Assembly (NCBI RefSeq): GCF_002005465.1
Contig: NZ_CP014691.1
Span: forward strand, 1,674,001 to 1,738,000
Length of the DNA: 64,000 bases
DNA from: Neoasaia chiangmaiensis
Lineage (GTDB): Bacteria > Pseudomonadota > Alphaproteobacteria > Acetobacterales > Acetobacteraceae
Direction: 5' to 3'
A program made the position numbers and the translations under genes. The notes under the pieces are model-generated. The model had not been told where the DNA came from, did no database searches, and worked only from the letters and a program-made list of their open reading frames with translations. Positions 1-64,000 of the stretch are shown here, piece after piece; position 1 is the stretch's first letter; every line of letters begins with the position of its first letter.

Positions 1-927
1 CATTGCCCGCAGCTTGGCTTCGCGCGGGGCCGCTGCATCCTTGCCGAGCACCCCGTTCCTGTAGCCGAGGTTCAGCAAATTCACGCCAAGCTGGGGCACG
101 TTCTGCTGCGCCGCGCGCTCCGCCATATCCATATAATCCGAAGGATCCTTTAGCGTGCCCGTCGTGGCGCGTAGGCGCAGCAGGTTCAGTTGCAGCGCTT
201 CGGGCAGTTTCGGATTGGCTGCGAGGTTGTGGATCAGCGCTGCCCAGTAATCCGGCTTCGAATAATATTTCGCGAGCAGCACGTAGGCATGCGTTTCGTT
301 GCCGGGGTCCTTGAGTTCACGATAACAGGTCGCCAGGAACTGCAGCTGGTTCTCTGTCGGGATCTGCCTGGCCTTGATCTCGGCATCGATCTGCTGCTGC
401 TGTGCGGCGGCGGCGTTCTTGTAGTCCTTCTGCATGTAATAGGACTGAACGAGCAGCGTCTGCATCTGCGGATTGGGACCGGCAGCCTTCAGATAGCGCT
501 GGATCGCCGGCACGGCGGCAGCATAGTTCTGCGCCTTGTAGGCCATGGAGGCCTGCGCCATCATCATCTGCTGCTTGGCGGCAGCCGGCGTCCGTGACGA
601 GCCGATCAGCACGTCATAGGCCTTGATGGCGGCCGCCGTATCACCCGACTGGGCCGCGACGGCGGCGCGCATCTGCGCGATGGTGTAAGTCTCGTAATCC
701 GTCTTCCCGCTTATCGCGTCAGCCGCGTTCACGTCGGCCATGGCCTTGGCATAATTCTTCGACGCCAGCGCGCTTTGCGCCTGCTGCAAAGGCTTGCCGA
801 CTTTGGCACTCAGTTCGTCCGCCGCGCGGGCGACGCCCGACACCGGAGAGATCGAGGGCATGACGGCACTGGCCGCAAGCAACGCGCCCGTGAATAGAGC
901 GGCGCGGTGATGACGGATCAATCGCAA
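1..927 (-). CDS. Tetratricopeptide-like periplasmic protein of the TonB/ExbBD cluster (3' end outside window)
   Basis: I translated the minus strand from 927 to the left edge and found one open frame with no stop, so the C-terminus is missing. The N-terminus is a basic stretch plus a hydrophobic segment ending near an A-R-A-A cleavage site, which indicates export. It is followed by alanine- and glutamine-rich helical repeats with the spacing of TPR-like motifs. No ATG fits the start. A TTG at 925-927 has a good ribosome binding site (GAAGGA, 7 bases upstream) that lies inside the end of the preceding exbD gene, so translation is probably coupled. Position directly after exbD matches TPR proteins that accompany TonB systems in alphaproteobacteria. 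The exact role in energising receptors is inferred from context only. Confidence 0.75.
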   Translation of the reverse strand, partial: MRLIRHHRAALFTGALLAASAVMPSISPVSGVARAADELSAKVGKPLQQAQSALASKNYAKAMADVNAADAISGKTDYETYTIAQMRAAVAAQSGDTAAAIKAYDVLIGSSRTPAAAKQQMMMAQASMAYKAQNYAAAVPAIQRYLKAAGPNPQMQTLLVQSYYMQKDYKNAAAAQQQQIDAEIKARQIPTENQLQFLATCYRELKDPGNETHAYVLLAKYYSKPDYWAALIHNLAANPKLPEALQLNLLRLRATTGTLKDPSDYMDMAERAAQQNVPQLGVNLLNLGYRNGVLGKDAAAPREAKLRAM

Positions 928-928
928 C

Positions 929-1363
929 TTACTGTCCTTCCATGAACTGGTCCTGGCCAACGATGCCCAGTTTCGTGATCCCGAGGCGCTGCGCATCCGC
1001 AAGGACATGCGCCACCGTCTTGTAGTCGGCCAGACGATTGGGATGAATATGCATCTCAGGCTGGTCGGCCTGGTTGGCCGCTTCGCTGAAATGCGCCTGC
1101 AGATCCTGTTCGGTCGTCATCGGCTCGCCATTCCACGAGATGGAATTATCGAAATCGATCGCGACAGTAACAACCTTGGGCTGCTCCGTGGACGGCGGCG
1201 GATTGCCCTGCGGCAGATCCAGCGCCACGGAATGCGTCTGCAGCGGAATCGTGATGATCAGCATGATCAGCAGCACGAGCATGACGTCGATCAACGGCGT
1301 CGTGTTGATATCGACGATACCTTCGTCTTCGTGCGTGCTGTCCGATCCGACGCTCATGGCCAT
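929..1363 (-). CDS. exbD: Biopolymer transport protein ExbD (second copy)
   Basis: This is a 144-residue ExbD/TolR family protein: a short cytoplasmic tail, one membrane helix at about residues 24-42, and a periplasmic domain. The motif N-T-T-P-L-I-D-V-M-L-V-L-L carries the conserved aspartate (Asp26), which in this family takes part in proton flow through the ExbB/ExbD motor. The start was placed at the ATG at 1363 because GGAG lies 9 bases before it; a TTG five codons upstream is also in frame. It follows another exbD, and the TPR gene begins two bases after its stop. Two adjacent exbD genes with one exbB suggests two motor rod variants or a mixed dimer, which is an inference. Confidence 0.93.
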   Translation of the reverse strand: MAMSVGSDSTHEDEGIVDINTTPLIDVMLVLLIMLIITIPLQTHSVALDLPQGNPPPSTEQPKVVTVAIDFDNSISWNGEPMTTEQDLQAHFSEAANQADQPEMHIHPNRLADYKTVAHVLADAQRLGITKLGIVGQDQFMEGQ

Positions 1364-1483
1364 GACGGCATTCTCCAAAAGGCGAATTCGCCGCGTTGCA
1401 TCGAACGACGGCTGTAAATCTGGGATCGCGTCGCCGGATCGATGATGACAACGATCCGGCTCGGCGTTCGGTTGCGCGCCCGA

Positions 1484-1912
1484 TCAGTCCGGAGCGTGCG
1501 GCTGCTCGGTGATGAAGTCGACATGATAGATGCCGGCTTCCTGACAGGTCGCCACGACACGGCCTACCGCCTCGTAGCGCGCCTTGGCGTCGCCACGAAT
1601 CTGGATTTGCGGCTGCGGCTTCATCACGGCGATCTTCTCGAGACGATCGAGCAGATCCTGATGACCACGCAGCGGCGCCTCGTTCCAGTAGGCCTGACCG
1701 TTCGCCGTCACAGCCAGCACGATGTTACCCGGCTTGGTCTGCGTCGGCTGGTTGGCGTCCTTGGGCAACTGCACCTTCACCGTATGCGTCGCCACGGGGA
1801 TGGTGATGAGGAAGATGATGAGCAGGACAAGCATGACGTCGACGAGTGGCGTCGTATTGATCGCCGATACAACTTCGTCTTCGTCGCCTCCTCCTCCGAC
1901 ATTCATGGCCAT
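1484..1912 (-). CDS. exbD: Biopolymer transport protein ExbD (first copy)
   Basis: A 142-residue ExbD family protein with a short acidic and glycine-rich cytoplasmic tail, one membrane helix, and the motif N-T-T-P-L-V-D-V-M-L-V-L-L with the conserved aspartate at residue 25. It starts two bases after the exbB stop, so the two are surely co-transcribed. It differs from the downstream exbD through most of the periplasmic part (residues 45-142) while keeping the membrane helix almost identical, which fits an old duplication. The pair would form the proton-driven motor that energises TonB-dependent receptors together with ExbB and TonB. Confidence 0.94.
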   Translation of the reverse strand: MAMNVGGGGDEDEVVSAINTTPLVDVMLVLLIIFLITIPVATHTVKVQLPKDANQPTQTKPGNIVLAVTANGQAYWNEAPLRGHQDLLDRLEKIAVMKPQPQIQIRGDAKARYEAVGRVVATCQEAGIYHVDFITEQPHAPD

Positions 1913-1914
1913 GA

Positions 1915-2976
1915 TCAGGCAACTCGCTCAGAAGTGGTGGTGGTGGTCGGCGTCGCCATGCGCCCCGTTTCCGGCGAAACGCCGTGACGGAAACCACCCA
2001 GCAAGACGGACTGGACGTCGGCCGCGAAGTTGCGGACGCGATCCATCGCACCCTTGTTGCGGCGGACGAGCAGGTTGTAGCCCAGCACGGCCGGAACGGC
2101 GGTGGCCAGACCGATAGCCGTCATGATCAGCGACTCACCAACCGGACCGGCAACCTTGTCGATCGACGCCTGGCCCGCGATGCCGATGGCCGTCAGTGCG
2201 TGATAGATACCCCACACCGTGCCGAACAGACCGACGAACGGCGAGGTCGAACCCACGGTGCCGAGGAAGGCCAGGCCGCCCTGCAGACGCGTGTTGATGG
2301 TGTCGACCGAACGCTGGATGGACATGGCCGTCCAGCTATGCAGGTCGATCGCATCGCGCATCGAACCTTCATGATGCTCGGCAGCAACAATACCCGTCTC
2401 GGCGACGTAGCGGAACGGCGAAGCCGGCTTCAGGGCGGCAGTGCCTTCCTGAACGGACCTCTTGGTCCAGAACTCGCGCGCCGCTTCCTTGGAGGAAGAG
2501 AACACCTTGGACTGCTCGAGGAACTTGGTGACCATGATGATCCACGTGCCAGCGGACATGATCACCATGATGATCAGAACGCCACGCGCAATCACGTCGC
2601 CATTGGCCCACAGGGCGCCCAGGCCATACGGGTTGCCCTGCGGCGCAGCCTCAGCCGGCGGAGCCGCGTCGGGAGCCGGCGTGGCGGGTGCGGCGGACGG
2701 TGCCGAACCGGCGTCGGCCGGCGGCGTCGACGGAGCAGCGGCACCGGCGTCCGGAGCCGGCGTGCCGGCAGCCGGCGGCGCGGAAGCATCCGGTGCCGCG
2801 GCAGGGGGCGCCGAAGCGTCGGGCGCGGGCGCGGCGGCCGGCGGCGGTGCGTTCGGGTCGGAACTGGGGGCCGCCTGCGCGAAGGCCGTGGCCGGCACGG
2901 CCACGCCCTGTGCGACGGCCAGCGTAACTGCCAGGGCCGGGGCGGCGAGAGCGGGAAGGCGGAACAGTCTCGTCAT
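1915..2976 (-). CDS. exbB: TonB-system energiser ExbB with N-terminal signal and Ala/Pro-rich extension
   Basis: This 353-residue MotA/TolQ/ExbB family proton channel begins with a cleavable-looking signal sequence, then an Ala/Pro/Asp-rich low-complexity stretch of about 90 residues. Three membrane helices typical of ExbB follow: one near residues 135-160 and two in the C-terminal half, with the conserved G-x-V-x-S-T-S-P-F-V-G-L-F-G-T-V-W-G segment. The extension makes it longer than Escherichia coli ExbB (about 244 residues), as seen in pseudomonad and acetobacterial types. I prefer the ATG at 2976; an ATG three codons upstream (2985) has its AGAGGA only one base away. It lies downstream of tonB and upstream of two exbD genes in the same operon. 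Confidence 0.93.
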   Translation of the reverse strand: MTRLFRLPALAAPALAVTLAVAQGVAVPATAFAQAAPSSDPNAPPPAAAPAPDASAPPAAAPDASAPPAAGTPAPDAGAAAPSTPPADAGSAPSAAPATPAPDAAPPAEAAPQGNPYGLGALWANGDVIARGVLIIMVIMSAGTWIIMVTKFLEQSKVFSSSKEAAREFWTKRSVQEGTAALKPASPFRYVAETGIVAAEHHEGSMRDAIDLHSWTAMSIQRSVDTINTRLQGGLAFLGTVGSTSPFVGLFGTVWGIYHALTAIGIAGQASIDKVAGPVGESLIMTAIGLATAVPAVLGYNLLVRRNKGAMDRVRNFAADVQSVLLGGFRHGVSPETGRMATPTTTTTSERVA

Positions 2977-3175
2977 AAACTCCATATCCTCTGAAAAGAG
3001 CCCGCAGCGAGGGACTCTGGCAGCACCGCCTCATGAACCTCCCGAGGCGGCCCGTTTCGTTAAGGGAAGGTACCGGACGCCCCGGCACTTCCTGTTGTGA
3101 GCGACGCGCCGACCGTGCCGGCCTGTCGCTCGGTTTTCCGTTCGGACCGCGCCGGAGACGCGGCCCTTCTCATCT

Positions 3176-3847
3176 TCAGTCGCCGTCGCCCAGCGTGAAG
3201 TTGATGTGAAGCGTGTGGTGGTGCTCGACCACGGCCTGACCGTTACGGACGGCGGGCTGGTAGCGAGCCTTGCGCAGGAACTCCATCGCCGCCTCGACGA
3301 AGGCGTGACCGCCCGACGAATTGGTGACTTCGCAGTTCGACGTGCGCCCATCGGTGCCGATATCGCAGGCGACCGTTACGCTACCCTCGCGGTTTTCCTC
3401 CAGCATCTCCTCCGGGAAGATCGGCTTCGCACCGTTGATCGGCGCAGCACCTGCGGAATGATCCGGAACCGGCGGACCCGGCGGTGCGGCCGGCGTCGGC
3501 GGAGACGGCTGCGAGGCAGTCGCCGGCGGCATCGGCGCCGGCGGCTTCTCGTGCGTCACCTGCTTGATGACGTGATGCTGCGGCGGCGGCTGGATCTGGA
3601 TCTTCGGCGGCGGAATATACGGCGGCGGCGGCGTCGTCATCTGCGGCGGTGGCGGCGGTGGCGGCGGCGGCGGCGGCTTCTTCGGCTCGGTGATGATCTG
3701 CGTCTTGATCGGCGGACGCAGATGCTGAACGATCGCCGATCCGAGCCCGTTGAGCAGGGCGTAGATCAAGGCAATGTGGAAGATCACCGCAATGGCGATG
3801 CCGACGATGTACTTCGTCGGGCTCCGCTGTTGCTCGGCGTAGTTCAT
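3176..3847 (-). CDS. tonB: Energy transducer TonB (first of two in the window)
   Basis: A 223-residue TonB family protein. Residues 13-32 form the membrane anchor, with a histidine (His24) in the place of the functionally important TonB anchor histidine. A periplasm-spanning segment follows with about eleven consecutive prolines and further Pro/Lys-rich repeats, then a C-terminal TonB domain of about 85 residues ending in a beta-rich region that binds receptor TonB boxes. The frame is open 55 codons further upstream, but the ATG at 3847 has GGAGG ten bases before it and begins right before the anchor helix. It heads the tonB-exbB-exbD-exbD-TPR gene run. Confidence 0.92.
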   Translation of the reverse strand: MNYAEQQRSPTKYIVGIAIAVIFHIALIYALLNGLGSAIVQHLRPPIKTQIITEPKKPPPPPPPPPPPQMTTPPPPYIPPPKIQIQPPPQHHVIKQVTHEKPPAPMPPATASQPSPPTPAAPPGPPVPDHSAGAAPINGAKPIFPEEMLEENREGSVTVACDIGTDGRTSNCEVTNSSGGHAFVEAAMEFLRKARYQPAVRNGQAVVEHHHTLHINFTLGDGD

Positions 3848-4191
3848 CGAATGAGACCCTCCAAACCTTCGTTCCTCGTTGTCTGACCCTGCTTCGGGAC
3901 AAGCGGGCGCCACCAGTATCGGCGCATAACCAAATCGTTTCACTTGGCGTTCGCTACGTCCCCGGCTCTTTCCGAGGCCGTCCCGAATACCGTTGCCATT
4001 CCCGTAAGGCATGGCACCTGTGCAATTTGGGCAAAACTATGATGCCGGTGTCAAGACGCTTTTATGTTGTAACAAAAAGCAACGCCGTAGAGCGGATCAC
4101 GCGGATAGCCATATGCGCTGCGAGTTCCATCAGAAACGTTCAAATCATTGTCTGCAAGCGGAATATTAATGAAACGTCGATTTTAGGTCAT
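3848..4191. other. Intergenic region upstream of tonB
   Basis: About 340 bases between the tonB start and the terminator behind prfB. No credible gene was seen; the open frames on either strand lack a ribosome binding site and family resemblance. The half nearest prfB is AT-richer than the surroundings, which fits a promoter region for the tonB cluster. A TTGACA hexamer occurs on the minus strand near 4050, but I could not pair it with a convincing -10 hexamer. No Fur-box-like palindrome was obvious by eye. Confidence 0.5.
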
Positions 4192-4218
4192 AAAAAAAGC
4201 CCGGCACGCGGCCGGGCT
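4192..4218 (-). terminator. Rho-independent terminator behind prfB
   Basis: On the minus strand an 8-bp perfect GC-rich stem (4211-4218 with 4198-4205) and a 5-base loop are followed directly by seven T residues (4198-4192). It lies 18 bases after the prfB stop codon and would end the penicillin-binding protein/prfB transcript. Confidence 0.93.
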
Positions 4219-4235
4219 CGACGTCTGTTGTTATT

Positions 4236-5367
4236 TTATTGCGCGGACGCACTGGCATCGGACCGTGTCGCACCCACGCGCTGTGCCAACGATGCCGACA
4301 TGAAATCATCCAGCGAGCCATCGAGCACCGCGTCCGGGTTACCCTTTTCAACGCCGGTGCGCAGATCCTTCACCAGCTGATAGGGCGCCAGCACGTAGGA
4401 ACGGATCTGATGACCCCAGCCGATGTCGGTCTTGGCGGCCTCCGTCGCGGCGGCAGCGGCTTCACGCTTCTGCAACTCCGCTTCGTAGAGACGCGCCTTG
4501 AGCATCTGCATGGCCGTGGCCCGGTTGCGGTGCTGGGACCGATCCGTCTGGCAGGCCACGATAATGCCGGTCGGCATATGCGTGATGCGAATCGCCGAAT
4601 CGGTCTTGTTGACGTGCTGACCGCCCGCGCCGGATGCCCGGAACGTATCGACCTTCAGGTCCCCGTCGTTGATCTCGATCTCGATCGTGTCGTCCACCAC
4701 CGGATAGACCCATACGGACGCAAAGGACGTCTGCCGACGCGCCGCGGCATCGAACGGCGAGATGCGCACCAGTCGATGCACCCCGGCTTCCGTCTTCAGC
4801 CAGCCATAGGCATTGGGCCCCGAGACGAGCAGCGTCGCGGATTTGATGCCCGCCTGCTCGCCTTCGCTGCTTTCCATCATCGTGACCTTGTAGCCGCGAC
4901 GCTCCGACCAGCGGGTGTACATCCGCAGCAGCATTTCCGCCCAGTCCTGGGCTTCCGTGCCGCCCGCGCCAGAATTGACTTCCAGATAGCAGTCGTTGCT
5001 GTCCGCCTCGCCCGACAGCAGGCTCTCGATCTGGCGCGCATGCGCCTGTTCGGCGAGCTTGCGCAGGGTCGACACGGCCTCGTTGACCGTGTCCTGGTCG
5101 TCTTCCGCTTCCGCCAGTTCGGCGAGTTCGAGCATATCACGCGCATCGCGCTCGATCTGCTCGACGCCTTCCACCTGATTGGCCAGCATCGTGCGCTCAC
5201 GCATCAGCTTCTGCGCGGCGTCGGCATCGTTCCAAAGCTCGGGGTCTTCGGCGCGGTGGTTCAGTTCCGCAAGACGGGTCTGTGCGACATCCCAGTCAAA
5301 GATGCCTCCTCAGCAGCGCGACGGACTGCTTGATCTGCTCGGATAGGGCCTCGGTTTCGGCCGACAT
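4236..5367 (-). CDS. prfB: Peptide chain release factor 2, with programmed +1 frameshift
   Basis: RF2 recognises UGA and UAA stop codons and triggers peptide release. The gene is in two frames. Codons 1-23 run from the ATG at 5367 to a CTT followed by an in-frame TGA (5298-5296); the ribosome must skip one base (5298) and continue from GAC at 5297, giving about 376 residues. The tripeptide S-P-F, which gives RF2 its stop-codon specificity, and the catalytic G-G-Q motif (in G-A-G-G-Q-H-V-N-K) are both present in the second frame. GAGGAG lies just before the start. It is 30 bases downstream of the penicillin-binding protein gene and likely shares its transcript. A gene finder that ignores the shift would begin at 5204 and lose the N-terminus. 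Confidence 0.96.
5295..5310 (-). promoter_or_regulatory. RF2 programmed frameshift site
   Basis: On the minus strand an internal Shine-Dalgarno hexamer AGGAGG (5310-5305), one codon (CAT), and the slippery stop CTT-TGA-C (5301-5295) form the classic RF2 autoregulatory +1 frameshift signal. When RF2 is scarce, slow termination at UGA lets the ribosome slip and make more RF2. The Shine-Dalgarno is three bases before CTT, the known spacing. Confidence 0.96.
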
Positions 5368-5397
5368 GAAGAACTCTCCTCGAATAAGGGCTGCGGC

Positions 5398-8199
5398 TTA
5401 GTACAGGCCGCCCACGCCGATGTCACCCGTCTGCGCCGGTTGTTGCGCAGGCTGACCACTCTGGGCCACCGGGCCGCCATTCCCGGCGGCATTGCCTGTC
5501 GCCGCTCCATTTGGGGCCTGGCCCGGGCTGGGCAAGCCCTGCGCGGGCGCATCGGCCATATCCGTCTCCGAATCGGACACGTTCTCGGCACCGGTATCGG
5601 CGGCGGTGAGCGCCTCCGTGCCGGCGCCGAAGCCATGCAGCGCCACGCTCATGCCGGGCACCTGCCCGTTTTTGAACGCGTCCACGGCCATCAGGCGGCC
5701 GGTGTCGTAGCGCGCCAGAACGATGTCATCCGGCGCACGGAACGACAGGCGGGGACGCGATGCGAGCGCGACCTTCATCATCCTGTTCCAGATCGGACCG
5801 GCGATGCGACCGCCGTCCTCGTTCTTTCCCAGCGATTGCGGCGAATCGAACCCAACCCAGACCACGGTTACGATATCGGGCGAGAAGCCGGCGAACCACG
5901 CGTCATGGAAGTCCTGACTGGTGCCGGTCTTGCCCGCGATGTCCCGGTCGATCCCCACGCCAGCCAATGTGCCGGTGCCGCGCTTGATGACATCCTGCAT
6001 CATCGTGACGATCTGGAACGCACTGTCCTCGCTGGCGATTCGCGGCCGCTGGTCGTCCACGACCGGCACTTCCAGGCTGCCGGGCGGTGGCGTGGCCGGC
6101 GCGGAGACGCCAACCGTCGGATTCGCAGGTGGGGTCGCCGACGGGTCGGCAGGCGGCGCATTGGGGTCGGCGGGCGTCGCATCGGGTGGTGGCGGGGGCG
6201 CCTGCATCATCGTGCCCAGCTTGAGGCCCGGCGGCTTCCAGATCACGTTGCCGTCACGATCCTGCACCGTATCGATCAGGGACGGCGGCACGATATGCCC
6301 GCCGGACGCAATGGAGGCATAGGCGGCGGTTTCCCGCAGGACCGTCGTTTCCACGGCACCCAGCGCGGCGGGCAGCACGTGGGGCATCTCCGCCACCAGC
6401 CCGGCCTTGATCGCCATGTCGGCGACCGATTTCATCCCCAGATGCGCGGCAAGGCGGATGGTGACGAGGTTGCGGCTCTCGCGCAGCGCGTCATGCAGCG
6501 TCGTCGGGCCCCAGTTGTCTTTCTCGTAGTTCTGCGGATGCCAGTCGCCATAAGACACCGGCGCATCCTCGAATTTCTCCGACGGCGGGACGCCCTGCTC
6601 CATCGCGTCCAGATAGACGAACGGCTTGAAGGAAGAGCCGGGCTGGCGAAGCGCCTGCGTCGCACGGTTGAACTGCGATTCGCGAAACGACCACCCGCCG
6701 ACCATGGCAAGCACCCGGCCGGTCCGCACGTCCATCGTCACCAGCGCGCCTTCGACCTTCGGCACCTGACGCAATGCCACCCCGCCTTCCGCCTGCGGCT
6801 CGATCATCACCACGTCGCCGACATGGGACGAACGATAGACGTGCATCCACGCCTGATCCTTGCCCGCCAGGGTCGCGGTATGCGGCGCACCATCCTCGAT
6901 CCAGCCGACACGGCCGGTCGCGGAGGACAGCGTGACCGCCAGCCGCCAGCGGTCCAGCATGCCCGGCGGCGGTTTCACGGCTTTCAGCGCCGCGACCCAT
7001 TCGTCCTCGCTCGCCTTGCTGGAGAGCGTGATGCGCGTGACGGCGCCGCGCCAGCCGCCATGGCTGTGATCGTACGTCATCAACCCGTCGCGCAGGATCT
7101 GCGTGGCGTTGTTCTGCAGATCGGGATCGAGACTCGTATGCACGTCCAGACCGCCCTGCATGGCGCGGTCCTCACCGTATTGCGCGACGAGCTGTCGCCG
7201 AACCTCCGAGCCGAACCATTCGGAATTCGGCAGCGGCCCGAAACGTGGCGCGCCATGCGGGATCAGCGGTTCCTGCTGCCCGGCATCCGCATCCGCGCGG
7301 CTGATCGCGCCGATCTCCGCCATGCGCCCCAGAACCCAGTTGCGATGGCGCGTTGCGGCATCCGGGTGGCGATAGGGATTGTAGTTACTGGGCGATTTGG
7401 GCAGCGCGCCCAGGAAGGCGGCCTCAGCGTTGGTCAGCTGGTCGAGATGCTTGTTGAAGTAGGTCTGCGCCGCCGCGGCGACGCCATAGGCGCCTTCGCC
7501 CAGATAGATGCCGTTCAGATAGATTTCGAGGATCTTGTCCTTCGGCAGCGTCTGCTCGATCCGCACCGCCAGCAGCGCTTCCTGTATCTTGCGCTGCATG
7601 GTCAGCGAGTTGTTGTCGAGCACCATGTTGCGCGCGACCTGCTGGGTGATCGTCGATGCGCCGATCGGCCGACGCCCTTCCGGACGGTTGAGGTTGGTGA
7701 TCTCCGCGCGCACGATGGCCAGCGGATCGACGCCGCCATGCGTGTAGAAATGCTGATCCTCCGCCGCGATGAAAGCGTTCTTCACCCGATTGGGGATGGC
7801 CGTGATCGGCACGTAGATGCGCCGCTCCGCCGCCAGTTCGGCCATCAGCCTGTCATCGCCGGTATAGATGCGGCTGACGGTCGGCGGCTGGTAATGGCGC
7901 AGGCTGTCCACGCTCGGCAGGGAGGCCGCCATCTCCTCGTATTGATGCCAGACGAACAGCCCGGCGCCGGTAACGCCCAGAATACCGATGGCCGCGACGA
8001 TCGCGAGCGCCTGACGCACGCGCCGGAACCTCGGTCCCCGTGGCGGGTCGCCGTTGGGCGGGGCCGCCCGGCGACCGCCCGGCCGCGGCGGGTTGCCGCG
8101 CCCACCGCGACCGGCACCGAAAATTTCCCGCCGCCACATGGCAGGGCCGACACCGACGGAGACGAGCGCCGAGGAAGCAAGAGACGAAGAGCGGATCAT
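5398..8199 (-). CDS. mrcA: Class A penicillin-binding protein 1A (transglycosylase/transpeptidase)
   Basis: A 933-residue bifunctional peptidoglycan synthase anchored in the inner membrane. A basic Gly/Pro/Arg-rich cytoplasmic tail (residues 1-60) precedes one membrane helix at about 63-85. The GT51 glycosyltransferase domain follows, with E-D-Q-H-F-Y-x-H-x-G-V-D (catalytic glutamate) and the G-A-S-T-I-T-Q-Q-V-A-R-N segment. The transpeptidase domain has S-S-F-K (nucleophile serine and lysine), S-R-N, and K-T-G-T. The C-terminal tail and a segment of about 45 residues between S-x-N and K-T-G are rich in Pro, Ala and Gly. The start at 8199 has AGAGG 7 bases upstream. It lies upstream of prfB. 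Confidence 0.95.
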   Translation of the reverse strand: MIRSSSLASSALVSVGVGPAMWRREIFGAGRGGRGNPPRPGGRRAAPPNGDPPRGPRFRRVRQALAIVAAIGILGVTGAGLFVWHQYEEMAASLPSVDSLRHYQPPTVSRIYTGDDRLMAELAAERRIYVPITAIPNRVKNAFIAAEDQHFYTHGGVDPLAIVRAEITNLNRPEGRRPIGASTITQQVARNMVLDNNSLTMQRKIQEALLAVRIEQTLPKDKILEIYLNGIYLGEGAYGVAAAAQTYFNKHLDQLTNAEAAFLGALPKSPSNYNPYRHPDAATRHRNWVLGRMAEIGAISRADADAGQQEPLIPHGAPRFGPLPNSEWFGSEVRRQLVAQYGEDRAMQGGLDVHTSLDPDLQNNATQILRDGLMTYDHSHGGWRGAVTRITLSSKASEDEWVAALKAVKPPPGMLDRWRLAVTLSSATGRVGWIEDGAPHTATLAGKDQAWMHVYRSSHVGDVVMIEPQAEGGVALRQVPKVEGALVTMDVRTGRVLAMVGGWSFRESQFNRATQALRQPGSSFKPFVYLDAMEQGVPPSEKFEDAPVSYGDWHPQNYEKDNWGPTTLHDALRESRNLVTIRLAAHLGMKSVADMAIKAGLVAEMPHVLPAALGAVETTVLRETAAYASIASGGHIVPPSLIDTVQDRDGNVIWKPPGLKLGTMMQAPPPPPDATPADPNAPPADPSATPPANPTVGVSAPATPPPGSLEVPVVDDQRPRIASEDSAFQIVTMMQDVIKRGTGTLAGVGIDRDIAGKTGTSQDFHDAWFAGFSPDIVTVVWVGFDSPQSLGKNEDGGRIAGPIWNRMMKVALASRPRLSFRAPDDIVLARYDTGRLMAVDAFKNGQVPGMSVALHGFGAGTEALTAADTGAENVSDSETDMADAPAQGLPSPGQAPNGAATGNAAGNGGPVAQSGQPAQQPAQTGDIGVGGLY

Positions 8200-8261
8200 G
8201 CCTCGACCTCTAGCATCGCGCGGGCCGTTCGTCGCCTCCTCCTTTTATGTCAATATCCGGG

Positions 8262-8287
8262 CATGACGCGCTGGTTCGCGCGTCATG
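8262..8287 (-). terminator. Perfect 10-bp stem-loop between aldo/keto reductase and PBP1A genes
   Basis: Positions 8262-8271 pair perfectly with 8278-8287 across a 6-base loop. It sits 14 bases after the stop of the aldo/keto reductase gene on the minus strand. There is no T-run after it, so it is a possible terminator or 3' stabilising hairpin rather than a proven one. Confidence 0.5.
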
Positions 8288-8301
8288 GACATTGCGGACG
8301 A

Positions 8302-9183
8302 CTACTGGCTTTTCTTCCAGGCGTCGCGGCCCTGCGTGTCGAGCGTTTTCATCTCGTCGTCCGAAAGCTCGATATCGACGGCGCGAACATTCTCCTCCAG
8401 ATGATCGGCACTGCCCGTGCCGGGGATCGGCAGGATGACGGGCGAGCGCTTCAGCAGCCATGCGAGTGCGATCTGTCCCGGATCGGCGTTGCGGTCCCTG
8501 GCGATCTTGTCCAGATCGGTGCCCGGTCTGGCAAGGTCGCCCGCCGCCAGCGGCGCCCAGGGGATGAAGCCGATGCCGTTTTTGGTGCAATAGTCCAGCA
8601 CGTCCTCGGATTTGCGATCGACCAGATTGAAGCGGTTCTGCGTCGTCGTCACCTTGAAGAACTGACTGGCCTTCTCGATCGTCGGGATATCGACTTCGGA
8701 GAGACCGACATGGCGGATCAGCCCTTCCTGCTGCATCCTGGCGATCGCCTCGAACTGCTTTTCCGCCGGACAATCGGGGCCGACGCGATGAAGCTGCCAC
8801 AGATCGATCCGCTTGATGCCAAGGCGGCGCAGGGACATCAGCACGCATTGCCGCAGATAATCCGGATTGCCGACCGGCCGCCAGATATCGGGGCCATGGC
8901 GGGTCAGACCGCCCTTCGTGGCAATGACGAGGTTATCGTAGGGGGACAATGCCTCGCGGATCAGATCCTCGGACACGAACGGACCGTAAGAATCCGCCGT
9001 GTCGATCAGGTCGATGCCCAGCTCCCGCGTGCGTTTGAGCGTGGCGATGGCTTTCGCGCGGTCGGGCGGCTCGCCCCATACTCCCTTGCCGGTGATGCGC
9101 ATCGCGCCGAAACCCAGCCGCACGACCTCGAGATCGCCGCCGATTTTGAACGTGCCTGATTTTCTGGCGTCAGGTGTGGACAT
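8302..9183 (-). CDS. Aldo/keto reductase
   Basis: A 293-residue NAD(P)H-dependent oxidoreductase with the (beta/alpha)8 aldo/keto reductase fold. The catalytic tetrad is visible: Asp61 and Tyr66 in D-T-A-D-S-Y-G, Lys90 in A-T-K-G-G, and His132 in W-Q-L-H-R. The pattern, including L-G-F-G-A-M near the N-terminus, resembles bacterial proteins related to YajO/pyridoxal reductase type enzymes; the physiological substrate cannot be told. GGAG stands 8 bases before the ATG at 9183. It is divergent from phosphoglucomutase, with 191 bases between the starts. Confidence 0.88.
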
Positions 9184-9374
9184 GTTGCCGTCTCCTGGAT
9201 GGTTTCGACGGCCTTAACGCGATGGCGGCGCATGTCGTTCGACTGGATTCGAAGTCATCCATGGCCGCCCCTGCACTGGACGTCACGGCGAAGACGATGT
9301 TCTGTTGATCTCATGACGCGATGCCGCGTTGCAGTTCGACACTCTCGTTGAGACTACCAAGGAACCCCGAACCC

Positions 9375-11017
<1,643 letters not shown>

Positions 11018-11021
<4 letters not shown>

Positions 11022-11938
11022 TCCCGCATGGGCTGCGGCGGCGCCATCCGCTGCCGTAGCCTCGGCGTCGCGAAATCGAGAAAACAACGCATTTTCAGCG
11101 GCATCTGCCCGCGTGGCACATGCAGCAGGCTGATCGGCACGGGCAATCGTTCGAAGGCTTCCAGAACGATGCGCAGGGCACCGTCGCGGACGGCCTGCGA
11201 CACCTGATAATGCAGCAATTGCGCAAACCCGATGCCCCTGATGGCGGCGGACACGACGGCGTCCGTCGTCGTCACGGACAGTCGGGGCGTCACGCGCACG
11301 TCCGTTACACGCATCCGGCCCTTGCCGCGGAAACGCCAGATCGATGAGGACAGCGGCGTGTCCAGCCCGATGCACGGGAGTCCGGCCAGATCGTCCGGGG
11401 TCGCGGGCATGCCGCCATCGGCCAGCAGCGCGGGACTGGCGCACACCACCGCGCGCATCAGGCCGATGCGTGTCGCCACCATGGAACTGTCAGGCAGCGC
11501 GCCGATCCGCACCGCCATGTCCACATGCGCATCAACCAGATCCAGCGTGTGATCGACCAGGATCAGCCGAACGCGGATATCAGGGAACGCCGCCAGAAAA
11601 TCCGCGACGACCGGCAGCACATGCAAACTCCCGAACATGACCGGCGCGGTGAGCACCAGCTCCCCTCTTGGCAGGGTGAACTCACCGGCCGCGGCCCGTT
11701 CGGCTTCCTCGACCTCATCCAGAATACGCCGTGCCGCCGCGACGTAGGCGATCCCGGCATCCGTCAGGGCGAGCCTGCGGGTGCTGCGCAGCAACAGATG
11801 CGTGCCAAGGCGCGCCTCCAGCGCCGAGATCTTCCGGCTCAACGTCGTCAACGGCACGTTGAGCCCGCGCCCGGCGGCGGAGAGACTGCCGGCATCCACG
11901 ACTGTCACCAGCATCTTCATGGCATCGAGACGATCCAT
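11018..11938 (-). CDS. LysR-family transcriptional regulator
   Basis: A 306-residue regulator with an N-terminal winged helix-turn-helix (residues 1-60, with [20 protein letters not shown]), a linker helix and a LysR substrate-binding domain. It is divergent from an alpha/beta hydrolase gene across 101 bases that hold short palindromes, so it probably controls that gene and itself. The inducer is unknown. It converges on pgm, the two genes sharing a palindromic C-T-A-G at their stop codons. Confidence 0.92.
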
Positions 11939-11945
11939 TCACTCT

Positions 11946-11975
11946 TCCATATTATGGTGGAATGCTTTCCGGAAA
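11946..11975. promoter_or_regulatory. Possible LysR operator region
   Basis: Between the divergent lysR and hydrolase genes there is an 11-bp palindrome CCATATTATGG (11947-11957, T in the centre), nested in a longer dyad TTCCA-N8-TGGAA, and a 10-bp palindrome TTTCCGGAAA (11966-11975). LysR proteins usually bind dyads of this kind in the shared promoter. Assignment is by position and symmetry only. Confidence 0.4.
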
Positions 11976-12039
11976 TACCGGATTATGCCTGAACGCGACA
12001 TGACGCAGGCTGCGTTTCCATACCGATGGAGACGACATC

Positions 12040-12891
12040 ATGGCGCATCAGACCTTTCGAACCGTCGACGTGGACGGGCTGGACATCTTCTATCGCGAAG
12101 CGGGTAACGCCGCGAGACCGACGCTCCTGCTCCTGCATGGCTTCCCGACCGGCAGCTACATGTTCCGCGACCTGATCCCGCTGCTGGCGGACCGCTTCCA
12201 CCTTGTGGCGCCCGACCTGCCGGGATTCGGCCTGTCGGCCATGCCGCCGCGCGCGCAGTTCAGCTACACGTTCGACAATCTGGCACGCGTCGTCTCACGC
12301 TTCACGGAGATCATCGGCCTCCAGCGTTTCGGGCTCTATATCTTCGATTACGGTGCGCCGACCGGCCTGCGCATGGCGTTGCGTCATCCCGAGCGGATCA
12401 CCGGCATCGTCTCGCAGAATGGCAACGCCTATGAGGAAGGCCTGAGCGATGGCTGGGATCCCATTGCACGCTACTGGCGCGATCCGAACGACGCCAACCG
12501 CCAGGCGCTACGCACGTTCCTGACGCCGGATGCCATTCGCTGGCAATATGAACATGGCGTCCACGATATCGCGACCGTCTCGCCGGACGGATACACGCTC
12601 GATGCCGCCTTCATGGCGCGTCCGGGCGCGGATGAGATCCAGCTCGACCTCATGCTCGATTACGCCAGCAACGTGGCACTCTACCCCGATTTCCAGAACT
12701 ATTTCCGGGTGCACCGCCCGCCGTTTCTGGCGATCTGGGGACGGAACGATCCGTTCTTCCTGCCCCCCGGTGCGGAAGCCTACCGTCGCGACCTGCCGGA
12801 TGCCACCGTCCGGCTGCTCGACACCGGGCATTTCGCGCTGGAGACGCACGCGGAGACCATCGCCCGGGCGATCGGCGACAAATTCACATGA
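12040..12891 (+). CDS. Alpha/beta hydrolase, haloalkane dehalogenase/epoxide hydrolase-like
   Basis: A 283-residue alpha/beta-hydrolase. The oxyanion-loop motif is L-H-G-F-P-T near residue 33, and the nucleophile elbow reads I-F-D-Y-G-A-P, so the nucleophile is aspartate, as in haloalkane dehalogenases and epoxide hydrolases rather than serine esterases. The distal acid would be in W-G-R-N-D-P-F-F, and the base histidine in D-T-G-H-F-A-L-E near the C-terminus. The substrate is unknown. It is divergent from a LysR regulator that probably governs it. Confidence 0.88.
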   Translation: MAHQTFRTVDVDGLDIFYREAGNAARPTLLLLHGFPTGSYMFRDLIPLLADRFHLVAPDLPGFGLSAMPPRAQFSYTFDNLARVVSRFTEIIGLQRFGLYIFDYGAPTGLRMALRHPERITGIVSQNGNAYEEGLSDGWDPIARYWRDPNDANRQALRTFLTPDAIRWQYEHGVHDIATVSPDGYTLDAAFMARPGADEIQLDLMLDYASNVALYPDFQNYFRVHRPPFLAIWGRNDPFFLPPGAEAYRRDLPDATVRLLDTGHFALETHAETIARAIGDKFT

Positions 12892-12907
12892 CAGGGCCAG
12901 TCGGCAC

Positions 12908-13954
12908 TCAGCCCAGCAGGCGACCGATCACCTGCGCCGTATAATCCACGACCGGCACGATGCGCCCATAATTCAGGCGCGTCGGGCCGATCACCCCGAT
13001 CGCACCGACGATGCGCTGCGCCTCGTTACGCGCGGGCGCGACCACCATGGAGACGCCGGACATGCCGAACAGGCCGCTCTCCGCACCGATATAGATCCGC
13101 ACGCCTTCCGAATCCTGCGCCAGTTGCAACAGGCGGAGCATCGTCTCCTGTGTTTCCAGCCGCTCGAACAGCATCTGGATCGTGGTCAGCCGTTCGATCT
13201 CCGTGATGTCGGTCAGCAGGTTCCCCTGACCGCGCAGGAATAGCGTGCCGTGGCTTTCGTCCCATGTCGCCAGACCGCTTTCGATGACGTTGGCGGCCAG
13301 CGCATCCAGTTCGTGACGGTCGGCCTGCATCTCCTCGGAAACGCGGGTGCGCAAGGCGGCCAGCGTCAGGTCCCCCAGACGGGCATTGAGGTAATTGCCC
13401 GCCTCCACCAGGGCGGAAGGCGGCACGCCCGGCGGCGTCTCGATCACGCGGTTCTCCACCTGCCCGTTCGCGCCGACGAGGATGACCAGAACGCGCGACG
13501 GGCCGAGCGCCACGAATTCGATATGCTTCAGGGCCGCATCGTTCTTGGGCGCCAGCACCAGCCCGGCCGCGGCGGAGAGGCCGGAGAGCATGGCGGATGC
13601 CTCGCCCAGCATGTCCTGCACGGAGCGCCCGCGCGGTTCGAGCCGCCGGGCGATCTGCTGGCGGTCATCCTCGCTAAGGCCACCGAACTGCAACAACCCG
13701 TCCACGAACAGGCGAACGCCTTTCTCGGTCGGCAGACGCCCGGCTGAGACGTGCGGGCTGAACAGGAGGCCGGCCTGCGTCAGATCCGCCATGACGTTTC
13801 GGATGGTGGCTGGCGAGAGGATGGGTGTCAGCCGCTGCGACAGGGTCCGGCTGCCGACGGGTTCGCCCGTCTCCACATACTGCTCCACGATCTCGCGAAG
13901 GATGGCGGCGGCGCGCGAATCCAGTCCGTGCGAAAGGCCGTTGAGATCGATCAT
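12908..13954 (-). CDS. hrcA: Heat-inducible transcription repressor HrcA
   Basis: HrcA represses chaperone operons by binding CIRCE elements and is itself kept active by GroEL. The 348-residue protein has the N-terminal winged helix (with V-G-S-R-T-L-S-Q-R and L-S-P-A-T-I-R-N-V-M-A-D-L) and the H-V-S-A-G-R-L-P-T-x-K-G segment, then the GAF-like dimerisation domain and the C-terminal P-T-R-L-N-Y segment. No chaperone gene is adjacent and I saw no CIRCE dyad in the window, so its targets lie elsewhere. It is convergent with the hydrolase gene and divergent from the MOSC gene. Confidence 0.95.
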   Translation of the reverse strand: MIDLNGLSHGLDSRAAAILREIVEQYVETGEPVGSRTLSQRLTPILSPATIRNVMADLTQAGLLFSPHVSAGRLPTEKGVRLFVDGLLQFGGLSEDDRQQIARRLEPRGRSVQDMLGEASAMLSGLSAAAGLVLAPKNDAALKHIEFVALGPSRVLVILVGANGQVENRVIETPPGVPPSALVEAGNYLNARLGDLTLAALRTRVSEEMQADRHELDALAANVIESGLATWDESHGTLFLRGQGNLLTDITEIERLTTIQMLFERLETQETMLRLLQLAQDSEGVRIYIGAESGLFGMSGVSMVVAPARNEAQRIVGAIGVIGPTRLNYGRIVPVVDYTAQVIGRLLG

Positions 13955-14109
13955 GGCGTGGTTGCTCCCGCGACGGTGGCATTGCGACTGTTACACGATA
14001 ATATAGGCGGCAATCCTGCCTTAAACGAGACGCGCGCCGGATCGTCTTGCGCGCCGATGCGTTCATCCCTGCTCTTCCCGCTTCATCCGCCTTCGTCGAG
14101 AGAGTTTTC

Positions 14110-14928
14110 ATGCCACGCGTCGCGGCCGTTCATATCTATCCCGTCAAAAGCCTTCACCGAATTTCTCCCGACCATCTGGACCTGCGCCCCTGGGGGCCGG
14201 AAGGCGACCGGCGCTGGCTGGTGACCGACCCGGACGGCAACTTCATCTCCCAGCGCGAATGCAGCGCCATGGCGTTAATCACGCCGACCCCCACCGCCCT
14301 CGGCCTGACGCTCTCCCGCCGTGACATGGCGGATTGCGTGGTGCGACGACCCAACGACCATGCCCATCGGCGCCACGTGCGCGTCTGGGGCGACTGGATG
14401 GAAGCACGCGAGGCCAGCCAGCGGGCCGGAGAATGGCTGAGCGCGGCGCTGGGACGCCCCGCCCGCCTGGCCTACATGGACACGCCGGAAGCCGCGCGTA
14501 TCCGCGATGTCGGCGGTCAGGCGAACCCGGTTTCCTTCGCGGACGAATACCCGATCCTGATCGCCAATGTGGCGTCGCTCGACGACCTCAACACCCGGCT
14601 GGACGAAAAGCTGCCGATGACACGCTTCCGCCCTAACATCGTGGCGGAGGATGCCGAGGCATGGGAGGAGGACGGCTGGCGACGCATCCGCATCGGCGAG
14701 GCGATCCTGCGCGTCGTCAGCCCCTGCGCGCGCTGCGGCATCACCTCGGTCGATCAGGAAACGGGCGAAATCCGTGACAGGAAGCAGCCGCTGGCCGCGC
14801 TGGCCAGCTTCCGTCGCGGACATGGCGGCGTGATGTTCGCGCAGAACGCCACCATCGAAACGCCGGGCCGAATCGCACCCGGCGATACCATCGAAATTCT
14901 CGAACGCGGTGAATCGAATCTGGGTTGA
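14110..14928 (+). CDS. MOSC domain protein (YcbX-like)
   Basis: A 272-residue protein with the N-terminal MOSC beta-barrel domain ([12 protein letters not shown] near residue 3) and a C-terminal MOSC domain with the signature S-P-C-A-R-C-G-I-T, whose cysteine is proposed to carry sulfur or bind molybdenum cofactor. Relatives such as YcbX and mARC detoxify N-hydroxylated compounds or handle the molybdenum cofactor. There is no C-terminal ferredoxin domain as found in YcbX (369 residues). The ATG at 14110 was chosen because family homology starts there. It stands between hrcA and rph, which are often direct neighbours in alphaproteobacteria. Confidence 0.88.
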
Positions 14929-15052
14929 TCGCTTCGGATATGGCAGGCCGATTCCAATCCACGAACTGTCCCGCTCGTTCCTCGACTGGACTGGCGGTTC
15001 CGGACGCGTGGCGTTAAGCGTGCCACACCTGACGAACCGACAAGGACCTTCC

Positions 15053-15778
15053 ATGACCCGCCCTTCCGGCCGTGCCGCCGATGAAAACCGCGCCGTCAGC
15101 ATCGAACTCGGCTACGCACGCCATGCCGAGGGTTCCGCGCTGATCCGGATGGGCGGGACGGAGGTGCTGTGCACGGCGTCGATCGAGTACCGCGTGCCGC
15201 CCTTCCTGCGGGGCAAGGGACAGGGCTGGATCACGGCGGAATATGGCATGCTGCCCCGTGCCACACATGCGCGCGGCAATCGGGAAGCCGCGAAGGGCAG
15301 GCAGTCCGGTCGCACGCACGAGATCCAGCGCCTGATCGCCCGGGCGCTGCGTGCTGCTGTCGATCTGAAGGCTTTGGGTGAAATGACGATCACGCTGGAT
15401 TGCGATGTCCTGAACGCCGATGGCGGCACGCGCTGCGCCTCGATCACCGGCGCATGGGTGGCGCTCGCGGCGGCGCTCGACAAGCAGCAGAAGGCCGGCA
15501 AGCTGAAACGATCTCCCTTGATAGCGCAGATTGCGGCGATTTCCTGCGGTCTGACGGCCGCCGGGGCGGTACTGGATCTGGACTACATCGAGGACAGCAG
15601 TGCGCAGGCGGACGCCAATTTCGTTCTGACGGCCGAAGGCGGCATCGTCGAAATTCAGGGCACGGCGGAAACCGCCCCCTTCTCCGAGACGGCGTTCACC
15701 GAACTGCTGCGTCTGGCGCGATGCGGTACTGCCGCGCTTTTCGTGGCACAACGTCAGGCTCTGGAGGGCCTGTCATGA
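15053..15778 (+). CDS. rph: Ribonuclease PH
   Basis: A phosphorolytic 3'-5' exoribonuclease that trims tRNA 3' ends. The 241-residue length fits the family (about 238). It begins M-T-R-P-S-G-R and has the conserved segments G-x-T-E-V-L-C-T-A-S, [20 protein letters not shown]-x-E-I-Q-R-L-I and the [12 protein letters not shown] region with the metal-binding aspartates. The frame is open upstream, but the ATG at 15053 has AAGGA six bases before it. Its stop overlaps the rdgB start (ATGA), implying translational coupling. Confidence 0.97.
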
Positions 15779-16380
15779 AGTCCGATCGTCGTCTGGCGCG
15801 TGGCGCGCGTATCGTCCTTGCCAGCCATAACAAGGGAAAGCTGGCCGAATTCGCCGCGCTGCTGAAGGAGAGCGGCATCACAGTCGTATCCGCCGCGGAC
15901 ATGAACCTGCCGGAACCCGACGAGACCGCGGACAGTTTCGAAGGCAACGCCGCGATCAAGGCGCTGGCGGCGGCAAGGGCGACCGGCCTGCCGGCACTGG
16001 CGGATGATTCCGGCTTCTGCGTTGCCGCGCTGGATGGCCGCCCCGGCGTCTATTCCGCACGATGGGGCGGCCCGGAACGGGATTTCGATGCCGCCATGGC
16101 GCGGGTGAATGTCGAGATCGGCACCGACCCCGACCGGCGCGCGGCATTCGTTGCCGTGCTTTGCCTCGCCTGGCCCGATGGCACGACGCATACGGTCGAG
16201 GGCCGTTGCGACGGCCACGCCGTCTGGCCGCCGCGCGGTGAGCATGGTCATGGCTACGATCCGATTTTCGTACCGGAAGGCGAGACGCGCTCATTCGCGG
16301 AGATGAGCGGCCCGGAGAAAAACGCCATCAGTCATCGTGGCCGGGCGCTGGAGCGGTTCCTTGCGGAGTGTGTCGCCTAG
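15775..16380 (+). CDS. rdgB: Non-canonical purine NTP pyrophosphatase (RdgB/HAM1)
   Basis: Hydrolyses ITP, dITP and XTP to monophosphates and so keeps damaged purines out of nucleic acids. The 201-residue protein has the family signatures: [10 protein letters not shown] near the N-terminus, the L-A-D-D-S-G-F segment with catalytic aspartate, P-G-V-Y-S-A-R-W-G, and H-G-Y-D-P-I-F. It starts inside the rph stop codon (ATGA overlap). Its stop codon TAG is made of two target bases plus the first base of an IS630 element; without the element it would be TAA, so the protein is intact. Confidence 0.96.
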
Positions 16381-17422
16381 AGCCGTTCCACGTTAATCCG
16401 GTTCATATCCTGCTGCTTTGAAGAAATTGGTGCATTCGTCTGGTGTGAAGGCCTGAAGCACGTCTCCGACGGCATTCCAGAGTGCCGTGACGGTTCGTTC
16501 CGCCCTGCTGCGCAAAAGGGATTTGAGTTTGGAGAACGCCCTCTCGATCGGATTGAAGTCCGGGCTGTAGGGCGGCAGGAACACCATCGATGCTCCTGCC
16601 TGTTCGACGGCCCGACGGGCGCCCGGCATCCGGTGGGCGGGCAGGTTGTCGAGGATGACGATGTCGCCCGGTCGCAGGGCCGGCACGAGCACGCGCTCGA
16701 CATAGGTCTGGAACACGGCACCGTTCATCGCCCCGTCATGCACAAAGGGTGCTGTCAGGCCCGTGGTGCGCAGCGCCCCGGTGAAGGTCGTCGTTTTCCA
16801 GTGCCCGTGAGGCACGCCCGAGCGGCATCGTTCGCCGCGCAAGGCGCGTCCCCGCAGCCTGGCCATCTTCGTCGACAGGCTGGTCTCGTCGATGAAGACC
16901 AGCCGCTCCGGGTCGAGATCGGGCTGCGCGTCAAACCAGTCCTCGCGCCGTTTCAGGACGTCGGGACGTTCCTGCTCCAGTGCATGGGCGGTCTTTTTTT
17001 GAACGTCCAGCCGCGCTGACGCAGCCACCGGCTGAGCATGCTGCGCCCGATCTCGACCGCATGCGCCTCGTGCAACCGCGCCGCCATCTCCACCCGCGTG
17101 ATATCCCGGCGTGCTTCAATCAGCCCGAAGATGAAGGCCGCGTGGACATCCAGACGGGAGCCGCGCGGTTTGCCCTGACGGCGCGCCGTCCGCTCGCCCG
17201 TCTCGCGCTCTCGCCGCAGCCACCGGATCGCGGTAGCGATCCCGACATTGAACCGCGCCGCAGCCGCCCGGGCCGAAAGGCCGGACGCTCCCGCCGCCAG
17301 AACACGCACCCGCAGATCGTCACCATATGCCCAAGACATCGCCCTCTCCCTCAACAGAAAGGGTGAATCACAACCCACGCTCTTCGTCATCCCCCACGAT
17401 TCATAGTTCAATGGACGCACTC
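16380..17422 (-). mobile_element. IS630-family insertion sequence
   Basis: The element is about 1043 bp. It is flanked by the TA dinucleotide at 16378-16379 and again at 17423-17424, the target duplication of IS630/Tc1/mariner elements. Both ends begin G-A-G and share imperfect terminal repeats (left GAGCCGTTCCA, right GAGTGCGTCCA read inward). It carries one transposase gene split in two frames over an A7 run. The insertion falls at the stop codon of rdgB and also at the stop codon of the opposing methyltransferase-like gene, leaving both reading frames whole. Confidence 0.88.
16393..17339 (-). CDS. IS630-family transposase, two frames joined by -1 frameshift
   Basis: Frame one (from the ATG at 17339) encodes the helix-turn-helix DNA-binding half with a winged-helix IS630 N-terminus. 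Frame two (to the stop at 16393) encodes the DDE catalytic half, with V-F-I-D-E-T-S, V-I-L-D-N-L-P-A-H-R and S-P-D-F-N-P-I-E carrying the three acidic residues. The frames overlap around seven consecutive A residues (17000-16994 on the minus strand) followed by G, a typical slippery site. A -1 shift there gives one protein of about 315 residues. All catalytic motifs are kept, so the element may be active. Confidence 0.88.
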
Positions 17423-18057
17423 TAAGAAATATTTTTTATACTTCTTCTGTCAAAATACTTACCACTCTCAAAAACTATTAAGCCATCATAAATATGAATG
17501 CCACAGAATTTTTCACTGAACGCATTTGGAGGAATATCTTGACCTGTGTGACACGCATGGAGTTCATCAATAAGAGATTTAGTATATTCAATGAATGTAT
17601 TTTCTCTCAGCAAACCCCCTTCATAGTTTCTCCAATACGATGTATAAACGTCCTCTACGAAATATAAACCATTGTGTGATAAAGTTTTAGAAAATATTTC
17701 GAAGTTTTTTATTGTGTCATTCGGCATATGAGATCCATCATCTATTACTATATCAGGACAACCAAATTCTAAGAATAAATTCTCTCTAAAATGCTTGTCA
17801 TCAATATTACCTTCTCGACAAAAAATTTGATTGCCATTATAGTCAGATTCTGTGATGCACACAATGATTGAAAACCCTCCTAAATATTTCCTCCACATTT
17901 CGGCTTGAGCTAAGGAATGATCGCCATCTATTATGAGAAATAATCTACACGGATTATTTTTATATTTGTGAAGGTACCTTTCGTAAATAGAAAAATACTG
18001 TGCGTTCTTTTCTATCTCGCCTATGGACACATTCTTAAAGGCTTCATAAAGACTCAT
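17422..18057 (-). CDS. Class I methyltransferase-like protein with altered cofactor motif
   Basis: A 211-residue protein resembling the sugar O-methyltransferase group related to demethylmacrocin O-methyltransferase. The segments D-I-V-I-D-D-G-S-H, S-H-N-G-L-Y-F-V-E-D-V-Y-T-S-Y-W and a following Y-E-G-G-L are characteristic. However, the place where these enzymes carry a glycine-rich SAM loop reads L-F-L-I-I-D-G-D-H-S-L-A-Q-A-E-M-W, so cofactor binding may be changed or lost. The gene is strongly AT-rich compared with flanking genes. It is 11 bases downstream of the GT61 gene and its stop codon abuts the IS element. A role in modifying a surface glycan is inferred from its neighbours. Confidence 0.65.
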   Translation of the reverse strand: MSLYEAFKNVSIGEIEKNAQYFSIYERYLHKYKNNPCRLFLIIDGDHSLAQAEMWRKYLGGFSIIVCITESDYNGNQIFCREGNIDDKHFRENLFLEFGCPDIVIDDGSHMPNDTIKNFEIFSKTLSHNGLYFVEDVYTSYWRNYEGGLLRENTFIEYTKSLIDELHACHTGQDIPPNAFSEKFCGIHIYDGLIVFESGKYFDRRSIKNIS

Positions 18058-18068
18058 TTTATATCCTA

Positions 18069-19094
18069 TTATATTATAGATAGAATTTCTTCAGCTACCA
18101 TTTTTGGATTCTCAATTACACTGTAGGAATTGAAGCCATTCCTATTCTCGAATTGCTGAGTTCCGGTCGTAGGAAAAAAATATCTACTGTTATTTTTCGC
18201 TATTTTATCGACAAGGAGGAAATTGCTATTGAGCAGATCGTTAGGAAGAATGCAAAAAATGTCATTTTCTCGCCCCGAGAAGGCGCTCACATGAAAAGCT
18301 GATGACGATGTTCCAATTACAACGCGCCTCTCTCGAAATAATTTTATCTGATCACTAAGAGAAAGAGTTTCTGGAGCCACAATATCTACATTGGCTCGCC
18401 TGAAAACATCAATGATCTCATTTTCATTTCCAATTTTTGTAACTCCTCCTCCCATAAGATGCTTACTCAGATAAACGGGGCGGTCAATATTATTTACCGT
18501 TGCGCCCTTCACCAATATATCACCGATACTTCGACACATTTGCCCATATACTCTATGAACATAATTTTGCTCTTCAAATGATGGTCGAGGAATTGTGATA
18601 TGTTTAATTCTTACTGGTCTATCGAAGGTCGCCAGCTTGCTCTGGTTTATACCAACTGCATTCCAAAGTTGCATGCGATAATCAATATCAAACCAATTGC
18701 TGATTGGTCCATGACTATGGAAAATTACTGGCGAAGTAATATTTGTATATTCCAAGCACCACAATCTTGCTAATGAAGTAATTATAAAATGACCGAAATG
18801 ATTTATTACCTGTCCGCCATAAATATAGTGATCCTCTGGCGCATACGGAATGTCATCGATCTTTAGTTCTGTCATTCCATTATCACATACAAGACGTCGA
18901 TCAGGACCACGACAATACGCCGAAGCATCAATTAACGTACCATTTTTTGAAAAAATTCCCCAATGCCGATCGTGATCCAGATGTACTTTTTCGGCAAAAG
19001 GCACAAATATAACATCAAAGTGATCCTCCATTATAGGTAGTGACTGCACAAGATGACTTTTTCCCCATACTGTTTTAATATTACGAAGTATCAT
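18069..19094 (-). CDS. Glycosyltransferase family 61-like protein
   Basis: A 341-residue protein with the pattern of DUF563/GT61 glycosyltransferases: N-H-F-G-H-F-I-I-T-S-L-A-R near residue 97, R-P-V-Y-L-S-K after the middle, and the C-terminal nucleotide-sugar-binding region V-I-G-T-S-S-S-A-F-H-V-S-A-F. Such enzymes build capsule or lipopolysaccharide chains. There is no signal peptide. Codon use is AT-rich, unlike the host genes. It is transcribed with the methyltransferase-like gene and divergent from the export permease (218 AT-rich bases between the starts, likely a shared promoter region). Confidence 0.75.
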   Translation of the reverse strand: MILRNIKTVWGKSHLVQSLPIMEDHFDVIFVPFAEKVHLDHDRHWGIFSKNGTLIDASAYCRGPDRRLVCDNGMTELKIDDIPYAPEDHYIYGGQVINHFGHFIITSLARLWCLEYTNITSPVIFHSHGPISNWFDIDYRMQLWNAVGINQSKLATFDRPVRIKHITIPRPSFEEQNYVHRVYGQMCRSIGDILVKGATVNNIDRPVYLSKHLMGGGVTKIGNENEIIDVFRRANVDIVAPETLSLSDQIKLFRERRVVIGTSSSAFHVSAFSGRENDIFCILPNDLLNSNFLLVDKIAKNNSRYFFPTTGTQQFENRNGFNSYSVIENPKMVAEEILSII

Positions 19095-19312
19095 CTGATT
19101 TTCATTAATCTCTATGTTTAATAAGTTTCATCCCTTGTCATTCATAGACAGAGGGCATCGATCAGTCATGGCTATATCACATTGAGTTTGCTATCCAGTT
19201 CATTTAGCAAAAAAAGGGTAAGGCTTCTTTTCTGAGGCGAAAACTCTGCACTTAATCAGGAAGGTCAAGACGACCTTACATAACCAAGGAAAACAGAAGG
19301 TTAGATGTTTAA

Positions 19313-20104
19313 ATGAGTTCTCCAAGAAAAATCTGGGCCTCTCTTCGATTACAGATAATTGTAATCAGCGCGCTCATGCTTCGGGAACTTCATACCCGCT
19401 TTGGTAGAGAAAACCTCGGATATCTGTGGATTATCGGAGAACCTATTCTATTCTGCGCGGGTGTTGCCATCGCTTGGACTGCCATACGCCCGGCACATGA
19501 ACATGGATTGCAGACGACAGCAGTTGTTGTGACAGGATATGTACCACTTACAATGTGGCGCCATTGCCTGATGGTCTCAATAAGAGCCTTCGAAGCCAAC
19601 GGCAGTCTTTTGTTTCACCGTCAGGTCACTCCATTGGATATCATTTTGTCTCGAAGCTTGCTAGAGATAAGCGGAACGCTAATAGCCGGCTTGATAGTGT
19701 GTTACGGGGCGATTTTACTTGGCTATATGCTCCCACCTCAAAATTGGGCGCTTTTGTACACAGGACTTATCTATCAATGCTTTTTTTCTTTTGCGACGGC
19801 GTTACTTGTCGCCTCTTTAAGCCAACGGTCGGAAATTGTAGAGAAATCAGTAAGTGTATTCTCTTATCTTTCTTTGCCTTTCTCAGGCGCCTTTTCCCTA
19901 TGCAGTTGGCTTCCAGAACCTGCAAGAAAGTTTCTTCTATGGTCGCCATCCGTAAACAATATCGAAATGATTCGGGGGGGGCAATTTGGAGACACGATAC
20001 ACCCTTATTACAATATGCTATATGATGCATATATAACCTTCTTCCTTGTACTTATTGGCCTTTCCCTTACGTTGAGAGTTCGGAAATTTATAACAATACA
20101 GTGA
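19313..20104 (+). CDS. ABC-2 type polysaccharide export permease (KpsM/CtrC-like)
   Basis: A 263-residue inner-membrane permease with six predicted membrane helices. The N-terminal M-L-R-E-L-H-T-R-F-G-R-E-N-L-G-Y-L-W-I-I-G-E-P segment is the family signature of capsule and O-antigen exporters. It would move an undecaprenyl- or phospholipid-linked glycan across the inner membrane with an ATP-binding partner, but no such ATPase gene is beside it. The gene is AT-rich like the two genes it faces. It lacks an adjacent polysaccharide co-polymerase too. Either partners are supplied from elsewhere or this is a remnant of a larger locus. Confidence 0.85.
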   Translation: MSSPRKIWASLRLQIIVISALMLRELHTRFGRENLGYLWIIGEPILFCAGVAIAWTAIRPAHEHGLQTTAVVVTGYVPLTMWRHCLMVSIRAFEANGSLLFHRQVTPLDIILSRSLLEISGTLIAGLIVCYGAILLGYMLPPQNWALLYTGLIYQCFFSFATALLVASLSQRSEIVEKSVSVFSYLSLPFSGAFSLCSWLPEPARKFLLWSPSVNNIEMIRGGQFGDTIHPYYNMLYDAYITFFLVLIGLSLTLRVRKFITIQ

Positions 20105-20125
20105 TTATTCACTATATTGTTATAA
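20088..20125 (+). terminator. Long AT-rich hairpin over the end of the permease gene
   Basis: Positions 20088-20104 and 20109-20125 form a 17-bp inverted repeat with one mismatch and a 4-base T-T-A-T loop. The stop codon (20102-20104) lies at the top of the left arm. The stem is AT-rich and there is no T-run after it, so it is unlike a standard terminator; it may act as a two-way terminator or be a protein site. Confidence 0.55.
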
Positions 20126-20249
20126 CCTTCGATATCAGCAAGGAATGCGTTTGAGAAAAATTTCTTATGCTGGCGCTTTATTGCAGGGAGAACCTTTATA
20201 ATAACCCTCGATCATTACAGTTGCCCATTGACCAGAGTAGCCATAAACC

Positions 20250-20942
20250 ATGCGACTGACCCGATACCTGCCTGCCCTCTGCCTGATGACGCCCCTCGTC
20301 GCGCAGGCACAGATCACCCCGTCTTCCAGCGCGATCAATCTCGCGGGTTTCAACCTGCTGGAAACGCCGCAGGGGCACGCCGTTCTGGAACCATCCACGC
20401 AGGGGCGCGGCGGCACCATCGCATCGCCGGCAGGCGTGACGCTGGGCATGGATGCCGTGCGCTCCTCGAACTATCACACCGTGCGCCCGGCCATCGCGCT
20501 ACAGGAGACGCAGCGTTTTCGTCCGCAGGATGGCGTGACGGTGTATGACGCGGCACTGCATCTGGATCGTCTTCCGCGCAGGGGCCACACGGTAATCGCC
20601 GAGATCACCGCCGACGACCAGCCGCGTCTGGAGCTGGCTGTCGAGGGCGATACGGTGATCGTCACGGATGCAATTCCCGGCGCGGCGCCGTTCAGGGCGG
20701 TGGGCGGCACGATCTCGCCATCACGCAATGTCGCCTACCGGATCGCGATCCTGCCGAATGGCGGTGTCGGCATCACGGTGAACGGCATCAAGGGGGTGTA
20801 TGCACTACCGGTTCAGGAAGCGCTGAGCTTCCGCACGGGGCTGATGGTCAGCGACGACATCGGGCATCGTCCCGATATTGCTCAGGTCACCTTCATGCGG
20901 CTGACCAATACCCACCGCCCAACCATCGGCGGCACGATCTGA
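20250..20942 (+). CDS. Secreted protein of unknown function
   Basis: A 230-residue protein with a clear signal peptide (residues 1-21, ending A-Q-A). The mature part is rich in beta-strand-like alternation and has no cysteines in catalytic arrangement or recognised motif. A laminin-G/lyase-like beta sandwich is possible but is only an impression. Base composition returns to that of the host here, marking the right edge of the AT-rich island. A TATAAT hexamer at 20197-20202 lies about 47 bases before the ATG and may be its -10 box. It converges on the antiporter gene. Confidence 0.7.
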   Translation: MRLTRYLPALCLMTPLVAQAQITPSSSAINLAGFNLLETPQGHAVLEPSTQGRGGTIASPAGVTLGMDAVRSSNYHTVRPAIALQETQRFRPQDGVTVYDAALHLDRLPRRGHTVIAEITADDQPRLELAVEGDTVIVTDAIPGAAPFRAVGGTISPSRNVAYRIAILPNGGVGITVNGIKGVYALPVQEALSFRTGLMVSDDIGHRPDIAQVTFMRLTNTHRPTIGGTI

Positions 20943-20952
20943 TACCTGCGCC

Positions 20953-22197
20953 TCAGCCGGGGTAGAGTCGGCGCGCGACACGTTCCATCGTCAGACCCTG
21001 CACGACGATGGTGAACACGACGACGCCGTAACAGATGGGCAGAAGGAGGGCCCGCAGCTCCCCCGGCGGCAATCCCAACGCAAGTGAGACGGAAATACCG
21101 CCACGCAGGCCGCCCCAGGTCAGGACGCCCAGCATACGGCCACGGTCCCAATGCAGGAGATAGCCCGGCAGCGTCGAGAACAGCACGCTCAGGCAGCGTG
21201 CGCCCAATGACAAGGGGATGACGATCGCCGTCATCAGCATGGCCGTTCCGTCCGGCGTTACGTCCAGGATCTGCAGGCCGATCAGCAGGAACAACAATAC
21301 GTTCAGCACCTCGTCGATCAGGTTCCAGGCCGAATCGAGTTCCCCGCGGGAAGCAGGCTCGACCGTCGCGCCATCGTTTCTGGCACCGAAGCACAGGCCC
21401 GCCACCACGACGGCGATCGGCCCGGACATGCCGAAGCGATTGGCCATGCTGAAAGTCCCCGTCGCGAGCGCGAGGGAAATCAGGAGATCGATATGCGCGT
21501 CGCGCTGGGCACGCAGAAGACGCAGGGCGATCCATCCGGTCACGGCACCCAGCAGGCCGCCGCCGATCGCTTCCCGGCAGAAGGCGACGGCCATGTCCGT
21601 CCAGACAAGATCGTGACGATCACCCGTCGCCAGACCGATCGTGACACCGAAGATCACGACGCCGACCCCGTCGTTGAACAGGCTTTCGCCGGCGAAAACA
21701 GCCTGTAACGGTCCCGGCAGCCCCAAACGCTTCAACATGCCCACGACCGAGACCGGGTCCGTCGGTGCAAGGATCGCCCCGAGCACGACGCACCAGCTGA
21801 ACGGGATCGGCCGCTCAAGGAGGGAGCACAGGAGCCAGACCGCCGCCGCCAGAAAAACGACGGAGAGGATGGTGCCCAGAACAGCCAGCGCCGCGACGGA
21901 GGCCAGACGGGCGCGCAGATGCGCGAGGTTCACCTGCATCGCGCCGGCGAAAAGCAGGAAACACAGCGCGCCATTCAGCAGCGCCTGCGGCAGGTTGATG
22001 AGGCGCAGCGCCGTTCTCGGCCACGCCTGCAAATCGTAGGCGGGAATCAACGGGTTGAGCACCATCACCAGCATCGACAGCAGCAGGGAAAACACCAGCA
22101 CGCCAATCGTCATCGGCAGGCGGAGCGTGTGATGGTTGGCCATGCTCAACAGGGTGGACAGCGTCAGGAGCACGGCGATCAGGGTAATGGTATCCAT
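20953..22197 (-). CDS. CPA1-family Na+(K+)/H+ antiporter
   Basis: A 414-residue membrane protein with about twelve hydrophobic helices. The segment A-I-L-A-P-T-D-P-V-S-V-V-G and the F-N-D-G-V-G-V-V-I-F helix with conserved N-D/D-G pair are CPA1 (NhaP/NHE) signatures; the T-D-P and N-D residues form the ion-binding site. The C-terminal cytoplasmic domain is missing or very short compared with long NhaP proteins. It would exchange cytosolic cations for protons, useful in acid-forming hosts. Ion preference cannot be predicted. Confidence 0.88.
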   Translation of the reverse strand: MDTITLIAVLLTLSTLLSMANHHTLRLPMTIGVLVFSLLLSMLVMVLNPLIPAYDLQAWPRTALRLINLPQALLNGALCFLLFAGAMQVNLAHLRARLASVAALAVLGTILSVVFLAAAVWLLCSLLERPIPFSWCVVLGAILAPTDPVSVVGMLKRLGLPGPLQAVFAGESLFNDGVGVVIFGVTIGLATGDRHDLVWTDMAVAFCREAIGGGLLGAVTGWIALRLLRAQRDAHIDLLISLALATGTFSMANRFGMSGPIAVVVAGLCFGARNDGATVEPASRGELDSAWNLIDEVLNVLLFLLIGLQILDVTPDGTAMLMTAIVIPLSLGARCLSVLFSTLPGYLLHWDRGRMLGVLTWGGLRGGISVSLALGLPPGELRALLLPICYGVVVFTIVVQGLTMERVARRLYPG

Positions 22198-22252
22198 GGA
22201 ACAGATGGCTGGCGGTTCCCCTGACGGACGTCAAGAAAAACACGCCCGCCGC

Positions 22253-22819
22253 TCATGCAGCCCGGTTCGGCAGCTTCGCCACCCAGTCGGCCACGGAATC
22301 TCCGCTGCCGATGTCATTCTGGATCAGTCCGTCGACCATGAATGTCGGGGAGACGTGAACACCGTTCTGCCGCGCGTATTGGCAGTGCCATTTGATGGCG
22401 CGATCGAGATCGGGAATGGCGAATGCCGCATGCAACGCGACGCCGCTATATCGTTCGAGCCGGGCGATGATATCGTTCGGCGTGGCGTTCATGTTCGGGC
22501 CACCGGCATGATGCTCGAATTCGAACGCCTCGCGATGCGCTCCGATCGCCGCCATGACGCGTTTGGCCGTTTCCCTGCCGCCGTCCAGCGTCGAAGCCGC
22601 CAGGATGCAGCGCGTCAGCACGCCGGAGAACATGTGCCATGGTTGCGATTGCAGGCGGATTTTCATCGTGACGCGATCGGCCCCGGCTTCGGCGAGAAAA
22701 TCGTCGAGCTTGCCGAAAGCGCGGACGGAGAACGGACAGGTCGGCTCCAGAAAAACCTCGAACGTCAGATCGCCGTGTCCCCATACAAGTGGATCCGCAC
22801 GCCAGTTCGTCTCAGTCAT
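22253..22819 (-). CDS. DsbA-family thioredoxin-fold protein with single active-site cysteine
   Basis: A 188-residue protein with the thioredoxin/DsbA fold pattern: T-F-E-V-F-L-E-P-T-C-P-F-S near residue 20, a helical insertion, and the cis-proline region V-S-P-T-F-M-V-D-G. The usual C-P-x-C is C-P-F-S, so only the first cysteine is present; it cannot form the internal disulfide and may be a glutathione- or isomerase-type relative. There is no signal peptide, so it acts in the cytosol. AAGGA is 8 bases before the ATG. Divergent from the small helix-hairpin-helix gene. Confidence 0.8.
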   Translation of the reverse strand: MTETNWRADPLVWGHGDLTFEVFLEPTCPFSVRAFGKLDDFLAEAGADRVTMKIRLQSQPWHMFSGVLTRCILAASTLDGGRETAKRVMAAIGAHREAFEFEHHAGGPNMNATPNDIIARLERYSGVALHAAFAIPDLDRAIKWHCQYARQNGVHVSPTFMVDGLIQNDIGSGDSVADWVAKLPNRAA

Positions 22820-22891
22820 CGCTGGTTCCTTTGCCTGAAACCTATGATACGCTTGGCTTGCCCGCTCCGTTGCCTGACAGGTTCATGTTCC

Positions 22892-23185
22892 ATGTCTGCT
22901 GCCGCTCGCGCCCACCCACTTCTCGCACTGCGCAATATTGGCAAGGCGGCGCTGGCGGATTTCAGGATTCTGGGCATCACCACCGTCGAGCAACTGGCGA
23001 CGCAGGATGCCGACACGCTTTACGTGGCGCTCTGCCGCAAGACCGGCACGCGTCACGATCCGTGCGTGCATGACGTGTTCGCCGCCGCCATCCATCAGGC
23101 ACGCACGGGCGAGGCGCTGAACTGGTGGCAGTTCACGCCGGCGCGCCGCGACCGTCAACAACGGGGCGATTTCCCCGCTGTCTGA
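22892..23185 (+). CDS. Small helix-hairpin-helix protein (Cdd1/pathogenicity-locus family)
   Basis: A 97-residue protein. Residues 9-45 read L-L-A-L-R-N-I-G-K-A-A-L-A-D-F-R-I-L-G-I followed by a second helix pair, the helix-hairpin-helix pattern of the Cdd1 family. The family's conserved C-terminal segment with D-P-C-V-H-D-V-F-A-A-A-I and N-W-W is also present. The function of the family is unknown; DNA binding is inferred from the fold. An ATG at 22892 is the best start; the frame is open far upstream but only over the opposing DsbA-like gene. Confidence 0.78.
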   Translation: MSAAARAHPLLALRNIGKAALADFRILGITTVEQLATQDADTLYVALCRKTGTRHDPCVHDVFAAAIHQARTGEALNWWQFTPARRDRQQRGDFPAV

Positions 23186-23190
23186 CTGAT

Positions 23191-24168
23191 TCAGAACTTT
23201 TCGCCGACCATTTCCTCGCTCTTGCGCCAGAGCGCCTCGGCGCGGTCCGGGTCGAGCGCATAAGCCCGCACGCCTTCGTTCATCAGGCCGAGCGGCTGAT
23301 CGTCCGGCACGATGTGGCTGACATGACAGTTCTCGCAGTAATGCGCACCGACGGCATCGGCATCCGCCACCACGCCGGCCCAGACGGACGTCGCCGCGCC
23401 CTGCGGCACGGTCTTGAACTGGAACGGCGGCTGGCCTTCCGCTGCCGCCTGTTCGTTGATCTGCGCCACCATGGCCTCGATCTGGCCCGCCGGCATATGG
23501 CGCGCAAGTTCGGTCATGATGCCACCGGGATGCACGGCCGTCGCGCGCACGCCGCGTGCGCGATGGCGCCGGTCGAACGCGACGGCAAAAAGAATATTCG
23601 CGGTCTTGGAACGACCATAGGCCACGAACGGCGCATATTCCGTGGTCCTGAAGTCGGGGTCATCGAGATCGACATCGGCGAAGCGATGGCCGGACGATGC
23701 GAGGTTCACCAGCCGCGCCCCATCGCGCAGCAGACCGGCAATCCGGTTCACGAGAACGAAATGGCCCAGATGGTTGGTGCCGAACTGCGTCTCGAAACCA
23801 TCCTTCGTATAACCGAGCGGCGTCGCCATGACACCGGCATTGGCAACGATCAGGTCGAAGGCATCGCCGCGTGCGTTCAGGGCGTCGGCGCAGGCGCGCA
23901 CGCTGGCGAGATCGGCCAGATCGAGTTCGACCACCTCGAAGCCGCCGCCGCTGTCCTGCGCGGCCTGCCGCACGACGTCCGTGGTCTTATCGGCCTTCGC
24001 CAGATCGCGCGCCGTGCCGATGACGTGCGCGCCGCGTGCCGCGAGCGCCCGTGCGGTCTCGATCCCCAGCCCTGCGGAAACCCCCGTCACAAGCACACGC
24101 CTGCCCTGGAGAGAGACAGTGCCGAGCACGTCGTCGGTCGTGGATGTCGCGCCGAAAGTTTGTGTCAT
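23191..24168 (-). CDS. Short-chain dehydrogenase/reductase (WW-oxidoreductase-like)
   Basis: A 325-residue Rossmann-fold oxidoreductase. V-T-G-V-S-A-G-L-G is the cofactor loop, A-N-A-G-V-M follows, and Y-G-R-S-K gives the catalytic tyrosine and lysine, with the serine in N-L-A-S-S. The length and the C-terminal region match the retinol dehydrogenase/WW-domain oxidoreductase-like subgroup. The long upstream open frame is spurious: the ATG at 24168 has CGGAG 7 bases before it and begins the conserved protein. It is divergent from a tetR gene over two tandem palindromes, so TetR probably represses it. Confidence 0.9.
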   Translation of the reverse strand: MTQTFGATSTTDDVLGTVSLQGRRVLVTGVSAGLGIETARALAARGAHVIGTARDLAKADKTTDVVRQAAQDSGGGFEVVELDLADLASVRACADALNARGDAFDLIVANAGVMATPLGYTKDGFETQFGTNHLGHFVLVNRIAGLLRDGARLVNLASSGHRFADVDLDDPDFRTTEYAPFVAYGRSKTANILFAVAFDRRHRARGVRATAVHPGGIMTELARHMPAGQIEAMVAQINEQAAAEGQPPFQFKTVPQGAATSVWAGVVADADAVGAHYCENCHVSHIVPDDQPLGLMNEGVRAYALDPDRAEALWRKSEEMVGEKF

Positions 24169-24221
24169 GATAGGCTCCGAAAGAACGAGGGGCGCGCCGG
24201 GGCGTGTCCGAAAATATAAAC

Positions 24222-24262
24222 GGAATGTTGTTCCGCTTATTATGTGCGGAGTGATATTCCGC
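24222..24262. promoter_or_regulatory. Two tandem palindromes, likely TetR operators
   Basis: The 113-base gap between the divergent oxidoreductase and tetR genes holds two related dyads: CGGAA-N5-TTCCG at 24222-24236 and GCGGA-N7-TCCGC at 24246-24262. Each right half continues into the same sequence TTCCGCTTA. Their centres are 25 bases apart. Symmetry, repetition and location fit operators for the adjacent TetR protein. Confidence 0.7.
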
Positions 24263-24281
24263 TTAACAAGAGGGGAGACGT

Positions 24282-24866
24282 TTGTCCGACGCGAAAAAAT
24301 CCGCCCGGCGACCACGCCGCGATGGGGCGGAGAACCGCCGGAAACTGATCGAGGCCACGAAAGCGGCGTTTTCAGCGGGGGAGCACGATGTTCGCATGGA
24401 CGAGATCGCGCGCCGCGCCGGTGTCGGCGTCGGGACACTTTATCGCCATTTCCCTAATCGGGACGCCCTGATCGAGGCTGTCTATCGTGCGGAGGTCGAA
24501 AAGCTGGCCGACATGGCCCGGCAGCTGGCCCGGACCCATGCCCCGCTCGATGCCCTACGCGCGTGGATGCTGGTGTTCGTCGACTACGTCGCGGCCAAGC
24601 AGCTCATCGCGCCGGCGCTCAACGTGCTGGTCAGTGGATCGTGCACGCTTTACCAGACGACAAGCGACGTGATTACGACGGCCATCGACACGCTGACGGC
24701 ACGTGCCGTGGCCAGCGGCGATCTGCGGGCCGACGTGGAGCCGATGGACCTGCTGCGCGCGCTTGTCGGCGTCTCGAACGTGGCCGCCGCGCCCGACTGG
24801 GCGGCAGGGGCGCGGCGACTGGTGGACATCCTGATCGCCGGTTCGCGGTCAGGCGCGCAACCGTAG
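24282..24866 (+). CDS. TetR-family transcriptional regulator
   Basis: A 194-residue regulator. The N-terminal helix-turn-helix reads M-D-E-I-A-R-R-A-G-V-G-V-G-T-L-Y-R-H-F-P, the TetR signature; the C-terminal ligand domain matches the AefR/SBP-like group. It starts with TTG at 24282, five bases after GGGGAG. It is divergent from an oxidoreductase gene and most likely represses it and itself through the two palindromes between them. Its last 18 bases overlap the 3' end of the opposing lysE-type gene. Confidence 0.9.
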   Translation: MSDAKKSARRPRRDGAENRRKLIEATKAAFSAGEHDVRMDEIARRAGVGVGTLYRHFPNRDALIEAVYRAEVEKLADMARQLARTHAPLDALRAWMLVFVDYVAAKQLIAPALNVLVSGSCTLYQTTSDVITTAIDTLTARAVASGDLRADVEPMDLLRALVGVSNVAAAPDWAAGARRLVDILIAGSRSGAQP

Positions 24867-25481
24867 CAGCAACCCGCCGAATCCCATGAAGATGGTGCCG
24901 GTGACACGGTTGAACAGGCGCTTCATGCCTGGCCCGGAGATGACACGGGCCACCCCCTGCCCACCGATGCCGTATGTCAGGAGCCAGAACATCTCGCTGA
25001 TCATGAAGGTCGCGATCAGAATGACGAATTGCGGCGCGGATGGCGCGTGACGATTGATGAATTGCGGGAAGAAGGCAGCGGCGAACAGGAGCAGTTTGGG
25101 ATTGCTGATCCCGATCAGGAAGCCGCCGCGATAAAGCTGGCGAAGAGACAGCCCGGGCGTCGCCAGCGTCTCGCCTGTCGCGGCAGGCGCATCGTGCACG
25201 GGCGCGCGCCAGGCCTTGATCCCGAGATAGATGAGATAGGCCGCGCCCGCATAACGGATCACGTCGAACAGGCGCGGCTCGGCAGCCAGAAGCGTACCGA
25301 CCCCGGCAGCGGAGACCACCAGCGCCAGGAACAGCGCCGTCAGGCAACCGCCCATCGCGGCGAGACTGCGGCGCAGGCCGACATGCACGCTGCGCGACAG
25401 GGCATGCAACATGTTCGGCCCCGGCGTGCCCGAAAGAAGAAAGACGGTGACCGCGAACAACCACCACGTATGCAGCGTCAT
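24849..25481 (-). CDS. LysE-family amino-acid/metabolite exporter
   Basis: A 210-residue inner-membrane protein with six hydrophobic helices. The N-terminal L-L-S-G-T-P-G-P-N-M segment and the G-F-L-I-G-I-S-N-P-K motif in the middle are typical of the LysE/RhtB exporters. The substrate (amino acid, homoserine lactone or other) cannot be told. The ATG at 25481 has AAGGGA seven bases before it; an open extension upstream lacks support. It converges on tetR with an 18-base overlap. Confidence 0.88.
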   Translation of the reverse strand: MTLHTWWLFAVTVFLLSGTPGPNMLHALSRSVHVGLRRSLAAMGGCLTALFLALVVSAAGVGTLLAAEPRLFDVIRYAGAAYLIYLGIKAWRAPVHDAPAATGETLATPGLSLRQLYRGGFLIGISNPKLLLFAAAFFPQFINRHAPSAPQFVILIATFMISEMFWLLTYGIGGQGVARVISGPGMKRLFNRVTGTIFMGFGGLLLRLRA

Positions 25482-25783
25482 GCCAGTTCCCTTGTCATGT
25501 TTGCATGAATGGCAGGGCTGACTATCGCCCGATGCACGGCCCCGCGGCAATTTCCCGTATATTTCCGATGAATTAAATGTTATTCATTTTTCCAGGTCGT
25601 CTTTCATTCTGGAAGTGCGACTATTCGGTCTTTTTTCCTTCGCAGTGGCACTTTCCTGAATCACGCCTGTCGTGGATCGTCGCCCAGTCCACCGTGTGGC
25701 TTTGCCGCTGCGCGATACCGGACGCTGCCCCCTCAGACGTCGCAGGACTCTCCGCCGTTTTCACGTAGGGGAATCATGAAACA
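25482..25783. other. Upstream region of nuoL
   Basis: Some 300 bases with no supportable gene. A small open frame at 25577-25768 has no family resemblance. A dyad ATGAAT-N8-ATTCAT lies at 25568-25587 in a locally AT-rich stretch and could mark the promoter of either flanking gene. AGGGGA at about 25766-25771 probably serves nuoL. Confidence 0.4.
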
Positions 25784-27628
25784 ATGCATGCGACACTCCT
25801 GCCGTTCATCGTGCTTTGTCCCCTGATCGGGGGCGCTCTCCTTCTTCTTTCCGCCGGTCGAATGCCACGGCTCGCCACGGGTTTCGTCGGTGTCGGCTCC
25901 ATCGGTCTCGCAGCCTTGCTGGCGGCATGGCAGGCCCGACTTTTCGCTTATCTTCCCGATACGGTCGGCAGCGTGCAGACACCGCTCTGGAGCTGGATGC
26001 ACGGCGCGGGACTCGATATCCGGATCGGCTTCACGCTCGACGCATTGTCCGTCGTCATGATGCTGGTCGTCACGGGCGTCGGGTTCCTGATCCATCTCTA
26101 TGCCTATGGCTACATGCGTGACGATCCCGATATCGCGCGCTTCTTCAGCTACATGAACCTGTTCGTCGCCGCCATGCTGGTGCTGGTCTTCGCGAACGAC
26201 CTGCTGGGGTTGTATGTCGGCTGGGAGGGCGTGGGGGTCTGCTCCTATCTGTTGATCGGTTTCTGGTACAAGGAAGCCGCCAATACCGCAGCGGCGAACA
26301 AGGCCTTCGTCGTCACGCGCATCGGCGATGCGATCATGCTGTGCGGCCTGTTGCTGCTGGCCGTCCATGCCGGCACGCTCGATATCGCGACATTGACGCA
26401 TCCGCAGCCGGGCGTCCTCTCGCCCCATATCGTCACCGTCGCCTCTTTCCTGCTGTTCGGTGGCGCAATCGCCAAATCGGCGCAGGTGCCGTTGCAGACT
26501 TGGCTGCCGGACGCCATGGCAGGCCCGACCCCGGTTTCCGCGCTGATTCATGCCGCGACGATGGTGACGGCGGGCGTTTATCTGATCGCCCGGCTGCATC
26601 TGCTGTTCGCGATGGCACCACTGGTCATGACGGCCGTCAGTGTCGTGGGCGTCGTCACGCTCCTGCTGGCGGCGGGTGCCGCGCTGGTGCAGACCGACAT
26701 CAAGCGCATTCTCGCCTATTCCACCATGAGCCAGCTTGGCTACATGTTCCTCGCGCTGGGCAGCGGCGCCTGGGAAGCATCGATCTTCCACCTCGTCACC
26801 CATGCTTTCTTCAAGGCCCTGCTCTTCATGACGGCGGGCGCGATCATCCTGCGCCTGCATCATGAGCAGGACATCTTCAGGATGGGCGGGCTGGCACGGA
26901 AGATGCCGTGGATTACGGCCGCGTTCGTGGCCGGCTCGGCGGCTCTGGCCGGCCTGCCGGTCATCACGGCCGGATTCTACAGCAAGGAGATGATCCTCCA
27001 GAACGCCTGGCATTCTGATCCGCTGCTGTGGGGCGGGGCGCTGCTGGGCGCCTTCATGACCTCGACCTATATCTTCCGCTGCGTGTTCATCGTCTTTCTT
27101 GGCGCCCCACGCACCGAGCCCCATGGCCGCACGGGCTGGACGATGGCCGTGCCGCTCGTCTGCCTGACGGTTCTCGCACTGGCGGGCGGCATGATCGACG
27201 CCCCCAGCCCGCTGACGCCGGGCCATATGCTCTCGCGTCTCGTCTCGCCGTTCTTCGGCAAGCCGGGCGCGGAGGGCGCGACATGGCTGATGGTCGTCGG
27301 CTCGCTGATCCCGCCGATGGGCATCGTGCTCGCGTGGCTGATGTGGCGGTATGGCGATCGCATGCCGGCGATGAACCCGCTGGCGCGGCTGGCCCGCACC
27401 GGCTGGGGGTTCGATACGGTCTATGACCGTCTGGTGGTCACGCCGTTCGTGGCGCTCGGCCGCCTCAACATCAATGACATCTTCGATCGTCTCTCCACAG
27501 GGGCCGCAGCCGGCGCGGATGCCGGCGGCCATCTGCTGGGGCGGATGCAGAATGGACAAGTCCGCCGCTATGCCAGCTGGATCGCAGCGGGCACGGTAGC
27601 GGCCCTTTGCCTGGCGGTGTTCTCATGA
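25784..27628 (+). CDS. nuoL: NADH-quinone oxidoreductase subunit L-like (NuoL)
   Basis: A 614-residue antiporter-like membrane subunit with about 15-16 hydrophobic helices. G-W-E-G-V-G-V-C-S-Y-L-L-I-G-F-W and Q-V-P-L-Q-T-W-L-P-D-A-M-A-G-P-T-P-V-S-A-L-I-H-A-A-T are the NuoL signatures, with the proton-path glutamate and lysines. The C-terminal part includes the long lateral helix region, and a final helix, as in true NuoL, so it is longer than DabB or MrpD. nuoM begins inside its stop codon. No other complex I gene lies near: upstream is lysE, and no nuoN follows. Confidence 0.93.
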   Translation: MHATLLPFIVLCPLIGGALLLLSAGRMPRLATGFVGVGSIGLAALLAAWQARLFAYLPDTVGSVQTPLWSWMHGAGLDIRIGFTLDALSVVMMLVVTGVGFLIHLYAYGYMRDDPDIARFFSYMNLFVAAMLVLVFANDLLGLYVGWEGVGVCSYLLIGFWYKEAANTAAANKAFVVTRIGDAIMLCGLLLLAVHAGTLDIATLTHPQPGVLSPHIVTVASFLLFGGAIAKSAQVPLQTWLPDAMAGPTPVSALIHAATMVTAGVYLIARLHLLFAMAPLVMTAVSVVGVVTLLLAAGAALVQTDIKRILAYSTMSQLGYMFLALGSGAWEASIFHLVTHAFFKALLFMTAGAIILRLHHEQDIFRMGGLARKMPWITAAFVAGSAALAGLPVITAGFYSKEMILQNAWHSDPLLWGGALLGAFMTSTYIFRCVFIVFLGAPRTEPHGRTGWTMAVPLVCLTVLALAGGMIDAPSPLTPGHMLSRLVSPFFGKPGAEGATWLMVVGSLIPPMGIVLAWLMWRYGDRMPAMNPLARLARTGWGFDTVYDRLVVTPFVALGRLNINDIFDRLSTGAAAGADAGGHLLGRMQNGQVRRYASWIAAGTVAALCLAVFS

Positions 27629-29112
27629 TGATGCTCCCTGCCCTGGTCATCCTCCCGCTGCTGGGCGGCATCGTCGCCTGGCTCGTCGGACGGAACGCGA
27701 CCGATTCCCGCCTGCCCTGGTATGTCTCGATCGCCACGCTGGTGATCGAGACCGGGCTCCTGCTGGCCACCACCGTCGCGGCCATGAGCGCGACCGGACC
27801 ATGGCTCGCGCATTTCTCCATGCCGTGGGTTCCCCTCCTTGGCATCGACGCGCGGCTGGACATGGACGGGCTCAGCCTCGTCCTGCTCTGGCTGTCCCTG
27901 ATCCTGTCGTTCCTGTGTATCGTCGTCTCGGCCCGCGACCAGCATGAGTCGGGGCTGTTTCAGGCCATGCTGCTGGCCACAATCTCGGGCGTGAACGGCG
28001 TTTTCGTCGCCACCGACATGTTCCTGTTCTTCTTCTTCTGGGAACTGATGCTGGTGCCGATGTATGTTCTGATCCTGCAATGGGGTCATGAAGAGCGCCA
28101 GCGCGCGGCGATGAAGTTCTTCCTGTTCACGCAGGGTAGCGGACTGTTGATGCTGCTGTCCGTCCTCGGGCTTGTCTGGGTGCATTTCCAGCGCACCGGC
28201 GTGCTGACTTTCGATTACTTCGCGCTCGCGAACACGCCCATGTCCGCCACCCTGTCCATGGTGCTGATGCTGGGATTCTTCATTGCCTTTGCCGTGAAGC
28301 TGCCGGTCGTGCCGCTGCATATCTGGCTGCCGGACACCCACACGCAGGCGCCGACGGCGGGCAGCGTCCTGCTGGCCGGAATCCTGCTGAAAACCGGTGG
28401 CTACGGACTGATCCGCTTCGTCGTCATGCTCTTCCCCACGGCGGCGGCACATTTCACGACATGGGCGCTGGCGCTCGGGGTGGCCGGCATTCTCTACGGC
28501 GCCTGGCTGTCCATGGTGCAAACCGACATGAAGCGGCTGGTGGCCTATAGCAGCGTCAGCCACCTCGGCTTCGTGCTGATCGGCGTCTTTTCCGGCACAC
28601 CGCTGGGCGTCGAAGGCGCGGTGGTGCAGATGGTGGCGCATGGGCTGAGCACGGGCGCGCTGTTCACCATCGTCGGCTCGTTGCAGGACAGGCTGCACAC
28701 GCGCGACATGCGGCAGATGGGCGGCCTGTGGCCGATGCTGCCACACCTCTCGGCCATGGGACTGATCTTCTCCATCGCCTCTCTCGGCCTGCCGGGCATG
28801 GGCAATTTCGTGGGCGAGTTCCTGGTGCTGTTCGCGGTCTGGCATGTCAGCCCGCTGGCGGCGGTGCTCGGCACGGTCGGGCTGGTCCTGTCGGCCGTCT
28901 ATTCGCTGACGATGATGGGGCGTGCGTTCTTCGGGCCGGAGCGGAAGGATCGTGCCGCCCTGCCGGATTTCGGCTTTCGCCCCATGGTGTTGCTGGGCGT
29001 CACGCTCGTCATGCTGATCGCACTCGGCACCTATCCGCAACCCGTTCTGGATCTGGTGACACCCGCGCAGGCGGCAAGCGCCCCCGGCACGGCGCTTCGT
29101 CCGATGCGCTAA
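27625..29112 (+). CDS. nuoM: NADH-quinone oxidoreductase subunit M-like (NuoM)
   Basis: A 495-residue subunit with about 14 helices. F-F-F-F-W-E-L-M-L-V-P-M-Y has the conserved proton-path glutamate, and K-L-P-V-V-P-L-H-I-W-L-P-D-T-H-T-Q-A-P-T-A-G-S has the lysine and the quinone-oxidoreductase M signature. The start at 27625 overlaps the nuoL stop (ATGA). In complex I it translocates protons; standing with nuoL alone it could belong to a split complex I locus or to another proton-linked complex. A strong stem-loop follows the gene. Confidence 0.93.
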   Translation: MMMLPALVILPLLGGIVAWLVGRNATDSRLPWYVSIATLVIETGLLLATTVAAMSATGPWLAHFSMPWVPLLGIDARLDMDGLSLVLLWLSLILSFLCIVVSARDQHESGLFQAMLLATISGVNGVFVATDMFLFFFFWELMLVPMYVLILQWGHEERQRAAMKFFLFTQGSGLLMLLSVLGLVWVHFQRTGVLTFDYFALANTPMSATLSMVLMLGFFIAFAVKLPVVPLHIWLPDTHTQAPTAGSVLLAGILLKTGGYGLIRFVVMLFPTAAAHFTTWALALGVAGILYGAWLSMVQTDMKRLVAYSSVSHLGFVLIGVFSGTPLGVEGAVVQMVAHGLSTGALFTIVGSLQDRLHTRDMRQMGGLWPMLPHLSAMGLIFSIASLGLPGMGNFVGEFLVLFAVWHVSPLAAVLGTVGLVLSAVYSLTMMGRAFFGPERKDRAALPDFGFRPMVLLGVTLVMLIALGTYPQPVLDLVTPAQAASAPGTALRPMR

Positions 29113-29117
29113 TCACA

Positions 29118-29146
29118 AGCCGGCCCTGCCGTGTGCAGGGCCGGCT
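29118..29146 (+). terminator. Stem-loop after nuoM
   Basis: A 12-bp perfect GC-rich stem (29118-29129 with 29135-29146) with a 5-base loop, six bases after the nuoM stop. Only a short pyrimidine stretch follows, so termination may be partial, but the position and strength of the stem favour a terminator. Confidence 0.75.
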
Positions 29147-29641
29147 CTTCCGGTCACGCGCCTGCGCGATCAAACGACTGACCTCTTAAATTATTTCTTA
29201 TGCGTGTTGGTATTGCATCGTCACACTGATGCAGTCGAGACCTGCGCCATCGCAACATTGTCGTAGTATTCCGGCGTATTTTTCATTACCACCTGAAGGT
29301 TACAGAATGTAACCGAGCGGTATTACATTTCGTGTTCGATACGTATGTGTTACCTGTTTGCAATGGTCGCTTACAGATTCGACGTTACACATCACACGGC
29401 AACTTGACACAAAACGTTCATCAAGTGAATGAACTGTAACCCGTAACGAATACGAGACAGACAACGTGTGACGCACCGGCGCGCCCGACATCCAGGAATT
29501 CCGCGTTTATAACGAAAGATTTCTGGAAGCGATACGCTGCAAACTGTTTCAGTGGACATGACAAGCTCGTTGCCTTTGATGCCAGACATTTCTCGTTTGT
29601 CATGAGGCGGTTAACGAAAAACATAGTGGATAGATGTTGAA
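29147..29641. other. Long leader region of the TonB-dependent receptor gene
   Basis: About 500 bases without a convincing gene; short minus-strand frames here have no ribosome binding site or family pattern. The region is AT-richer than its surroundings and holds several copies of GTTAC/GTAAC, including a perfect 17-bp palindrome. It probably carries the promoter and operators of the receptor gene at 29642. Confidence 0.55.
29298..29314. promoter_or_regulatory. Perfect 17-bp palindrome GGTTACA-GAA-TGTAACC
   Basis: Seven-base arms flank a 3-base centre. Related half-sites occur downstream on the same side of the receptor gene: TGTTAC near 29348, CTTACAG near 29370, GTTACAC near 29384, and TGTAACC with GTAACG near 29435-29447. 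Their density suggests binding of one dimeric regulator or several copies. No regulator gene is adjacent. Confidence 0.55.
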
Positions 29642-32600
29642 ATGAAACACAATATCGCCAGAAATTTTCGGCGAAGCCGAACGTTGCTGCTGACCTTCTC
29701 CGCGATGAGCGGCATGACCGTCGTCCCGGCAATGGCACAGACCACGAGCGCGCCGACACATACCGTTCACAAGGCGCATGCGAAGAAAACGCGTGCGACC
29801 ACCCGCACCACAACCACCACGCCCGTGGCGGCGGCACCGGTCGCGCCGGCAGGCACGGCCGCCAGCCGGAATGCCAGCGTGGTTTCGCAGACCGTGCCGA
29901 CGGAAGCCGCGCCGGTCCGGTCCGGTTCGGAAAACATCGTGGTGACGGGCACGCTCTTCCGCGATCCGAATGCCACCAGCGCCTCGCCGATCACGCACAT
30001 CACCTCACGCGATCTGCAGCAGCGCGGCATCAAGACCGTCTCGCAGGCCATGCAGCTTCTGTCATCCAACGGCGCGGGCAACCTCACCAACGCCTGGTCG
30101 GCGGGCGGCGGTTTCGCGGCCGGCGGCTCCGCGCCGTCCCTTCGCGGCCTGAGCACGGATTCCACGCTCGTGCTGATGGACGGCCAGCGCAACTCCTACT
30201 ACCCCCTCGCGGACGACGGCGAACGTAACTTCGTCGATACGAACTGGATTCCGCAATCCATCGTCCAGACGATCGACGTCCAGCAGGACGGCGGTTCCGC
30301 GACTTACGGCGCCGACGCGGTGGCGGGTGTCGTCAACATCATCACCCGTAAGGAAATCAAGGGCTTCGAAGGCAACGCCGAAGGCGGCCTCAGCCAGCGC
30401 GGCGATTCGGGCCATCAGCGCCTGTATGCCACGTATGGTCATGGCGACCTGAACAACGACGGCTACAACTTCTACGTCAACTCCGAGTATCAGCAGGACG
30501 ATCCGCTGTATTACCGCCAGCTTCAGGGGCCGTACAACAACGGCGACCTGACCGGCATCGGCGGGACGAACGGCAATTATAATATCCTGCAGGACGGCAC
30601 GATCCGGAACTTCACCGGCACGCCGACCGCGCTGGTGCGCCCCAGCAATGGCGCAGGCGGCGGCGTCGGCCCATGGCAGGTGCTCAATCCCGCCGGATGC
30701 GGTGCGACGGGTGGCGCACTCGTTACAGGCACGCAGACTGCCGGTGACGGTGGCCGCAGCCAGGCCTGCACCATGAACTCGCAGCGTTACGAGCAGGTCG
30801 CGCCAGATCAGCGGCGCATCAGCGCCACAGCGCACTTCACGGCCAACGTGACCGAAAATTCGCAGTTGACCGCGATGTTCAACTATTCGCAGAACCGGAC
30901 CATCGTCACGGGGACGCCTTACGGCACGTATGGCAGCACGTCCTATACCCAGGATTTGCAGGCCAACGTGCAAGGCACGCCGCTGCCGGCCACCTTGCCG
31001 AACGGTCAGCTTAACCCGAACGATCCGTTCGCAAGCCAGGGGCAGGCCGCCCAGATCGCCTATCGTTATGGCGACCTGATCCCGACGACGCAGGCGCTGA
31101 GCCAGAACTTCCGCGGCTCCGTCGACTATGGTGGGTCCGTGGCTTCCAAATGGGGTTCGGACTGGATTTACGACGTCAATTTCGTTGGCATGAACACGCT
31201 GCTCGATCAGCGCATCACGGGCGTGCCGACCATCAACGGCGAAATCAACGCGATCAACAACGGCACGTATAATTTCGTCGATCCGTCGCAGAATTCTCAG
31301 GCCGTTCTGAACTCGATCGCGCCGCCGAACGTCATTCATGCCCGCACGCAGGAATATTCCGGGCAGGCAACGCTGAGCAAGGGCCTGTTCCGCCTGCCGG
31401 GCGGTATGACGAAGCTCGCGATCGGCGGCAACTGGCGTTATGAGGCGTTGAACGACCCGAGCGCCAACCCGTCTCATCCGGACGATCCGGGCGAGCAGTA
31501 CACGGGCTACATCAACCCTGTGAACGCGCGCGGTCATCGCTGGGTGGAATCAGGCTTCTTCGAAGTCAACCTGCCGTTCATCAAGATGCTGAATGCCGAC
31601 GTCTCCGGTCGTTACGATCATTATTCGGAAGGCTTCAGCCACTTCTCGCCGAAGGTCGGCGTGCAGTTCAAGCCGTTCAAGCAGTTGACGCTGCGTGGCA
31701 CGTTCTCCAACGGCTTCCGCGTGCCGAGCTTCGCGGAAACCGGCGGCTCGAACGTCGGCTACACGTCCTACACCATCACGAACCCGGCCTTCCTGGCGCA
31801 GCATCTCAATCCGGACGGCTCGATCGATCCGTATGCGCAGGCCTATCGTATCGGCAACAACACGGCCGGCAACCCGAACCTGCGCCCGGAAACCTCGACC
31901 AACTTCACGGGCGGCCCGATCTTCCGTCCCACGAACTGGCTGACGCTGAGCGCGGAATACTACTTCATCCGCAAGAACCACTACATCGCGCCGAACCCGA
32001 TCGGTGTGCAGACGGTGGCGGATGCGTGGGTCGCGAATGGCAATGCAGGCCTGCCGCCGAACGTGACGGTCACGCCGGGCATCCCCGACCCGCAAAATCC
32101 GGGTGGATCGCTGCGCCCGGGTATCATCAACCTCGGCTACATCAACACGAACAAGATCTCCACGGATGGTGTCGATCTGTCGTTCGAGGCGCATTCCCGC
32201 CTGCCGGGCGCGCTGCATGATGTCCTGTGGTTCAGCAAGGGCACGGCTACCTATGTCCGCAGCCTGAACCTGACCCTGCCGGACGGCGAAGTGCAACATT
32301 ACGCCGGCACGCTTGGCCCGTATGGCGCGGTGTCTGGCTCAGGAACGCCGCGCTGGCGCGCCAACTGGCAGAACAGCTTCACCTACAAGAAGCTGACCCT
32401 CACGCCGACCGTCTACTACACCAGCGGCTACAAGAACGTGGCCGAAGACCAGACGGGCGCGGACAGCCGCTTCGGCTGCGGTGACAACGTGCTGACCTCG
32501 AGCTCCTTCGTGCCGACGCGTTGCCACACCAAGTCGTTCTGGGACGTGGACCTGACCGTGAACTACAAGTTCAGCAAGCGCTGGTCCGCCTATGCCAACG

Positions 32601-32731
32601 TCTACAACCTGCTCGGCTTCCGCGCACCGTACGACTTCGGCACCTATGGCGGTTATCTCTACAACTCGTCCTGGGCACAGAACGGCGTGGTCCTGCGTTC
32701 CTTCCAGTTCGGCATGAACGTCACGCTCTGA
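29642..32731 (+). CDS. TonB-dependent outer-membrane receptor
   Basis: A 1029-residue receptor: signal peptide ending near A-M-A-Q (about residue 33), a Thr/Ala/Pro-rich linker of about 60 residues, then the plug domain (from I-V-V-T-G-T-L-F-R, with L-V-L-M-D-G-Q-R and Y-G-A-D-A-V-A-G-V-V-N-I-I-T). A beta-barrel follows to the end, with a large extracellular insert containing two cysteines near residues 359 and 378. It lies in the group without an N-terminal signalling domain, often annotated for carbohydrate or vitamin uptake. It stands alone, with a long leader upstream and a strong terminator downstream, so substrate inference from neighbours is not possible. Confidence 0.92.
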   Translation: MKHNIARNFRRSRTLLLTFSAMSGMTVVPAMAQTTSAPTHTVHKAHAKKTRATTRTTTTTPVAAAPVAPAGTAASRNASVVSQTVPTEAAPVRSGSENIVVTGTLFRDPNATSASPITHITSRDLQQRGIKTVSQAMQLLSSNGAGNLTNAWSAGGGFAAGGSAPSLRGLSTDSTLVLMDGQRNSYYPLADDGERNFVDTNWIPQSIVQTIDVQQDGGSATYGADAVAGVVNIITRKEIKGFEGNAEGGLSQRGDSGHQRLYATYGHGDLNNDGYNFYVNSEYQQDDPLYYRQLQGPYNNGDLTGIGGTNGNYNILQDGTIRNFTGTPTALVRPSNGAGGGVGPWQVLNPAGCGATGGALVTGTQTAGDGGRSQACTMNSQRYEQVAPDQRRISATAHFTANVTENSQLTAMFNYSQNRTIVTGTPYGTYGSTSYTQDLQANVQGTPLPATLPNGQLNPNDPFASQGQAAQIAYRYGDLIPTTQALSQNFRGSVDYGGSVASKWGSDWIYDVNFVGMNTLLDQRITGVPTINGEINAINNGTYNFVDPSQNSQAVLNSIAPPNVIHARTQEYSGQATLSKGLFRLPGGMTKLAIGGNWRYEALNDPSANPSHPDDPGEQYTGYINPVNARGHRWVESGFFEVNLPFIKMLNADVSGRYDHYSEGFSHFSPKVGVQFKPFKQLTLRGTFSNGFRVPSFAETGGSNVGYTSYTITNPAFLAQHLNPDGSIDPYAQAYRIGNNTAGNPNLRPETSTNFTGGPIFRPTNWLTLSAEYYFIRKNHYIAPNPIGVQTVADAWVANGNAGLPPNVTVTPGIPDPQNPGGSLRPGIINLGYINTNKISTDGVDLSFEAHSRLPGALHDVLWFSKGTATYVRSLNLTLPDGEVQHYAGTLGPYGAVSGSGTPRWRANWQNSFTYKKLTLTPTVYYTSGYKNVAEDQTGADSRFGCGDNVLTSSSFVPTRCHTKSFWDVDLTVNYKFSKRWSAYANVYNLLGFRAPYDFGTYGGYLYNSSWAQNGVVLRSFQFGMNVTL

Positions 32732-32779
32732 TCGACATCGTATGACCGGATGGGGCGTCCCTGCGCCGCCCCGCTCCTG

Positions 32780-32814
32780 AAAGCCGGCCCCGGTAATCGA
32801 GGCCGGCTTTTTTT
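32780..32814 (+). terminator. Rho-independent terminator after TonB-dependent receptor
   Basis: A 10-bp stem (32780-32789 with 32801-32810) and an 11-base loop end in a run of seven T residues (32808-32814). It lies about 50 bases after the receptor stop and could also cut transcription from the convergent copper-receptor-like gene in part. Confidence 0.93.
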
Positions 32815-32845
32815 ATGGCCGGCAAACCGGCGTCAGAACCAGGTA

Positions 32846-35029
32846 TCAGAACGATGTCGTGACGCTCAGATTGACCGAGCGCCCCATGACGCCGACCGGC
32901 ATGAGATTGCCGCGCGCGATATAGTTGCCCAGCGCATAGCCGCCAAGCGGCTGATAGGCGCGCTGATTGAGCACGTTGTCCAGCCCCAGTTCGATCCGCG
33001 CCATCCGCCATTTGTAGGACGCGCTCAGATTCAGCAGCGCGTAACCCGGCGTGCGTGGCTCGGTGCGCAGCGCGTCGATCGAGCTCTTGCGCTTCACCAG
33101 CACGACCTCGGCGCGGCCCGTCAGGTCGCCGAACGTCTCGTCCAGCGCCACGAAACCGTTGGTCGGCATCTGGTGATAAAGACCGGTATGAGCATCCAGA
33201 TCCTGGCCGCGCACCCAGTCGATCTTGGTGCTGAACACGCCCGTTCCCCAAGCCGGCGACGACCATGCCTGATAATGGCCGGAGGCATTGATGCCGTAGA
33301 TCTGCGCATTGTGATTGACGAATTGCAGCAGGCCGAAACCGTTCGCATAGGTCGCGAGACGGTTCACGTTCACGTAGTGCTGCACATAGGTGTAATAGGG
33401 CTGCACCTTGACATCCCAGCGCTTCTGCCCGGCATCGTGCCAGTCGGCGGTGATCGACGCGGTATTGGCGATCTCCGGCGACAGGTTGTTGTTGCCGACG
33501 TAACCGTTACCATCGCCGAACCAGCCGATCATGGTCGCCGCCATCTGGCTGCGGCCCCATGCATAGCGCTCGAAGAAATTCGGCGAGCGTGTCTTGCGCG
33601 CGTATCCGCCTTCCAGCGAGAAGGTTTTCGCCGCGTCCCAGTGCGCCAACGCCGTGACATCGAAATTCACATCCGTGTGGCGATGGTCCTGCGCGTTGAA
33701 GGCATTGGCGGCCGCCGTGTCGGTGACGGTCATGTTCGACATCATGCCCATCATGCCGCTCATGCCCATCGTCGCCGTGCTGTAGGGCGATACGTTGCCG
33801 GTGTTCATCATTACCAGATCGTTGCGAATGCCAAACAATGTTTGGAAGCGCGGCGTCCAGCGCGCTTCCCACTCGGCGTAATCGCCCAGCCGGTCGCGCA
33901 CGCCGCCATTGATGTTGTGGTAGGTGTCCGGCCCCATCATCATGCTGCCCGGCAGCGGCGGCCACCAGTCGTTCAGCCCCTGATGATCGAAGGAATTACC
34001 CAGTCGCAAGGTGTTCCAGCTGCCGAGCGGCAATGTGGCCTTGATGGCGTAGCCGGCCTGACGCGAATCGTCGTTCATCGGCATGCCGGTGTTCCACGTA
34101 TGGCCGCCCTTGTCCTCAAGATCGTTCATCGCGTGCGAGACGCGCTGCCAGTAGCCGCGCACGTCCAGCGATCCCCAATCGAACACACCGCTATATTTGC
34201 CGTTCACGAAGGTGGAACGGTTATTGGTCATGTCCATGTACTGATTGGGAAAGCCCTCGTAAGGGGTATCCGTCTGGCCGAAGGTCAGGGCCAGAAGATT
34301 GCCGCCCTTGTGGAGCCCGGCGGTGACGCTATGGCTGTAGGTCTTGTAGGCGCTGGAAAGGACGGGACCGCCGCCGCCACCCATGTGGTAGTTTCCACGC
34401 TCGGCATAGGAGGCGCTGTAGTTCAGGCTGAGCAGATCGCTGGCGACCGTGGTGCTCAGGCCGCCTTCCCAGCCATTGCCGTTACTGTGATAGGCACCGC
34501 GCGCCCAGCCGGTGAACAGGATTTTTCCCCGTCGGGCGAATTTCGGATCGCGTCGTTCGACGCTGATCGTGCCCGCGATGCTGTCGCCCCCCATACTGAC
34601 GGGCGTGATGCCTGCGATCGCCGTCGCATTCGCGACCATATCCGGCGAGATATAGGACAGCGCCGGATTCATGTGATTGGGACATGCGGGTTCGATCCGC
34701 ACGCCGTCCACAATCGTCGCCACCCGGTCGTCCGCCATGCCGTTGATGACCGGCAGGGACGAGATCCCCCCTGCGCCATACAGGCTGACGCCCGGCTGGC
34801 GCGCGAAAAGTTCCGCGCTATCCGCGGAACTGAGCCGCCTCTGGCGTAAGGCTTGCGGGGAAAGGGAACTGGCAGCCTGCGGCCCGTCCATGAGCGGCGC
34901 GGTCGTGGTGACATCGAGCTCCGGCAGGTTGACGACCGGGGCGGCACAGGCGAACGACGGCGCGCCAAGGCAGGCGGCCATCAGCATGGCGCGCGTCAGA
35001 CGACGCGGCTTTGCGACAAGAAAAACCAT
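32846..35029 (-). CDS. TonB-dependent copper receptor-like protein
   Basis: A 727-residue outer-membrane receptor. After a signal peptide (about residues 1-29) the plug domain contains A-C-P-N-H-M-N-P-A-L-S-Y-I, a segment characteristic of OprC-type copper receptors, with a cysteine and methionine that ligate copper in that family. A methionine cluster (M-G-M-S-G-M-M-G-M-M-S-N-M, about residues 418-431) sits in a predicted extracellular loop. The protein ends in phenylalanine, the usual barrel-assembly signal. It is downstream of a DUF2946 gene and divergent from a second tonB. Copper uptake is a strong inference, not proven. Confidence 0.88.
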   Translation of the reverse strand: MVFLVAKPRRLTRAMLMAACLGAPSFACAAPVVNLPELDVTTTAPLMDGPQAASSLSPQALRQRRLSSADSAELFARQPGVSLYGAGGISSLPVINGMADDRVATIVDGVRIEPACPNHMNPALSYISPDMVANATAIAGITPVSMGGDSIAGTISVERRDPKFARRGKILFTGWARGAYHSNGNGWEGGLSTTVASDLLSLNYSASYAERGNYHMGGGGGPVLSSAYKTYSHSVTAGLHKGGNLLALTFGQTDTPYEGFPNQYMDMTNNRSTFVNGKYSGVFDWGSLDVRGYWQRVSHAMNDLEDKGGHTWNTGMPMNDDSRQAGYAIKATLPLGSWNTLRLGNSFDHQGLNDWWPPLPGSMMMGPDTYHNINGGVRDRLGDYAEWEARWTPRFQTLFGIRNDLVMMNTGNVSPYSTATMGMSGMMGMMSNMTVTDTAAANAFNAQDHRHTDVNFDVTALAHWDAAKTFSLEGGYARKTRSPNFFERYAWGRSQMAATMIGWFGDGNGYVGNNNLSPEIANTASITADWHDAGQKRWDVKVQPYYTYVQHYVNVNRLATYANGFGLLQFVNHNAQIYGINASGHYQAWSSPAWGTGVFSTKIDWVRGQDLDAHTGLYHQMPTNGFVALDETFGDLTGRAEVVLVKRKSSIDALRTEPRTPGYALLNLSASYKWRMARIELGLDNVLNQRAYQPLGGYALGNYIARGNLMPVGVMGRSVNLSVTTSF

Positions 35030-35060
35030 TGCAAATCTGTCTCTTCAATCGAACGAGCAA

Positions 35061-35079
35061 GACCCCGCAAGGCGGGGTC
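35061..35079 (-). terminator. Hairpin between DUF2946 and copper receptor genes
   Basis: An 8-bp GC stem (35061-35068 with 35072-35079) and a 3-base loop lie in the 56-base gap between two genes of the same strand. Without a T-run it could be an attenuator or RNA processing hairpin that sets different levels of the two products. Confidence 0.5.
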
Positions 35080-35085
35080 GGGAAA

Positions 35086-35529
35086 TCAGCCGGTCGTGAA
35101 GAGTGCGGGCGGACCGCGTGCCAGTGCACGCTGCCACGGCAGCGATGGCGGGGCGCGCGCGGCCGCGAAACCGCGCATGATCCGCCGCACGAGGACGGTG
35201 GGCGCGGGCAGCGGCGGCAATGTCTGGAAAATGACCGGGCCAAGCGTCAGCAGCGGACAGAGAAAACAGGCGGCGTCCGCGTCGTGACCCGGCTTCCGGT
35301 GGTCCTTGGGCATGGCCATGCTGCCCATTGCCATGCCGCAATCCGGCGTCATGACGGCGGCCTGCGTCACCACATGGCCGGTCAGACGTTCCAGCGTCGC
35401 GCGCGGCATTTCGCCGGGACGGGCGGCCCCCATCAGGATCATCTGGCCGATCAGCCCGATCAGGACGAAGCAGGCCCAGCCGATGGCGGGCCGCATCAAT
35501 CCTCCGGCAATTGCACGGCGTGCGGTCAT
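35086..35529 (-). CDS. DUF2946-like protein with Met/His/Cys motif
   Basis: A 147-residue protein with an N-terminal hydrophobic helix (about residues 12-33) that acts as a signal or anchor. A periplasmic segment follows with C-G-M-A-M-G-S-M-A-M and three histidines, then C-F-L-C-P and a second hydrophobic stretch. The cysteine and histidine pattern fits DUF2946 proteins, which accompany copper receptors and metal-responsive genes. Several methionines and cysteines make Cu(I) binding plausible. I chose the ATG at 35529; another is nine codons upstream. It precedes the copper-receptor-like gene by 56 bases. Confidence 0.72.
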   Translation of the reverse strand: MTARRAIAGGLMRPAIGWACFVLIGLIGQMILMGAARPGEMPRATLERLTGHVVTQAAVMTPDCGMAMGSMAMPKDHRKPGHDADAACFLCPLLTLGPVIFQTLPPLPAPTVLVRRIMRGFAAARAPPSLPWQRALARGPPALFTTG

Positions 35530-35575
35530 GAAAGAGGCTTCTCGGCTTCCGAACACGGCTTGTCAAATCCGCGCG

Positions 35576-36316
35576 ATGGGCACATTGCTGGACGCCATGA
35601 TATCGGACCGTCTGACATCCGATCCCACGCAGGCGCTGGCGCGCCCGATCCGCCCGCCATCAAGGCAGGCGTTGTGGATTGCGCTTGGGGCCGTGCTGCT
35701 GGCGCACGCCATACTGATAAGCGTGCTGTTCAATGCGCGCGTGCATGTCGTGCCGCCGCCCGCCGAACGCGCGACGCAACTGATCTTCGAGTCGCCCGCA
35801 CCGCCGCCATTGCGCGCGTTACCGCCGCCCGCGCCCCTGCCAGCGCCTTCCATGCCTGTCAGCCCGCCGGAAGCCCTGCCGGAAACCGATGCGCTCCCCG
35901 ATGTCGGCGTGCCGCCGAAAATTGTCTCCTCACGACCCGCCAATATACCGCGGCAGCGATTGGCCGCACCCGCGACATCACATGCCCTCCCGCATGTCCC
36001 CGCCTATATTCCCTTGCCGGCGAATGCACCGACCGAAGCTGGCGACGGCGCGCGCAGAAATGCGCCGGCGCCGAACTGCGCGGCCCAGACGCCGCCTTAC
36101 CCGGCCAGCGCGCAGGTCATGCATGAAACGGGCATGGCCGTCGTTTCGCTGGTTGTGGCGCCGGGCGGCGGCGTGGCGAAGGTGGAAATCGTCACCAGCA
36201 GCGGTTACGACGATCTGGATGACGCCGCCGTCGCCGCGGCACGTTCGGCGCGCTGCGTCAATGACGGCGGCCAGTCGGCAACGCTTCGGCTGCCGGTGCA
36301 TTTCAGGATGGACTGA
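35576..36316 (+). CDS. tonB: Energy transducer TonB (second copy)
   Basis: A 246-residue TonB family protein. Its anchor helix (A-L-W-I-A-L-G-A-V-L-L-A-H-A-I-L-I-S-V-L-F) lies at about residues 36-56 and includes a histidine. A Pro/Ala-rich spacer and a C-terminal TonB domain with P-P-Y-P-A-S-A, V-S-L-V-V-A-P-G-G and V-T-S-S-G-Y-D-D-L-D-D-A-A follow. The start may instead be the ATG at 35597, which leaves a shorter cytoplasmic tail. It is divergent from the DUF2946/copper receptor pair, so it is probably the transducer dedicated to that receptor while sharing ExbB/ExbD from elsewhere. Its stop abuts the ribF stop. Confidence 0.85.
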   Translation: MGTLLDAMISDRLTSDPTQALARPIRPPSRQALWIALGAVLLAHAILISVLFNARVHVVPPPAERATQLIFESPAPPPLRALPPPAPLPAPSMPVSPPEALPETDALPDVGVPPKIVSSRPANIPRQRLAAPATSHALPHVPAYIPLPANAPTEAGDGARRNAPAPNCAAQTPPYPASAQVMHETGMAVVSLVVAPGGGVAKVEIVTSSGYDDLDDAAVAAARSARCVNDGGQSATLRLPVHFRMD

Positions 36317-37246
36317 CTAGAGAATGGCAGCAAGCCGGGCGCGGGCTTCGTCCGCATCCCGCGCGATCTGGGCCTTCAACTCGTCCAGCCCGCTGAAGCG
36401 GCGCTCTTCCCGAAGCAGGGCATACAGCGTCACGCCCAGTTCCTGGCCATACAGGTCGCCCTCGAAGTCGAAGATATGCACTTCAACCCGGCTTTCCTGA
36501 CCATCGTTGATGGTCGGGCGACGCCCGATATTGGCGACGCCGGGCAATACCCGCCCATCCGGCAGACGCACCGTGACGGCATACACGCCGCGCGCCGGTT
36601 CGATATGCTGGCCGAGAGGGATATTGGCCGTCGGAAAACCCAGAAGCCGCCCACGCTTGTCGCCATGCGCCACGATGCCGGTAATGGTCCAGAACGTGCC
36701 GAGCTCTTCCACGACACGTTCCGGATAGCCTTCCTGCAGAAGCCGGCGAATGCGCGTGGACGAATAGGGACCACCGATATCGGCCAGCGGCGGCACGACC
36801 GTCAGCCCGATGTCCAGCCGCTCCAGCCGTTTCTCCAGAAACGGGATATCGCCACGGCGGCGATGACCGAAAGCGAAGTCCGGCCCGCAGGCGACGTGCC
36901 GCACCCCGAGCCCGGCATGCAGGACATCGTCGACGAACGCCTCGGGCGACAGATGGGAGAAATCCGCATCGAAGGGCAACTGGAAGACATGCTTCACGCC
37001 ATGTTGCGTCAATGCCTGCTCACGGGCCGCCGAGGTCATCAGACGCAGTGGCGGGTCCTGCGGGCGGAACAGCTCGCGCGGATGCGGCTCGAAGGTCACG
37101 GCGGCAAGCGGCCGGTCGGGACGGGCGGCATGCAGCGTGCGCAACAGATGGAGATGGCCGCGATGCACCCCGTCGAAATTGCCGAGTGCCGCGACGGTGC
37201 CCCGCGCTTCCTTCGGTATCGCGCACCAGTCCGTATGCAGGGTCAT
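36317..37246 (-). CDS. ribF: Bifunctional riboflavin kinase / FAD synthetase
   Basis: Makes FMN from riboflavin and FAD from FMN in the cytosol. The 309-residue protein has the FMN adenylyltransferase domain (G-N-F-D-G-V-H-R-G-H near residue 22, and the Y-S-S-T-R-I-R signature near 163) and the C-terminal riboflavin kinase domain (G-F-P-T-A-N-I and the L-Y-G-Q-E-L segment). Its start overlaps the mtnC stop by four bases, so it closes the methionine-salvage run. Coupling to mtnBDC is unusual. Confidence 0.96.
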   Translation of the reverse strand: MTLHTDWCAIPKEARGTVAALGNFDGVHRGHLHLLRTLHAARPDRPLAAVTFEPHPRELFRPQDPPLRLMTSAAREQALTQHGVKHVFQLPFDADFSHLSPEAFVDDVLHAGLGVRHVACGPDFAFGHRRRGDIPFLEKRLERLDIGLTVVPPLADIGGPYSSTRIRRLLQEGYPERVVEELGTFWTITGIVAHGDKRGRLLGFPTANIPLGQHIEPARGVYAVTVRLPDGRVLPGVANIGRRPTINDGQESRVEVHIFDFEGDLYGQELGVTLYALLREERRFSGLDELKAQIARDADEARARLAAIL

Positions 37247-37935
37247 GCCACCGGCAGCCCGAACTCTTTGGCCACGGCGGCAAGATCCACAGCCTGTGGC
37301 ACGCCGGGATAGGGTCGGGTGTCGTCCTGCGCGCGCACCAGCTGGCAGATCCGCATGCCCGCGGCGCGCGCGGCATCGAGTTCCGCGCCGACATCGGAGA
37401 GAAACAGGATCTCGCCCGGCAGCACGCCGGCGCGCTCGGCAATCTCCGTATAGCTTTCGGCCACTTTCTTGCCGCCGATGTCCAGATCGTAGAACGCCTC
37501 GAACAGCCGCGTCAGATCGCCGACCTGCGTATGGCCATAAAGCTGGCGCTGCGCATTGGCCGAACCCGACGAATAGACCGCCAGGCGCAGGCCCGCCGTA
37601 TGCCAGGCTTCCAGGGCGGGCGGCACATCATCGTACAGCCGGGCGCGCAGTTCGCCATCGTCGAAGCCCTGCTTCCACGCCAACCCCTGTAATGTCTTGA
37701 GCGGCGCGGCCTTGATGTCCCGCGCCATCCAGTCGCGGATGACATCCAGCGGCGCGCGACCGGGAAACTCGCGTTCGATATCGCCAAGCGCCACCCGCAC
37801 GCGCGGATCGTCGCCCTGCGTTTCCAGCAGCGCGGGCAAGGTGCGGGCGGCATAGGGAAACAGCGTATCGCGCACGAACGCGATCGGCAGTGTCGTGCCT
37901 TCGATATCCAGCAGAACGAGACGGATCCTGCTCAT
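37243..37935 (-). CDS. mtnC: Acireductone synthase (enolase-phosphatase E1)
   Basis: Converts 2,3-diketo-5-methylthiopentyl-1-phosphate to acireductone by enolisation and dephosphorylation in the methionine salvage pathway. A 230-residue HAD-superfamily enzyme: motif I is L-L-D-I-E-G-T-T near residue 10, motif II is V-Y-S-S-G-S near 118, the lysine is in G-G-K-K-V-A-E-S-Y, and motif IV is F-L-S-D-V-G-A-E-L-D-A-A. It starts inside the mtnD stop (four-base overlap) and its own stop overlaps ribF. Confidence 0.95.
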   Translation of the reverse strand: MSRIRLVLLDIEGTTLPIAFVRDTLFPYAARTLPALLETQGDDPRVRVALGDIEREFPGRAPLDVIRDWMARDIKAAPLKTLQGLAWKQGFDDGELRARLYDDVPPALEAWHTAGLRLAVYSSGSANAQRQLYGHTQVGDLTRLFEAFYDLDIGGKKVAESYTEIAERAGVLPGEILFLSDVGAELDAARAAGMRICQLVRAQDDTRPYPGVPQAVDLAAVAKEFGLPVA

Positions 37936-38492
37936 GCGGCGGCCTTGTCCGGAATCTCCGCCGGGAAACGGCGCGCGATCTCATCGCCGGTATATTGCGC
38001 GACCCAGCCGGTCGTGTCCGTGAACACGCGCAGCGCCACCACATCCGGCGCAAGTCCCGCATCGAACCAGTGCGGGATACCCGCCGGGACGGAGATCAGG
38101 TCCCCCTGCGTGCACAGGACGGAATAGACCTTGCTGTCGATATGCAGGACGAACGCACCCTGCCCATGGACGAAGAAGCGCACCTCGTCCTCGCTATGGG
38201 TATGTTCGGACAGGAACTTGTCCCGCAGGGCGGACAGATCGGGCGTGCGCGCGTTGATGCGCACCACGTCCGCCGAACCGGCGCCCGTCTCGCCCATCAG
38301 GCCGTCCAGATAGGGGCGATAGGCGTCCAGCACCGTATCGGCATCGGCGTCCTTCGGCGGGACGACCGGCGCGTCCCATCGCTCGAAGCGAATGCCCAGA
38401 GGCTGCAACGTCTCGGCGATCTGGCGCGGTCGGTCCGTATCGAGCAGCTTCGTCTCGGGTGCGTCATCACGATAGATGGTCAGTCGGCTCAT
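37932..38492 (-). CDS. mtnD: Acireductone dioxygenase
   Basis: Oxidises acireductone to the 2-keto acid precursor of methionine (Fe form) or an off-pathway product (Ni form). The 186-residue cupin has the metal-binding segment H-T-H-S-E-D-E-V-R-F-F with two histidines and a glutamate, and the last histidine in G-I-P-H-W-F-D. It overlaps mtnB at its start and mtnC at its end by four bases each. Confidence 0.95.
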   Translation of the reverse strand: MSRLTIYRDDAPETKLLDTDRPRQIAETLQPLGIRFERWDAPVVPPKDADADTVLDAYRPYLDGLMGETGAGSADVVRINARTPDLSALRDKFLSEHTHSEDEVRFFVHGQGAFVLHIDSKVYSVLCTQGDLISVPAGIPHWFDAGLAPDVVALRVFTDTTGWVAQYTGDEIARRFPAEIPDKAAA

Positions 38493-39103
38493 TGTTTCCG
38501 CCTTTCCAACTCACAGGCCAACAGGAATTCCAGACCTTCCAGCCGCGCCAGGGCGGTCGGCATGTCCGGCCCCCAGACATAGACACCATGCCCACGAATC
38601 ACATAGCCGCCGGGCATTTTTCCCAAAAAAGGCGCCACAGTCGCCGCAAGGCGGGCGATGTCCTGATCGTTGTCGAAGATCGGCACATCGATGCTCGTCG
38701 CGTGCGTCTTCTGGCCTTCGAAGACCTTGAGCACCTCGTAATCCGTCAAACGGATCGCCGGGGCGGTCGCCGCCATCGATAGTACCGTCGCCGCCACCGA
38801 ATGACCGTGCAGCACGGCGCCGGCACGTGGATCGTGCGCGTAGATCTGCGTGTGCAGGAGCGTCTCCGCGCTGGCCCGCTGCCCGTCCGCGCGTGGGCGG
38901 CCCGCCGGATCGATCTCGATCACGTCGTCCTCGGTCAGGAAACCCTTGTGGCCCCCGGAACGCGTGATCGCGATCCGCCCGTCGGCCAGCCGGCGGCTGA
39001 TATTGCCCGCCGTGGCCGGCACCCATCCGCGCTGATCCATCCGCTGGCCCGCGCGCACGATATCCTGTGCCGCCTGTCGCCAGGCGGTGTCATGCTCCAA
39101 CAT
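38489..39103 (-). CDS. mtnB: Methylthioribulose-1-phosphate dehydratase
   Basis: Dehydrates methylthioribulose 1-phosphate in methionine salvage. The 204-residue protein belongs to the class II aldolase/adducin fold: A-T-A-G-N-I-S near residue 29, S-G-G-H-K-G near 48, the zinc-binding pair H-G-H-S near residue 98 and a third histidine in I-R-G-H-G-V-Y. mtnA and mtnN or mtnP, needed for the upstream steps, are not in this window. It begins 12 bases after tatA. Confidence 0.94.
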   Translation of the reverse strand: MLEHDTAWRQAAQDIVRAGQRMDQRGWVPATAGNISRRLADGRIAITRSGGHKGFLTEDDVIEIDPAGRPRADGQRASAETLLHTQIYAHDPRAGAVLHGHSVAATVLSMAATAPAIRLTDYEVLKVFEGQKTHATSIDVPIFDNDQDIARLAATVAPFLGKMPGGYVIRGHGVYVWGPDMPTALARLEGLEFLLACELERRKQ

Positions 39104-39115
39104 GCCGAACGGGCG

Positions 39116-39388
39116 TTACGAGCGCGGCTGACCCGACGGGGTCGTGTTCGGCGCGGTATAGCTCGGCGCCTGGGTATAACCGTGCGGGTTCGGCGCGGGG
39201 ATCTGGCCGTTCGGCGGCGCGGCGTGGTTGCCGTTCTCCAGCGACTCGTCGTCCGCCATATTCTTCTTGAACGATTTGATGCCCTTGGCAAAATCGCCCA
39301 TCAGCCCGCTGATCTTGCTGCCGCCGCCGAAAAGGACGAGCACGACGGCAAGCACGACCATCCAATGCAGGGGACTCATGCTACCCAT
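39116..39388 (-). CDS. tatA: Sec-independent protein translocase TatA
   Basis: A 90-residue membrane protein that lines the twin-arginine translocon. One N-terminal helix (about residues 8-20, with L-V-L-F-G-G-G-S-K) leads into an amphipathic helix ([15 protein letters not shown]) and a low-complexity polar tail. GAGGAG is 8 bases before the ATG. tatB and tatC are not adjacent, so TatA is encoded apart from them or the locus is split. The Tat-type signal of the dehydrogenase small subunit in this window is a possible customer. Confidence 0.93.
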
Positions 39389-39439
39389 AATTCAATCTCC
39401 TCGCGGCGGTTGTGGCCGACATGGCCCGCGATCAACCTC

Positions 39440-39955
39440 TCACATGGCGCGATGTGCGGCATCTTGCAAGCTCGCCACATCATCGAGTGTGCGCGGCGCG
39501 ATGAATCCGTAGGTCGGATACGGTCTGCGCCCGATCGTATGGATCGGCGCCCAATAGACGCGCACCAGCGACCAGTCGTTCGCCGGCGACACATCCACGA
39601 CCGGCGCTGCGCGGTCGATCCGCCCCGGCTCCCAGTTGGCGTGCTCCACCAGAATCTCGCGCGGCGCCACCAGACGCCGCACGATGGAGACATGCCCGCT
39701 CGGCAGGCGCCCCGTTGCGCGAAACACCAGAACCTCGCCGGGTTGCGGCTGCTGCGAACGGCGGTATTTCCCCGCCGCGCCGCGCCACCAGCTGGCTGCC
39801 GGACCATAAAGCGCGAGGCCGGTGCGGGCACGGGCATATGGCGCGCATTGCAGACGCCCGTTGAAGCTCGCACGGCTGTATTCATAACGTGACGGCCCAC
39901 CGCAGGCAGTCAGCCCACAGAGGGACAACAGGGTTGCCACGCCGAGCCATCTCAT
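39440..39955 (-). CDS. CHAP-domain-like lipoprotein (putative cell-wall amidase)
   Basis: A 171-residue protein with a lipobox L-T-A-C, so a lipidated cysteine at about residue 18. The domain resembles CHAP/NlpC-type cysteine hydrolases: a cysteine in L-Q-C-A-P-Y-A-R-A, then P-G-E-V-L-V-F, a histidine in S-G-H-V-S-I-V, and an asparagine in H-A-N-W. That Cys-His-polar order is the catalytic pattern of these amidases or endopeptidases. Its start overlaps the recX stop by four bases (ATGA). Confidence 0.82.
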   Translation of the reverse strand: MRWLGVATLLSLCGLTACGGPSRYEYSRASFNGRLQCAPYARARTGLALYGPAASWWRGAAGKYRRSQQPQPGEVLVFRATGRLPSGHVSIVRRLVAPREILVEHANWEPGRIDRAAPVVDVSPANDWSLVRVYWAPIHTIGRRPYPTYGFIAPRTLDDVASLQDAAHRAM

Positions 39956-40587
39956 GAGGATTTAAGCATCAGAACACGATCCTCCGCTTCATCGGGGTCC
40001 ATGGCCAGGGCGTTTTCCGCCACGTCCCGCCCGAAACCGTTGCGCGCGAAAACCGCGAGCGCCTTCTGATGCGCCAGGGGATCGGGGGACGGCGCATCCG
40101 GCCGACGGAAAGGCCCGAGCCGCCGCTTGCGCGCCAGAACCAGCGCGGCACCCAGTTCATGATCGCGCGCGTTGTCGTCGGCGCGTTCGCCCAGCGCCTC
40201 GTCCATGGCCGCTTCCAGAACCGGAGCATCGACGCCGCGCTGGCTGAGATGCATCGCCACGGCCCGGCGCGAACGGCCCGAACGCGTAAGGCCGCGGCTC
40301 CGCGACCGCGCGAAGGCGGCGTCGTCCACCGCGCCCAGCCCCGCCATGTCCCTGACGATACGATCGACGACCGGGCGCAGGGCGGAGACCGTTGTCTCGA
40401 TGGCATCCATCGCCGTGCCCGCGCGTTCCGCCCGCTGTGCCCAACGGCGCAGGCGGCGCAGCAGGGCCTGCTCCAGCCCGTGCTCCGTCGTGGCGAAACG
40501 CGCCAGATGCGCGAGCGCGGCCTCACGCAGGCTTGCGGCGTCAGGCACGGGCGGCGGCGTGTCGCAGGGAACGGGCATGGCAGGCAT
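39952..40587 (-). CDS. recX: RecX family regulatory protein
   Basis: RecX limits RecA filament activity. The 211-residue protein has the family's three-helix repeats: a helix set around A-H-L-A-R-F-A-T-T-E-H-G-L-E-Q-A-L-L-R-R-L, then D-D-A-A-F-A-R-S-R-S-R-G-L, and G-R-S-R-R-A-V-A-M-H-L-S-Q-R-G-V. It is longer than E. coli RecX (166) by a linker. recA is not nearby. The start at 40587 is uncertain (another ATG at 40578); an upstream open frame reaches into the SDR promoter. The next gene starts in its stop codon. Confidence 0.82.
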   Translation of the reverse strand: MPAMPVPCDTPPPVPDAASLREAALAHLARFATTEHGLEQALLRRLRRWAQRAERAGTAMDAIETTVSALRPVVDRIVRDMAGLGAVDDAAFARSRSRGLTRSGRSRRAVAMHLSQRGVDAPVLEAAMDEALGERADDNARDHELGAALVLARKRRLGPFRRPDAPSPDPLAHQKALAVFARNGFGRDVAENALAMDPDEAEDRVLMLKSS

Positions 40588-40673
40588 AATGCCACGGATT
40601 CGTGGCGGAAGAATGGCTTTTGTTGCGTTCTGCGACGGGACGCTTGCCCGGCAAGGCAAAGAGGCATTAATTT

Positions 40674-40691
40674 GTTCGATAACTATCGAAC
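40674..40691. promoter_or_regulatory. Perfect 18-bp palindrome upstream of SDR/OYE operon
   Basis: GTTCGATA-AC-TATCGAAC: two 8-base arms around a 2-base centre, 15 bases before the SDR start codon. Its position overlapping the expected promoter or leader fits a repressor operator of the MarR, HxlR or TetR type. No regulator gene is adjacent, so the cognate protein is encoded elsewhere. Confidence 0.72.
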
Positions 40692-40706
40692 CAAGGGAGG
40701 TCGTCG

Positions 40707-41561
40707 ATGAGTGCATCCGATAATGTCTGGTTCATTACCGGCTGTTCGACCGGTTTCGGCCGCGATCTGGCAGGGCTTGTTCTCGAACGCGGCGAGCGTG
40801 CCGTCATCACCGCCCGCAATCTGGCGGCCATCGGCGATTTCGCGGAGAAATACGGCGAGCGCGCGCTGGTCCTGCCGCTGGACGTCACGAATGACGGCCA
40901 GATCACGGCGGCCGTCACCGCCGCGCGGAAGCGATTCGGCCGGATCGACGTGCTGGTGAACAATGCGGGCTACGGCTACCAGTCCTCTGTCGAGGAGGGC
41001 GTGGAAAGCGAAATCCGCGCGATGTTCGACGCCAATGTATTCGGCCTGTTCGCCCTGACGCGCGCCGTACTGCCGGTCATGCGCGCGCAGAAAAGCGGAC
41101 GCATCCTCAACATCACCTCTATCGCGGGGCTGATCGGCTTTCCGTCTTCCGGCTATTATGCGGCCACCAAGCACGCCGTCGAAGGATGGTCGGACGCCCT
41201 TGCCGAGGAGACAGCACCCCTGGGCATCAAGGTGACCTGCGTGGAGCCGGGGCCTTTCCGCACGGACTGGGCCGGGCGCTCCCTTAAGCAGACGCCCAAC
41301 GAGATCGAGGATTATCGGGAAACGGCGGGCGCGCGGCTGGCCGCGACGGCCGGCAACAGCGGCAAGCAGGCGGGCGATCCGCTGCGGGCGGCACAGGCCA
41401 TGATCGACATCGCCCACAGCGATGCGCCGCCGCGCCATTTCGTGCTGGGTCGCTGGGGTTTCGATGCGGTGGTGGATCGCCTCGGCAAGCGACTCGATGA
41501 AATCAGGGCATGGGAGAAGCCCGGCGTGGAGACCGATTTCCCGGCGGAGGCTGCATCATGA
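40707..41561 (+). CDS. Short-chain dehydrogenase/reductase
   Basis: A 284-residue classical SDR. I-T-G-C-S-T-G-F-G is the cofactor loop, V-N-N-A-G-Y-G-Y follows, N-I-T-S-I-A-G supplies the serine, and Y-Y-A-A-T-K-H-A-V-E-G the tyrosine and lysine. The C-terminus is typical of the group acting on ketones or quinone-like substrates. GGGAGG is 8 bases before the ATG, preceded by the perfect palindrome. The start of the old-yellow-enzyme gene overlaps its stop, so the two reductases are made together. Confidence 0.92.
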   Translation: MSASDNVWFITGCSTGFGRDLAGLVLERGERAVITARNLAAIGDFAEKYGERALVLPLDVTNDGQITAAVTAARKRFGRIDVLVNNAGYGYQSSVEEGVESEIRAMFDANVFGLFALTRAVLPVMRAQKSGRILNITSIAGLIGFPSSGYYAATKHAVEGWSDALAEETAPLGIKVTCVEPGPFRTDWAGRSLKQTPNEIEDYRETAGARLAATAGNSGKQAGDPLRAAQAMIDIAHSDAPPRHFVLGRWGFDAVVDRLGKRLDEIRAWEKPGVETDFPAEAAS

Positions 41562-42661
41562 GCCGCCTGTTCCAACCTCTCTCCCTCGGCGCACTCGAAC
41601 TCGCCAATCGCATCGTGATCGCACCGATGTGCCAGTATTCGGCAGAGAACGGCAATGCGACCGACTGGCACATGATCCATCTCGGCACGCTGGCGCAGTC
41701 CGGCGCGGGGCTGTTGATCGTCGAGGCGACAGCCGTGACGCCGGAGGGGCGCATCTCACCCGCCGATCTCGGCCTCTATGATGACGCGAACGAAGCCGCG
41801 CTGGAACGTGTTGTCGAGGCTGCGCGTCGTTACGGCACGACCCCGCTCGCCATCCAGCTGGGTCACGCCGGTCGCAAGGCATCCTGCCGCAAGCCATGGG
41901 ATGGCGGCACGCAGATCGCCCCGGACGCACCCGATGGATGGCAGACGGTGGCACCATCGGCGCTTCCCTTCGCGGACGGCAACGTGGCGCCGGTGGCGCT
42001 GGACGATGCCGGGCTGACACGACTGCGCGATGCTTTCGCGGAAGCGGCCCGGCGCGCGGCGCGACTGGGTTTCGTCGGCATCGAGCTGCATGCAGCCCAC
42101 GGCTATCTGCTGCATCAGTTCCTCTCGCCATTGTCGAACCGGCGAACGGACCGTTATGGCGGCAGTCTGGAGAACCGGCTGCGCTTCCCGCTGGAAGTCT
42201 TCGACGCCATTCGGGAGGTTTTCCCGGCGGACCGCCCGGTCTGGGCACGCGTCTCGGCCACGGACTGGGTGGACGGCGGCTGGGACGTGGACGGCACCAT
42301 CGCCTTCGCCAGGGCGCTGAAGGAACGCGGCGCGGCGGCGATCCATGTCTCCAGCGGCGGCCTCTCCCCGGCGCAGCAAATCCCGGTCGGGCCGGGTTAT
42401 CAGGTGCCGCTGGCCGAAGCGGTCCGCAAGGCCGTCGATCTGCCGGTCATCGCCGTGGGCCTGATTACCGACCCCGAGGAGGCGGAAGCCATCCTGACCG
42501 AGGGGCAGGCCGATGCCATCGGCATCGCCCGCGCCGCGCTCTACGATCCGCGCTGGCCGTGGCATGCGGCCGCGAAACTCGGCGCGCAGATCGACGCACC
42601 GCCGCAATACTGGCGCTCGGAGCCACGCGAATACCGCAACCTGTTCAGGACGAAGCCGTAG
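41558..42661 (+). CDS. NADH:flavin oxidoreductase (old yellow enzyme, YqjM-like)
   Basis: A 367-residue FMN-dependent ene-reductase. M-C-Q-Y-S near residue 24 carries the cysteine of the YqjM group, H-L-G-T-L-A-Q-S-G is near the N-terminus, E-L-H-A-A-H-G-Y-L-L-H-Q-F-L-S-P holds the substrate-binding histidines, and S-N-R-R-T-D-R-Y-G-G-S-L-E-N-R is the family signature. It reduces alkenes next to carbonyls, often for electrophile detoxification. The start overlaps the SDR stop (ATGA). Together the operon looks like a reactive-carbonyl response pair. Confidence 0.94.
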   Translation: MSRLFQPLSLGALELANRIVIAPMCQYSAENGNATDWHMIHLGTLAQSGAGLLIVEATAVTPEGRISPADLGLYDDANEAALERVVEAARRYGTTPLAIQLGHAGRKASCRKPWDGGTQIAPDAPDGWQTVAPSALPFADGNVAPVALDDAGLTRLRDAFAEAARRAARLGFVGIELHAAHGYLLHQFLSPLSNRRTDRYGGSLENRLRFPLEVFDAIREVFPADRPVWARVSATDWVDGGWDVDGTIAFARALKERGAAAIHVSSGGLSPAQQIPVGPGYQVPLAEAVRKAVDLPVIAVGLITDPEEAEAILTEGQADAIGIARAALYDPRWPWHAAAKLGAQIDAPPQYWRSEPREYRNLFRTKP

Positions 42662-42713
42662 GCCGCGAACCCCGAGGTGCGCAGCATGCGCCGCCTCGGG
42701 GGACGATGGCGTT

Positions 42714-43139
42714 TCAGTCGGCCGGGATGAAACGAAGCGTTCCCGCCCGGCGCGCCGGGTGGCCGGTATCGTTGGGGTGGTTGATCCCGTCCGTGACCGG
42801 CACCTCGGCGAAATCGAAGGGGCTTGTCCCGTCCAGACAGGCCACGTTCACGGCATAAAGATTCTGGTCGGAACGCCGCTGGTGATGCGTGTAGATGCCG
42901 CAGCGGGAACAGAAGAAATGCTGTGCCGCGCCGGTGTGGAAGCGGTAGCGCGTCAGCATGTTCTCGCCCTGCGTGATCCTGATGCCGCCCATCTCCACCG
43001 TGGCGACAACGGCGCCGCGCATGCGACAATAGGAGCAGGTGCAGCGCCGGATCGAGTTGAAGCCGTCGCTCAGCGTCACCTCGAAATGCACGGCGCCGCA
43101 ATGGCATTGCCCATGCCGGGTTATCGCATCGTTCGCCAT
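42714..43139 (-). CDS. GFA family protein (glutathione-dependent formaldehyde-activating enzyme-like)
   Basis: A 141-residue zinc protein. Cysteine pairs in G-Q-C-H-C-G-A-V-H-F, C-T-C-S-Y-C and C-S-R-C-G-I-Y match the GFA/Mss4-like fold with two zinc sites. The name comes from one characterised enzyme; most members have unknown substrates. It converges on the old-yellow-enzyme gene. Confidence 0.88.
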   Translation of the reverse strand: MANDAITRHGQCHCGAVHFEVTLSDGFNSIRRCTCSYCRMRGAVVATVEMGGIRITQGENMLTRYRFHTGAAQHFFCSRCGIYTHHQRRSDQNLYAVNVACLDGTSPFDFAEVPVTDGINHPNDTGHPARRAGTLRFIPAD

Positions 43140-43182
43140 GCCGTTCGCACTCCCGTTTCCACCATCATGCCGTCAGATATCT

Positions 43183-44064
43183 CTACATCCCGACCTGAAA
43201 ATGCCGGACCAGCCGTGCACCGACGTTTTCCGGTGCCTCACGGGTTGGAAAATGACCGATTCCGGGCATGACGATGCGCTCGAACGGACCGATGAATTTT
43301 CCTGCAAGCGACTCGCTGATTTCTGGCGGATTGACGCCATCGAGCGCGCCCTGGAAGTAAAGCGCGGGCAGCGCGAGCGTCCTTGTTCTCTCCAGTTTCT
43401 CGTCCAGCCATGTTCCCGCAGGATCCGGTTCGGCTTCGCCCCAGCGGGCGCGATAGCTGTGCAGCGTCACGTCGATCCAGTCGGGATTGTCGAATGACAC
43501 CGCCACCCGTTCGAACGTGGCATCGTCGAACCATCCTGCCGGCGACCATGTCTCCCACATGATGCGCGCGAAGCCTTTGGGGTCCTTGCGCACGGTCTCG
43601 GACCCGATGCGCGTGGCCTGGAGCCAGTGATACCATTGCAGCCGGGCATGCCGGAACGAGGACATGACCCGCCCGCCCAGTTGCGGCGGCGAGGACAGCA
43701 TGGCGATGCGCCCGACCCGCGCCGGCCAGCCGACAGCCAGCGCCGCCGCCGCGCTCGATCCCCAGTCATGCCCGGCCACGAGAAATTCACCGATATCCAG
43801 AGCATCCAGCAGCGCCACGGCGTCGAGGGCCACCATCGTCGTATTTCCGGTGCGCGGCGTATCAGACGCCCGAAAGCGCGTTGTGCCGAAACCGCGGATC
43901 ATCGGCGCGATCGTACGAAATCCTGCCGCATTGAGAACCGGAATCACCGCGTCCCAGGTCGAGGCATCGTCCGGCCAGCCATGAAGCAGCAGCACAACGG
44001 GCGCCTCGGCCGGCCCGTCGTCCCGATAGGCGATGTCAAGCAGGCTGGTCTGGATCGTGGGCAT
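43183..44064 (-). CDS. Alpha/beta hydrolase, epoxide hydrolase-like
   Basis: A 293-residue alpha/beta-hydrolase with L-L-L-H-G-W-P-D near residue 27, the nucleophile elbow G-H-D-W-G-S (aspartate at about residue 100), and the histidine in G-I-G-H-F-P-T near the C-terminus. Two tyrosines that polarise epoxides in this group may be present in the cap (Q-W-Y-H-W and L-H-S-Y-R). Substrate unknown. It lies upstream of the GFA gene on the same strand. Confidence 0.87.
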   Translation of the reverse strand: MPTIQTSLLDIAYRDDGPAEAPVVLLLHGWPDDASTWDAVIPVLNAAGFRTIAPMIRGFGTTRFRASDTPRTGNTTMVALDAVALLDALDIGEFLVAGHDWGSSAAAALAVGWPARVGRIAMLSSPPQLGGRVMSSFRHARLQWYHWLQATRIGSETVRKDPKGFARIMWETWSPAGWFDDATFERVAVSFDNPDWIDVTLHSYRARWGEAEPDPAGTWLDEKLERTRTLALPALYFQGALDGVNPPEISESLAGKFIGPFERIVMPGIGHFPTREAPENVGARLVRHFQVGM

Positions 44065-44171
44065 GGTCGTTCATCCCATGGGACTGTCGAACACCGACAT
44101 GGTCCTGCAACGGGCACCGGATCGAACGGTTCATTGCCCCCGTCCGAAGGGCCGCTCCCGGGACGGGCGCA

Positions 44172-45794
44172 TCATTCATGCAGGCCGGGTGCCTCGCGCC
44201 CGGTGCGCGCGACATACTCCCCGTAACTGCCCTCATAGGAATGCAGGGCGTCGGGCGCCACTTCCAGAACGCGGTTCGACAGCGCCGCCAGAAAATGCCT
44301 GTCATGCGAGACGAAAAGCATCGTGCCTTCATACTCGCGCAGGGAGGTAATCAGCATCTCCTTGGTGGCGATGTCGAGATGGTTCGTGGGTTCGTCGAGC
44401 ACGAGGAAGTTCGGCGGATCGTACAGCATCAGCGCCATCACCAGACGCGCCTTCTCCCCGCCGGACAGCACCCGGCAGACCTTGTCCACGTCCTCGCCCG
44501 TGAAGCCGAAACCACCGGCCAGCCCGCGCAGGGAACTCTGGGCCGCCAGCGGAAAGGCATCGTTCAGCGTTTCCAGCACGGTGCGATCGCCATCCAGCAG
44601 GTCCATGGCATGCTGCGCGAAATAACCCATCTTCACGCTGCCGCCGAGCGTGACAGTGCCGGCATCGGGCGCGCTGGTGCCGGTGACCAGCTTGAGCAGC
44701 GTCGACTTCCCCGCCCCGTTGATGCCCAGCACGCAGATGCGCTCCTGCCGCCGGATCATCAGATCGAGATCCTGATAGATCACGCGGCTGCCATAGCGCT
44801 TGTCCACGCCGCGCAGGGTCGCGACCGTATCGCCCGAGCGCGGCGCGGGCGCGAAAGTAAAGGTGAGCGTCTGGCGGCGGCGGGGCGGCTCCACGCGGTC
44901 GATCTTGTCGAGCTTCTTGACCCGGCTCTGCACCTGCGCGGCGTGCGAGGCGCGCGCCTTGAAGCGTTCGATGAACGCCACTTCCTTGGCCAGCATCGCC
45001 TGCTGGCGCTCGAACTGCGCCTGCTGCTGCTTCTCGTTCTGGTCGCGCTGTTCCTCGTAGAACTCGTAATCGCCCGAGAAACTGCGCAGCGCGCCGCCGT
45101 CGATCTCGATCACCTTGTTGATGACGCGATTCATGAAGGCCCGGTCGTGCGAGGTCAGGAGCAGCGCACCGTCGTGGCCCGCAAGGAATTTCTCCAGCCA
45201 GATCAGGCTCTCGAGGTCGAGATGGTTGCTCGGCTCGTCCAGCAGCATCACGTCGGGCTTCATCAGCAGGATGCGCGCCAGCGCCACGCGCATCTTCCAG
45301 CCGCCGGACAGACGGCCGACATCGCCGTCCATCATCTCCTGCGAGAATCCCAGCCCATGCAGCACCTCGCGCGCACGGCCGTCGAGGGCATAACCGCCGA
45401 GTTCCTCGAACCGGGCCTGAACATCGCCGAAGCGCTCGATGATGGCCTCGAGTTCGTCGAAACGCGCCGGATCGGCCATCGCGGCTTCGAGCGATGCCAG
45501 TTCTGCCCCGACCTCCGCCACCGGACCCGCGCCGTTCATCACCTCGGCGACGGCGCTTCGTCCGGACATCTCGCCGACATCCTGATTGAAGAACCCGACG
45601 GACAGGCCCCGATCGACCAGCACATTGCCCTCATCGGGCTGCTCCTCTCCCGTGACAAGGCGGAACAGCGTCGTCTTGCCCGCCCCGTTCGGCCCGACGA
45701 GACCGATCTTCTCGCCACGTTGCAGGGCGGCGGAAGCCTCGATGAAAATGACCCGATGGCCGTTGCGCTTGCTGATGTTGTCGAGCCGAATCAT
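44172..45794 (-). CDS. ABC-F family ATPase
   Basis: A 540-residue protein with two ABC ATPase domains and no membrane helices. The first domain has G-P-N-G-A-G-K-T-T, L-S-G-G-W-K and L-L-D-E-P-S-N-H-L-D; the second has G-I-N-G-A-G-K-S-T, L-S-G-G-E-K and V-L-D-E-P-T-N-H-L-D. A charged P-site tRNA interaction linker lies between them (about 240-310, with the E-Q-R-D-Q-N-E-K-Q-Q-Q region). ABC-F proteins act on ribosomes in translation control or drug protection. Closest to the Uup/YheS/YbiT type rather than EttA. Confidence 0.93.
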   Translation of the reverse strand: MIRLDNISKRNGHRVIFIEASAALQRGEKIGLVGPNGAGKTTLFRLVTGEEQPDEGNVLVDRGLSVGFFNQDVGEMSGRSAVAEVMNGAGPVAEVGAELASLEAAMADPARFDELEAIIERFGDVQARFEELGGYALDGRAREVLHGLGFSQEMMDGDVGRLSGGWKMRVALARILLMKPDVMLLDEPSNHLDLESLIWLEKFLAGHDGALLLTSHDRAFMNRVINKVIEIDGGALRSFSGDYEFYEEQRDQNEKQQQAQFERQQAMLAKEVAFIERFKARASHAAQVQSRVKKLDKIDRVEPPRRRQTLTFTFAPAPRSGDTVATLRGVDKRYGSRVIYQDLDLMIRRQERICVLGINGAGKSTLLKLVTGTSAPDAGTVTLGGSVKMGYFAQHAMDLLDGDRTVLETLNDAFPLAAQSSLRGLAGGFGFTGEDVDKVCRVLSGGEKARLVMALMLYDPPNFLVLDEPTNHLDIATKEMLITSLREYEGTMLFVSHDRHFLAALSNRVLEVAPDALHSYEGSYGEYVARTGREAPGLHE

Positions 45795-45870
45795 GGGGCC
45801 TCAGGAACTGGAAATGAATTTGGCCGCCTCAAGACCACGCCTGCCGGAGCACGGCAAGGCGGAAGGCGCA

Positions 45871-47553
45871 TCATGGCGGCGCGGCGGCATCCGCGGTCGG
45901 TGGTGCATCGCGCCATTGCGAGGTCCGCAGGTCGAACGCGCAGACATGCGTCAGACGATGTTGCGCGATATCGTCCCGAACACGCGCCGGATAGGTGGGA
46001 TCGTCGTAGCCGAACAGATTCCAGCCGGGCGGCGAGAAGCTGTCGATCCCGTTGAGGGTCGGAATGCCCCGCATCTCCGCGATGAACATCGCGTCCACGT
46101 TATGGCTGTATTGTGAATCGAAGCCGGGTGGCATTTTCGGGTCGGGCCGCGCATTGACGGCATAGAAACTGCGACAGTTTGCAGGCGCGGCCGGAATGGC
46201 GGCCAGCCGCGCATCCTCATGCGCCCGGACGAGCGAAAGCGGATTGTCGAGATTGATCTCCTCGATGACCAGAAAGACCAGCAGCGGCGCGACCGGCAGG
46301 AGGGTAAGCCGGCCACGCCGCGCCGACACCTGCCCGATGCGCATGATGGCCCTCATGGCCAGCAGCGTGACGGGAAACGTCAGGAACAGCTCGTAGCGAC
46401 AGATCACGCGCACGGCGGGTGCGGCCGGGACGACACGATAGAACAGGTGCCAGACCGGATGCCCGTGCAGCCGTGTCGTCGCCAGCCAGGAGACGAACGT
46501 CGCCAACGCCAGCGCGCGCCAGAAGACCGATCGCCGACCCGACCAGCAAAGAACCGCGCCAGCCACGCCGCAGGCCAGCAACCCCCACGGCATCCCCATG
46601 ATCTGTTCCGCATCCATCGAGAAATGCGTGCCCCAACGTTGCGACAGCCATAGGTCCCATCGGCCATAGAGCAGATTGCCCGGCCCCACGTTCAGCAGGC
46701 CGGTCAGGGCCGGGAGATAACGCGAGACCTCATGAAAATCGTGCATGCCGGTGCGTCGGGCAGCGGGCCAGTAAACATGCAGGAACGGCAGGAGACCGAT
46801 CGCGAAGATCGCCCCGGCGAGCCCCATGGGCCGCCACGATCGCCGCATCCACGCCCGGGCGCGATGCCGTTCCGCTGGGGTGGCGAGCAACGCCAGGAAC
46901 AACAACAGGAAAGCCGCGCCATAGGCGAAAAACCACGCCGTGTAGAACGCCGTCATCATCCATGCGGCATAAAAGACCGCAACGAGCGCGCCATATCCTG
47001 CCGCGCGCCCGGGCCGGTGCGGCGCGTTCCCGATGGCGATGCCGATCCAGAATGCCAGCAGGGGCGCGAAGCCCACGGAGAAAAGCTGCGCGTGATAGGC
47101 ATTGGCGTAGCTGGCATTCGCGATGGTGAAGATCAGCGCGAACACCGCCGCGACCGGCATGGAGGCGCCAGCGAAACGGCGCGCGAACAGCACGAAGCCG
47201 AGAAAGCCCACGGCCTTGACGCCCATGTTGGTCAGGTCCGACGCCACGAACGCGTCCGCGCCGATGACGCGGAAAAAACCATAGGCCAGACCGTAGAGAA
47301 GATAGCCGTCGTTATATCCGACCGTATCCGGATTGGGAAAATACCAGAGGGTCCGGTCCCACGGACTGACGCCCCGCAGCACGTTGTGCCAGTGCTCCAG
47401 ATGGGCGATCTCGATCAGCCCATCGATCCGGTCGCCGAAAACCCGCGCGAAAGCGCTTCGCAGCTGCTGCCGGAAGAAGATGACGAGCGCGAACAGGCCC
47501 GCCGACACGAACCACATCACGTCCGAACGGGTTCGGAAAAGCCATTGCCGCAT
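45871..47553 (-). CDS. Large polytopic membrane protein, GT-C glycosyltransferase-like
   Basis: A 560-residue protein with about 10-12 hydrophobic helices and a C-terminal soluble domain of about 130 residues. The N-terminal loop R-I-D-G-L-I-E-I-A-H-L-E-H-W between the first two helices has the acidic residues expected of a GT-C fold, and a Y-F-P-N-P-D-T-V-G-Y-N-D-G-Y segment follows. This pattern occurs in membrane proteins of unknown sugar transfer role. No glycan gene is adjacent. It is divergent from the D-aminopeptidase-like gene. Confidence 0.7.
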   Translation of the reverse strand: MRQWLFRTRSDVMWFVSAGLFALVIFFRQQLRSAFARVFGDRIDGLIEIAHLEHWHNVLRGVSPWDRTLWYFPNPDTVGYNDGYLLYGLAYGFFRVIGADAFVASDLTNMGVKAVGFLGFVLFARRFAGASMPVAAVFALIFTIANASYANAYHAQLFSVGFAPLLAFWIGIAIGNAPHRPGRAAGYGALVAVFYAAWMMTAFYTAWFFAYGAAFLLLFLALLATPAERHRARAWMRRSWRPMGLAGAIFAIGLLPFLHVYWPAARRTGMHDFHEVSRYLPALTGLLNVGPGNLLYGRWDLWLSQRWGTHFSMDAEQIMGMPWGLLACGVAGAVLCWSGRRSVFWRALALATFVSWLATTRLHGHPVWHLFYRVVPAAPAVRVICRYELFLTFPVTLLAMRAIMRIGQVSARRGRLTLLPVAPLLVFLVIEEINLDNPLSLVRAHEDARLAAIPAAPANCRSFYAVNARPDPKMPPGFDSQYSHNVDAMFIAEMRGIPTLNGIDSFSPPGWNLFGYDDPTYPARVRDDIAQHRLTHVCAFDLRTSQWRDAPPTADAAAPP

Positions 47554-47637
47554 GGCAAGGCTCTGTCAGGCCGTGGAATTTTTGTAAAGATGGGGGTTCG
47601 AGACACCGTGAAACGACCGGCGAGGAGTCCCTGCCCC

Positions 47638-49197
47638 ATGACGACCCAGCACATTGAAGAAACGCTTTCGGCGTTGCCCCGCCGCTATCCCGGTCCGGGC
47701 GGCGGCGCGGCGATCGTCAGGGATGGGCAGGTGCTGGCGCGCCATAGCTGGGGCTTCGCCAATGCCGAAACACGGCGACCGTTCACACCCGCCACGCTGT
47801 TCCGCATGTGCTCCATCACCAAGCAGTTCGCCTGCGCGCTGCTGCTGGACGCGTTCCCCGACCCGACCGTTCTGGACCGCGATGTCGCGGCACGCCTACC
47901 GAACCTGACGGAAGCGCCGCCGGGCATGTTGCACCTCGCGCATAACCAGTCCGGCCTGCGCGATTACTGGGCCGTGGCGATGCTGCACGGCGCGCCGGTG
48001 GAATCCGTCTTCGGCGATGTCGAGGCGGAAAAGGTCATCCGTGGTACGCGCAGCCTGCATTTCCGGCCCGGCACGGCCTATTCCTATGTGAACCAGAATT
48101 TCCGCCTGATCTCCGATATCGTGCAGGACCGTCTGGGGCGCTCCTTCGCGGAACTGTTGCAGGAGCGGATATTCGATCGCCACGGGATGCGTCGCGCCTT
48201 CCTGGCCGCCGATACGCGCGCCATGCCGGATGGCACGACGGGTTATGAGGGCAGCGAGGCGACAGGCTATCGCGCCGCCGAGAACAACATCTTCTGGACA
48301 GGCGATGCCGGGCTGGGCGCGAGTCTTGATGACATGATCGCCTGGGAGCAGGCGATCGACGCGCAACGTGACGATCCGGAGGGTTTCTACAACCGGATGA
48401 GCGCACCGGTGGCTTTCGCCGATGGCGCACCCGCGCGCTACGGCTTCGGCCTGGCACGTTCCATGCCCTTCGGCCGCGCCGCCACGGGGCATGGCGGCGC
48501 GCTGCGCGGCTGGCGCAGTCACCGGCTGCACATCGCCTCCGCACGCCTGTCGGTGGTGGTGATGTTCAATCACATGTCCGACGCGCAGGGCGCCGCGCTG
48601 GAACTCGCCGCCGCCGCGCTCGGGGAGGCTGGTCCGCCCGCGCCGGTCCATGGCGAAAGCCGCCTGCCGGGCATCTGGTTCGAGCCGGAGACGGGCCTTG
48701 CCGTGCCCATCGACGAGGCGGCGAGCCGTCTGCGCATGCGCTACGCCTATCCGCCGGAAATGCTCGACCGGACATCCGCTGAGACGGCGGGCCGGGATGC
48801 GACGCGCCTGAAGCTCGATGGCCGCGACGACACCCTGACGATGGCGCGCCCGCAGGAAAACCGCGTCACCACCCTGCAACGCCGCACGCCTGGCGAGGGG
48901 CGGCACGACGTGGCCGGGCGTTACCGTTGCGATGAACTCGACGCGGAACTGACGGTCATTAACGCCGGTGGCAGCCTGTACGGCGGCTTCTCCGGCATGC
49001 TCGGAATCGGGCGAATGGAGCGCCTGCAACCGCTGGCGGAGGATCTCTGGCTCCTGCCCTGCCTGCGCGCGCTGGATCACTCGCCGCCGGGGCACTGGAC
49101 CCTCGCTTTCGCGCGCGATGAGAACGGCGTCGTCATCCAAACGCGCGTTGGCTGCTGGCTGGCGCGCGATCTTTCGTATCGCCGCCTGCCTGATTGA
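47638..49197 (+). CDS. dap: Serine hydrolase, D-aminopeptidase-like (family S12)
   Basis: A 519-residue penicillin-recognising hydrolase. S-I-T-K gives the nucleophile serine (residue 59) and lysine (62), Y-V-N is the second motif, and H-G-G the third, as in Brucella/Ochrobactrum D-aminopeptidase (520 residues, Ser62-Lys65). The C-terminal half forms two beta-barrel-like domains, also as in that enzyme. It would release N-terminal D-amino acids from peptides. There is no signal peptide, so the site is cytosolic. GAGGAG precedes the ATG by 10 bases. A much longer open frame upstream is a shadow of the opposing gene. Confidence 0.85.
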   Translation: MTTQHIEETLSALPRRYPGPGGGAAIVRDGQVLARHSWGFANAETRRPFTPATLFRMCSITKQFACALLLDAFPDPTVLDRDVAARLPNLTEAPPGMLHLAHNQSGLRDYWAVAMLHGAPVESVFGDVEAEKVIRGTRSLHFRPGTAYSYVNQNFRLISDIVQDRLGRSFAELLQERIFDRHGMRRAFLAADTRAMPDGTTGYEGSEATGYRAAENNIFWTGDAGLGASLDDMIAWEQAIDAQRDDPEGFYNRMSAPVAFADGAPARYGFGLARSMPFGRAATGHGGALRGWRSHRLHIASARLSVVVMFNHMSDAQGAALELAAAALGEAGPPAPVHGESRLPGIWFEPETGLAVPIDEAASRLRMRYAYPPEMLDRTSAETAGRDATRLKLDGRDDTLTMARPQENRVTTLQRRTPGEGRHDVAGRYRCDELDAELTVINAGGSLYGGFSGMLGIGRMERLQPLAEDLWLLPCLRALDHSPPGHWTLAFARDENGVVIQTRVGCWLARDLSYRRLPD

Positions 49198-49334
49198 TTT
49201 GACGGCATCCCTGTAAATTTCGCATCATGGTGCGGTGAAACGTTGCTCACCCGCCCTGACGGTCGTTTCGGTCGACAGGTGCGGGTTGTCGTCGTTTCAT
49301 GATCGCAATTCTCTGACCGGGCCTGAACAACGCC

Positions 49335-50540
49335 ATGATTTCCGCTTTGATGCCGACCTTCAACCGTGCCGACCTCGCTTTCGAGCGTGGCGAAGGCGCA
49401 TGGCTGATGACGGCGGACGGGCGACGATTCCTGGATTTCGGCGCGGGCATCGCGGTCTCCTCGCTGGGCCACGGACACCCCAGGCTGGTGAACGCCATCG
49501 CCGAACAGGCGGCGCGGGTGATGCACGTCTCCAATCTGTATCGTATCCCGCAGGCCGAGGCGCTGGCGCGGAAGCTGGTGGACAATTCGTTCGCCGACAG
49601 CGTGTTCTTCTGCAATTCCGGCGCCGAGGCCAATGAAGGCATGGTCAAGATGATCCGCCGGGACCAGGCCCGGCGCGGCCATCCCGAACGCACGCGGATC
49701 ATCTGCTGCGACGGCGCCTTCCACGGTCGCACGCTGGCGATGCTGGCAGCCACCGGCAACCCCGCCTATCTCGACGGGTTCGGCGAGCCGGTGGCGGGCT
49801 TCGACCATGTGCCGTTCAACAACCTCAACAGACTGCGCGACGCCATCACGCCGGAGACGGCAGGCATCATGATCGAGCCCATTCAGGGCGAGAGCGGCAT
49901 CAAGCAGGCCGACCCGCATTTCATGCGCGGCCTGCGCCAGGCCTGTGACGAGATGGGGCTGGTCCTGGCGTTCGACGAGGTGCAGACCGGCATGGGCCGC
50001 ACCGGCAAGCTGTTCGCGCATGAGTGGTATGACGTGAAGCCCGACATCATCTCGGTCGCCAAGGGAATCGGCGGCGGCTTCCCGCTCGGCGCCATCCTGG
50101 CGACGGAGGAAGTGGCCTCGCACATGACGCCGGGCTCCCACGGCACGACCTTCGGCGGCAATCCGCTGGCCTGCGCGGCGGGCAATGTGGTGATGGACGA
50201 ACTGATGGCGCCGGGATTCCTGGCGCATGTCCGCAAGGTGGGCGATGCGCTCGGCGCGATGCTCGACGGGCTGGTGGTCGAATGGCCGGAGATTTTCGAA
50301 CAGGCACGCGGACGCGGCCTGATGCGCGGCCTGCGCTGCCGCCCGCCGGTCGCGACGGTGCTGAACGCCGCCATGCACGAGGGCCTGCTCTGCGTAACGG
50401 CGGGCGATAACGTCCTGCGCCTCGTCCCGCCTCTGGTGGTGACCGAAGAGGATTGCCGCACCGCCTGCGCGCGGCTGGCGCGCGCGGCAAAGGCCATGCT
50501 CGCGCATGAGAAAACCAATGCACGCACGGTGACGGCATGA
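49335..50540 (+). CDS. argD: Acetylornithine/succinyldiaminopimelate aminotransferase
   Basis: Transfers an amino group in arginine (and possibly lysine) synthesis using PLP. The 401-residue class III aminotransferase has C-N-S-G-A-E-A-N-E near residue 95, F-H-G-R-T near 133, and the PLP lysine in I-S-V-A-K-G-I-G-G-G-F-P-L-G. argF begins at its stop codon (four-base overlap), so the two are coupled. The start could also be the ATG five codons downstream (49350). Confidence 0.95.
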   Translation: MISALMPTFNRADLAFERGEGAWLMTADGRRFLDFGAGIAVSSLGHGHPRLVNAIAEQAARVMHVSNLYRIPQAEALARKLVDNSFADSVFFCNSGAEANEGMVKMIRRDQARRGHPERTRIICCDGAFHGRTLAMLAATGNPAYLDGFGEPVAGFDHVPFNNLNRLRDAITPETAGIMIEPIQGESGIKQADPHFMRGLRQACDEMGLVLAFDEVQTGMGRTGKLFAHEWYDVKPDIISVAKGIGGGFPLGAILATEEVASHMTPGSHGTTFGGNPLACAAGNVVMDELMAPGFLAHVRKVGDALGAMLDGLVVEWPEIFEQARGRGLMRGLRCRPPVATVLNAAMHEGLLCVTAGDNVLRLVPPLVVTEEDCRTACARLARAAKAMLAHEKTNARTVTA

Positions 50541-51526
50541 GCGCGGCTCTCCCCCTGAATCTCGAGACGCCGATCCGGCATTTCCTCGAACTGCGCGATC
50601 TGGATGCCGCCACGCTGCGCGCCATCGTGGACGTGGCCGCCGGTGTGAAACGGATGCAACGCGGTCGCCAGCGCCCCCTGCATCCAGCGCAACCGCTGGC
50701 GGGGCGCACGCTGGGCCTGATGCTCTCGAAGCCTTCGACACGCACGCGCCTGTCCTTCGAGGTCGGCATGCGCCAGCTCGGCGGCGACGTGGCCGTCCTG
50801 TCGCCCAACGACATGCAGATCGGGCGTGGCGAGAGCCTCCCCGACACGGCGCGCGTGCTGTCGCGCTTTCTCGACGTGCTGGTCCTGCGCACCGGGAACG
50901 CCGCCAACCTCCGGCAACTCGCGGCGTGGAGCACGATCCCCGTCATCAACGGCCTGACGCCGCATTCGCATCCGGTGCAGATCCTGGCCGACATCATGAC
51001 GTTCGAGGAGCATCGCGGGCCGGTGGGCGGCAAACGCTGGGCATGGATCGGCGACGGCAACAACGTCGCGACCTCGCTCATCGAGGCTGCCGCGCGCTTC
51101 GGCTTCTCCCTTACGCTGGCAACGCCCCTGAGCATGTCGCCCGATCCCGAAGTCGTCGGTTGGGCACGCGCGCAAGGCGCGGATGTCGCGGTCACGCAGA
51201 ACCCGCATGAAGCCGTGCGCGGCGCCGATTGCGTGCTGACCGACACCTGGACCAGCATGTCGGACGAGGAATCCGTTATTCGGCTCGAAACGCTCCGCCC
51301 ATTCCAGGTCAATGCCGCGCTGATGGCCGAAGCCGCGCCGAACGCCCTTTTCATGCACTGCCTGCCTGCCCATATCGGGGAGGAAGTCACACAGGATGTC
51401 TTCGACAGTCCCGCTTCCGTCGTCTTCGATGAAGCGGAAAACCGTCTGCATGCCCAGAAGGGGTTGCTGCTTTGGGTGCTTGGCGGTGCGAACTGGCGCG
51501 CGGCCGGACAGGAACCATCGCCGTGA
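50537..51526 (+). CDS. argF: Ornithine carbamoyltransferase
   Basis: Makes citrulline from ornithine and carbamoyl phosphate. The 329-residue protein shows the carbamoyl phosphate loop S-K-P-S-T-R-T-R near residue 64, H-S-H-P-V-Q-I-L-A-D as the ornithine-domain hinge (normally H-P-x-Q), the W-I-G-D-G-N-N-V-A-T-S segment, and H-C-L-P-A-H near 276. It starts inside the argD stop and precedes hslO by 45 bases, the usual alphaproteobacterial order. Confidence 0.96.
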   Translation: MSAALPLNLETPIRHFLELRDLDAATLRAIVDVAAGVKRMQRGRQRPLHPAQPLAGRTLGLMLSKPSTRTRLSFEVGMRQLGGDVAVLSPNDMQIGRGESLPDTARVLSRFLDVLVLRTGNAANLRQLAAWSTIPVINGLTPHSHPVQILADIMTFEEHRGPVGGKRWAWIGDGNNVATSLIEAAARFGFSLTLATPLSMSPDPEVVGWARAQGADVAVTQNPHEAVRGADCVLTDTWTSMSDEESVIRLETLRPFQVNAALMAEAAPNALFMHCLPAHIGEEVTQDVFDSPASVVFDEAENRLHAQKGLLLWVLGGANWRAAGQEPSP

Positions 51527-51571
51527 ACCGCCGTTTCGGCTGACCGGCAGACCAACGATACGCAAGGTTCG

Positions 51572-52510
51572 ATGATCGACACACCGGCTTTCCTTGATTC
51601 GCAACGCCCCGACGTGCCCAATCTGGTCGTCCCTCGCGGTGTCACACCTTTCTATCTGGAAGGCAGACCCGTGCGCGGCCGGCTGGTGCGCCTCGGCGCG
51701 CTTGCCGACCTCTTGCTGTGCCGCCGGGAAAATCCGGACGGCGCGCTCGCGTTGGGTGGGCAGGCGCTCGCGCTCGTCGCGGGCCTCAGCACCGCGCTGA
51801 AATTCCAGGGATCGTTCTCGCTACAGATCAAGGGCGATGGTCCCGTCTCCCTCCTCGCCACGGACTGCACCGATACGGGCGATCTGCGCCTCTATATCCG
51901 CGCCGACTCCGATACGGCGGAAACCGCCGCGCCTGCCCTTCTCGGTGAGGGTTATTTCGCGTTCACCGTGGATCAGGGACCGGATACCGACCGGCATCAG
52001 GGCATCGTCGCCATCGAAGGGCAGGACCTGTCCGAGATGGCGATGCATTACTTCGCCACCAGCGAACAGCATGATTGCTGGGTAAGGCTCTTCTGCGCCC
52101 ATACGCCGGAGGGCTGGCAGGCGGGCGCGCTGATCCTGGAACGAATCGCCGCCGATGGCGGTATCGACGGCGGAGAGCCGAGCACGGAGAACGACGACGC
52201 CTGGGAGACGGCCTGCGTCCTGGCCGACACGTTGACGGAAGGGGAGATTCTTGACCCCGTGCTGGATTCCGGCACGCTGCTCCATCGTCTTTTCGGCACG
52301 ATGGATGTCCAGATCGATCGGCCGCGCGCGCTCGCCTATGGCTGCCGTTGCTCGCGCGCCAAGCTGTCGGGCATCCTCGATACCTTCTCCGGCGAAGATC
52401 TCGATCACATGGCGATTGACGGCACCATCGTCATGAATTGCGAATTCTGCAATATCGACTTCCGCTTCGCGCGGGATGAGGTCGGCGACCGACCCGACGA
52501 CACAGCCTGA
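51572..52510 (+). CDS. hslO: Redox-regulated molecular chaperone Hsp33
   Basis: Hsp33 becomes an active holdase when oxidants form disulfides at its zinc site. The 312-residue protein ends in a zinc domain: Y-G-C-R-C-S near residue 257 (C-x-C) and N-C-E-F-C-N near residue 290 (C-x-x-C). Both halves of the zinc switch are intact. The next gene starts 14 bases after its stop. Confidence 0.94.
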   Translation: MIDTPAFLDSQRPDVPNLVVPRGVTPFYLEGRPVRGRLVRLGALADLLLCRRENPDGALALGGQALALVAGLSTALKFQGSFSLQIKGDGPVSLLATDCTDTGDLRLYIRADSDTAETAAPALLGEGYFAFTVDQGPDTDRHQGIVAIEGQDLSEMAMHYFATSEQHDCWVRLFCAHTPEGWQAGALILERIAADGGIDGGEPSTENDDAWETACVLADTLTEGEILDPVLDSGTLLHRLFGTMDVQIDRPRALAYGCRCSRAKLSGILDTFSGEDLDHMAIDGTIVMNCEFCNIDFRFARDEVGDRPDDTA

Positions 52511-52523
52511 GAGCCAGCATCGC

Positions 52524-53588
52524 ATGACTGACCAGCCCGTATCGACGCGCGTTCCCGAAGGAAGGTGGGACCTCCTGGAAGGCGTCACGCTCGACGGCCG
52601 ACCAGTCACGACGCTTTACGACCGCTGGATGCCGGTCTCCTCCGTGCCCCTGTCGCGGGACGTGACATGCGTATTGCTCCGCGACGCGGATTCGGATCGC
52701 CTGTCGCTCTGGTATCTCGATGCCGGTCGCGCCTATCTCGGTCCGCATATCGAGGCACTGAACCGCATCAGCGCCGACGACGTCCTGGCGCCCGTCGCCC
52801 CGGCCCTGGCGGAACTGGCGCAATACAGCCTCGCCGGCAGGCCGCAGACGCCGATCGCGCCCGTACCCCCGATGCCCGCGCTGCTGGCGGAGCAACTGGC
52901 CGGCGCATGGGCCGTGCGCAACCTGCATGCGGTGTCCATCGTGCCGATCAGCCGGGCGGAAGCGGACGGCACGCTTTCCGGCCCCGGCGGACTGGTACTG
53001 GACGACCGCAACATGCGGCGCCTGCTGGACTCCCGTGTCGGAGAGGGACCGCTGGTCGTGGCATCGCCGTTCGATGCCGCGCCGCTCCGGGCCCAGACAA
53101 TCATCGAGACCGCCGGCCTGACGATCCATCGCTTCTATGCCGCGGATCAGGACGCCGCCTTCTATCTGATCTGGCCGGTCAGCCGGACGGATGACCAGAA
53201 ACCGGCCTTCTACTGTCCCCGCGCCCAGTTGATCGTCTCCGACCAGCCACAGGCGGGCCTGCTGCCGGGCCGGATTCTGGCCTGGTATCTGATGCATCCC
53301 GACCACGTGCGCGACATCGAGGAAGCGACGGATTTCCAGGCAACGGATTACGGGCTGGGCCGCGCTTCCGGACTGATGGACATATCCGACGCGCCCGAAA
53401 CGCCGGAGGTCCCCGTCCAGGCAGTGCGCTCTCAGTCCGAGGCATGGTCGTTCCTTGCGGCCTCGGCCGCGGGAAAACCCGCCCGCCTGCCGGACGATCC
53501 GCCGCCACGGCAGGAGAAGACAGGGGAGACGACCGCCGCGCCGTCTGGACTTTTCAAACGTCTTCGCGCCTTCATGAAACGCGACTAG
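52524..53588 (+). CDS. Uncharacterised protein
   Basis: A 354-residue protein without signal peptide or membrane helix. I do not recognise it. The body is balanced and globular, with W-x-L-L-E-G-V-T-L-D-G-R-P-V near the start; the last 45 residues are Pro/Ala/Lys-rich and end in a basic amphipathic stretch that may touch membrane or nucleic acid. It lies immediately downstream of hslO and upstream of a lipoprotein gene, on the same strand, and may be part of the same transcript. Confidence 0.72.
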   Translation: MTDQPVSTRVPEGRWDLLEGVTLDGRPVTTLYDRWMPVSSVPLSRDVTCVLLRDADSDRLSLWYLDAGRAYLGPHIEALNRISADDVLAPVAPALAELAQYSLAGRPQTPIAPVPPMPALLAEQLAGAWAVRNLHAVSIVPISRAEADGTLSGPGGLVLDDRNMRRLLDSRVGEGPLVVASPFDAAPLRAQTIIETAGLTIHRFYAADQDAAFYLIWPVSRTDDQKPAFYCPRAQLIVSDQPQAGLLPGRILAWYLMHPDHVRDIEEATDFQATDYGLGRASGLMDISDAPETPEVPVQAVRSQSEAWSFLAASAAGKPARLPDDPPPRQEKTGETTAAPSGLFKRLRAFMKRD

Positions 53589-53624
53589 TCACCGACGCCT
53601 GTCAGAGAGATGGAGAGAGAATCG

Positions 53625-54521
53625 ATGTGGAACATCTCGGGATGGCGGAAGGCCGCCGCTGCCTGCGCACTGGGCTTGCCGATCATGCTGACGGCCTGCG
53701 CCGGTGACGATTCGCCGCAGAATTTCCCGCCGCTGACCTACACCGCGCTTTCCCAGCTTCATCTGAACGTCGCCCATATCGATATCGTCGATCAGGCACC
53801 TGCCGGTTCCACGCCGGGCGACATCTCCGGCCGCGCACCCACGCCACCCGATCAGGCCCTTCAGGAAATGGCCCGCGACCGGCTGGTCGCCAGCGGTGAA
53901 GACGGCAACGCCACGTTCACCATCACCCGCGCCACCATCCTTCATGAACCCGGCGGCACGCTCCAGGGCGACATGGATGTGCATATCGACGTCCTGACAC
54001 CCAATGGCCAGCATTCCGGCTATGCACAGGCCCATGTCAGCCGGACGCTGAACCCCGGCGATCAGGACCCGGAGTCGCGCAGTGTGCTCTATTCCCTGAC
54101 CTCGCAGATGATGCAGGACATGAATGTCGAGCTGGAATACCAGATCAAGAAATCGCTGAGCGACTGGCTCGTCGATGCAGGCGGCGCTCCGCTCAACAAT
54201 GCGGTCCAGCAGCAAAGCCTGACCGGCGGGCCAGGCACCGCCCCCCCCACGCCACCCGCCAGCGATGCCGCCACCCTTGCACCGCCCGTGGATGCCGGGG
54301 TTTCCGGTACCGCCGTCGAGCAGGCCAATGCCCCGCAACCCGACAGCGGCACGCCGACGACCGCGACGCCAGCAGCCACGCCACCCACCACGCCACCGGC
54401 AGCGCCCTCACAACCGGATGCCATTTTCCCCACCGGCGGCGATGACGTAACACCCGTCGCGGCACCGCAGGTTCATTCGCCGAAAGCAGGCGTCCTTCAG
54501 CTTCCGCACAGCCGGAACTGA
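53625..54521 (+). CDS. Lipoprotein of unknown function with Pro/Ala/Thr-rich tail
   Basis: A 298-residue protein. The signal ends in a lipobox L-T-A-C at about residue 25, so it is a lipid-anchored periplasmic or outer-membrane protein. Residues 30-190 look folded; the last 100 are a Pro/Ala/Thr-rich linker. The start was set at the ATG at 53625, nine bases after GGAG; an ATG five codons upstream is too close to its AGAGAG. It follows the uncharacterised gene by 36 bases. Confidence 0.78.
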   Translation: MWNISGWRKAAAACALGLPIMLTACAGDDSPQNFPPLTYTALSQLHLNVAHIDIVDQAPAGSTPGDISGRAPTPPDQALQEMARDRLVASGEDGNATFTITRATILHEPGGTLQGDMDVHIDVLTPNGQHSGYAQAHVSRTLNPGDQDPESRSVLYSLTSQMMQDMNVELEYQIKKSLSDWLVDAGGAPLNNAVQQQSLTGGPGTAPPTPPASDAATLAPPVDAGVSGTAVEQANAPQPDSGTPTTATPAATPPTTPPAAPSQPDAIFPTGGDDVTPVAAPQVHSPKAGVLQLPHSRN

Positions 54522-54538
54522 CAATTTTTCACATAAAA

Positions 54539-54559
54539 GTGACAGAAATAGAATGTCAC
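54539..54559. promoter_or_regulatory. Inverted repeat GTGACA-N9-TGTCAC upstream of the dehydrogenase operon
   Basis: Six-base arms with a 9-base AT-rich spacer, just after the lipoprotein gene and about 250 bases before the dehydrogenase small-subunit start. The sequence around it is AT-rich. It could be an operator of the dehydrogenase operon or a weak 3' hairpin of the lipoprotein transcript. Confidence 0.4.
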
Positions 54560-54807
54560 ATTGAGAACTTTCCTCGAAAACCATTCCCATGCGCTTTTCG
54601 AGGCCATATTCTCGCGAATACAACAAACGCCGCAGAAATATTGTAATACATACGGTGTTGCAACAACTCCCCATTCGCCTGCTCCGACAAGACGTCTCTG
54701 GACGAATCCGCCAAATCTGGTCCACATGACCGCGTCTTCGGAACGGTTGCGTTCCATCTGCCTACCTGAAACGGTCGCATTGTCGATCAAGCTGTTTGGA
54801 GACCCGC

Positions 54808-55503
54808 TTGTCGCTTCAACCTCCTTCACGTCGAACCTTTGTCAAAGGTCTGCTCGGCACGACGTCATTCTGGCTGGTTGGCGGCCATCAGCACTGGGCC
54901 CATGCCCTCGCGGCCGGAACACAGGCGCCCTACACACCGCAATATTTCACCGATGCGGAATGGGCATTTCTGGAAGCCGCCTGCGAACGCATTTTCCCGC
55001 AGGACGAACACGGCCCCGGCGCGCATGCACTCGGCGTGCCCGAATTCATAGACCGGCAGATGGACACCCCCTACGGACGTGGCGAACTCTGGTACATGTC
55101 CGGCCCGTTCCAGGAAGGCCCCGCCAATCTCGGCTATCAATTATCCCTGCCGCCCCGCGATCTCTATCGCCAGGGCATCGCCGGCGCCAATGCCTATGCC
55201 CGGCAACAGCGCGGTCATGACTTCGCGGATCTGGAGAGCCAGGCGCAGGTCGAACTCCTGACCGCCTTCGAGGGCGGTGCGGTCCACTTCAATCAGCTCT
55301 CGGCGCGCACCTTCTTCGAGCAGTTGCGCAAGAACACCATGGAAGGCGCCTTCTCCGACCCGATCCACGGCGGCAACCGCGGCCTGGGCGGTTGGACGAT
55401 GCTCGGCTTCCCCGGCGCGCGCGCCGATTTCATGGACTGGGTCAATCAGGACGGCGCTGCCTATCCGTTCGGTGCGGTCTCCATCTCAGGCGAGACGGCG
55501 TAA
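54808..55503 (+). CDS. Membrane-bound dehydrogenase small subunit (gluconate 2-dehydrogenase subunit 3 family)
   Basis: This 231-residue subunit escorts the flavoprotein to the periplasm. It has a Tat signal: S-R-R-T-F-V-K-G at residues 7-14, the canonical S-R-R-x-F-x-K, and a hydrophobic core. The mature part has P-Q-Y-F-T-D-A-E-W-A-F-L-E-A-A-C-E-R-I-F-P near the start and W-x-M-L-G-F-P-G-A near the end, as in gluconate 2-dehydrogenase subunit 3. I placed the start at the TTG at 54808, 6 bases after GGAG; a TTG at 54796 is in frame too. It is the first gene of a three-gene operon. Confidence 0.9.
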   Translation: MSLQPPSRRTFVKGLLGTTSFWLVGGHQHWAHALAAGTQAPYTPQYFTDAEWAFLEAACERIFPQDEHGPGAHALGVPEFIDRQMDTPYGRGELWYMSGPFQEGPANLGYQLSLPPRDLYRQGIAGANAYARQQRGHDFADLESQAQVELLTAFEGGAVHFNQLSARTFFEQLRKNTMEGAFSDPIHGGNRGLGGWTMLGFPGARADFMDWVNQDGAAYPFGAVSISGETA

Positions 55504-55517
55504 GGAACAAGAAAAAA

Positions 55518-57296
55518 ATGAGCGCAAAAAAAGCGGACGCCATCGTCATCGGCGCCGGCTGGGCCGGCTCGATCCTCGCCAAGGAACTCACGGAAGCCGG
55601 CCTCTCCGTCACCATGCTGGAACGTGGCCCCGACCGCAGCACGGCGGATGAAGGCGACTACCCGAACTCGATCGATGAATTGCGCGGCGCCATCCGCCAC
55701 CGGCTGTTCCAGAACGTCGCGAAATCCACCGTCACCATCCGTAACACGGTCGATCAGACGGCACTGCCCTATCGTCAACTCGCCGCCTTCCTGCCGGGCG
55801 AAGGCGTCGGCGGCGCCGGACTGCACTGGTCAGGCGTGCATTTCCGCGTCGCACCGGACGACCTGGCACTCCGCAGCAATGTCGTGGCGCGCTATGGCGA
55901 GAAATTCATTCCCGAAGGCATGAACCTTCAGGATTACGGCGTCACGTACGAGGAACTCGAGCCGTTTTTCGACAAGGCGGAAAAGGTTTTCGGCACGTCG
56001 GGCGAACCGTACAAGATCAACGGTCAGGTCGCGGGTAACGGCAACGTCTTCGCACCGTCACGCTCGGACAAATTTCCCCTACCTCCGATGAAGGACGTCT
56101 ATTCCGCCAGTCTTTTCCGCAAGGCAGCAACGGCAGCAGGTTATCATCCCTATTCCCTGCCGGCCGCCAATGCCTCGGCGCAATACACCAACCCCTATGG
56201 CGTGCAGATGGGGCCATGCAACTTCTGCGGCTTCTGTAGCGGCTATGACTGCTACATGTATTCCAAAGCCTCGCCGAACGTGAATATCCTGCCGGCACTG
56301 CGGCGCGATCCGAATTTCACCCTGATCACGAAGGCCCATGTACTGCGCGTCAATCTGGACAGCGACAGGAAAAAAGCCACCGGCGTCACCTATCTCGACC
56401 TCGAAACCAACAAGGAGGTCTCACTGGACGCCGATCTGGTGATCGTCGGTGCATTCCAGTTCCACAACGTTCACCTGATGCTGCTCTCCGGCATCGGAGA
56501 GCCTTACGATCCCGTGAAGAATACCGGCACCGTCGGCCGCAATTTCGTCTACCAGACCATCACCACCTCGCGCGCCTGGCTGTCGCCGCAGCAATATACG
56601 AACACCTTCGTCGGCGCAGGCGGCGCGGGCGTCGCGATCGACGACTTCAACAGCCTGAATTTCGATCACGGCCCGCTCGGCTTCGTCGGCGGTTCGCCGA
56701 TCTGGGTCAATCAGGCCGGCGTCAAGCCGATCGCCGCCGCAACAGGCGGCGCGGGCGGTCACGCACCACGCTGGGGCGCAGGCTTCAAGGAAGCCATGAT
56801 CGACACCTACCGCCACTCGCTGACGATGGATGCGCATGGCAGCAACATGGCCTATCGCGACGTCTATCTCGATCTCGATCCAACCTGGAAGGACGCCTAC
56901 GGCCAGCCGCTGCTGCGCATGACGTTCACATGGAAGGATAACGACATCCGCATGAACCAGTATGTCGTCAGCAAGATCGAACCGATCATGAAGGAGATCG
57001 GCGCCACGCGTTACTCGCTCGGCAAGATGGCGAATAACGAAGTGTTCGATACGCGCCGTTACCAGACCACCCATCTGGGCGGGGGCGCCATCATGGGCGC
57101 CGATCCCAGAACCAGCGCCGTCAACCGCTACCTGCAAAGCTGGGACGTCTCGAACGTCTTCGTCATCGGTGCCAGCGCCTTCCCGCAAGGCATGGGATAT
57201 AATCCAACCGGCATGGTCGCAGCGCTGGCCTATTGGGCCGCCTATCATATCCGCACCACCTATCTCAAAAATCCCGGCCCGATGGTGCAGGCATGA
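55518..57296 (+). CDS. GMC-family membrane-bound dehydrogenase large (FAD) subunit
   Basis: The 592-residue catalytic flavoprotein. I-V-I-G-A-G-W-A-G-S (residues 9-18) is the FAD-binding loop; near the C-terminus T-T-H-L-G-G and Y-N-P-T-G-M supply the catalytic His and Asn of the GMC family. Cysteines 234, 237, 240 and 245 (C-N-F-C-G-F-C-S-G-Y-D-C) match the cluster that holds a 3Fe-4S centre in FAD-dependent glucose and gluconate dehydrogenases. It has no own signal and would be exported by the small subunit. The substrate (gluconate, 2-ketogluconate, sorbitol or other polyol) cannot be fixed from sequence alone. Confidence 0.93.
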   Translation: MSAKKADAIVIGAGWAGSILAKELTEAGLSVTMLERGPDRSTADEGDYPNSIDELRGAIRHRLFQNVAKSTVTIRNTVDQTALPYRQLAAFLPGEGVGGAGLHWSGVHFRVAPDDLALRSNVVARYGEKFIPEGMNLQDYGVTYEELEPFFDKAEKVFGTSGEPYKINGQVAGNGNVFAPSRSDKFPLPPMKDVYSASLFRKAATAAGYHPYSLPAANASAQYTNPYGVQMGPCNFCGFCSGYDCYMYSKASPNVNILPALRRDPNFTLITKAHVLRVNLDSDRKKATGVTYLDLETNKEVSLDADLVIVGAFQFHNVHLMLLSGIGEPYDPVKNTGTVGRNFVYQTITTSRAWLSPQQYTNTFVGAGGAGVAIDDFNSLNFDHGPLGFVGGSPIWVNQAGVKPIAAATGGAGGHAPRWGAGFKEAMIDTYRHSLTMDAHGSNMAYRDVYLDLDPTWKDAYGQPLLRMTFTWKDNDIRMNQYVVSKIEPIMKEIGATRYSLGKMANNEVFDTRRYQTTHLGGGAIMGADPRTSAVNRYLQSWDVSNVFVIGASAFPQGMGYNPTGMVAALAYWAAYHIRTTYLKNPGPMVQA

Positions 57297-58615
57297 AAAA
57301 GACCCTCTCGCTGCTCGGCAGCGCGATCGCCCTCATCGCCACCGCCGCGCATGCGCAAACCCAACCGCCGGCAGATAACGACCTCGTCGCGCAGGGCCAG
57401 TATATCGCAGCCGCCGCCGACTGCTCGGCCTGCCATACCCTCAAGGGCGGCATGTCCTATGCCGGCGGCACGGCGTTCAAACTGCCGATCGGCACCATCT
57501 ACGCCCCGAACATCACACCAGATCGCGAACACGGCATCGGCGCCTATACGGAAGCCGAGTTCTCCCGCGCGCTGCGTGAGGGCGTCCGGCGTGACGGCAG
57601 CAGCCTCTACCCGGCCATGCCGTATCCATCCTACGCCCGCATGACGGATCGCGACATCCACGCCCTCTACGTCTATTTCCAGCACGGCGTCGCCCCCGTC
57701 GCCAGCAGCCCGCCCGCGAACGGCATTTCATGGCCGCTGTCCATGCGCTGGCCCATGACGATCTGGCGTTCCATGTTCTCGCCGGACGTGCGCAAGGCGC
57801 AGCTCAACGTCCAGCGTGAATTCGAGGATTCCGCCACGGCCCGCGGCGCCTATCTGGTCGAAGGTCCCGCCCATTGCGGCGCCTGCCACACGCCACGCGC
57901 CGTCACGATGCAGGAAAAAGCCCTCTCCAACGCGGATGGCAACATCTTCCTGTCCGGCGGCGACACCGTGGACGGCTTCATTCCCGTCAACCTCCGCCAG
58001 GACAACCGCACTGGTCTGGGCCGCTGGACGGAAGACGATATCGTCGCCTTCCTCGCCACCGGCCGCAATCGTCAGGGAGAGTCCTTCGGCAGCATGAGCG
58101 AGGCCATCGAGCACGGCACGCAGCATCTGAGCGATGCCGACCTGCACGCCATCGCCAAATACCTCCTGACCCTCACGCCACGCCAGCCGAACGCGGCCGC
58201 CTGGACATACGACAAAGCCGCCGCCGACGCCCTGCAACATGGCGACGCCAGTGCCCGCGGCGCGCGCGTCTATGTGGACCATTGCGAAGCCTGCCACCGC
58301 TCCGACGGTCATGGCTACGCGCCGACATTCCCGCCACTGGCCGGCAATCCCGTCGTCATGAGCGATGCACCCGACTCGCTCGTTCATATCGTGCAAAGCG
58401 GCGCGGCACTCCCCGGCATGGAGAAAGCGCCCTCCTCGTTCGTCATGCCCTCCTTCAGCCGCAACCTGACGAACCAGCAGATCGCCGACGTGGTGACCTT
58501 CATCCGCCACGCCTGGGGCAATAACGCCGCCGAGGTCGATGCCGCCACCGTCGCGAAACTGGCGAAATCCGCACCGACGCCCGTGCTGAAAAACCCGCCG
58601 ATTCCGCTCAACTGA
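57293..58615 (+). CDS. Triheme cytochrome c subunit of membrane-bound dehydrogenase
   Basis: A 440-residue periplasmic cytochrome with a signal peptide (residues 1-21, A-H-A cleavage) and three C-x-x-C-H heme sites: C-S-A-C-H (44-48), C-G-A-C-H in the middle and C-E-A-C-H in the last third. It passes electrons from the flavoprotein to ubiquinone. A hydrophobic C-terminal anchor is not obvious; an amphipathic helix near the end may hold it to the membrane. The start overlaps the large-subunit stop by four bases. A convergent phage tail gene ends 22 bases downstream. Confidence 0.94.
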   Translation: MKKTLSLLGSAIALIATAAHAQTQPPADNDLVAQGQYIAAAADCSACHTLKGGMSYAGGTAFKLPIGTIYAPNITPDREHGIGAYTEAEFSRALREGVRRDGSSLYPAMPYPSYARMTDRDIHALYVYFQHGVAPVASSPPANGISWPLSMRWPMTIWRSMFSPDVRKAQLNVQREFEDSATARGAYLVEGPAHCGACHTPRAVTMQEKALSNADGNIFLSGGDTVDGFIPVNLRQDNRTGLGRWTEDDIVAFLATGRNRQGESFGSMSEAIEHGTQHLSDADLHAIAKYLLTLTPRQPNAAAWTYDKAAADALQHGDASARGARVYVDHCEACHRSDGHGYAPTFPPLAGNPVVMSDAPDSLVHIVQSGAALPGMEKAPSSFVMPSFSRNLTNQQIADVVTFIRHAWGNNAAEVDAATVAKLAKSAPTPVLKNPPIPLN

Positions 58616-58626
58616 CAACCCCCGAC

Positions 58627-58658
58627 GCTGTATCGCTTACGGCAGGAAGCGATACAGC
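58627..58658. terminator. Stem-loop between dehydrogenase operon and phage tail module
   Basis: A 12-bp perfect stem (58627-58638 with 58647-58658) and 8-base loop. It lies 12 bases after the cytochrome gene stop and takes in the stop of the opposing tail gene. It can form on both strands and may end both transcripts, although no T-run follows. Confidence 0.65.
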
Positions 58659-59896
58659 ACGCAGCCACGATACCCGGCACCACCGGGCGACACCGCCCCG
58701 GTCGCCGAAACCGCATAAGCCCCCCCGCCGCCGGCACCATATTTGGTGGCGGGCATGCCGGCATCCGCGCCGCAGCGGCCGCCACCACCCCAGGGGCCAT
58801 CCGCGCCATAACCCGCGAACGTGCTCTCCCCGCTCTGGCCATCTCCGCCCCAGCCGCCACTCAGGTTCCAGATCGTCCCGCCGCTCGCCGCACCGCCGCC
58901 CCCACCGGCCGACCCCTGACTGGAGAAGAACGATCCCGGCGCACCGCCCGCCGCCTGAAGAAGCGTCTGCCCGCCATAACTGACGAGCGTCGTCCCACCT
59001 GTCGCCAACGCCGCGCCGCCCGCGCCAACCGTCACGTCCAGACCACCCGGCGTCGCGGCACTCACATCATAAACCCCCCAGGCATCGCCGCCCGAACCGC
59101 CACCCGAACCGGAAAACGACCCGCCCGTCGGTGTCGCCGCATTCGATGTCGAACCACCACCGCCACCACCGATCGCACGCAACTCAACCCGGCTGGCCCA
59201 GGCCGGCACATTCAACGTTCCGCCGACATCCATCAACGCCATCGGCGCCGTCGCCGCCCGTAGCGTTGTCAGTGTCGCCAGTTCCGGAATCGTCGGCCAG
59301 AACACCTTGCCCGGCACCGGCACGACACCCGCAAGACTGCGTGCATTCGCCAAAATCGTCAGCGTGTAGAGCGGCACCACCGTACCACCTGCCGGCGCAG
59401 CCGGCGGCGCCGTCGCCGCCACGAACTGCATGCCCCCCTGTCGACGTGTAGGCAGACCCGCACCGTTATTTCCCAGGCCCGCCAGGGTCCGGTCCGGATC
59501 ATCAACGTTGAAGAACGGTAAAACCGTCTCGTCGACATCGCTCTCCGCGCAAAGCGCATAGATCGTGCACGTCACGCCCGCCGCAGGCATGGAGACAACC
59601 TGCGGCGCATCGTTGACATACTGCACGGCAATGGCCGTCGGATCGGCCGGCAAACCACCCCCGGCCCCGCCGATATCCGCGGCATCCATCACGCCCGGCG
59701 CAAGGATCGAACCAGCCCCGATCGTCACACTCAAACCCGTTGAGGACACGGAACAATCCAGCCCGCTCGCGGCCATCGCGCCGACGCCGAACAGCATCTC
59801 CGCAAGACGCCCCAGGCCATCCTTCACATAACGCCCCACGCGCAACATATCGGTATCCATCGGAATGGCACCCGCATAGACGATTGCACGATCCAT
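58637..59896 (-). CDS. Glycine-rich phage tail fibre-like protein
   Basis: A 419-residue protein. The N-terminal half is a repeat-poor region found at the base of phage tail appendages. The C-terminal 180 residues are strongly Gly/Ser/Ala-rich (several runs such as G-G-G-G-G-S and G-S-G-G-G-S-G-G-D), the glycine-rich domain of phage receptor-binding or fibre tips. It is the last gene of the tail module on this strand; its start overlaps the neighbour's stop by one base. Confidence 0.75.
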   Translation of the reverse strand: MDRAIVYAGAIPMDTDMLRVGRYVKDGLGRLAEMLFGVGAMAASGLDCSVSSTGLSVTIGAGSILAPGVMDAADIGGAGGGLPADPTAIAVQYVNDAPQVVSMPAAGVTCTIYALCAESDVDETVLPFFNVDDPDRTLAGLGNNGAGLPTRRQGGMQFVAATAPPAAPAGGTVVPLYTLTILANARSLAGVVPVPGKVFWPTIPELATLTTLRAATAPMALMDVGGTLNVPAWASRVELRAIGGGGGGSTSNAATPTGGSFSGSGGGSGGDAWGVYDVSAATPGGLDVTVGAGGAALATGGTTLVSYGGQTLLQAAGGAPGSFFSSQGSAGGGGGAASGGTIWNLSGGWGGDGQSGESTFAGYGADGPWGGGGRCGADAGMPATKYGAGGGGAYAVSATGAVSPGGAGYRGCVLYRFLP

Positions 59897-60576
59897 CAGC
59901 CCTCAACCCTCAACCATGCCGAAACGCCCGCCGCCTTCACACGCCCGACCGCCGCGCCAACCGACGCAACGCTCGCCTTGCCCAACGCCGTCTCGATAAA
60001 AAACTGCCCGCCGAGCAGGCTGCCATATCGCAAACCCGCCGACCCATATCCGTAACCACCGCCACAACCCGGAACACCGATCCGCCCCAGCGCATGGCAA
60101 TCCGCCGCATTCATCGGCTCGATGACCCGCGGCGCAGCACCGGTCACCGCAGTCACCGCCGCCAAGACCGACGCCCGCGTATTACGCGGCGCCACCAGAT
60201 CGGCGGCAATACGCCGTCGAAACGATGCATCCGTTTCGGAATCATCACGGAAAACGGCGCCACCGAAATAATCCGCCGCCGCCATGTCCAGAAACGTGCC
60301 ATCCATCGTCGCCAGTCGCGTCTGGGACACGACCTGGCCCAGCAACGTCCATATCGCGGCAAACACCGAGCCAAAGCCCAGGAGAACACCTGCCAGCACC
60401 GGCGCGGTTTCCACCTCGTCATCCTGCGGGGCAGGCGGAAACCAGCCATTCGGCAACAGCCGCCGCAAACGCCCCGCGAAATCCTGTGCTGATCCCGGCA
60501 CGACACCGGTATCCCAAAGCGGCTTTCGGTCCGTCGCCTGCAATACACAGGCATTATTGTCCTTCAGGAAGGCCAT
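59896..60576 (-). CDS. Phage tail/baseplate protein, partly gpJ-like
   Basis: A 226-residue protein. The segment V-V-S-Q-T-R-L-A-T-M-D-G-T-F-L-D, followed by an aromatic F-G, resembles the V-L-S-R-T-R-L-A-T-S-S-G-V-D-C-D segment of the gpJ-like gene in the same cluster, and a later Gly/Tyr-rich stretch also resembles its end. It may be a gpI- or gpJ-related baseplate component. The ATG at 60576 overlaps the previous stop by one base; GTG at 60579 is also possible. Confidence 0.65.
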   Translation of the reverse strand: MAFLKDNNACVLQATDRKPLWDTGVVPGSAQDFAGRLRRLLPNGWFPPAPQDDEVETAPVLAGVLLGFGSVFAAIWTLLGQVVSQTRLATMDGTFLDMAAADYFGGAVFRDDSETDASFRRRIAADLVAPRNTRASVLAAVTAVTGAAPRVIEPMNAADCHALGRIGVPGCGGGYGYGSAGLRYGSLLGGQFFIETALGKASVASVGAAVGRVKAAGVSAWLRVEG

Positions 60577-61814
60577 CACCCGCCCGCCTGCGTCGGCAAC
60601 AGCAACGGAATGCGAAATTCGCTGCCGTTGATATTGATGTGAAGAAAGCCACCCCCGGCCGTCCCGGCAATCGCCCCACCGGCATTGGAAACAGGCGAAG
60701 ACATCTGCAACGCGCCACCCGCCGCCGGATAAAGCCCCAGATTGGCCGAACCCTCCGCGCCAGCCTGAACATAAAGTCCCGCCGCCTGCTGCCCGGTTCC
60801 CGCCTGCACCTGCAAGGTGTTGGTCGGGTTTTCATTAATCCCGACCGTAAAGACCGCATTGCCCTGCGCATCCTCCACGGCCAGCACATTATCCAGGAAC
60901 TGGATACGCGACCCGGCATCGGCACTCGATACCGTCGAATAGACCATCGCACCCGTCCGGATGCCCTGAACGTTCTGCTCCGTCTCCGGCGTCTGCCACT
61001 GGATACCGTGATTCCGCGCCATGGAGATGGCCGCGCCATATCCCGCATCCGTACCATCGGTACCGCTCAGCGCATCCGCGCCGAAAATAATACCCGTCCT
61101 GAAAGCATCCGGATTGTTGACGAACACGATCCCCGCCTCGGCATCCGCCGTGCCGGATGTCTGTCCGCCACCCGCCCCCAACTGGATGCCGTACGTCCCG
61201 CCACCGCAATTCGGATGATACGGCGTCGAGGAGCCGGGCGCCCCCCCACCAAAATTGACCGCCTCCAGTTCCATGCAGAACGTCGGCTGGTAATCGACCC
61301 CCGCCAGACGCCATCCCTCGCCATAAAACGCATAGGCCGTCACCGTCGTCGGATTGGCCGTCTCATCCGCCACGCCCCAGGATGCGATCCCGATCGAACT
61401 CGGCACATAACCCAGCATCGCACTCGCCGTCCGCGCGTCGGACGTGCGCGATCCCGCAACAAACCCACTCGTGCCATACCGCGCCAGCGACGCACTCTGC
61501 GCATTCTGCATCGCCCACGGCCCGATCGACGTCCCGGCCATCAACGTCGAAAGCCAGTCCTGCGGCGTAACGTCGCGGGAACGTTCCGCCGGATATTCGG
61601 ATGCGGCACCCACGAACAGCCTGTCGCCACGACGGTCGATCTTGCCGCCCTCATCGGCATAGAACGCCCCGCTCGGCGCCGATATCGCCGGAGCGCCCGC
61701 CACGTCGCTGAGCGTCACATTCAGCGTCTGCACCCCCGATGCATCCGCCACGACCAGAACCTCATCCCCCGAGACCGACACCAGCCTGGGATAGCTATTG
61801 AATGCAGGCATCAT
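60576..61814 (-). CDS. Phage tail protein of unknown role
   Basis: A 412-residue protein without a known catalytic motif. It is rich in Gly, Ala, Ser and Thr and in short beta-like stretches, with a C-terminal region reminiscent of trimeric fibres or knobs. The open frame extends 60 codons further upstream over the gpJ-like gene, but an ATG at 61814 overlaps its stop (ATGA) and is the better start. Position between the gpJ-like gene and the tail end favours a fibre, spike or cap role. Confidence 0.65.
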   Translation of the reverse strand: MMPAFNSYPRLVSVSGDEVLVVADASGVQTLNVTLSDVAGAPAISAPSGAFYADEGGKIDRRGDRLFVGAASEYPAERSRDVTPQDWLSTLMAGTSIGPWAMQNAQSASLARYGTSGFVAGSRTSDARTASAMLGYVPSSIGIASWGVADETANPTTVTAYAFYGEGWRLAGVDYQPTFCMELEAVNFGGGAPGSSTPYHPNCGGGTYGIQLGAGGGQTSGTADAEAGIVFVNNPDAFRTGIIFGADALSGTDGTDAGYGAAISMARNHGIQWQTPETEQNVQGIRTGAMVYSTVSSADAGSRIQFLDNVLAVEDAQGNAVFTVGINENPTNTLQVQAGTGQQAAGLYVQAGAEGSANLGLYPAAGGALQMSSPVSNAGGAIAGTAGGGFLHININGSEFRIPLLLPTQAGG

Positions 61815-62953
61815 GCCCCCTGAATGACTTGAACCGTAATCGCACCAGGCACGATCGCCTGACGCGTCTGCGCGGGAACATCCTCCTGCCCGCCGTTCAA
61901 CAGCACCTGCGTCACCGACAGGACCGGAACCCCCGCCCCGGCATAGGCAAGATAGGACAGCCGCCCATACGCGTAGCCGCTGCCAACACCGCACCCCGCG
62001 ATGTCCGCCGCGATCGCCGCCTGCAATGTGCCCTGAACCTGCGCCACGTCAGCACTGGCCGCGACCGTCACGGTCATGGAAACATCCAGCGCCAGCACCC
62101 CGGGCCTCTGCACGGCAAAGCCCACGCCACACGCCCGCACGGCATCCACCGCCGCATAAACCTCCGCGACCAGCGCATCCGACGGCGCGCCCGTCCCGTC
62201 ATCGATCACCGCCGTGAAATAGCCCGCACGCGCCACGCCATCCGGCGCCTGCCCATCCATCAGCGCACTGGTCATGTTCGTCTGCACCCCACCGATCGCA
62301 TTGCCGATCGCCGCCGCACAGCCGGTCGCCTTCGCCGCCAGCCACAAGGGAAAACGCCCCCGCAACTGCGCATCCGTTTCCGTGTCCGAACCATTGGAGA
62401 ACGCCGTCAGATTCGTCACGGCGTCGATACCCGCCACCGACGTCCCCATCAGGCAGATCGCACCAGCCGCCACATTGCCGCCGCTTCCGCTCACCACCGC
62501 CTGCACCGGCACGGCAATCGACCCCACCCCGGCCGAACGCACATAACCACCAACCCGCGCCGACCAGTTCGGGTCCGCACTGTCCTCCACAACCGTGAAC
62601 GTCACGGCGGAAACGGTCCGCACCGTCACACCCGGCGGCACGACCGCCGATTGCCCGACCGAGGAAAAACACGTCATCGTCACCCGGCCACCCGCCGCCG
62701 TACCCGGCAGGCGCGTCATGCCGAAATCATTGACGAAACTGTCGCAGTCCACCCCGCTCGACGTCGCCAGCCGCGTGCGGGACAATACCTGCAAACACAG
62801 GAACTGAAGCCACAGCCCCACGCCGCCCACCGCCTCCATGAGCGCCCGACCGGGCGAGCCCACCGCCATGTCCAGTAACCGGGCGCAAGACGCCTGCGCC
62901 GTCGCCACCGACGTCGAAACGGTCGTGGCGAAAGATCGAAGTGTAAGAGGCAT
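61811..62953 (-). CDS. Phage baseplate protein J-like
   Basis: A 380-residue baseplate assembly protein. The N-terminal part contains V-L-S-R-T-R-L-A-T-S-S-G-V-D-C-D, the middle S-A-V-V-P-P-G-V-T-V-R-T and G-S-I-A-V-P-V-Q-A-V-V-S-G-S-G-G-N-V, typical of gpJ/gp47 wedge proteins of contractile tails. It follows the gp25-like gene after a hairpin and precedes a tail protein with a four-base overlap. Confidence 0.82.
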   Translation of the reverse strand: MPLTLRSFATTVSTSVATAQASCARLLDMAVGSPGRALMEAVGGVGLWLQFLCLQVLSRTRLATSSGVDCDSFVNDFGMTRLPGTAAGGRVTMTCFSSVGQSAVVPPGVTVRTVSAVTFTVVEDSADPNWSARVGGYVRSAGVGSIAVPVQAVVSGSGGNVAAGAICLMGTSVAGIDAVTNLTAFSNGSDTETDAQLRGRFPLWLAAKATGCAAAIGNAIGGVQTNMTSALMDGQAPDGVARAGYFTAVIDDGTGAPSDALVAEVYAAVDAVRACGVGFAVQRPGVLALDVSMTVTVAASADVAQVQGTLQAAIAADIAGCGVGSGYAYGRLSYLAYAGAGVPVLSVTQVLLNGGQEDVPAQTRQAIVPGAITVQVIQGA

Positions 62954-62971
62954 TCATGCACCCAAAATAAG

Positions 62972-62994
62972 AAAAGCGCCCGAACAGGCGCTTT
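62972..62994 (-). terminator. Terminator-like hairpin between gp25-like and gpJ-like genes
   Basis: An 8-bp stem (62973-62980 with 62987-62994) and a 6-base loop; on the minus strand it is followed by TTTTC-TTATTTT. It lies in the 74-base gap between two tail genes. It could lower expression of distal tail genes or be a stable RNA end. Confidence 0.7.
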
Positions 62995-63027
62995 CATTCA
63001 ATCCATCCGTGAAATTTCATTCGGGCG

Positions 63028-63390
63028 TCAGAACGCGATATCCATGCTCTGCTCTTCCTGCGTCGCCACATCCGTATAGACGATCGAACAACGCACGATC
63101 CTGTCCGCGTCCGGCACGACCGTCACATCCACAGGCCTCGTCCGATCCACACCATCCTCAAGCGCCATCTGCGCCACGACCACACCCCGAATCATGGCGA
63201 CAACAGCCGGATCACCCACCATGGACGGCAAACCGGCGCCATAATCCATCTGCCAGATGTAATCGCCCGCATTCGTGCATAAACGCCGCAGCAACCGCTG
63301 CCGGACCGCCTCCGCGCCGGATACGACCGCCAGCCCGCCAGCCGCTCCCAAGGTCAGATCCGCCCCCATCACATGCGCAATCGCGTTCAT
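63028..63390 (-). CDS. Phage baseplate wedge protein, gp25-like (gpW)
   Basis: A 120-residue protein. L-T-L-G-A-A-G-G-L-A-V-V-S-G-A-E-A-V-R-Q-R-L-L-R-R-L-C-T, then Y-I-W-Q-M-D-Y-G-A-G-L, match the gp25/gpW baseplate wedge domain (no lysozyme catalytic residues). It overlaps the gpV-like gene by four bases. Confidence 0.8.
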   Translation of the reverse strand: MNAIAHVMGADLTLGAAGGLAVVSGAEAVRQRLLRRLCTNAGDYIWQMDYGAGLPSMVGDPAVVAMIRGVVVAQMALEDGVDRTRPVDVTVVPDADRIVRCSIVYTDVATQEEQSMDIAF

Positions 63391-64000
63391 CCCACCGGTC
63401 GCCCCGTCATCTCATCGCCCACCGGATGCACATGCCCGTCCAGCGAATGCGCATCCGTCCGGACATCCCCACCGGAGACCGTCAGCCCCGATGCCGAAAG
63501 CACCGCCCGAACACCCCCGACCGACCAGGATACGGAACCGTCCCGCACAACCTGCACGGCGTCCCCCGCACCGCAGAAAACACCCTGCCGCGTCACATGC
63601 CACCAACCACCGCCCGTCGTCGCAGCACCCGCCACGCCTTCCGCCTCACCCGGCGGCGTTCCACATCCCGCCATCACCAGAAGCTCGCCCGGTTGCGCCA
63701 CAAGCCCGGTCGCCGGCGACACCACAGGCGTCATCACCGTGTCGTAGACAACCCCGCTCACCACCCAGTGCTCGCCATCACCCTCGATCGGCTGCAACAC
63801 GACATGCGTCCCCACCGCGCTCGGACAGGCCACGCGCAAATCGCCCACCTGCGCCATCGCCGCATCGGCAATCCACCCGGTCTCTACATCCTCCGGCTGC
63901 AAACGCACCTTCACCGCATGATTGGCCGGGTCCACGGCGGAAACGATCCCATGCACCACATGCGCCACACGGTTCACCACCGCCGCCGACACATAACGCT
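63387..64000 (-). CDS. Phage baseplate assembly protein gpV-like (5' end at or beyond window edge)
   Basis: At least 201 residues of a baseplate spike/hub protein. The N-terminal part G-I-V-S-A-V-D-P-A-N-H-A-V-K-V-R-L-Q-P-E-D has the OB-fold found in gpV and gp5. A GTG at 63990-63992 could be the start, but the frame stays open to the right edge and gpV relatives usually begin earlier, so the gene is probably cut by the window. It overlaps the gp25-like gene by four bases. Confidence 0.7.
   Translation of the reverse strand, partial: RYVSAAVVNRVAHVVHGIVSAVDPANHAVKVRLQPEDVETGWIADAAMAQVGDLRVACPSAVGTHVVLQPIEGDGEHWVVSGVVYDTVMTPVVSPATGLVAQPGELLVMAGCGTPPGEAEGVAGAATTGGGWWHVTRQGVFCGAGDAVQVVRDGSVSWSVGGVRAVLSASGLTVSGGDVRTDAHSLDGHVHPVGDEMTGRPVG

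Follow-up and report, generated by a model that had tools for sequence, protein, structure and literature searches.

A nuoL-nuoM pair standing alone on the chromosome of Neoasaia chiangmaiensis, within the stretch of 64,000 nucleotides analysed here (the window), raises the question of which enzyme its two products serve. The initial annotation had read the pair either as one part of a complex I locus that is split in two or as a proton-pumping pair for another enzyme, and regarded a system of the DabB-DabA type as less likely. The genes, here called nuoL2 and nuoM2 (Table 1), share the four bases ATGA between the stop of the first and the start of the second, as had been noticed. NuoL2 carries the Pfam domains PF00361 and PF00662, and NuoM2 carries PF00361; the top PDB matches were E. 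coli NuoL (3rko, E 3e-152) for NuoL2 and E. coli NuoM (7p61 and 3rko, E 1.3e-146) for NuoM2. The AlphaFold model of NuoL2 reached a mean pLDDT of 83.1, and its 16 best PDB folds were L chains of E. coli complex I. The surplus NuoL-NuoM pair is of the ordinary complex I type.

Table 1. Features of the nuoL2-nuoM2 locus, in positions of the window.
Feature	Position	Strand	Description
Na+/H+ exchanger gene	20953-22197		PF00999; 3.6 kb upstream of the pair
Block of about 11.9 kb with nuoL2-nuoM2	20943-32845		Missing from the collinear locus L205 of genome G078
LysE-type exporter	24849-25550	-	PF01810, E 1.3e-35; divergent, upstream of nuoL2
nuoL2	25784-27628	+	614 aa, full-length NuoL, fused-CD complex I lineage (E. 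coli-like), C-terminal arm present
nuoM2	27625-29112	+	495 aa, full-length NuoM
Hairpin 3' of nuoM2	29118-29146	+	12 bp, perfect, GC-rich, weak T tail
TonB-dependent receptor	29642-32731	+	PF00593 and PF07715; downstream, beyond the hairpin

Both proteins had been said to keep their proton-path residues, and the comparison with E. coli bore this out. At the selected charged and proton-path positions, NuoL2 was equal to E. coli at 12 of 13 and NuoM2 at 10 of 11. Kept in E. coli numbering were E144, D178, K229, H254, K305, H334, H338, K342, and K399 in NuoL2, and E144, K234, K265, H322, H348, and E407 in NuoM2. The two departures, D400E in L and E108D in M, fall where operon-encoded rows depart as well; position 400 of L is Glu in all 27 operon rows compared, as it is in NuoL2.

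The neighbours were those named initially, lysE upstream and a receptor downstream, which proved to be TonB-dependent and starts 529 bases after the nuoM2 stop. An open reading frame at 24673-25467, which overlaps lysE, has no Pfam match. The strong stem-loop seen after the pair folds at -33.2 kcal/mol (z -3.78, equalled by 1 of 200 shuffles) and is probably a transcription terminator; it was not one of the nine terminator-like sites from a consensus scan. Between 25400 and 29700 no sigma-70-like site was present, with 1.0 expected by chance.

A search of the whole genome excluded the split locus. On the same contig, 1.04 Mb away from the pair, the nuoA-N operon is present in full, with fused CD and with L, M, and N genes of its own (G000:C1:2739841-2754360), while a split complex I would require a locus elsewhere without L and M. 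A hydrogenase or formate hydrogenlyase module would need an additional NuoH-like anchor, and the only NuoH-family gene (PF00146) in the genome is the nuoH of the operon. The NuoK family is likewise represented by one gene, DabA (PF10070) had no match in the genome in a search that was positive in 2 of 14 control genomes, and the PF00361 genes number five genome-wide: L1, M1, N, L2, and M2. In a tree of 30 rows, and in one of 63 rows that included NuoN and other complex I kinds, NuoL2 and NuoM2 fell among the NuoL and NuoM proteins of fused-CD complex I, inside their branches. Only the isolation of the pair suggests one half of a split complex I or a pump module belonging to another enzyme (hydrogenase, Dab, or formate hydrogenlyase); set against the full operon, the single NuoH-family gene, the missing DabA, and the position in the trees, such a reading is very improbable. 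Since NuoH and NuoK occur once each, DabA is missing, and the PF00361 genes are limited to these five, complex I is the sole partner found, and the cell's own complex I would most likely be the partner of the surplus pair. The initial annotation thus held in its observations and in its dismissal of a Dab system, whereas, of its two main readings, the split locus was refuted and a pump pair for another enzyme has no support.

Orphan pairs of the same clade were found in three genera, represented by the genome of the window (G000), G022, and G047; Tanticharoenia sakaeratensis is one of the carriers of such a pair. In each of them the extra L and M are encoded apart from a fused-CD nuo operon that holds its own L and M. 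The reading frames are intact and the four-base overlap is present in all three pairs; the two other pairs share 67-70% identity with the proteins of the window, and in G047 the contig continues for 37 bases after nuoM2. The neighbourhoods differ among the genera: 20 window genes were tried, and none sits next to the pair in either of the other genera (L040 and L041), and LysE, the TonB receptor, and the Na+/H+ exchanger had no match near it there. No remnant of nuoK, nuoJ, or nuoN was detected in the five flanks tried, in agreement with the earlier remark that nuoK and nuoN are missing beside the pair; 81 tblastn queries gave 151 weak hits (E ≤10), the best with an E of 0.036 in G022 and 0.092 in the window's own flanks. 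A second NuoL was surveyed in 35 genomes, with the best three candidates per genome and a threshold of E 1e-190. A NuoL match at this level or better was present in 12 genera, and nine of them had no second one among these candidates; a pair that was more diverged or ranked fourth would have escaped these limits. Gene context was covered for the 35 genomes apart from G191, G227, G246, G276, G285, G299, G320, G326, G336, G342, G363, and G386, some of which are probably represented among the named nuo loci used here; family-search genomes with several distant NuoL matches lay outside the analysis. The open-access literature searched yielded no description of a nuoLM pair that stands alone in an acetic acid bacterium.

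The orphan pairs of the three genera form one clade (96/96). Nearest to it is Gluconacetobacter, and the orphans group with three Gluconacetobacter rows at 90/92 (not starred). A recent origin of the pair by copying of the nuo operon in the same cell was rejected, as the grouping of the orphan with its own operon L and M had a p-AU of 0.00012. The grouping expected from an older duplication, which joins the orphans with 11 operon rows (G000, G008, G022, G036, G045, G047, G078, G084, G125, G148, and G258), was not rejected (p-AU 0.213); an older duplication is possible alongside a transfer from a Gluconacetobacter-like source. The tree of the orphan pairs disagrees with that of GyrA, a sign of horizontal transfer rather than proof of it. 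The base composition of the window gave no clear foreign signal, with GC3 values of 0.83 for L2, 0.87 for M2, 0.83 for the adjoining receptor, 0.79 for L1, and 0.80 for M1.

Invariant columns, defined over the 27 operon rows and E. coli, numbered 139 in L and 96 in M. Of these, the orphans kept 135 (G000), 138 (G022), and 139 (G047) in L and 95, 94, and 93, respectively, in M. In the C-terminal amphipathic arm with the last transmembrane helix (L 521-613), all seven invariant columns were kept in the orphans, and the divergence of the arm from E. coli relative to the core was 1.81-1.85, compared to a mean of 1.85 (sd 0.14) in the 27 operon rows. Judged by these seven columns and the divergence ratio, the L2 arm appears not to have been released from its role. 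Its placing is unsupported by the model: helices are predicted at 543-561, 566-588, and 592-613, but the arm is the poorly predicted part (pLDDT <50 at 567-605 and 611-614), and superposition on the E. coli L chains gives an rmsd of about 15 Å. Divergence was on the high side in the first 130 residues of M2. Residues common and specific to the orphans numbered seven in L and none in M, and 6 to 12 in three control groups; with so few, nothing marks a specialised function. NuoL2 and NuoM2 are as conserved as the operon-encoded subunits, the NuoL arm included; identities of about 70% imply saturation for dN/dS.

At about even confidence, we consider nuoL2-nuoM2 to be a two-gene operon in its own right, coding for a second and non-cognate distal pump set that would serve a shared complex I core. 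The sequence tests fit simple redundancy equally well, with L2 and M2 joining the same complex I without meaningful difference, for dosage or back-up only. The constraint matching that of the operon-encoded subunits and the near lack of orphan-specific residues are what this reading draws on; we nevertheless hold it to be rather doubtful, as intact survival in three genera at such identities points to some benefit, and a redundant pair sits poorly with nine of 12 genera having no second NuoL (best three candidates per genome, E 1e-190).

The missing of other nuo genes nearby could also indicate a stand-alone antiporter or proton channel that works without redox subunits in pH or Na+ homeostasis; both proteins also match, more weakly, the Mrp antiporter subunits A and D in the PDB (6z16, 7qru, and 7d3u), and the Na+/H+ exchanger gene lies upstream. 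E. coli NuoL, however, outscores MrpA (6z16) in the match to NuoL2 (512 vs 210 bits), no Mrp-type gene was present among the Pfam-scanned neighbours, where LysE and the TonB receptor were found, and the genome holds no further PF00361 gene. With the arm of NuoL2 not relaxed and the exchanger missing from the surroundings of the other two orphan pairs, we regard an antiporter as unlikely. Conflict with the GyrA tree and differing neighbourhoods make the transfer of a fragment plausible, and the pair might then be an undecayed but functionless leftover of such a fragment or of a second nuo operon. For a relic, intact frames, nearly all invariant residues retained in three genomes, and flanks free of nuoK, nuoJ, and nuoN remnants would be surprising, and we consider it quite improbable.

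A second distal pump set could operate as follows. Horizontal transfer from a relative of the Gluconacetobacter nuo lineage would have brought the pair into at least some of these genomes. Because the chromosomal operon is a complete nuoA-N with fused CD, a core is available for L2-M2, and both subunits would attach to the core (A-K plus N) that this operon provides, with the long C-terminal arm of L2 clamping the membrane domain. In part of the complex I pool, L2-M2 would take the place of L1-M1, and the cell would gain two complex I versions with different distal pumps, comparable to the exchange of NdhD/NdhF in cyanobacterial NDH-1. More tentatively, and in our view doubtful as a whole, nuoL-nuoM might be a mobile, exchangeable cassette among acetic acid bacteria and a distal pump module for complex I in proteobacteria; its host would have two forms of complex I that share a core but differ in proton or cation coupling, and selection would come from the acid and membrane-potential stress that oxidative fermentation brings.

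In cyanobacterial NDH-1, extra distal antiporter subunit genes serve one common core (PMC9283085). NDH-1L and NDH-1MS resemble the present case in that alternative NdhD/NdhF sets share one core; there, the extra set acts with CupA/CupS in CO2 uptake, whereas here no accessory gene is evident and no specialisation visible. In Streptomyces, too, extra nuoL and nuoM genes accompany an entire nuoA-N operon, and a differential incorporation of NuoL2/NuoM2 into complex I was proposed (PMC3765725 and PMC8388888); its nuo2 cluster also holds A2, B2, D2, H2, I2, K2, and N2, while the present pair consists of L and M only. The 2M complex I (nuoL-M1-M2-N; PMC7117926 and PMC12342949) likewise has one antiporter subunit gene in excess; there, it is a second nuoM inside the nuo cluster, which is considered to translocate an additional proton, in contrast to the L and M at a separate locus here. 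The fused-CD operons of Gluconacetobacter, Acetobacter, and Komagataeibacter belong to the same lineage as L2 and M2 but have L and M between nuoK and nuoN instead of alone. Two nuo lineages of acetic acid bacteria are described in PMC4596401, and operons named nuo13 and nuo14 in PMC10715153; the fused-CD kind presumably corresponds to nuo13 of the latter.

The locus is a clean example from nature of a duplication confined to the two outermost pump subunits of complex I. If both sets are assembled on a shared core, swapping L1-M1 and L2-M2 in one organism would probe directly the share of the distal pumps in coupling, a question that is hard to address where one operon fixes all subunits. For annotators, an isolated nuoLM pair does not necessarily mean a split complex I.

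The window was compared, by means of 20 of its genes, with six regions that each surround a homologue of its second receptor (L205-L210). L206, L207, and L209 had no match to any other of these genes, L208 had a 26% GT61 match besides, and L210 only weaker receptor matches besides. The only collinear region was L205 of genome G078. The block that holds nuoL2-nuoM2 may have been inserted in the window or deleted in G078, the insertion reading resting on one genome. In L205, the tblastn matches of the genes flanking the block (20250-20942 and 32846-35029) end 33 bases apart, with the receptor matching at 78% (2617-4815) and the gene starting at 20250 at 40% over 215 aa (4849-5463).

The genome of Neoasaia chiangmaiensis (one contig, 3.41 Mb) carries five genes with PF00361: the pair in the window (contig positions 1674001-1738000), nuoL2 and nuoM2, and the L, M and N genes of a locus at 2.75 Mb. 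This locus (L006) is a complete operon of nuoA, B, fused CD, E, F, G, H, I, J, K, L, M and N. The genome holds one NuoH-family and one NuoK-family gene, and a search of it for DabA gave no hit. The window pair is therefore surplus, and the split complex I locus considered in the initial annotation is ruled out by a complete operon with its own L, M and N on the same chromosome. By the same counts, only the cell's own complex I emerged as a candidate partner.

The observation behind that idea was sound: coordinates and Pfam assignments agreed with the gene pair and its neighbours, and a strong hairpin lies 3' of the nuoM2 stop. The two genes overlap by ATGA. Remnants of nuoK, nuoJ and nuoN were sought in the flanks with 81 queries and none was found (best E 0.092 in the window flanks, 0.036 in any flank), in line with the reported absence of nuoK and nuoN beside the pair.

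Features of the nuoL2-nuoM2 region in the window
Feature	Position	Remarks
Block missing from the collinear locus of G078	20943-32845, about 11.9 kb	Na+/H+ exchanger, 188-aa protein lacking a Pfam match, short-chain dehydrogenase, LysE, nuoL2M2, TonB receptor
LysE	upstream of nuoL2	opposite strand
nuoL2	25784-27628	Pfam antiporter domains
nuoM2	27625-29112	Pfam antiporter domains
TonB-dependent receptor	29642-32731	downstream of nuoM2
Second TonB-dependent receptor	32846-35029	tail-to-tail with the first

The second receptor had matches at E 1e-100 in 9 of the 11 genomes searched, its own included. At 36317-39103, a riboflavin kinase/FAD synthetase adjoins consecutive genes for HAD hydrolase, acireductone dioxygenase and class II aldolase, which we take to resemble methionine salvage.

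With at most three candidates scored per genome, a NuoL match reaching E 1e-190 was present in 35 of 397 family genomes, and two such matches were scored in three of them: N. chiangmaiensis, G022 and Tanticharoenia sakaeratensis (G047, NZ_BALE01000059.1). In the latter two the better match belongs to a freestanding L-M pair (loci L041 and L040), with no other nuo genes found in the fetched stretches, and the second lies in a nuo operon (L155, A to N; L156, B to N, where the fetched stretch ends). Upstream of the Tanticharoenia pair nuoK is absent and genes resembling, by eye, Ku and DNA ligase D are present; the contig stops 37 bases past nuoM2, so a nuoN may follow beyond its end. Of 80 loci retained from the named genomes, 430 of which encode a relative, nuoK directly precedes nuoL in 78, the exceptions being the Tanticharoenia orphan (L060) and a locus cut by a contig end (L122). 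Three genera of acetic acid bacteria have a bare second set of distal complex I pump subunits.

In a tree of joined L and M (30 rows), the three orphan pairs formed one clade (support 96/96), nearest to three Gluconacetobacter operons (90/92, not starred). Grouping the N. chiangmaiensis orphan with its own operon was rejected (p-AU 0.00012); a clade of the orphans with 11 operon rows, the group holding the three host genomes, was not (p-AU 0.213). Within the orphans, G022 and G047 paired (100/99), and forcing the N. chiangmaiensis orphan with that of G022 was rejected (p-AU 0.0003). The GyrA tree, with which a quick nuo operon tree agreed, placed G047 basal to a group with N. chiangmaiensis and G022, and a G022-G047 clade was rejected there (p-AU 3.5e-05). 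None of 20 window genes (pair excluded) matched the stretches around the other two pairs, whose neighbourhoods are also unlike each other. The conflict between trees, the differing surroundings and the patchy distribution together suggest that the pair was transferred horizontally. The N. chiangmaiensis orphan branch is long (0.4), and branch attraction may instead have produced the conflict.

At the collinear locus of G078 (L205), matches to the genes at 20250-20942 and 32846-35029 end 33 bases apart; the window has 11.9 kb between them, a difference that would fit an insertion in the window, judged from one genome in which one flank is only a 40% match. The fused-CD operon type, with nuoC and nuoD as one gene, can ride on an extra-chromosomal replicon, since Komagataeibacter saccharivorans carries one, followed by CBS-domain proteins, on a plasmid (L213, NZ_CP023037.1, 217,536 bases; PLSDB type non-mobilizable). 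Passages of PMC4596401 propose that Asaia bogorensis and Gluconacetobacter diazotrophicus acquired an additional nuo operon, perhaps horizontally; that operon is probably of the fused-CD kind.

Of the columns invariant in 27 operon rows and E. coli, the orphans of N. chiangmaiensis, G022 and G047 kept 135, 138 and 139 of 139 in L and 95, 94 and 93 of 96 in M. Nine operon groups, each omitted in turn as focal group, kept 0.94–1.00 (L) and 0.93–1.00 (M), so the orphans are within the ordinary operon range. Long-branched operon NuoM proteins of four genomes with no orphan pair among up to three candidates scored (L055 and L057 of G036 and G078; L056 and L167 of G045 and G125) kept 0.93–0.94 of the columns invariant elsewhere. 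In complex I, NuoL's C-terminal arm extends along the membrane domain; the divergence of this arm relative to the core was 1.81–1.85 in the orphans vs. 1.85 (sd 0.14) in operon rows. The best matches of an AlphaFold model of L2 (mean pLDDT 83.1) were E. coli complex I L chains; with low confidence at residues 567–605 and an rmsd of about 15 A to those chains, the model leaves the arm placement unconfirmed.

With the core present, another partner absent among the families searched and complex I-like constraint, NuoL2 and NuoM2 would most likely be made from their own small operon and replace L1 and M1, their counterparts from the large operon, on its core in a fraction of the cell's complex I. 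The proposed swap would resemble the exchange of NdhD and NdhF in cyanobacterial NDH-1, as described in part of PMC9283085, and that proposed for Streptomyces nuoL2 and nuoM2 in sections of PMC3765725 and PMC8388888. Its main rival, simple redundancy with L1-M1, owes that place to the few orphan-specific residues (7 in L, 0 in M), and we consider it less likely than the swap. A mild point against full equivalence is the higher divergence of the first 130 residues of M2 (ratios of 1.87–2.15 vs. a mean of 1.75, sd 0.32, for residues 1–60, and 1.67–1.78 vs. 1.52, sd 0.12, for 61–130). Mean distances to Gluconacetobacter M were 0.20–0.21 for M2 cores and 0.27–0.38 for operon M1 cores. We regard nuoL2M2 as a neat, not revolutionary, variant.

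Another arrangement was seen in Acidobacteria (L120, L121 and L132), where a second, inverted M-N set lies on the other strand beside nuo L-M-N genes; in L121 and L132 it also has an L-like gene.
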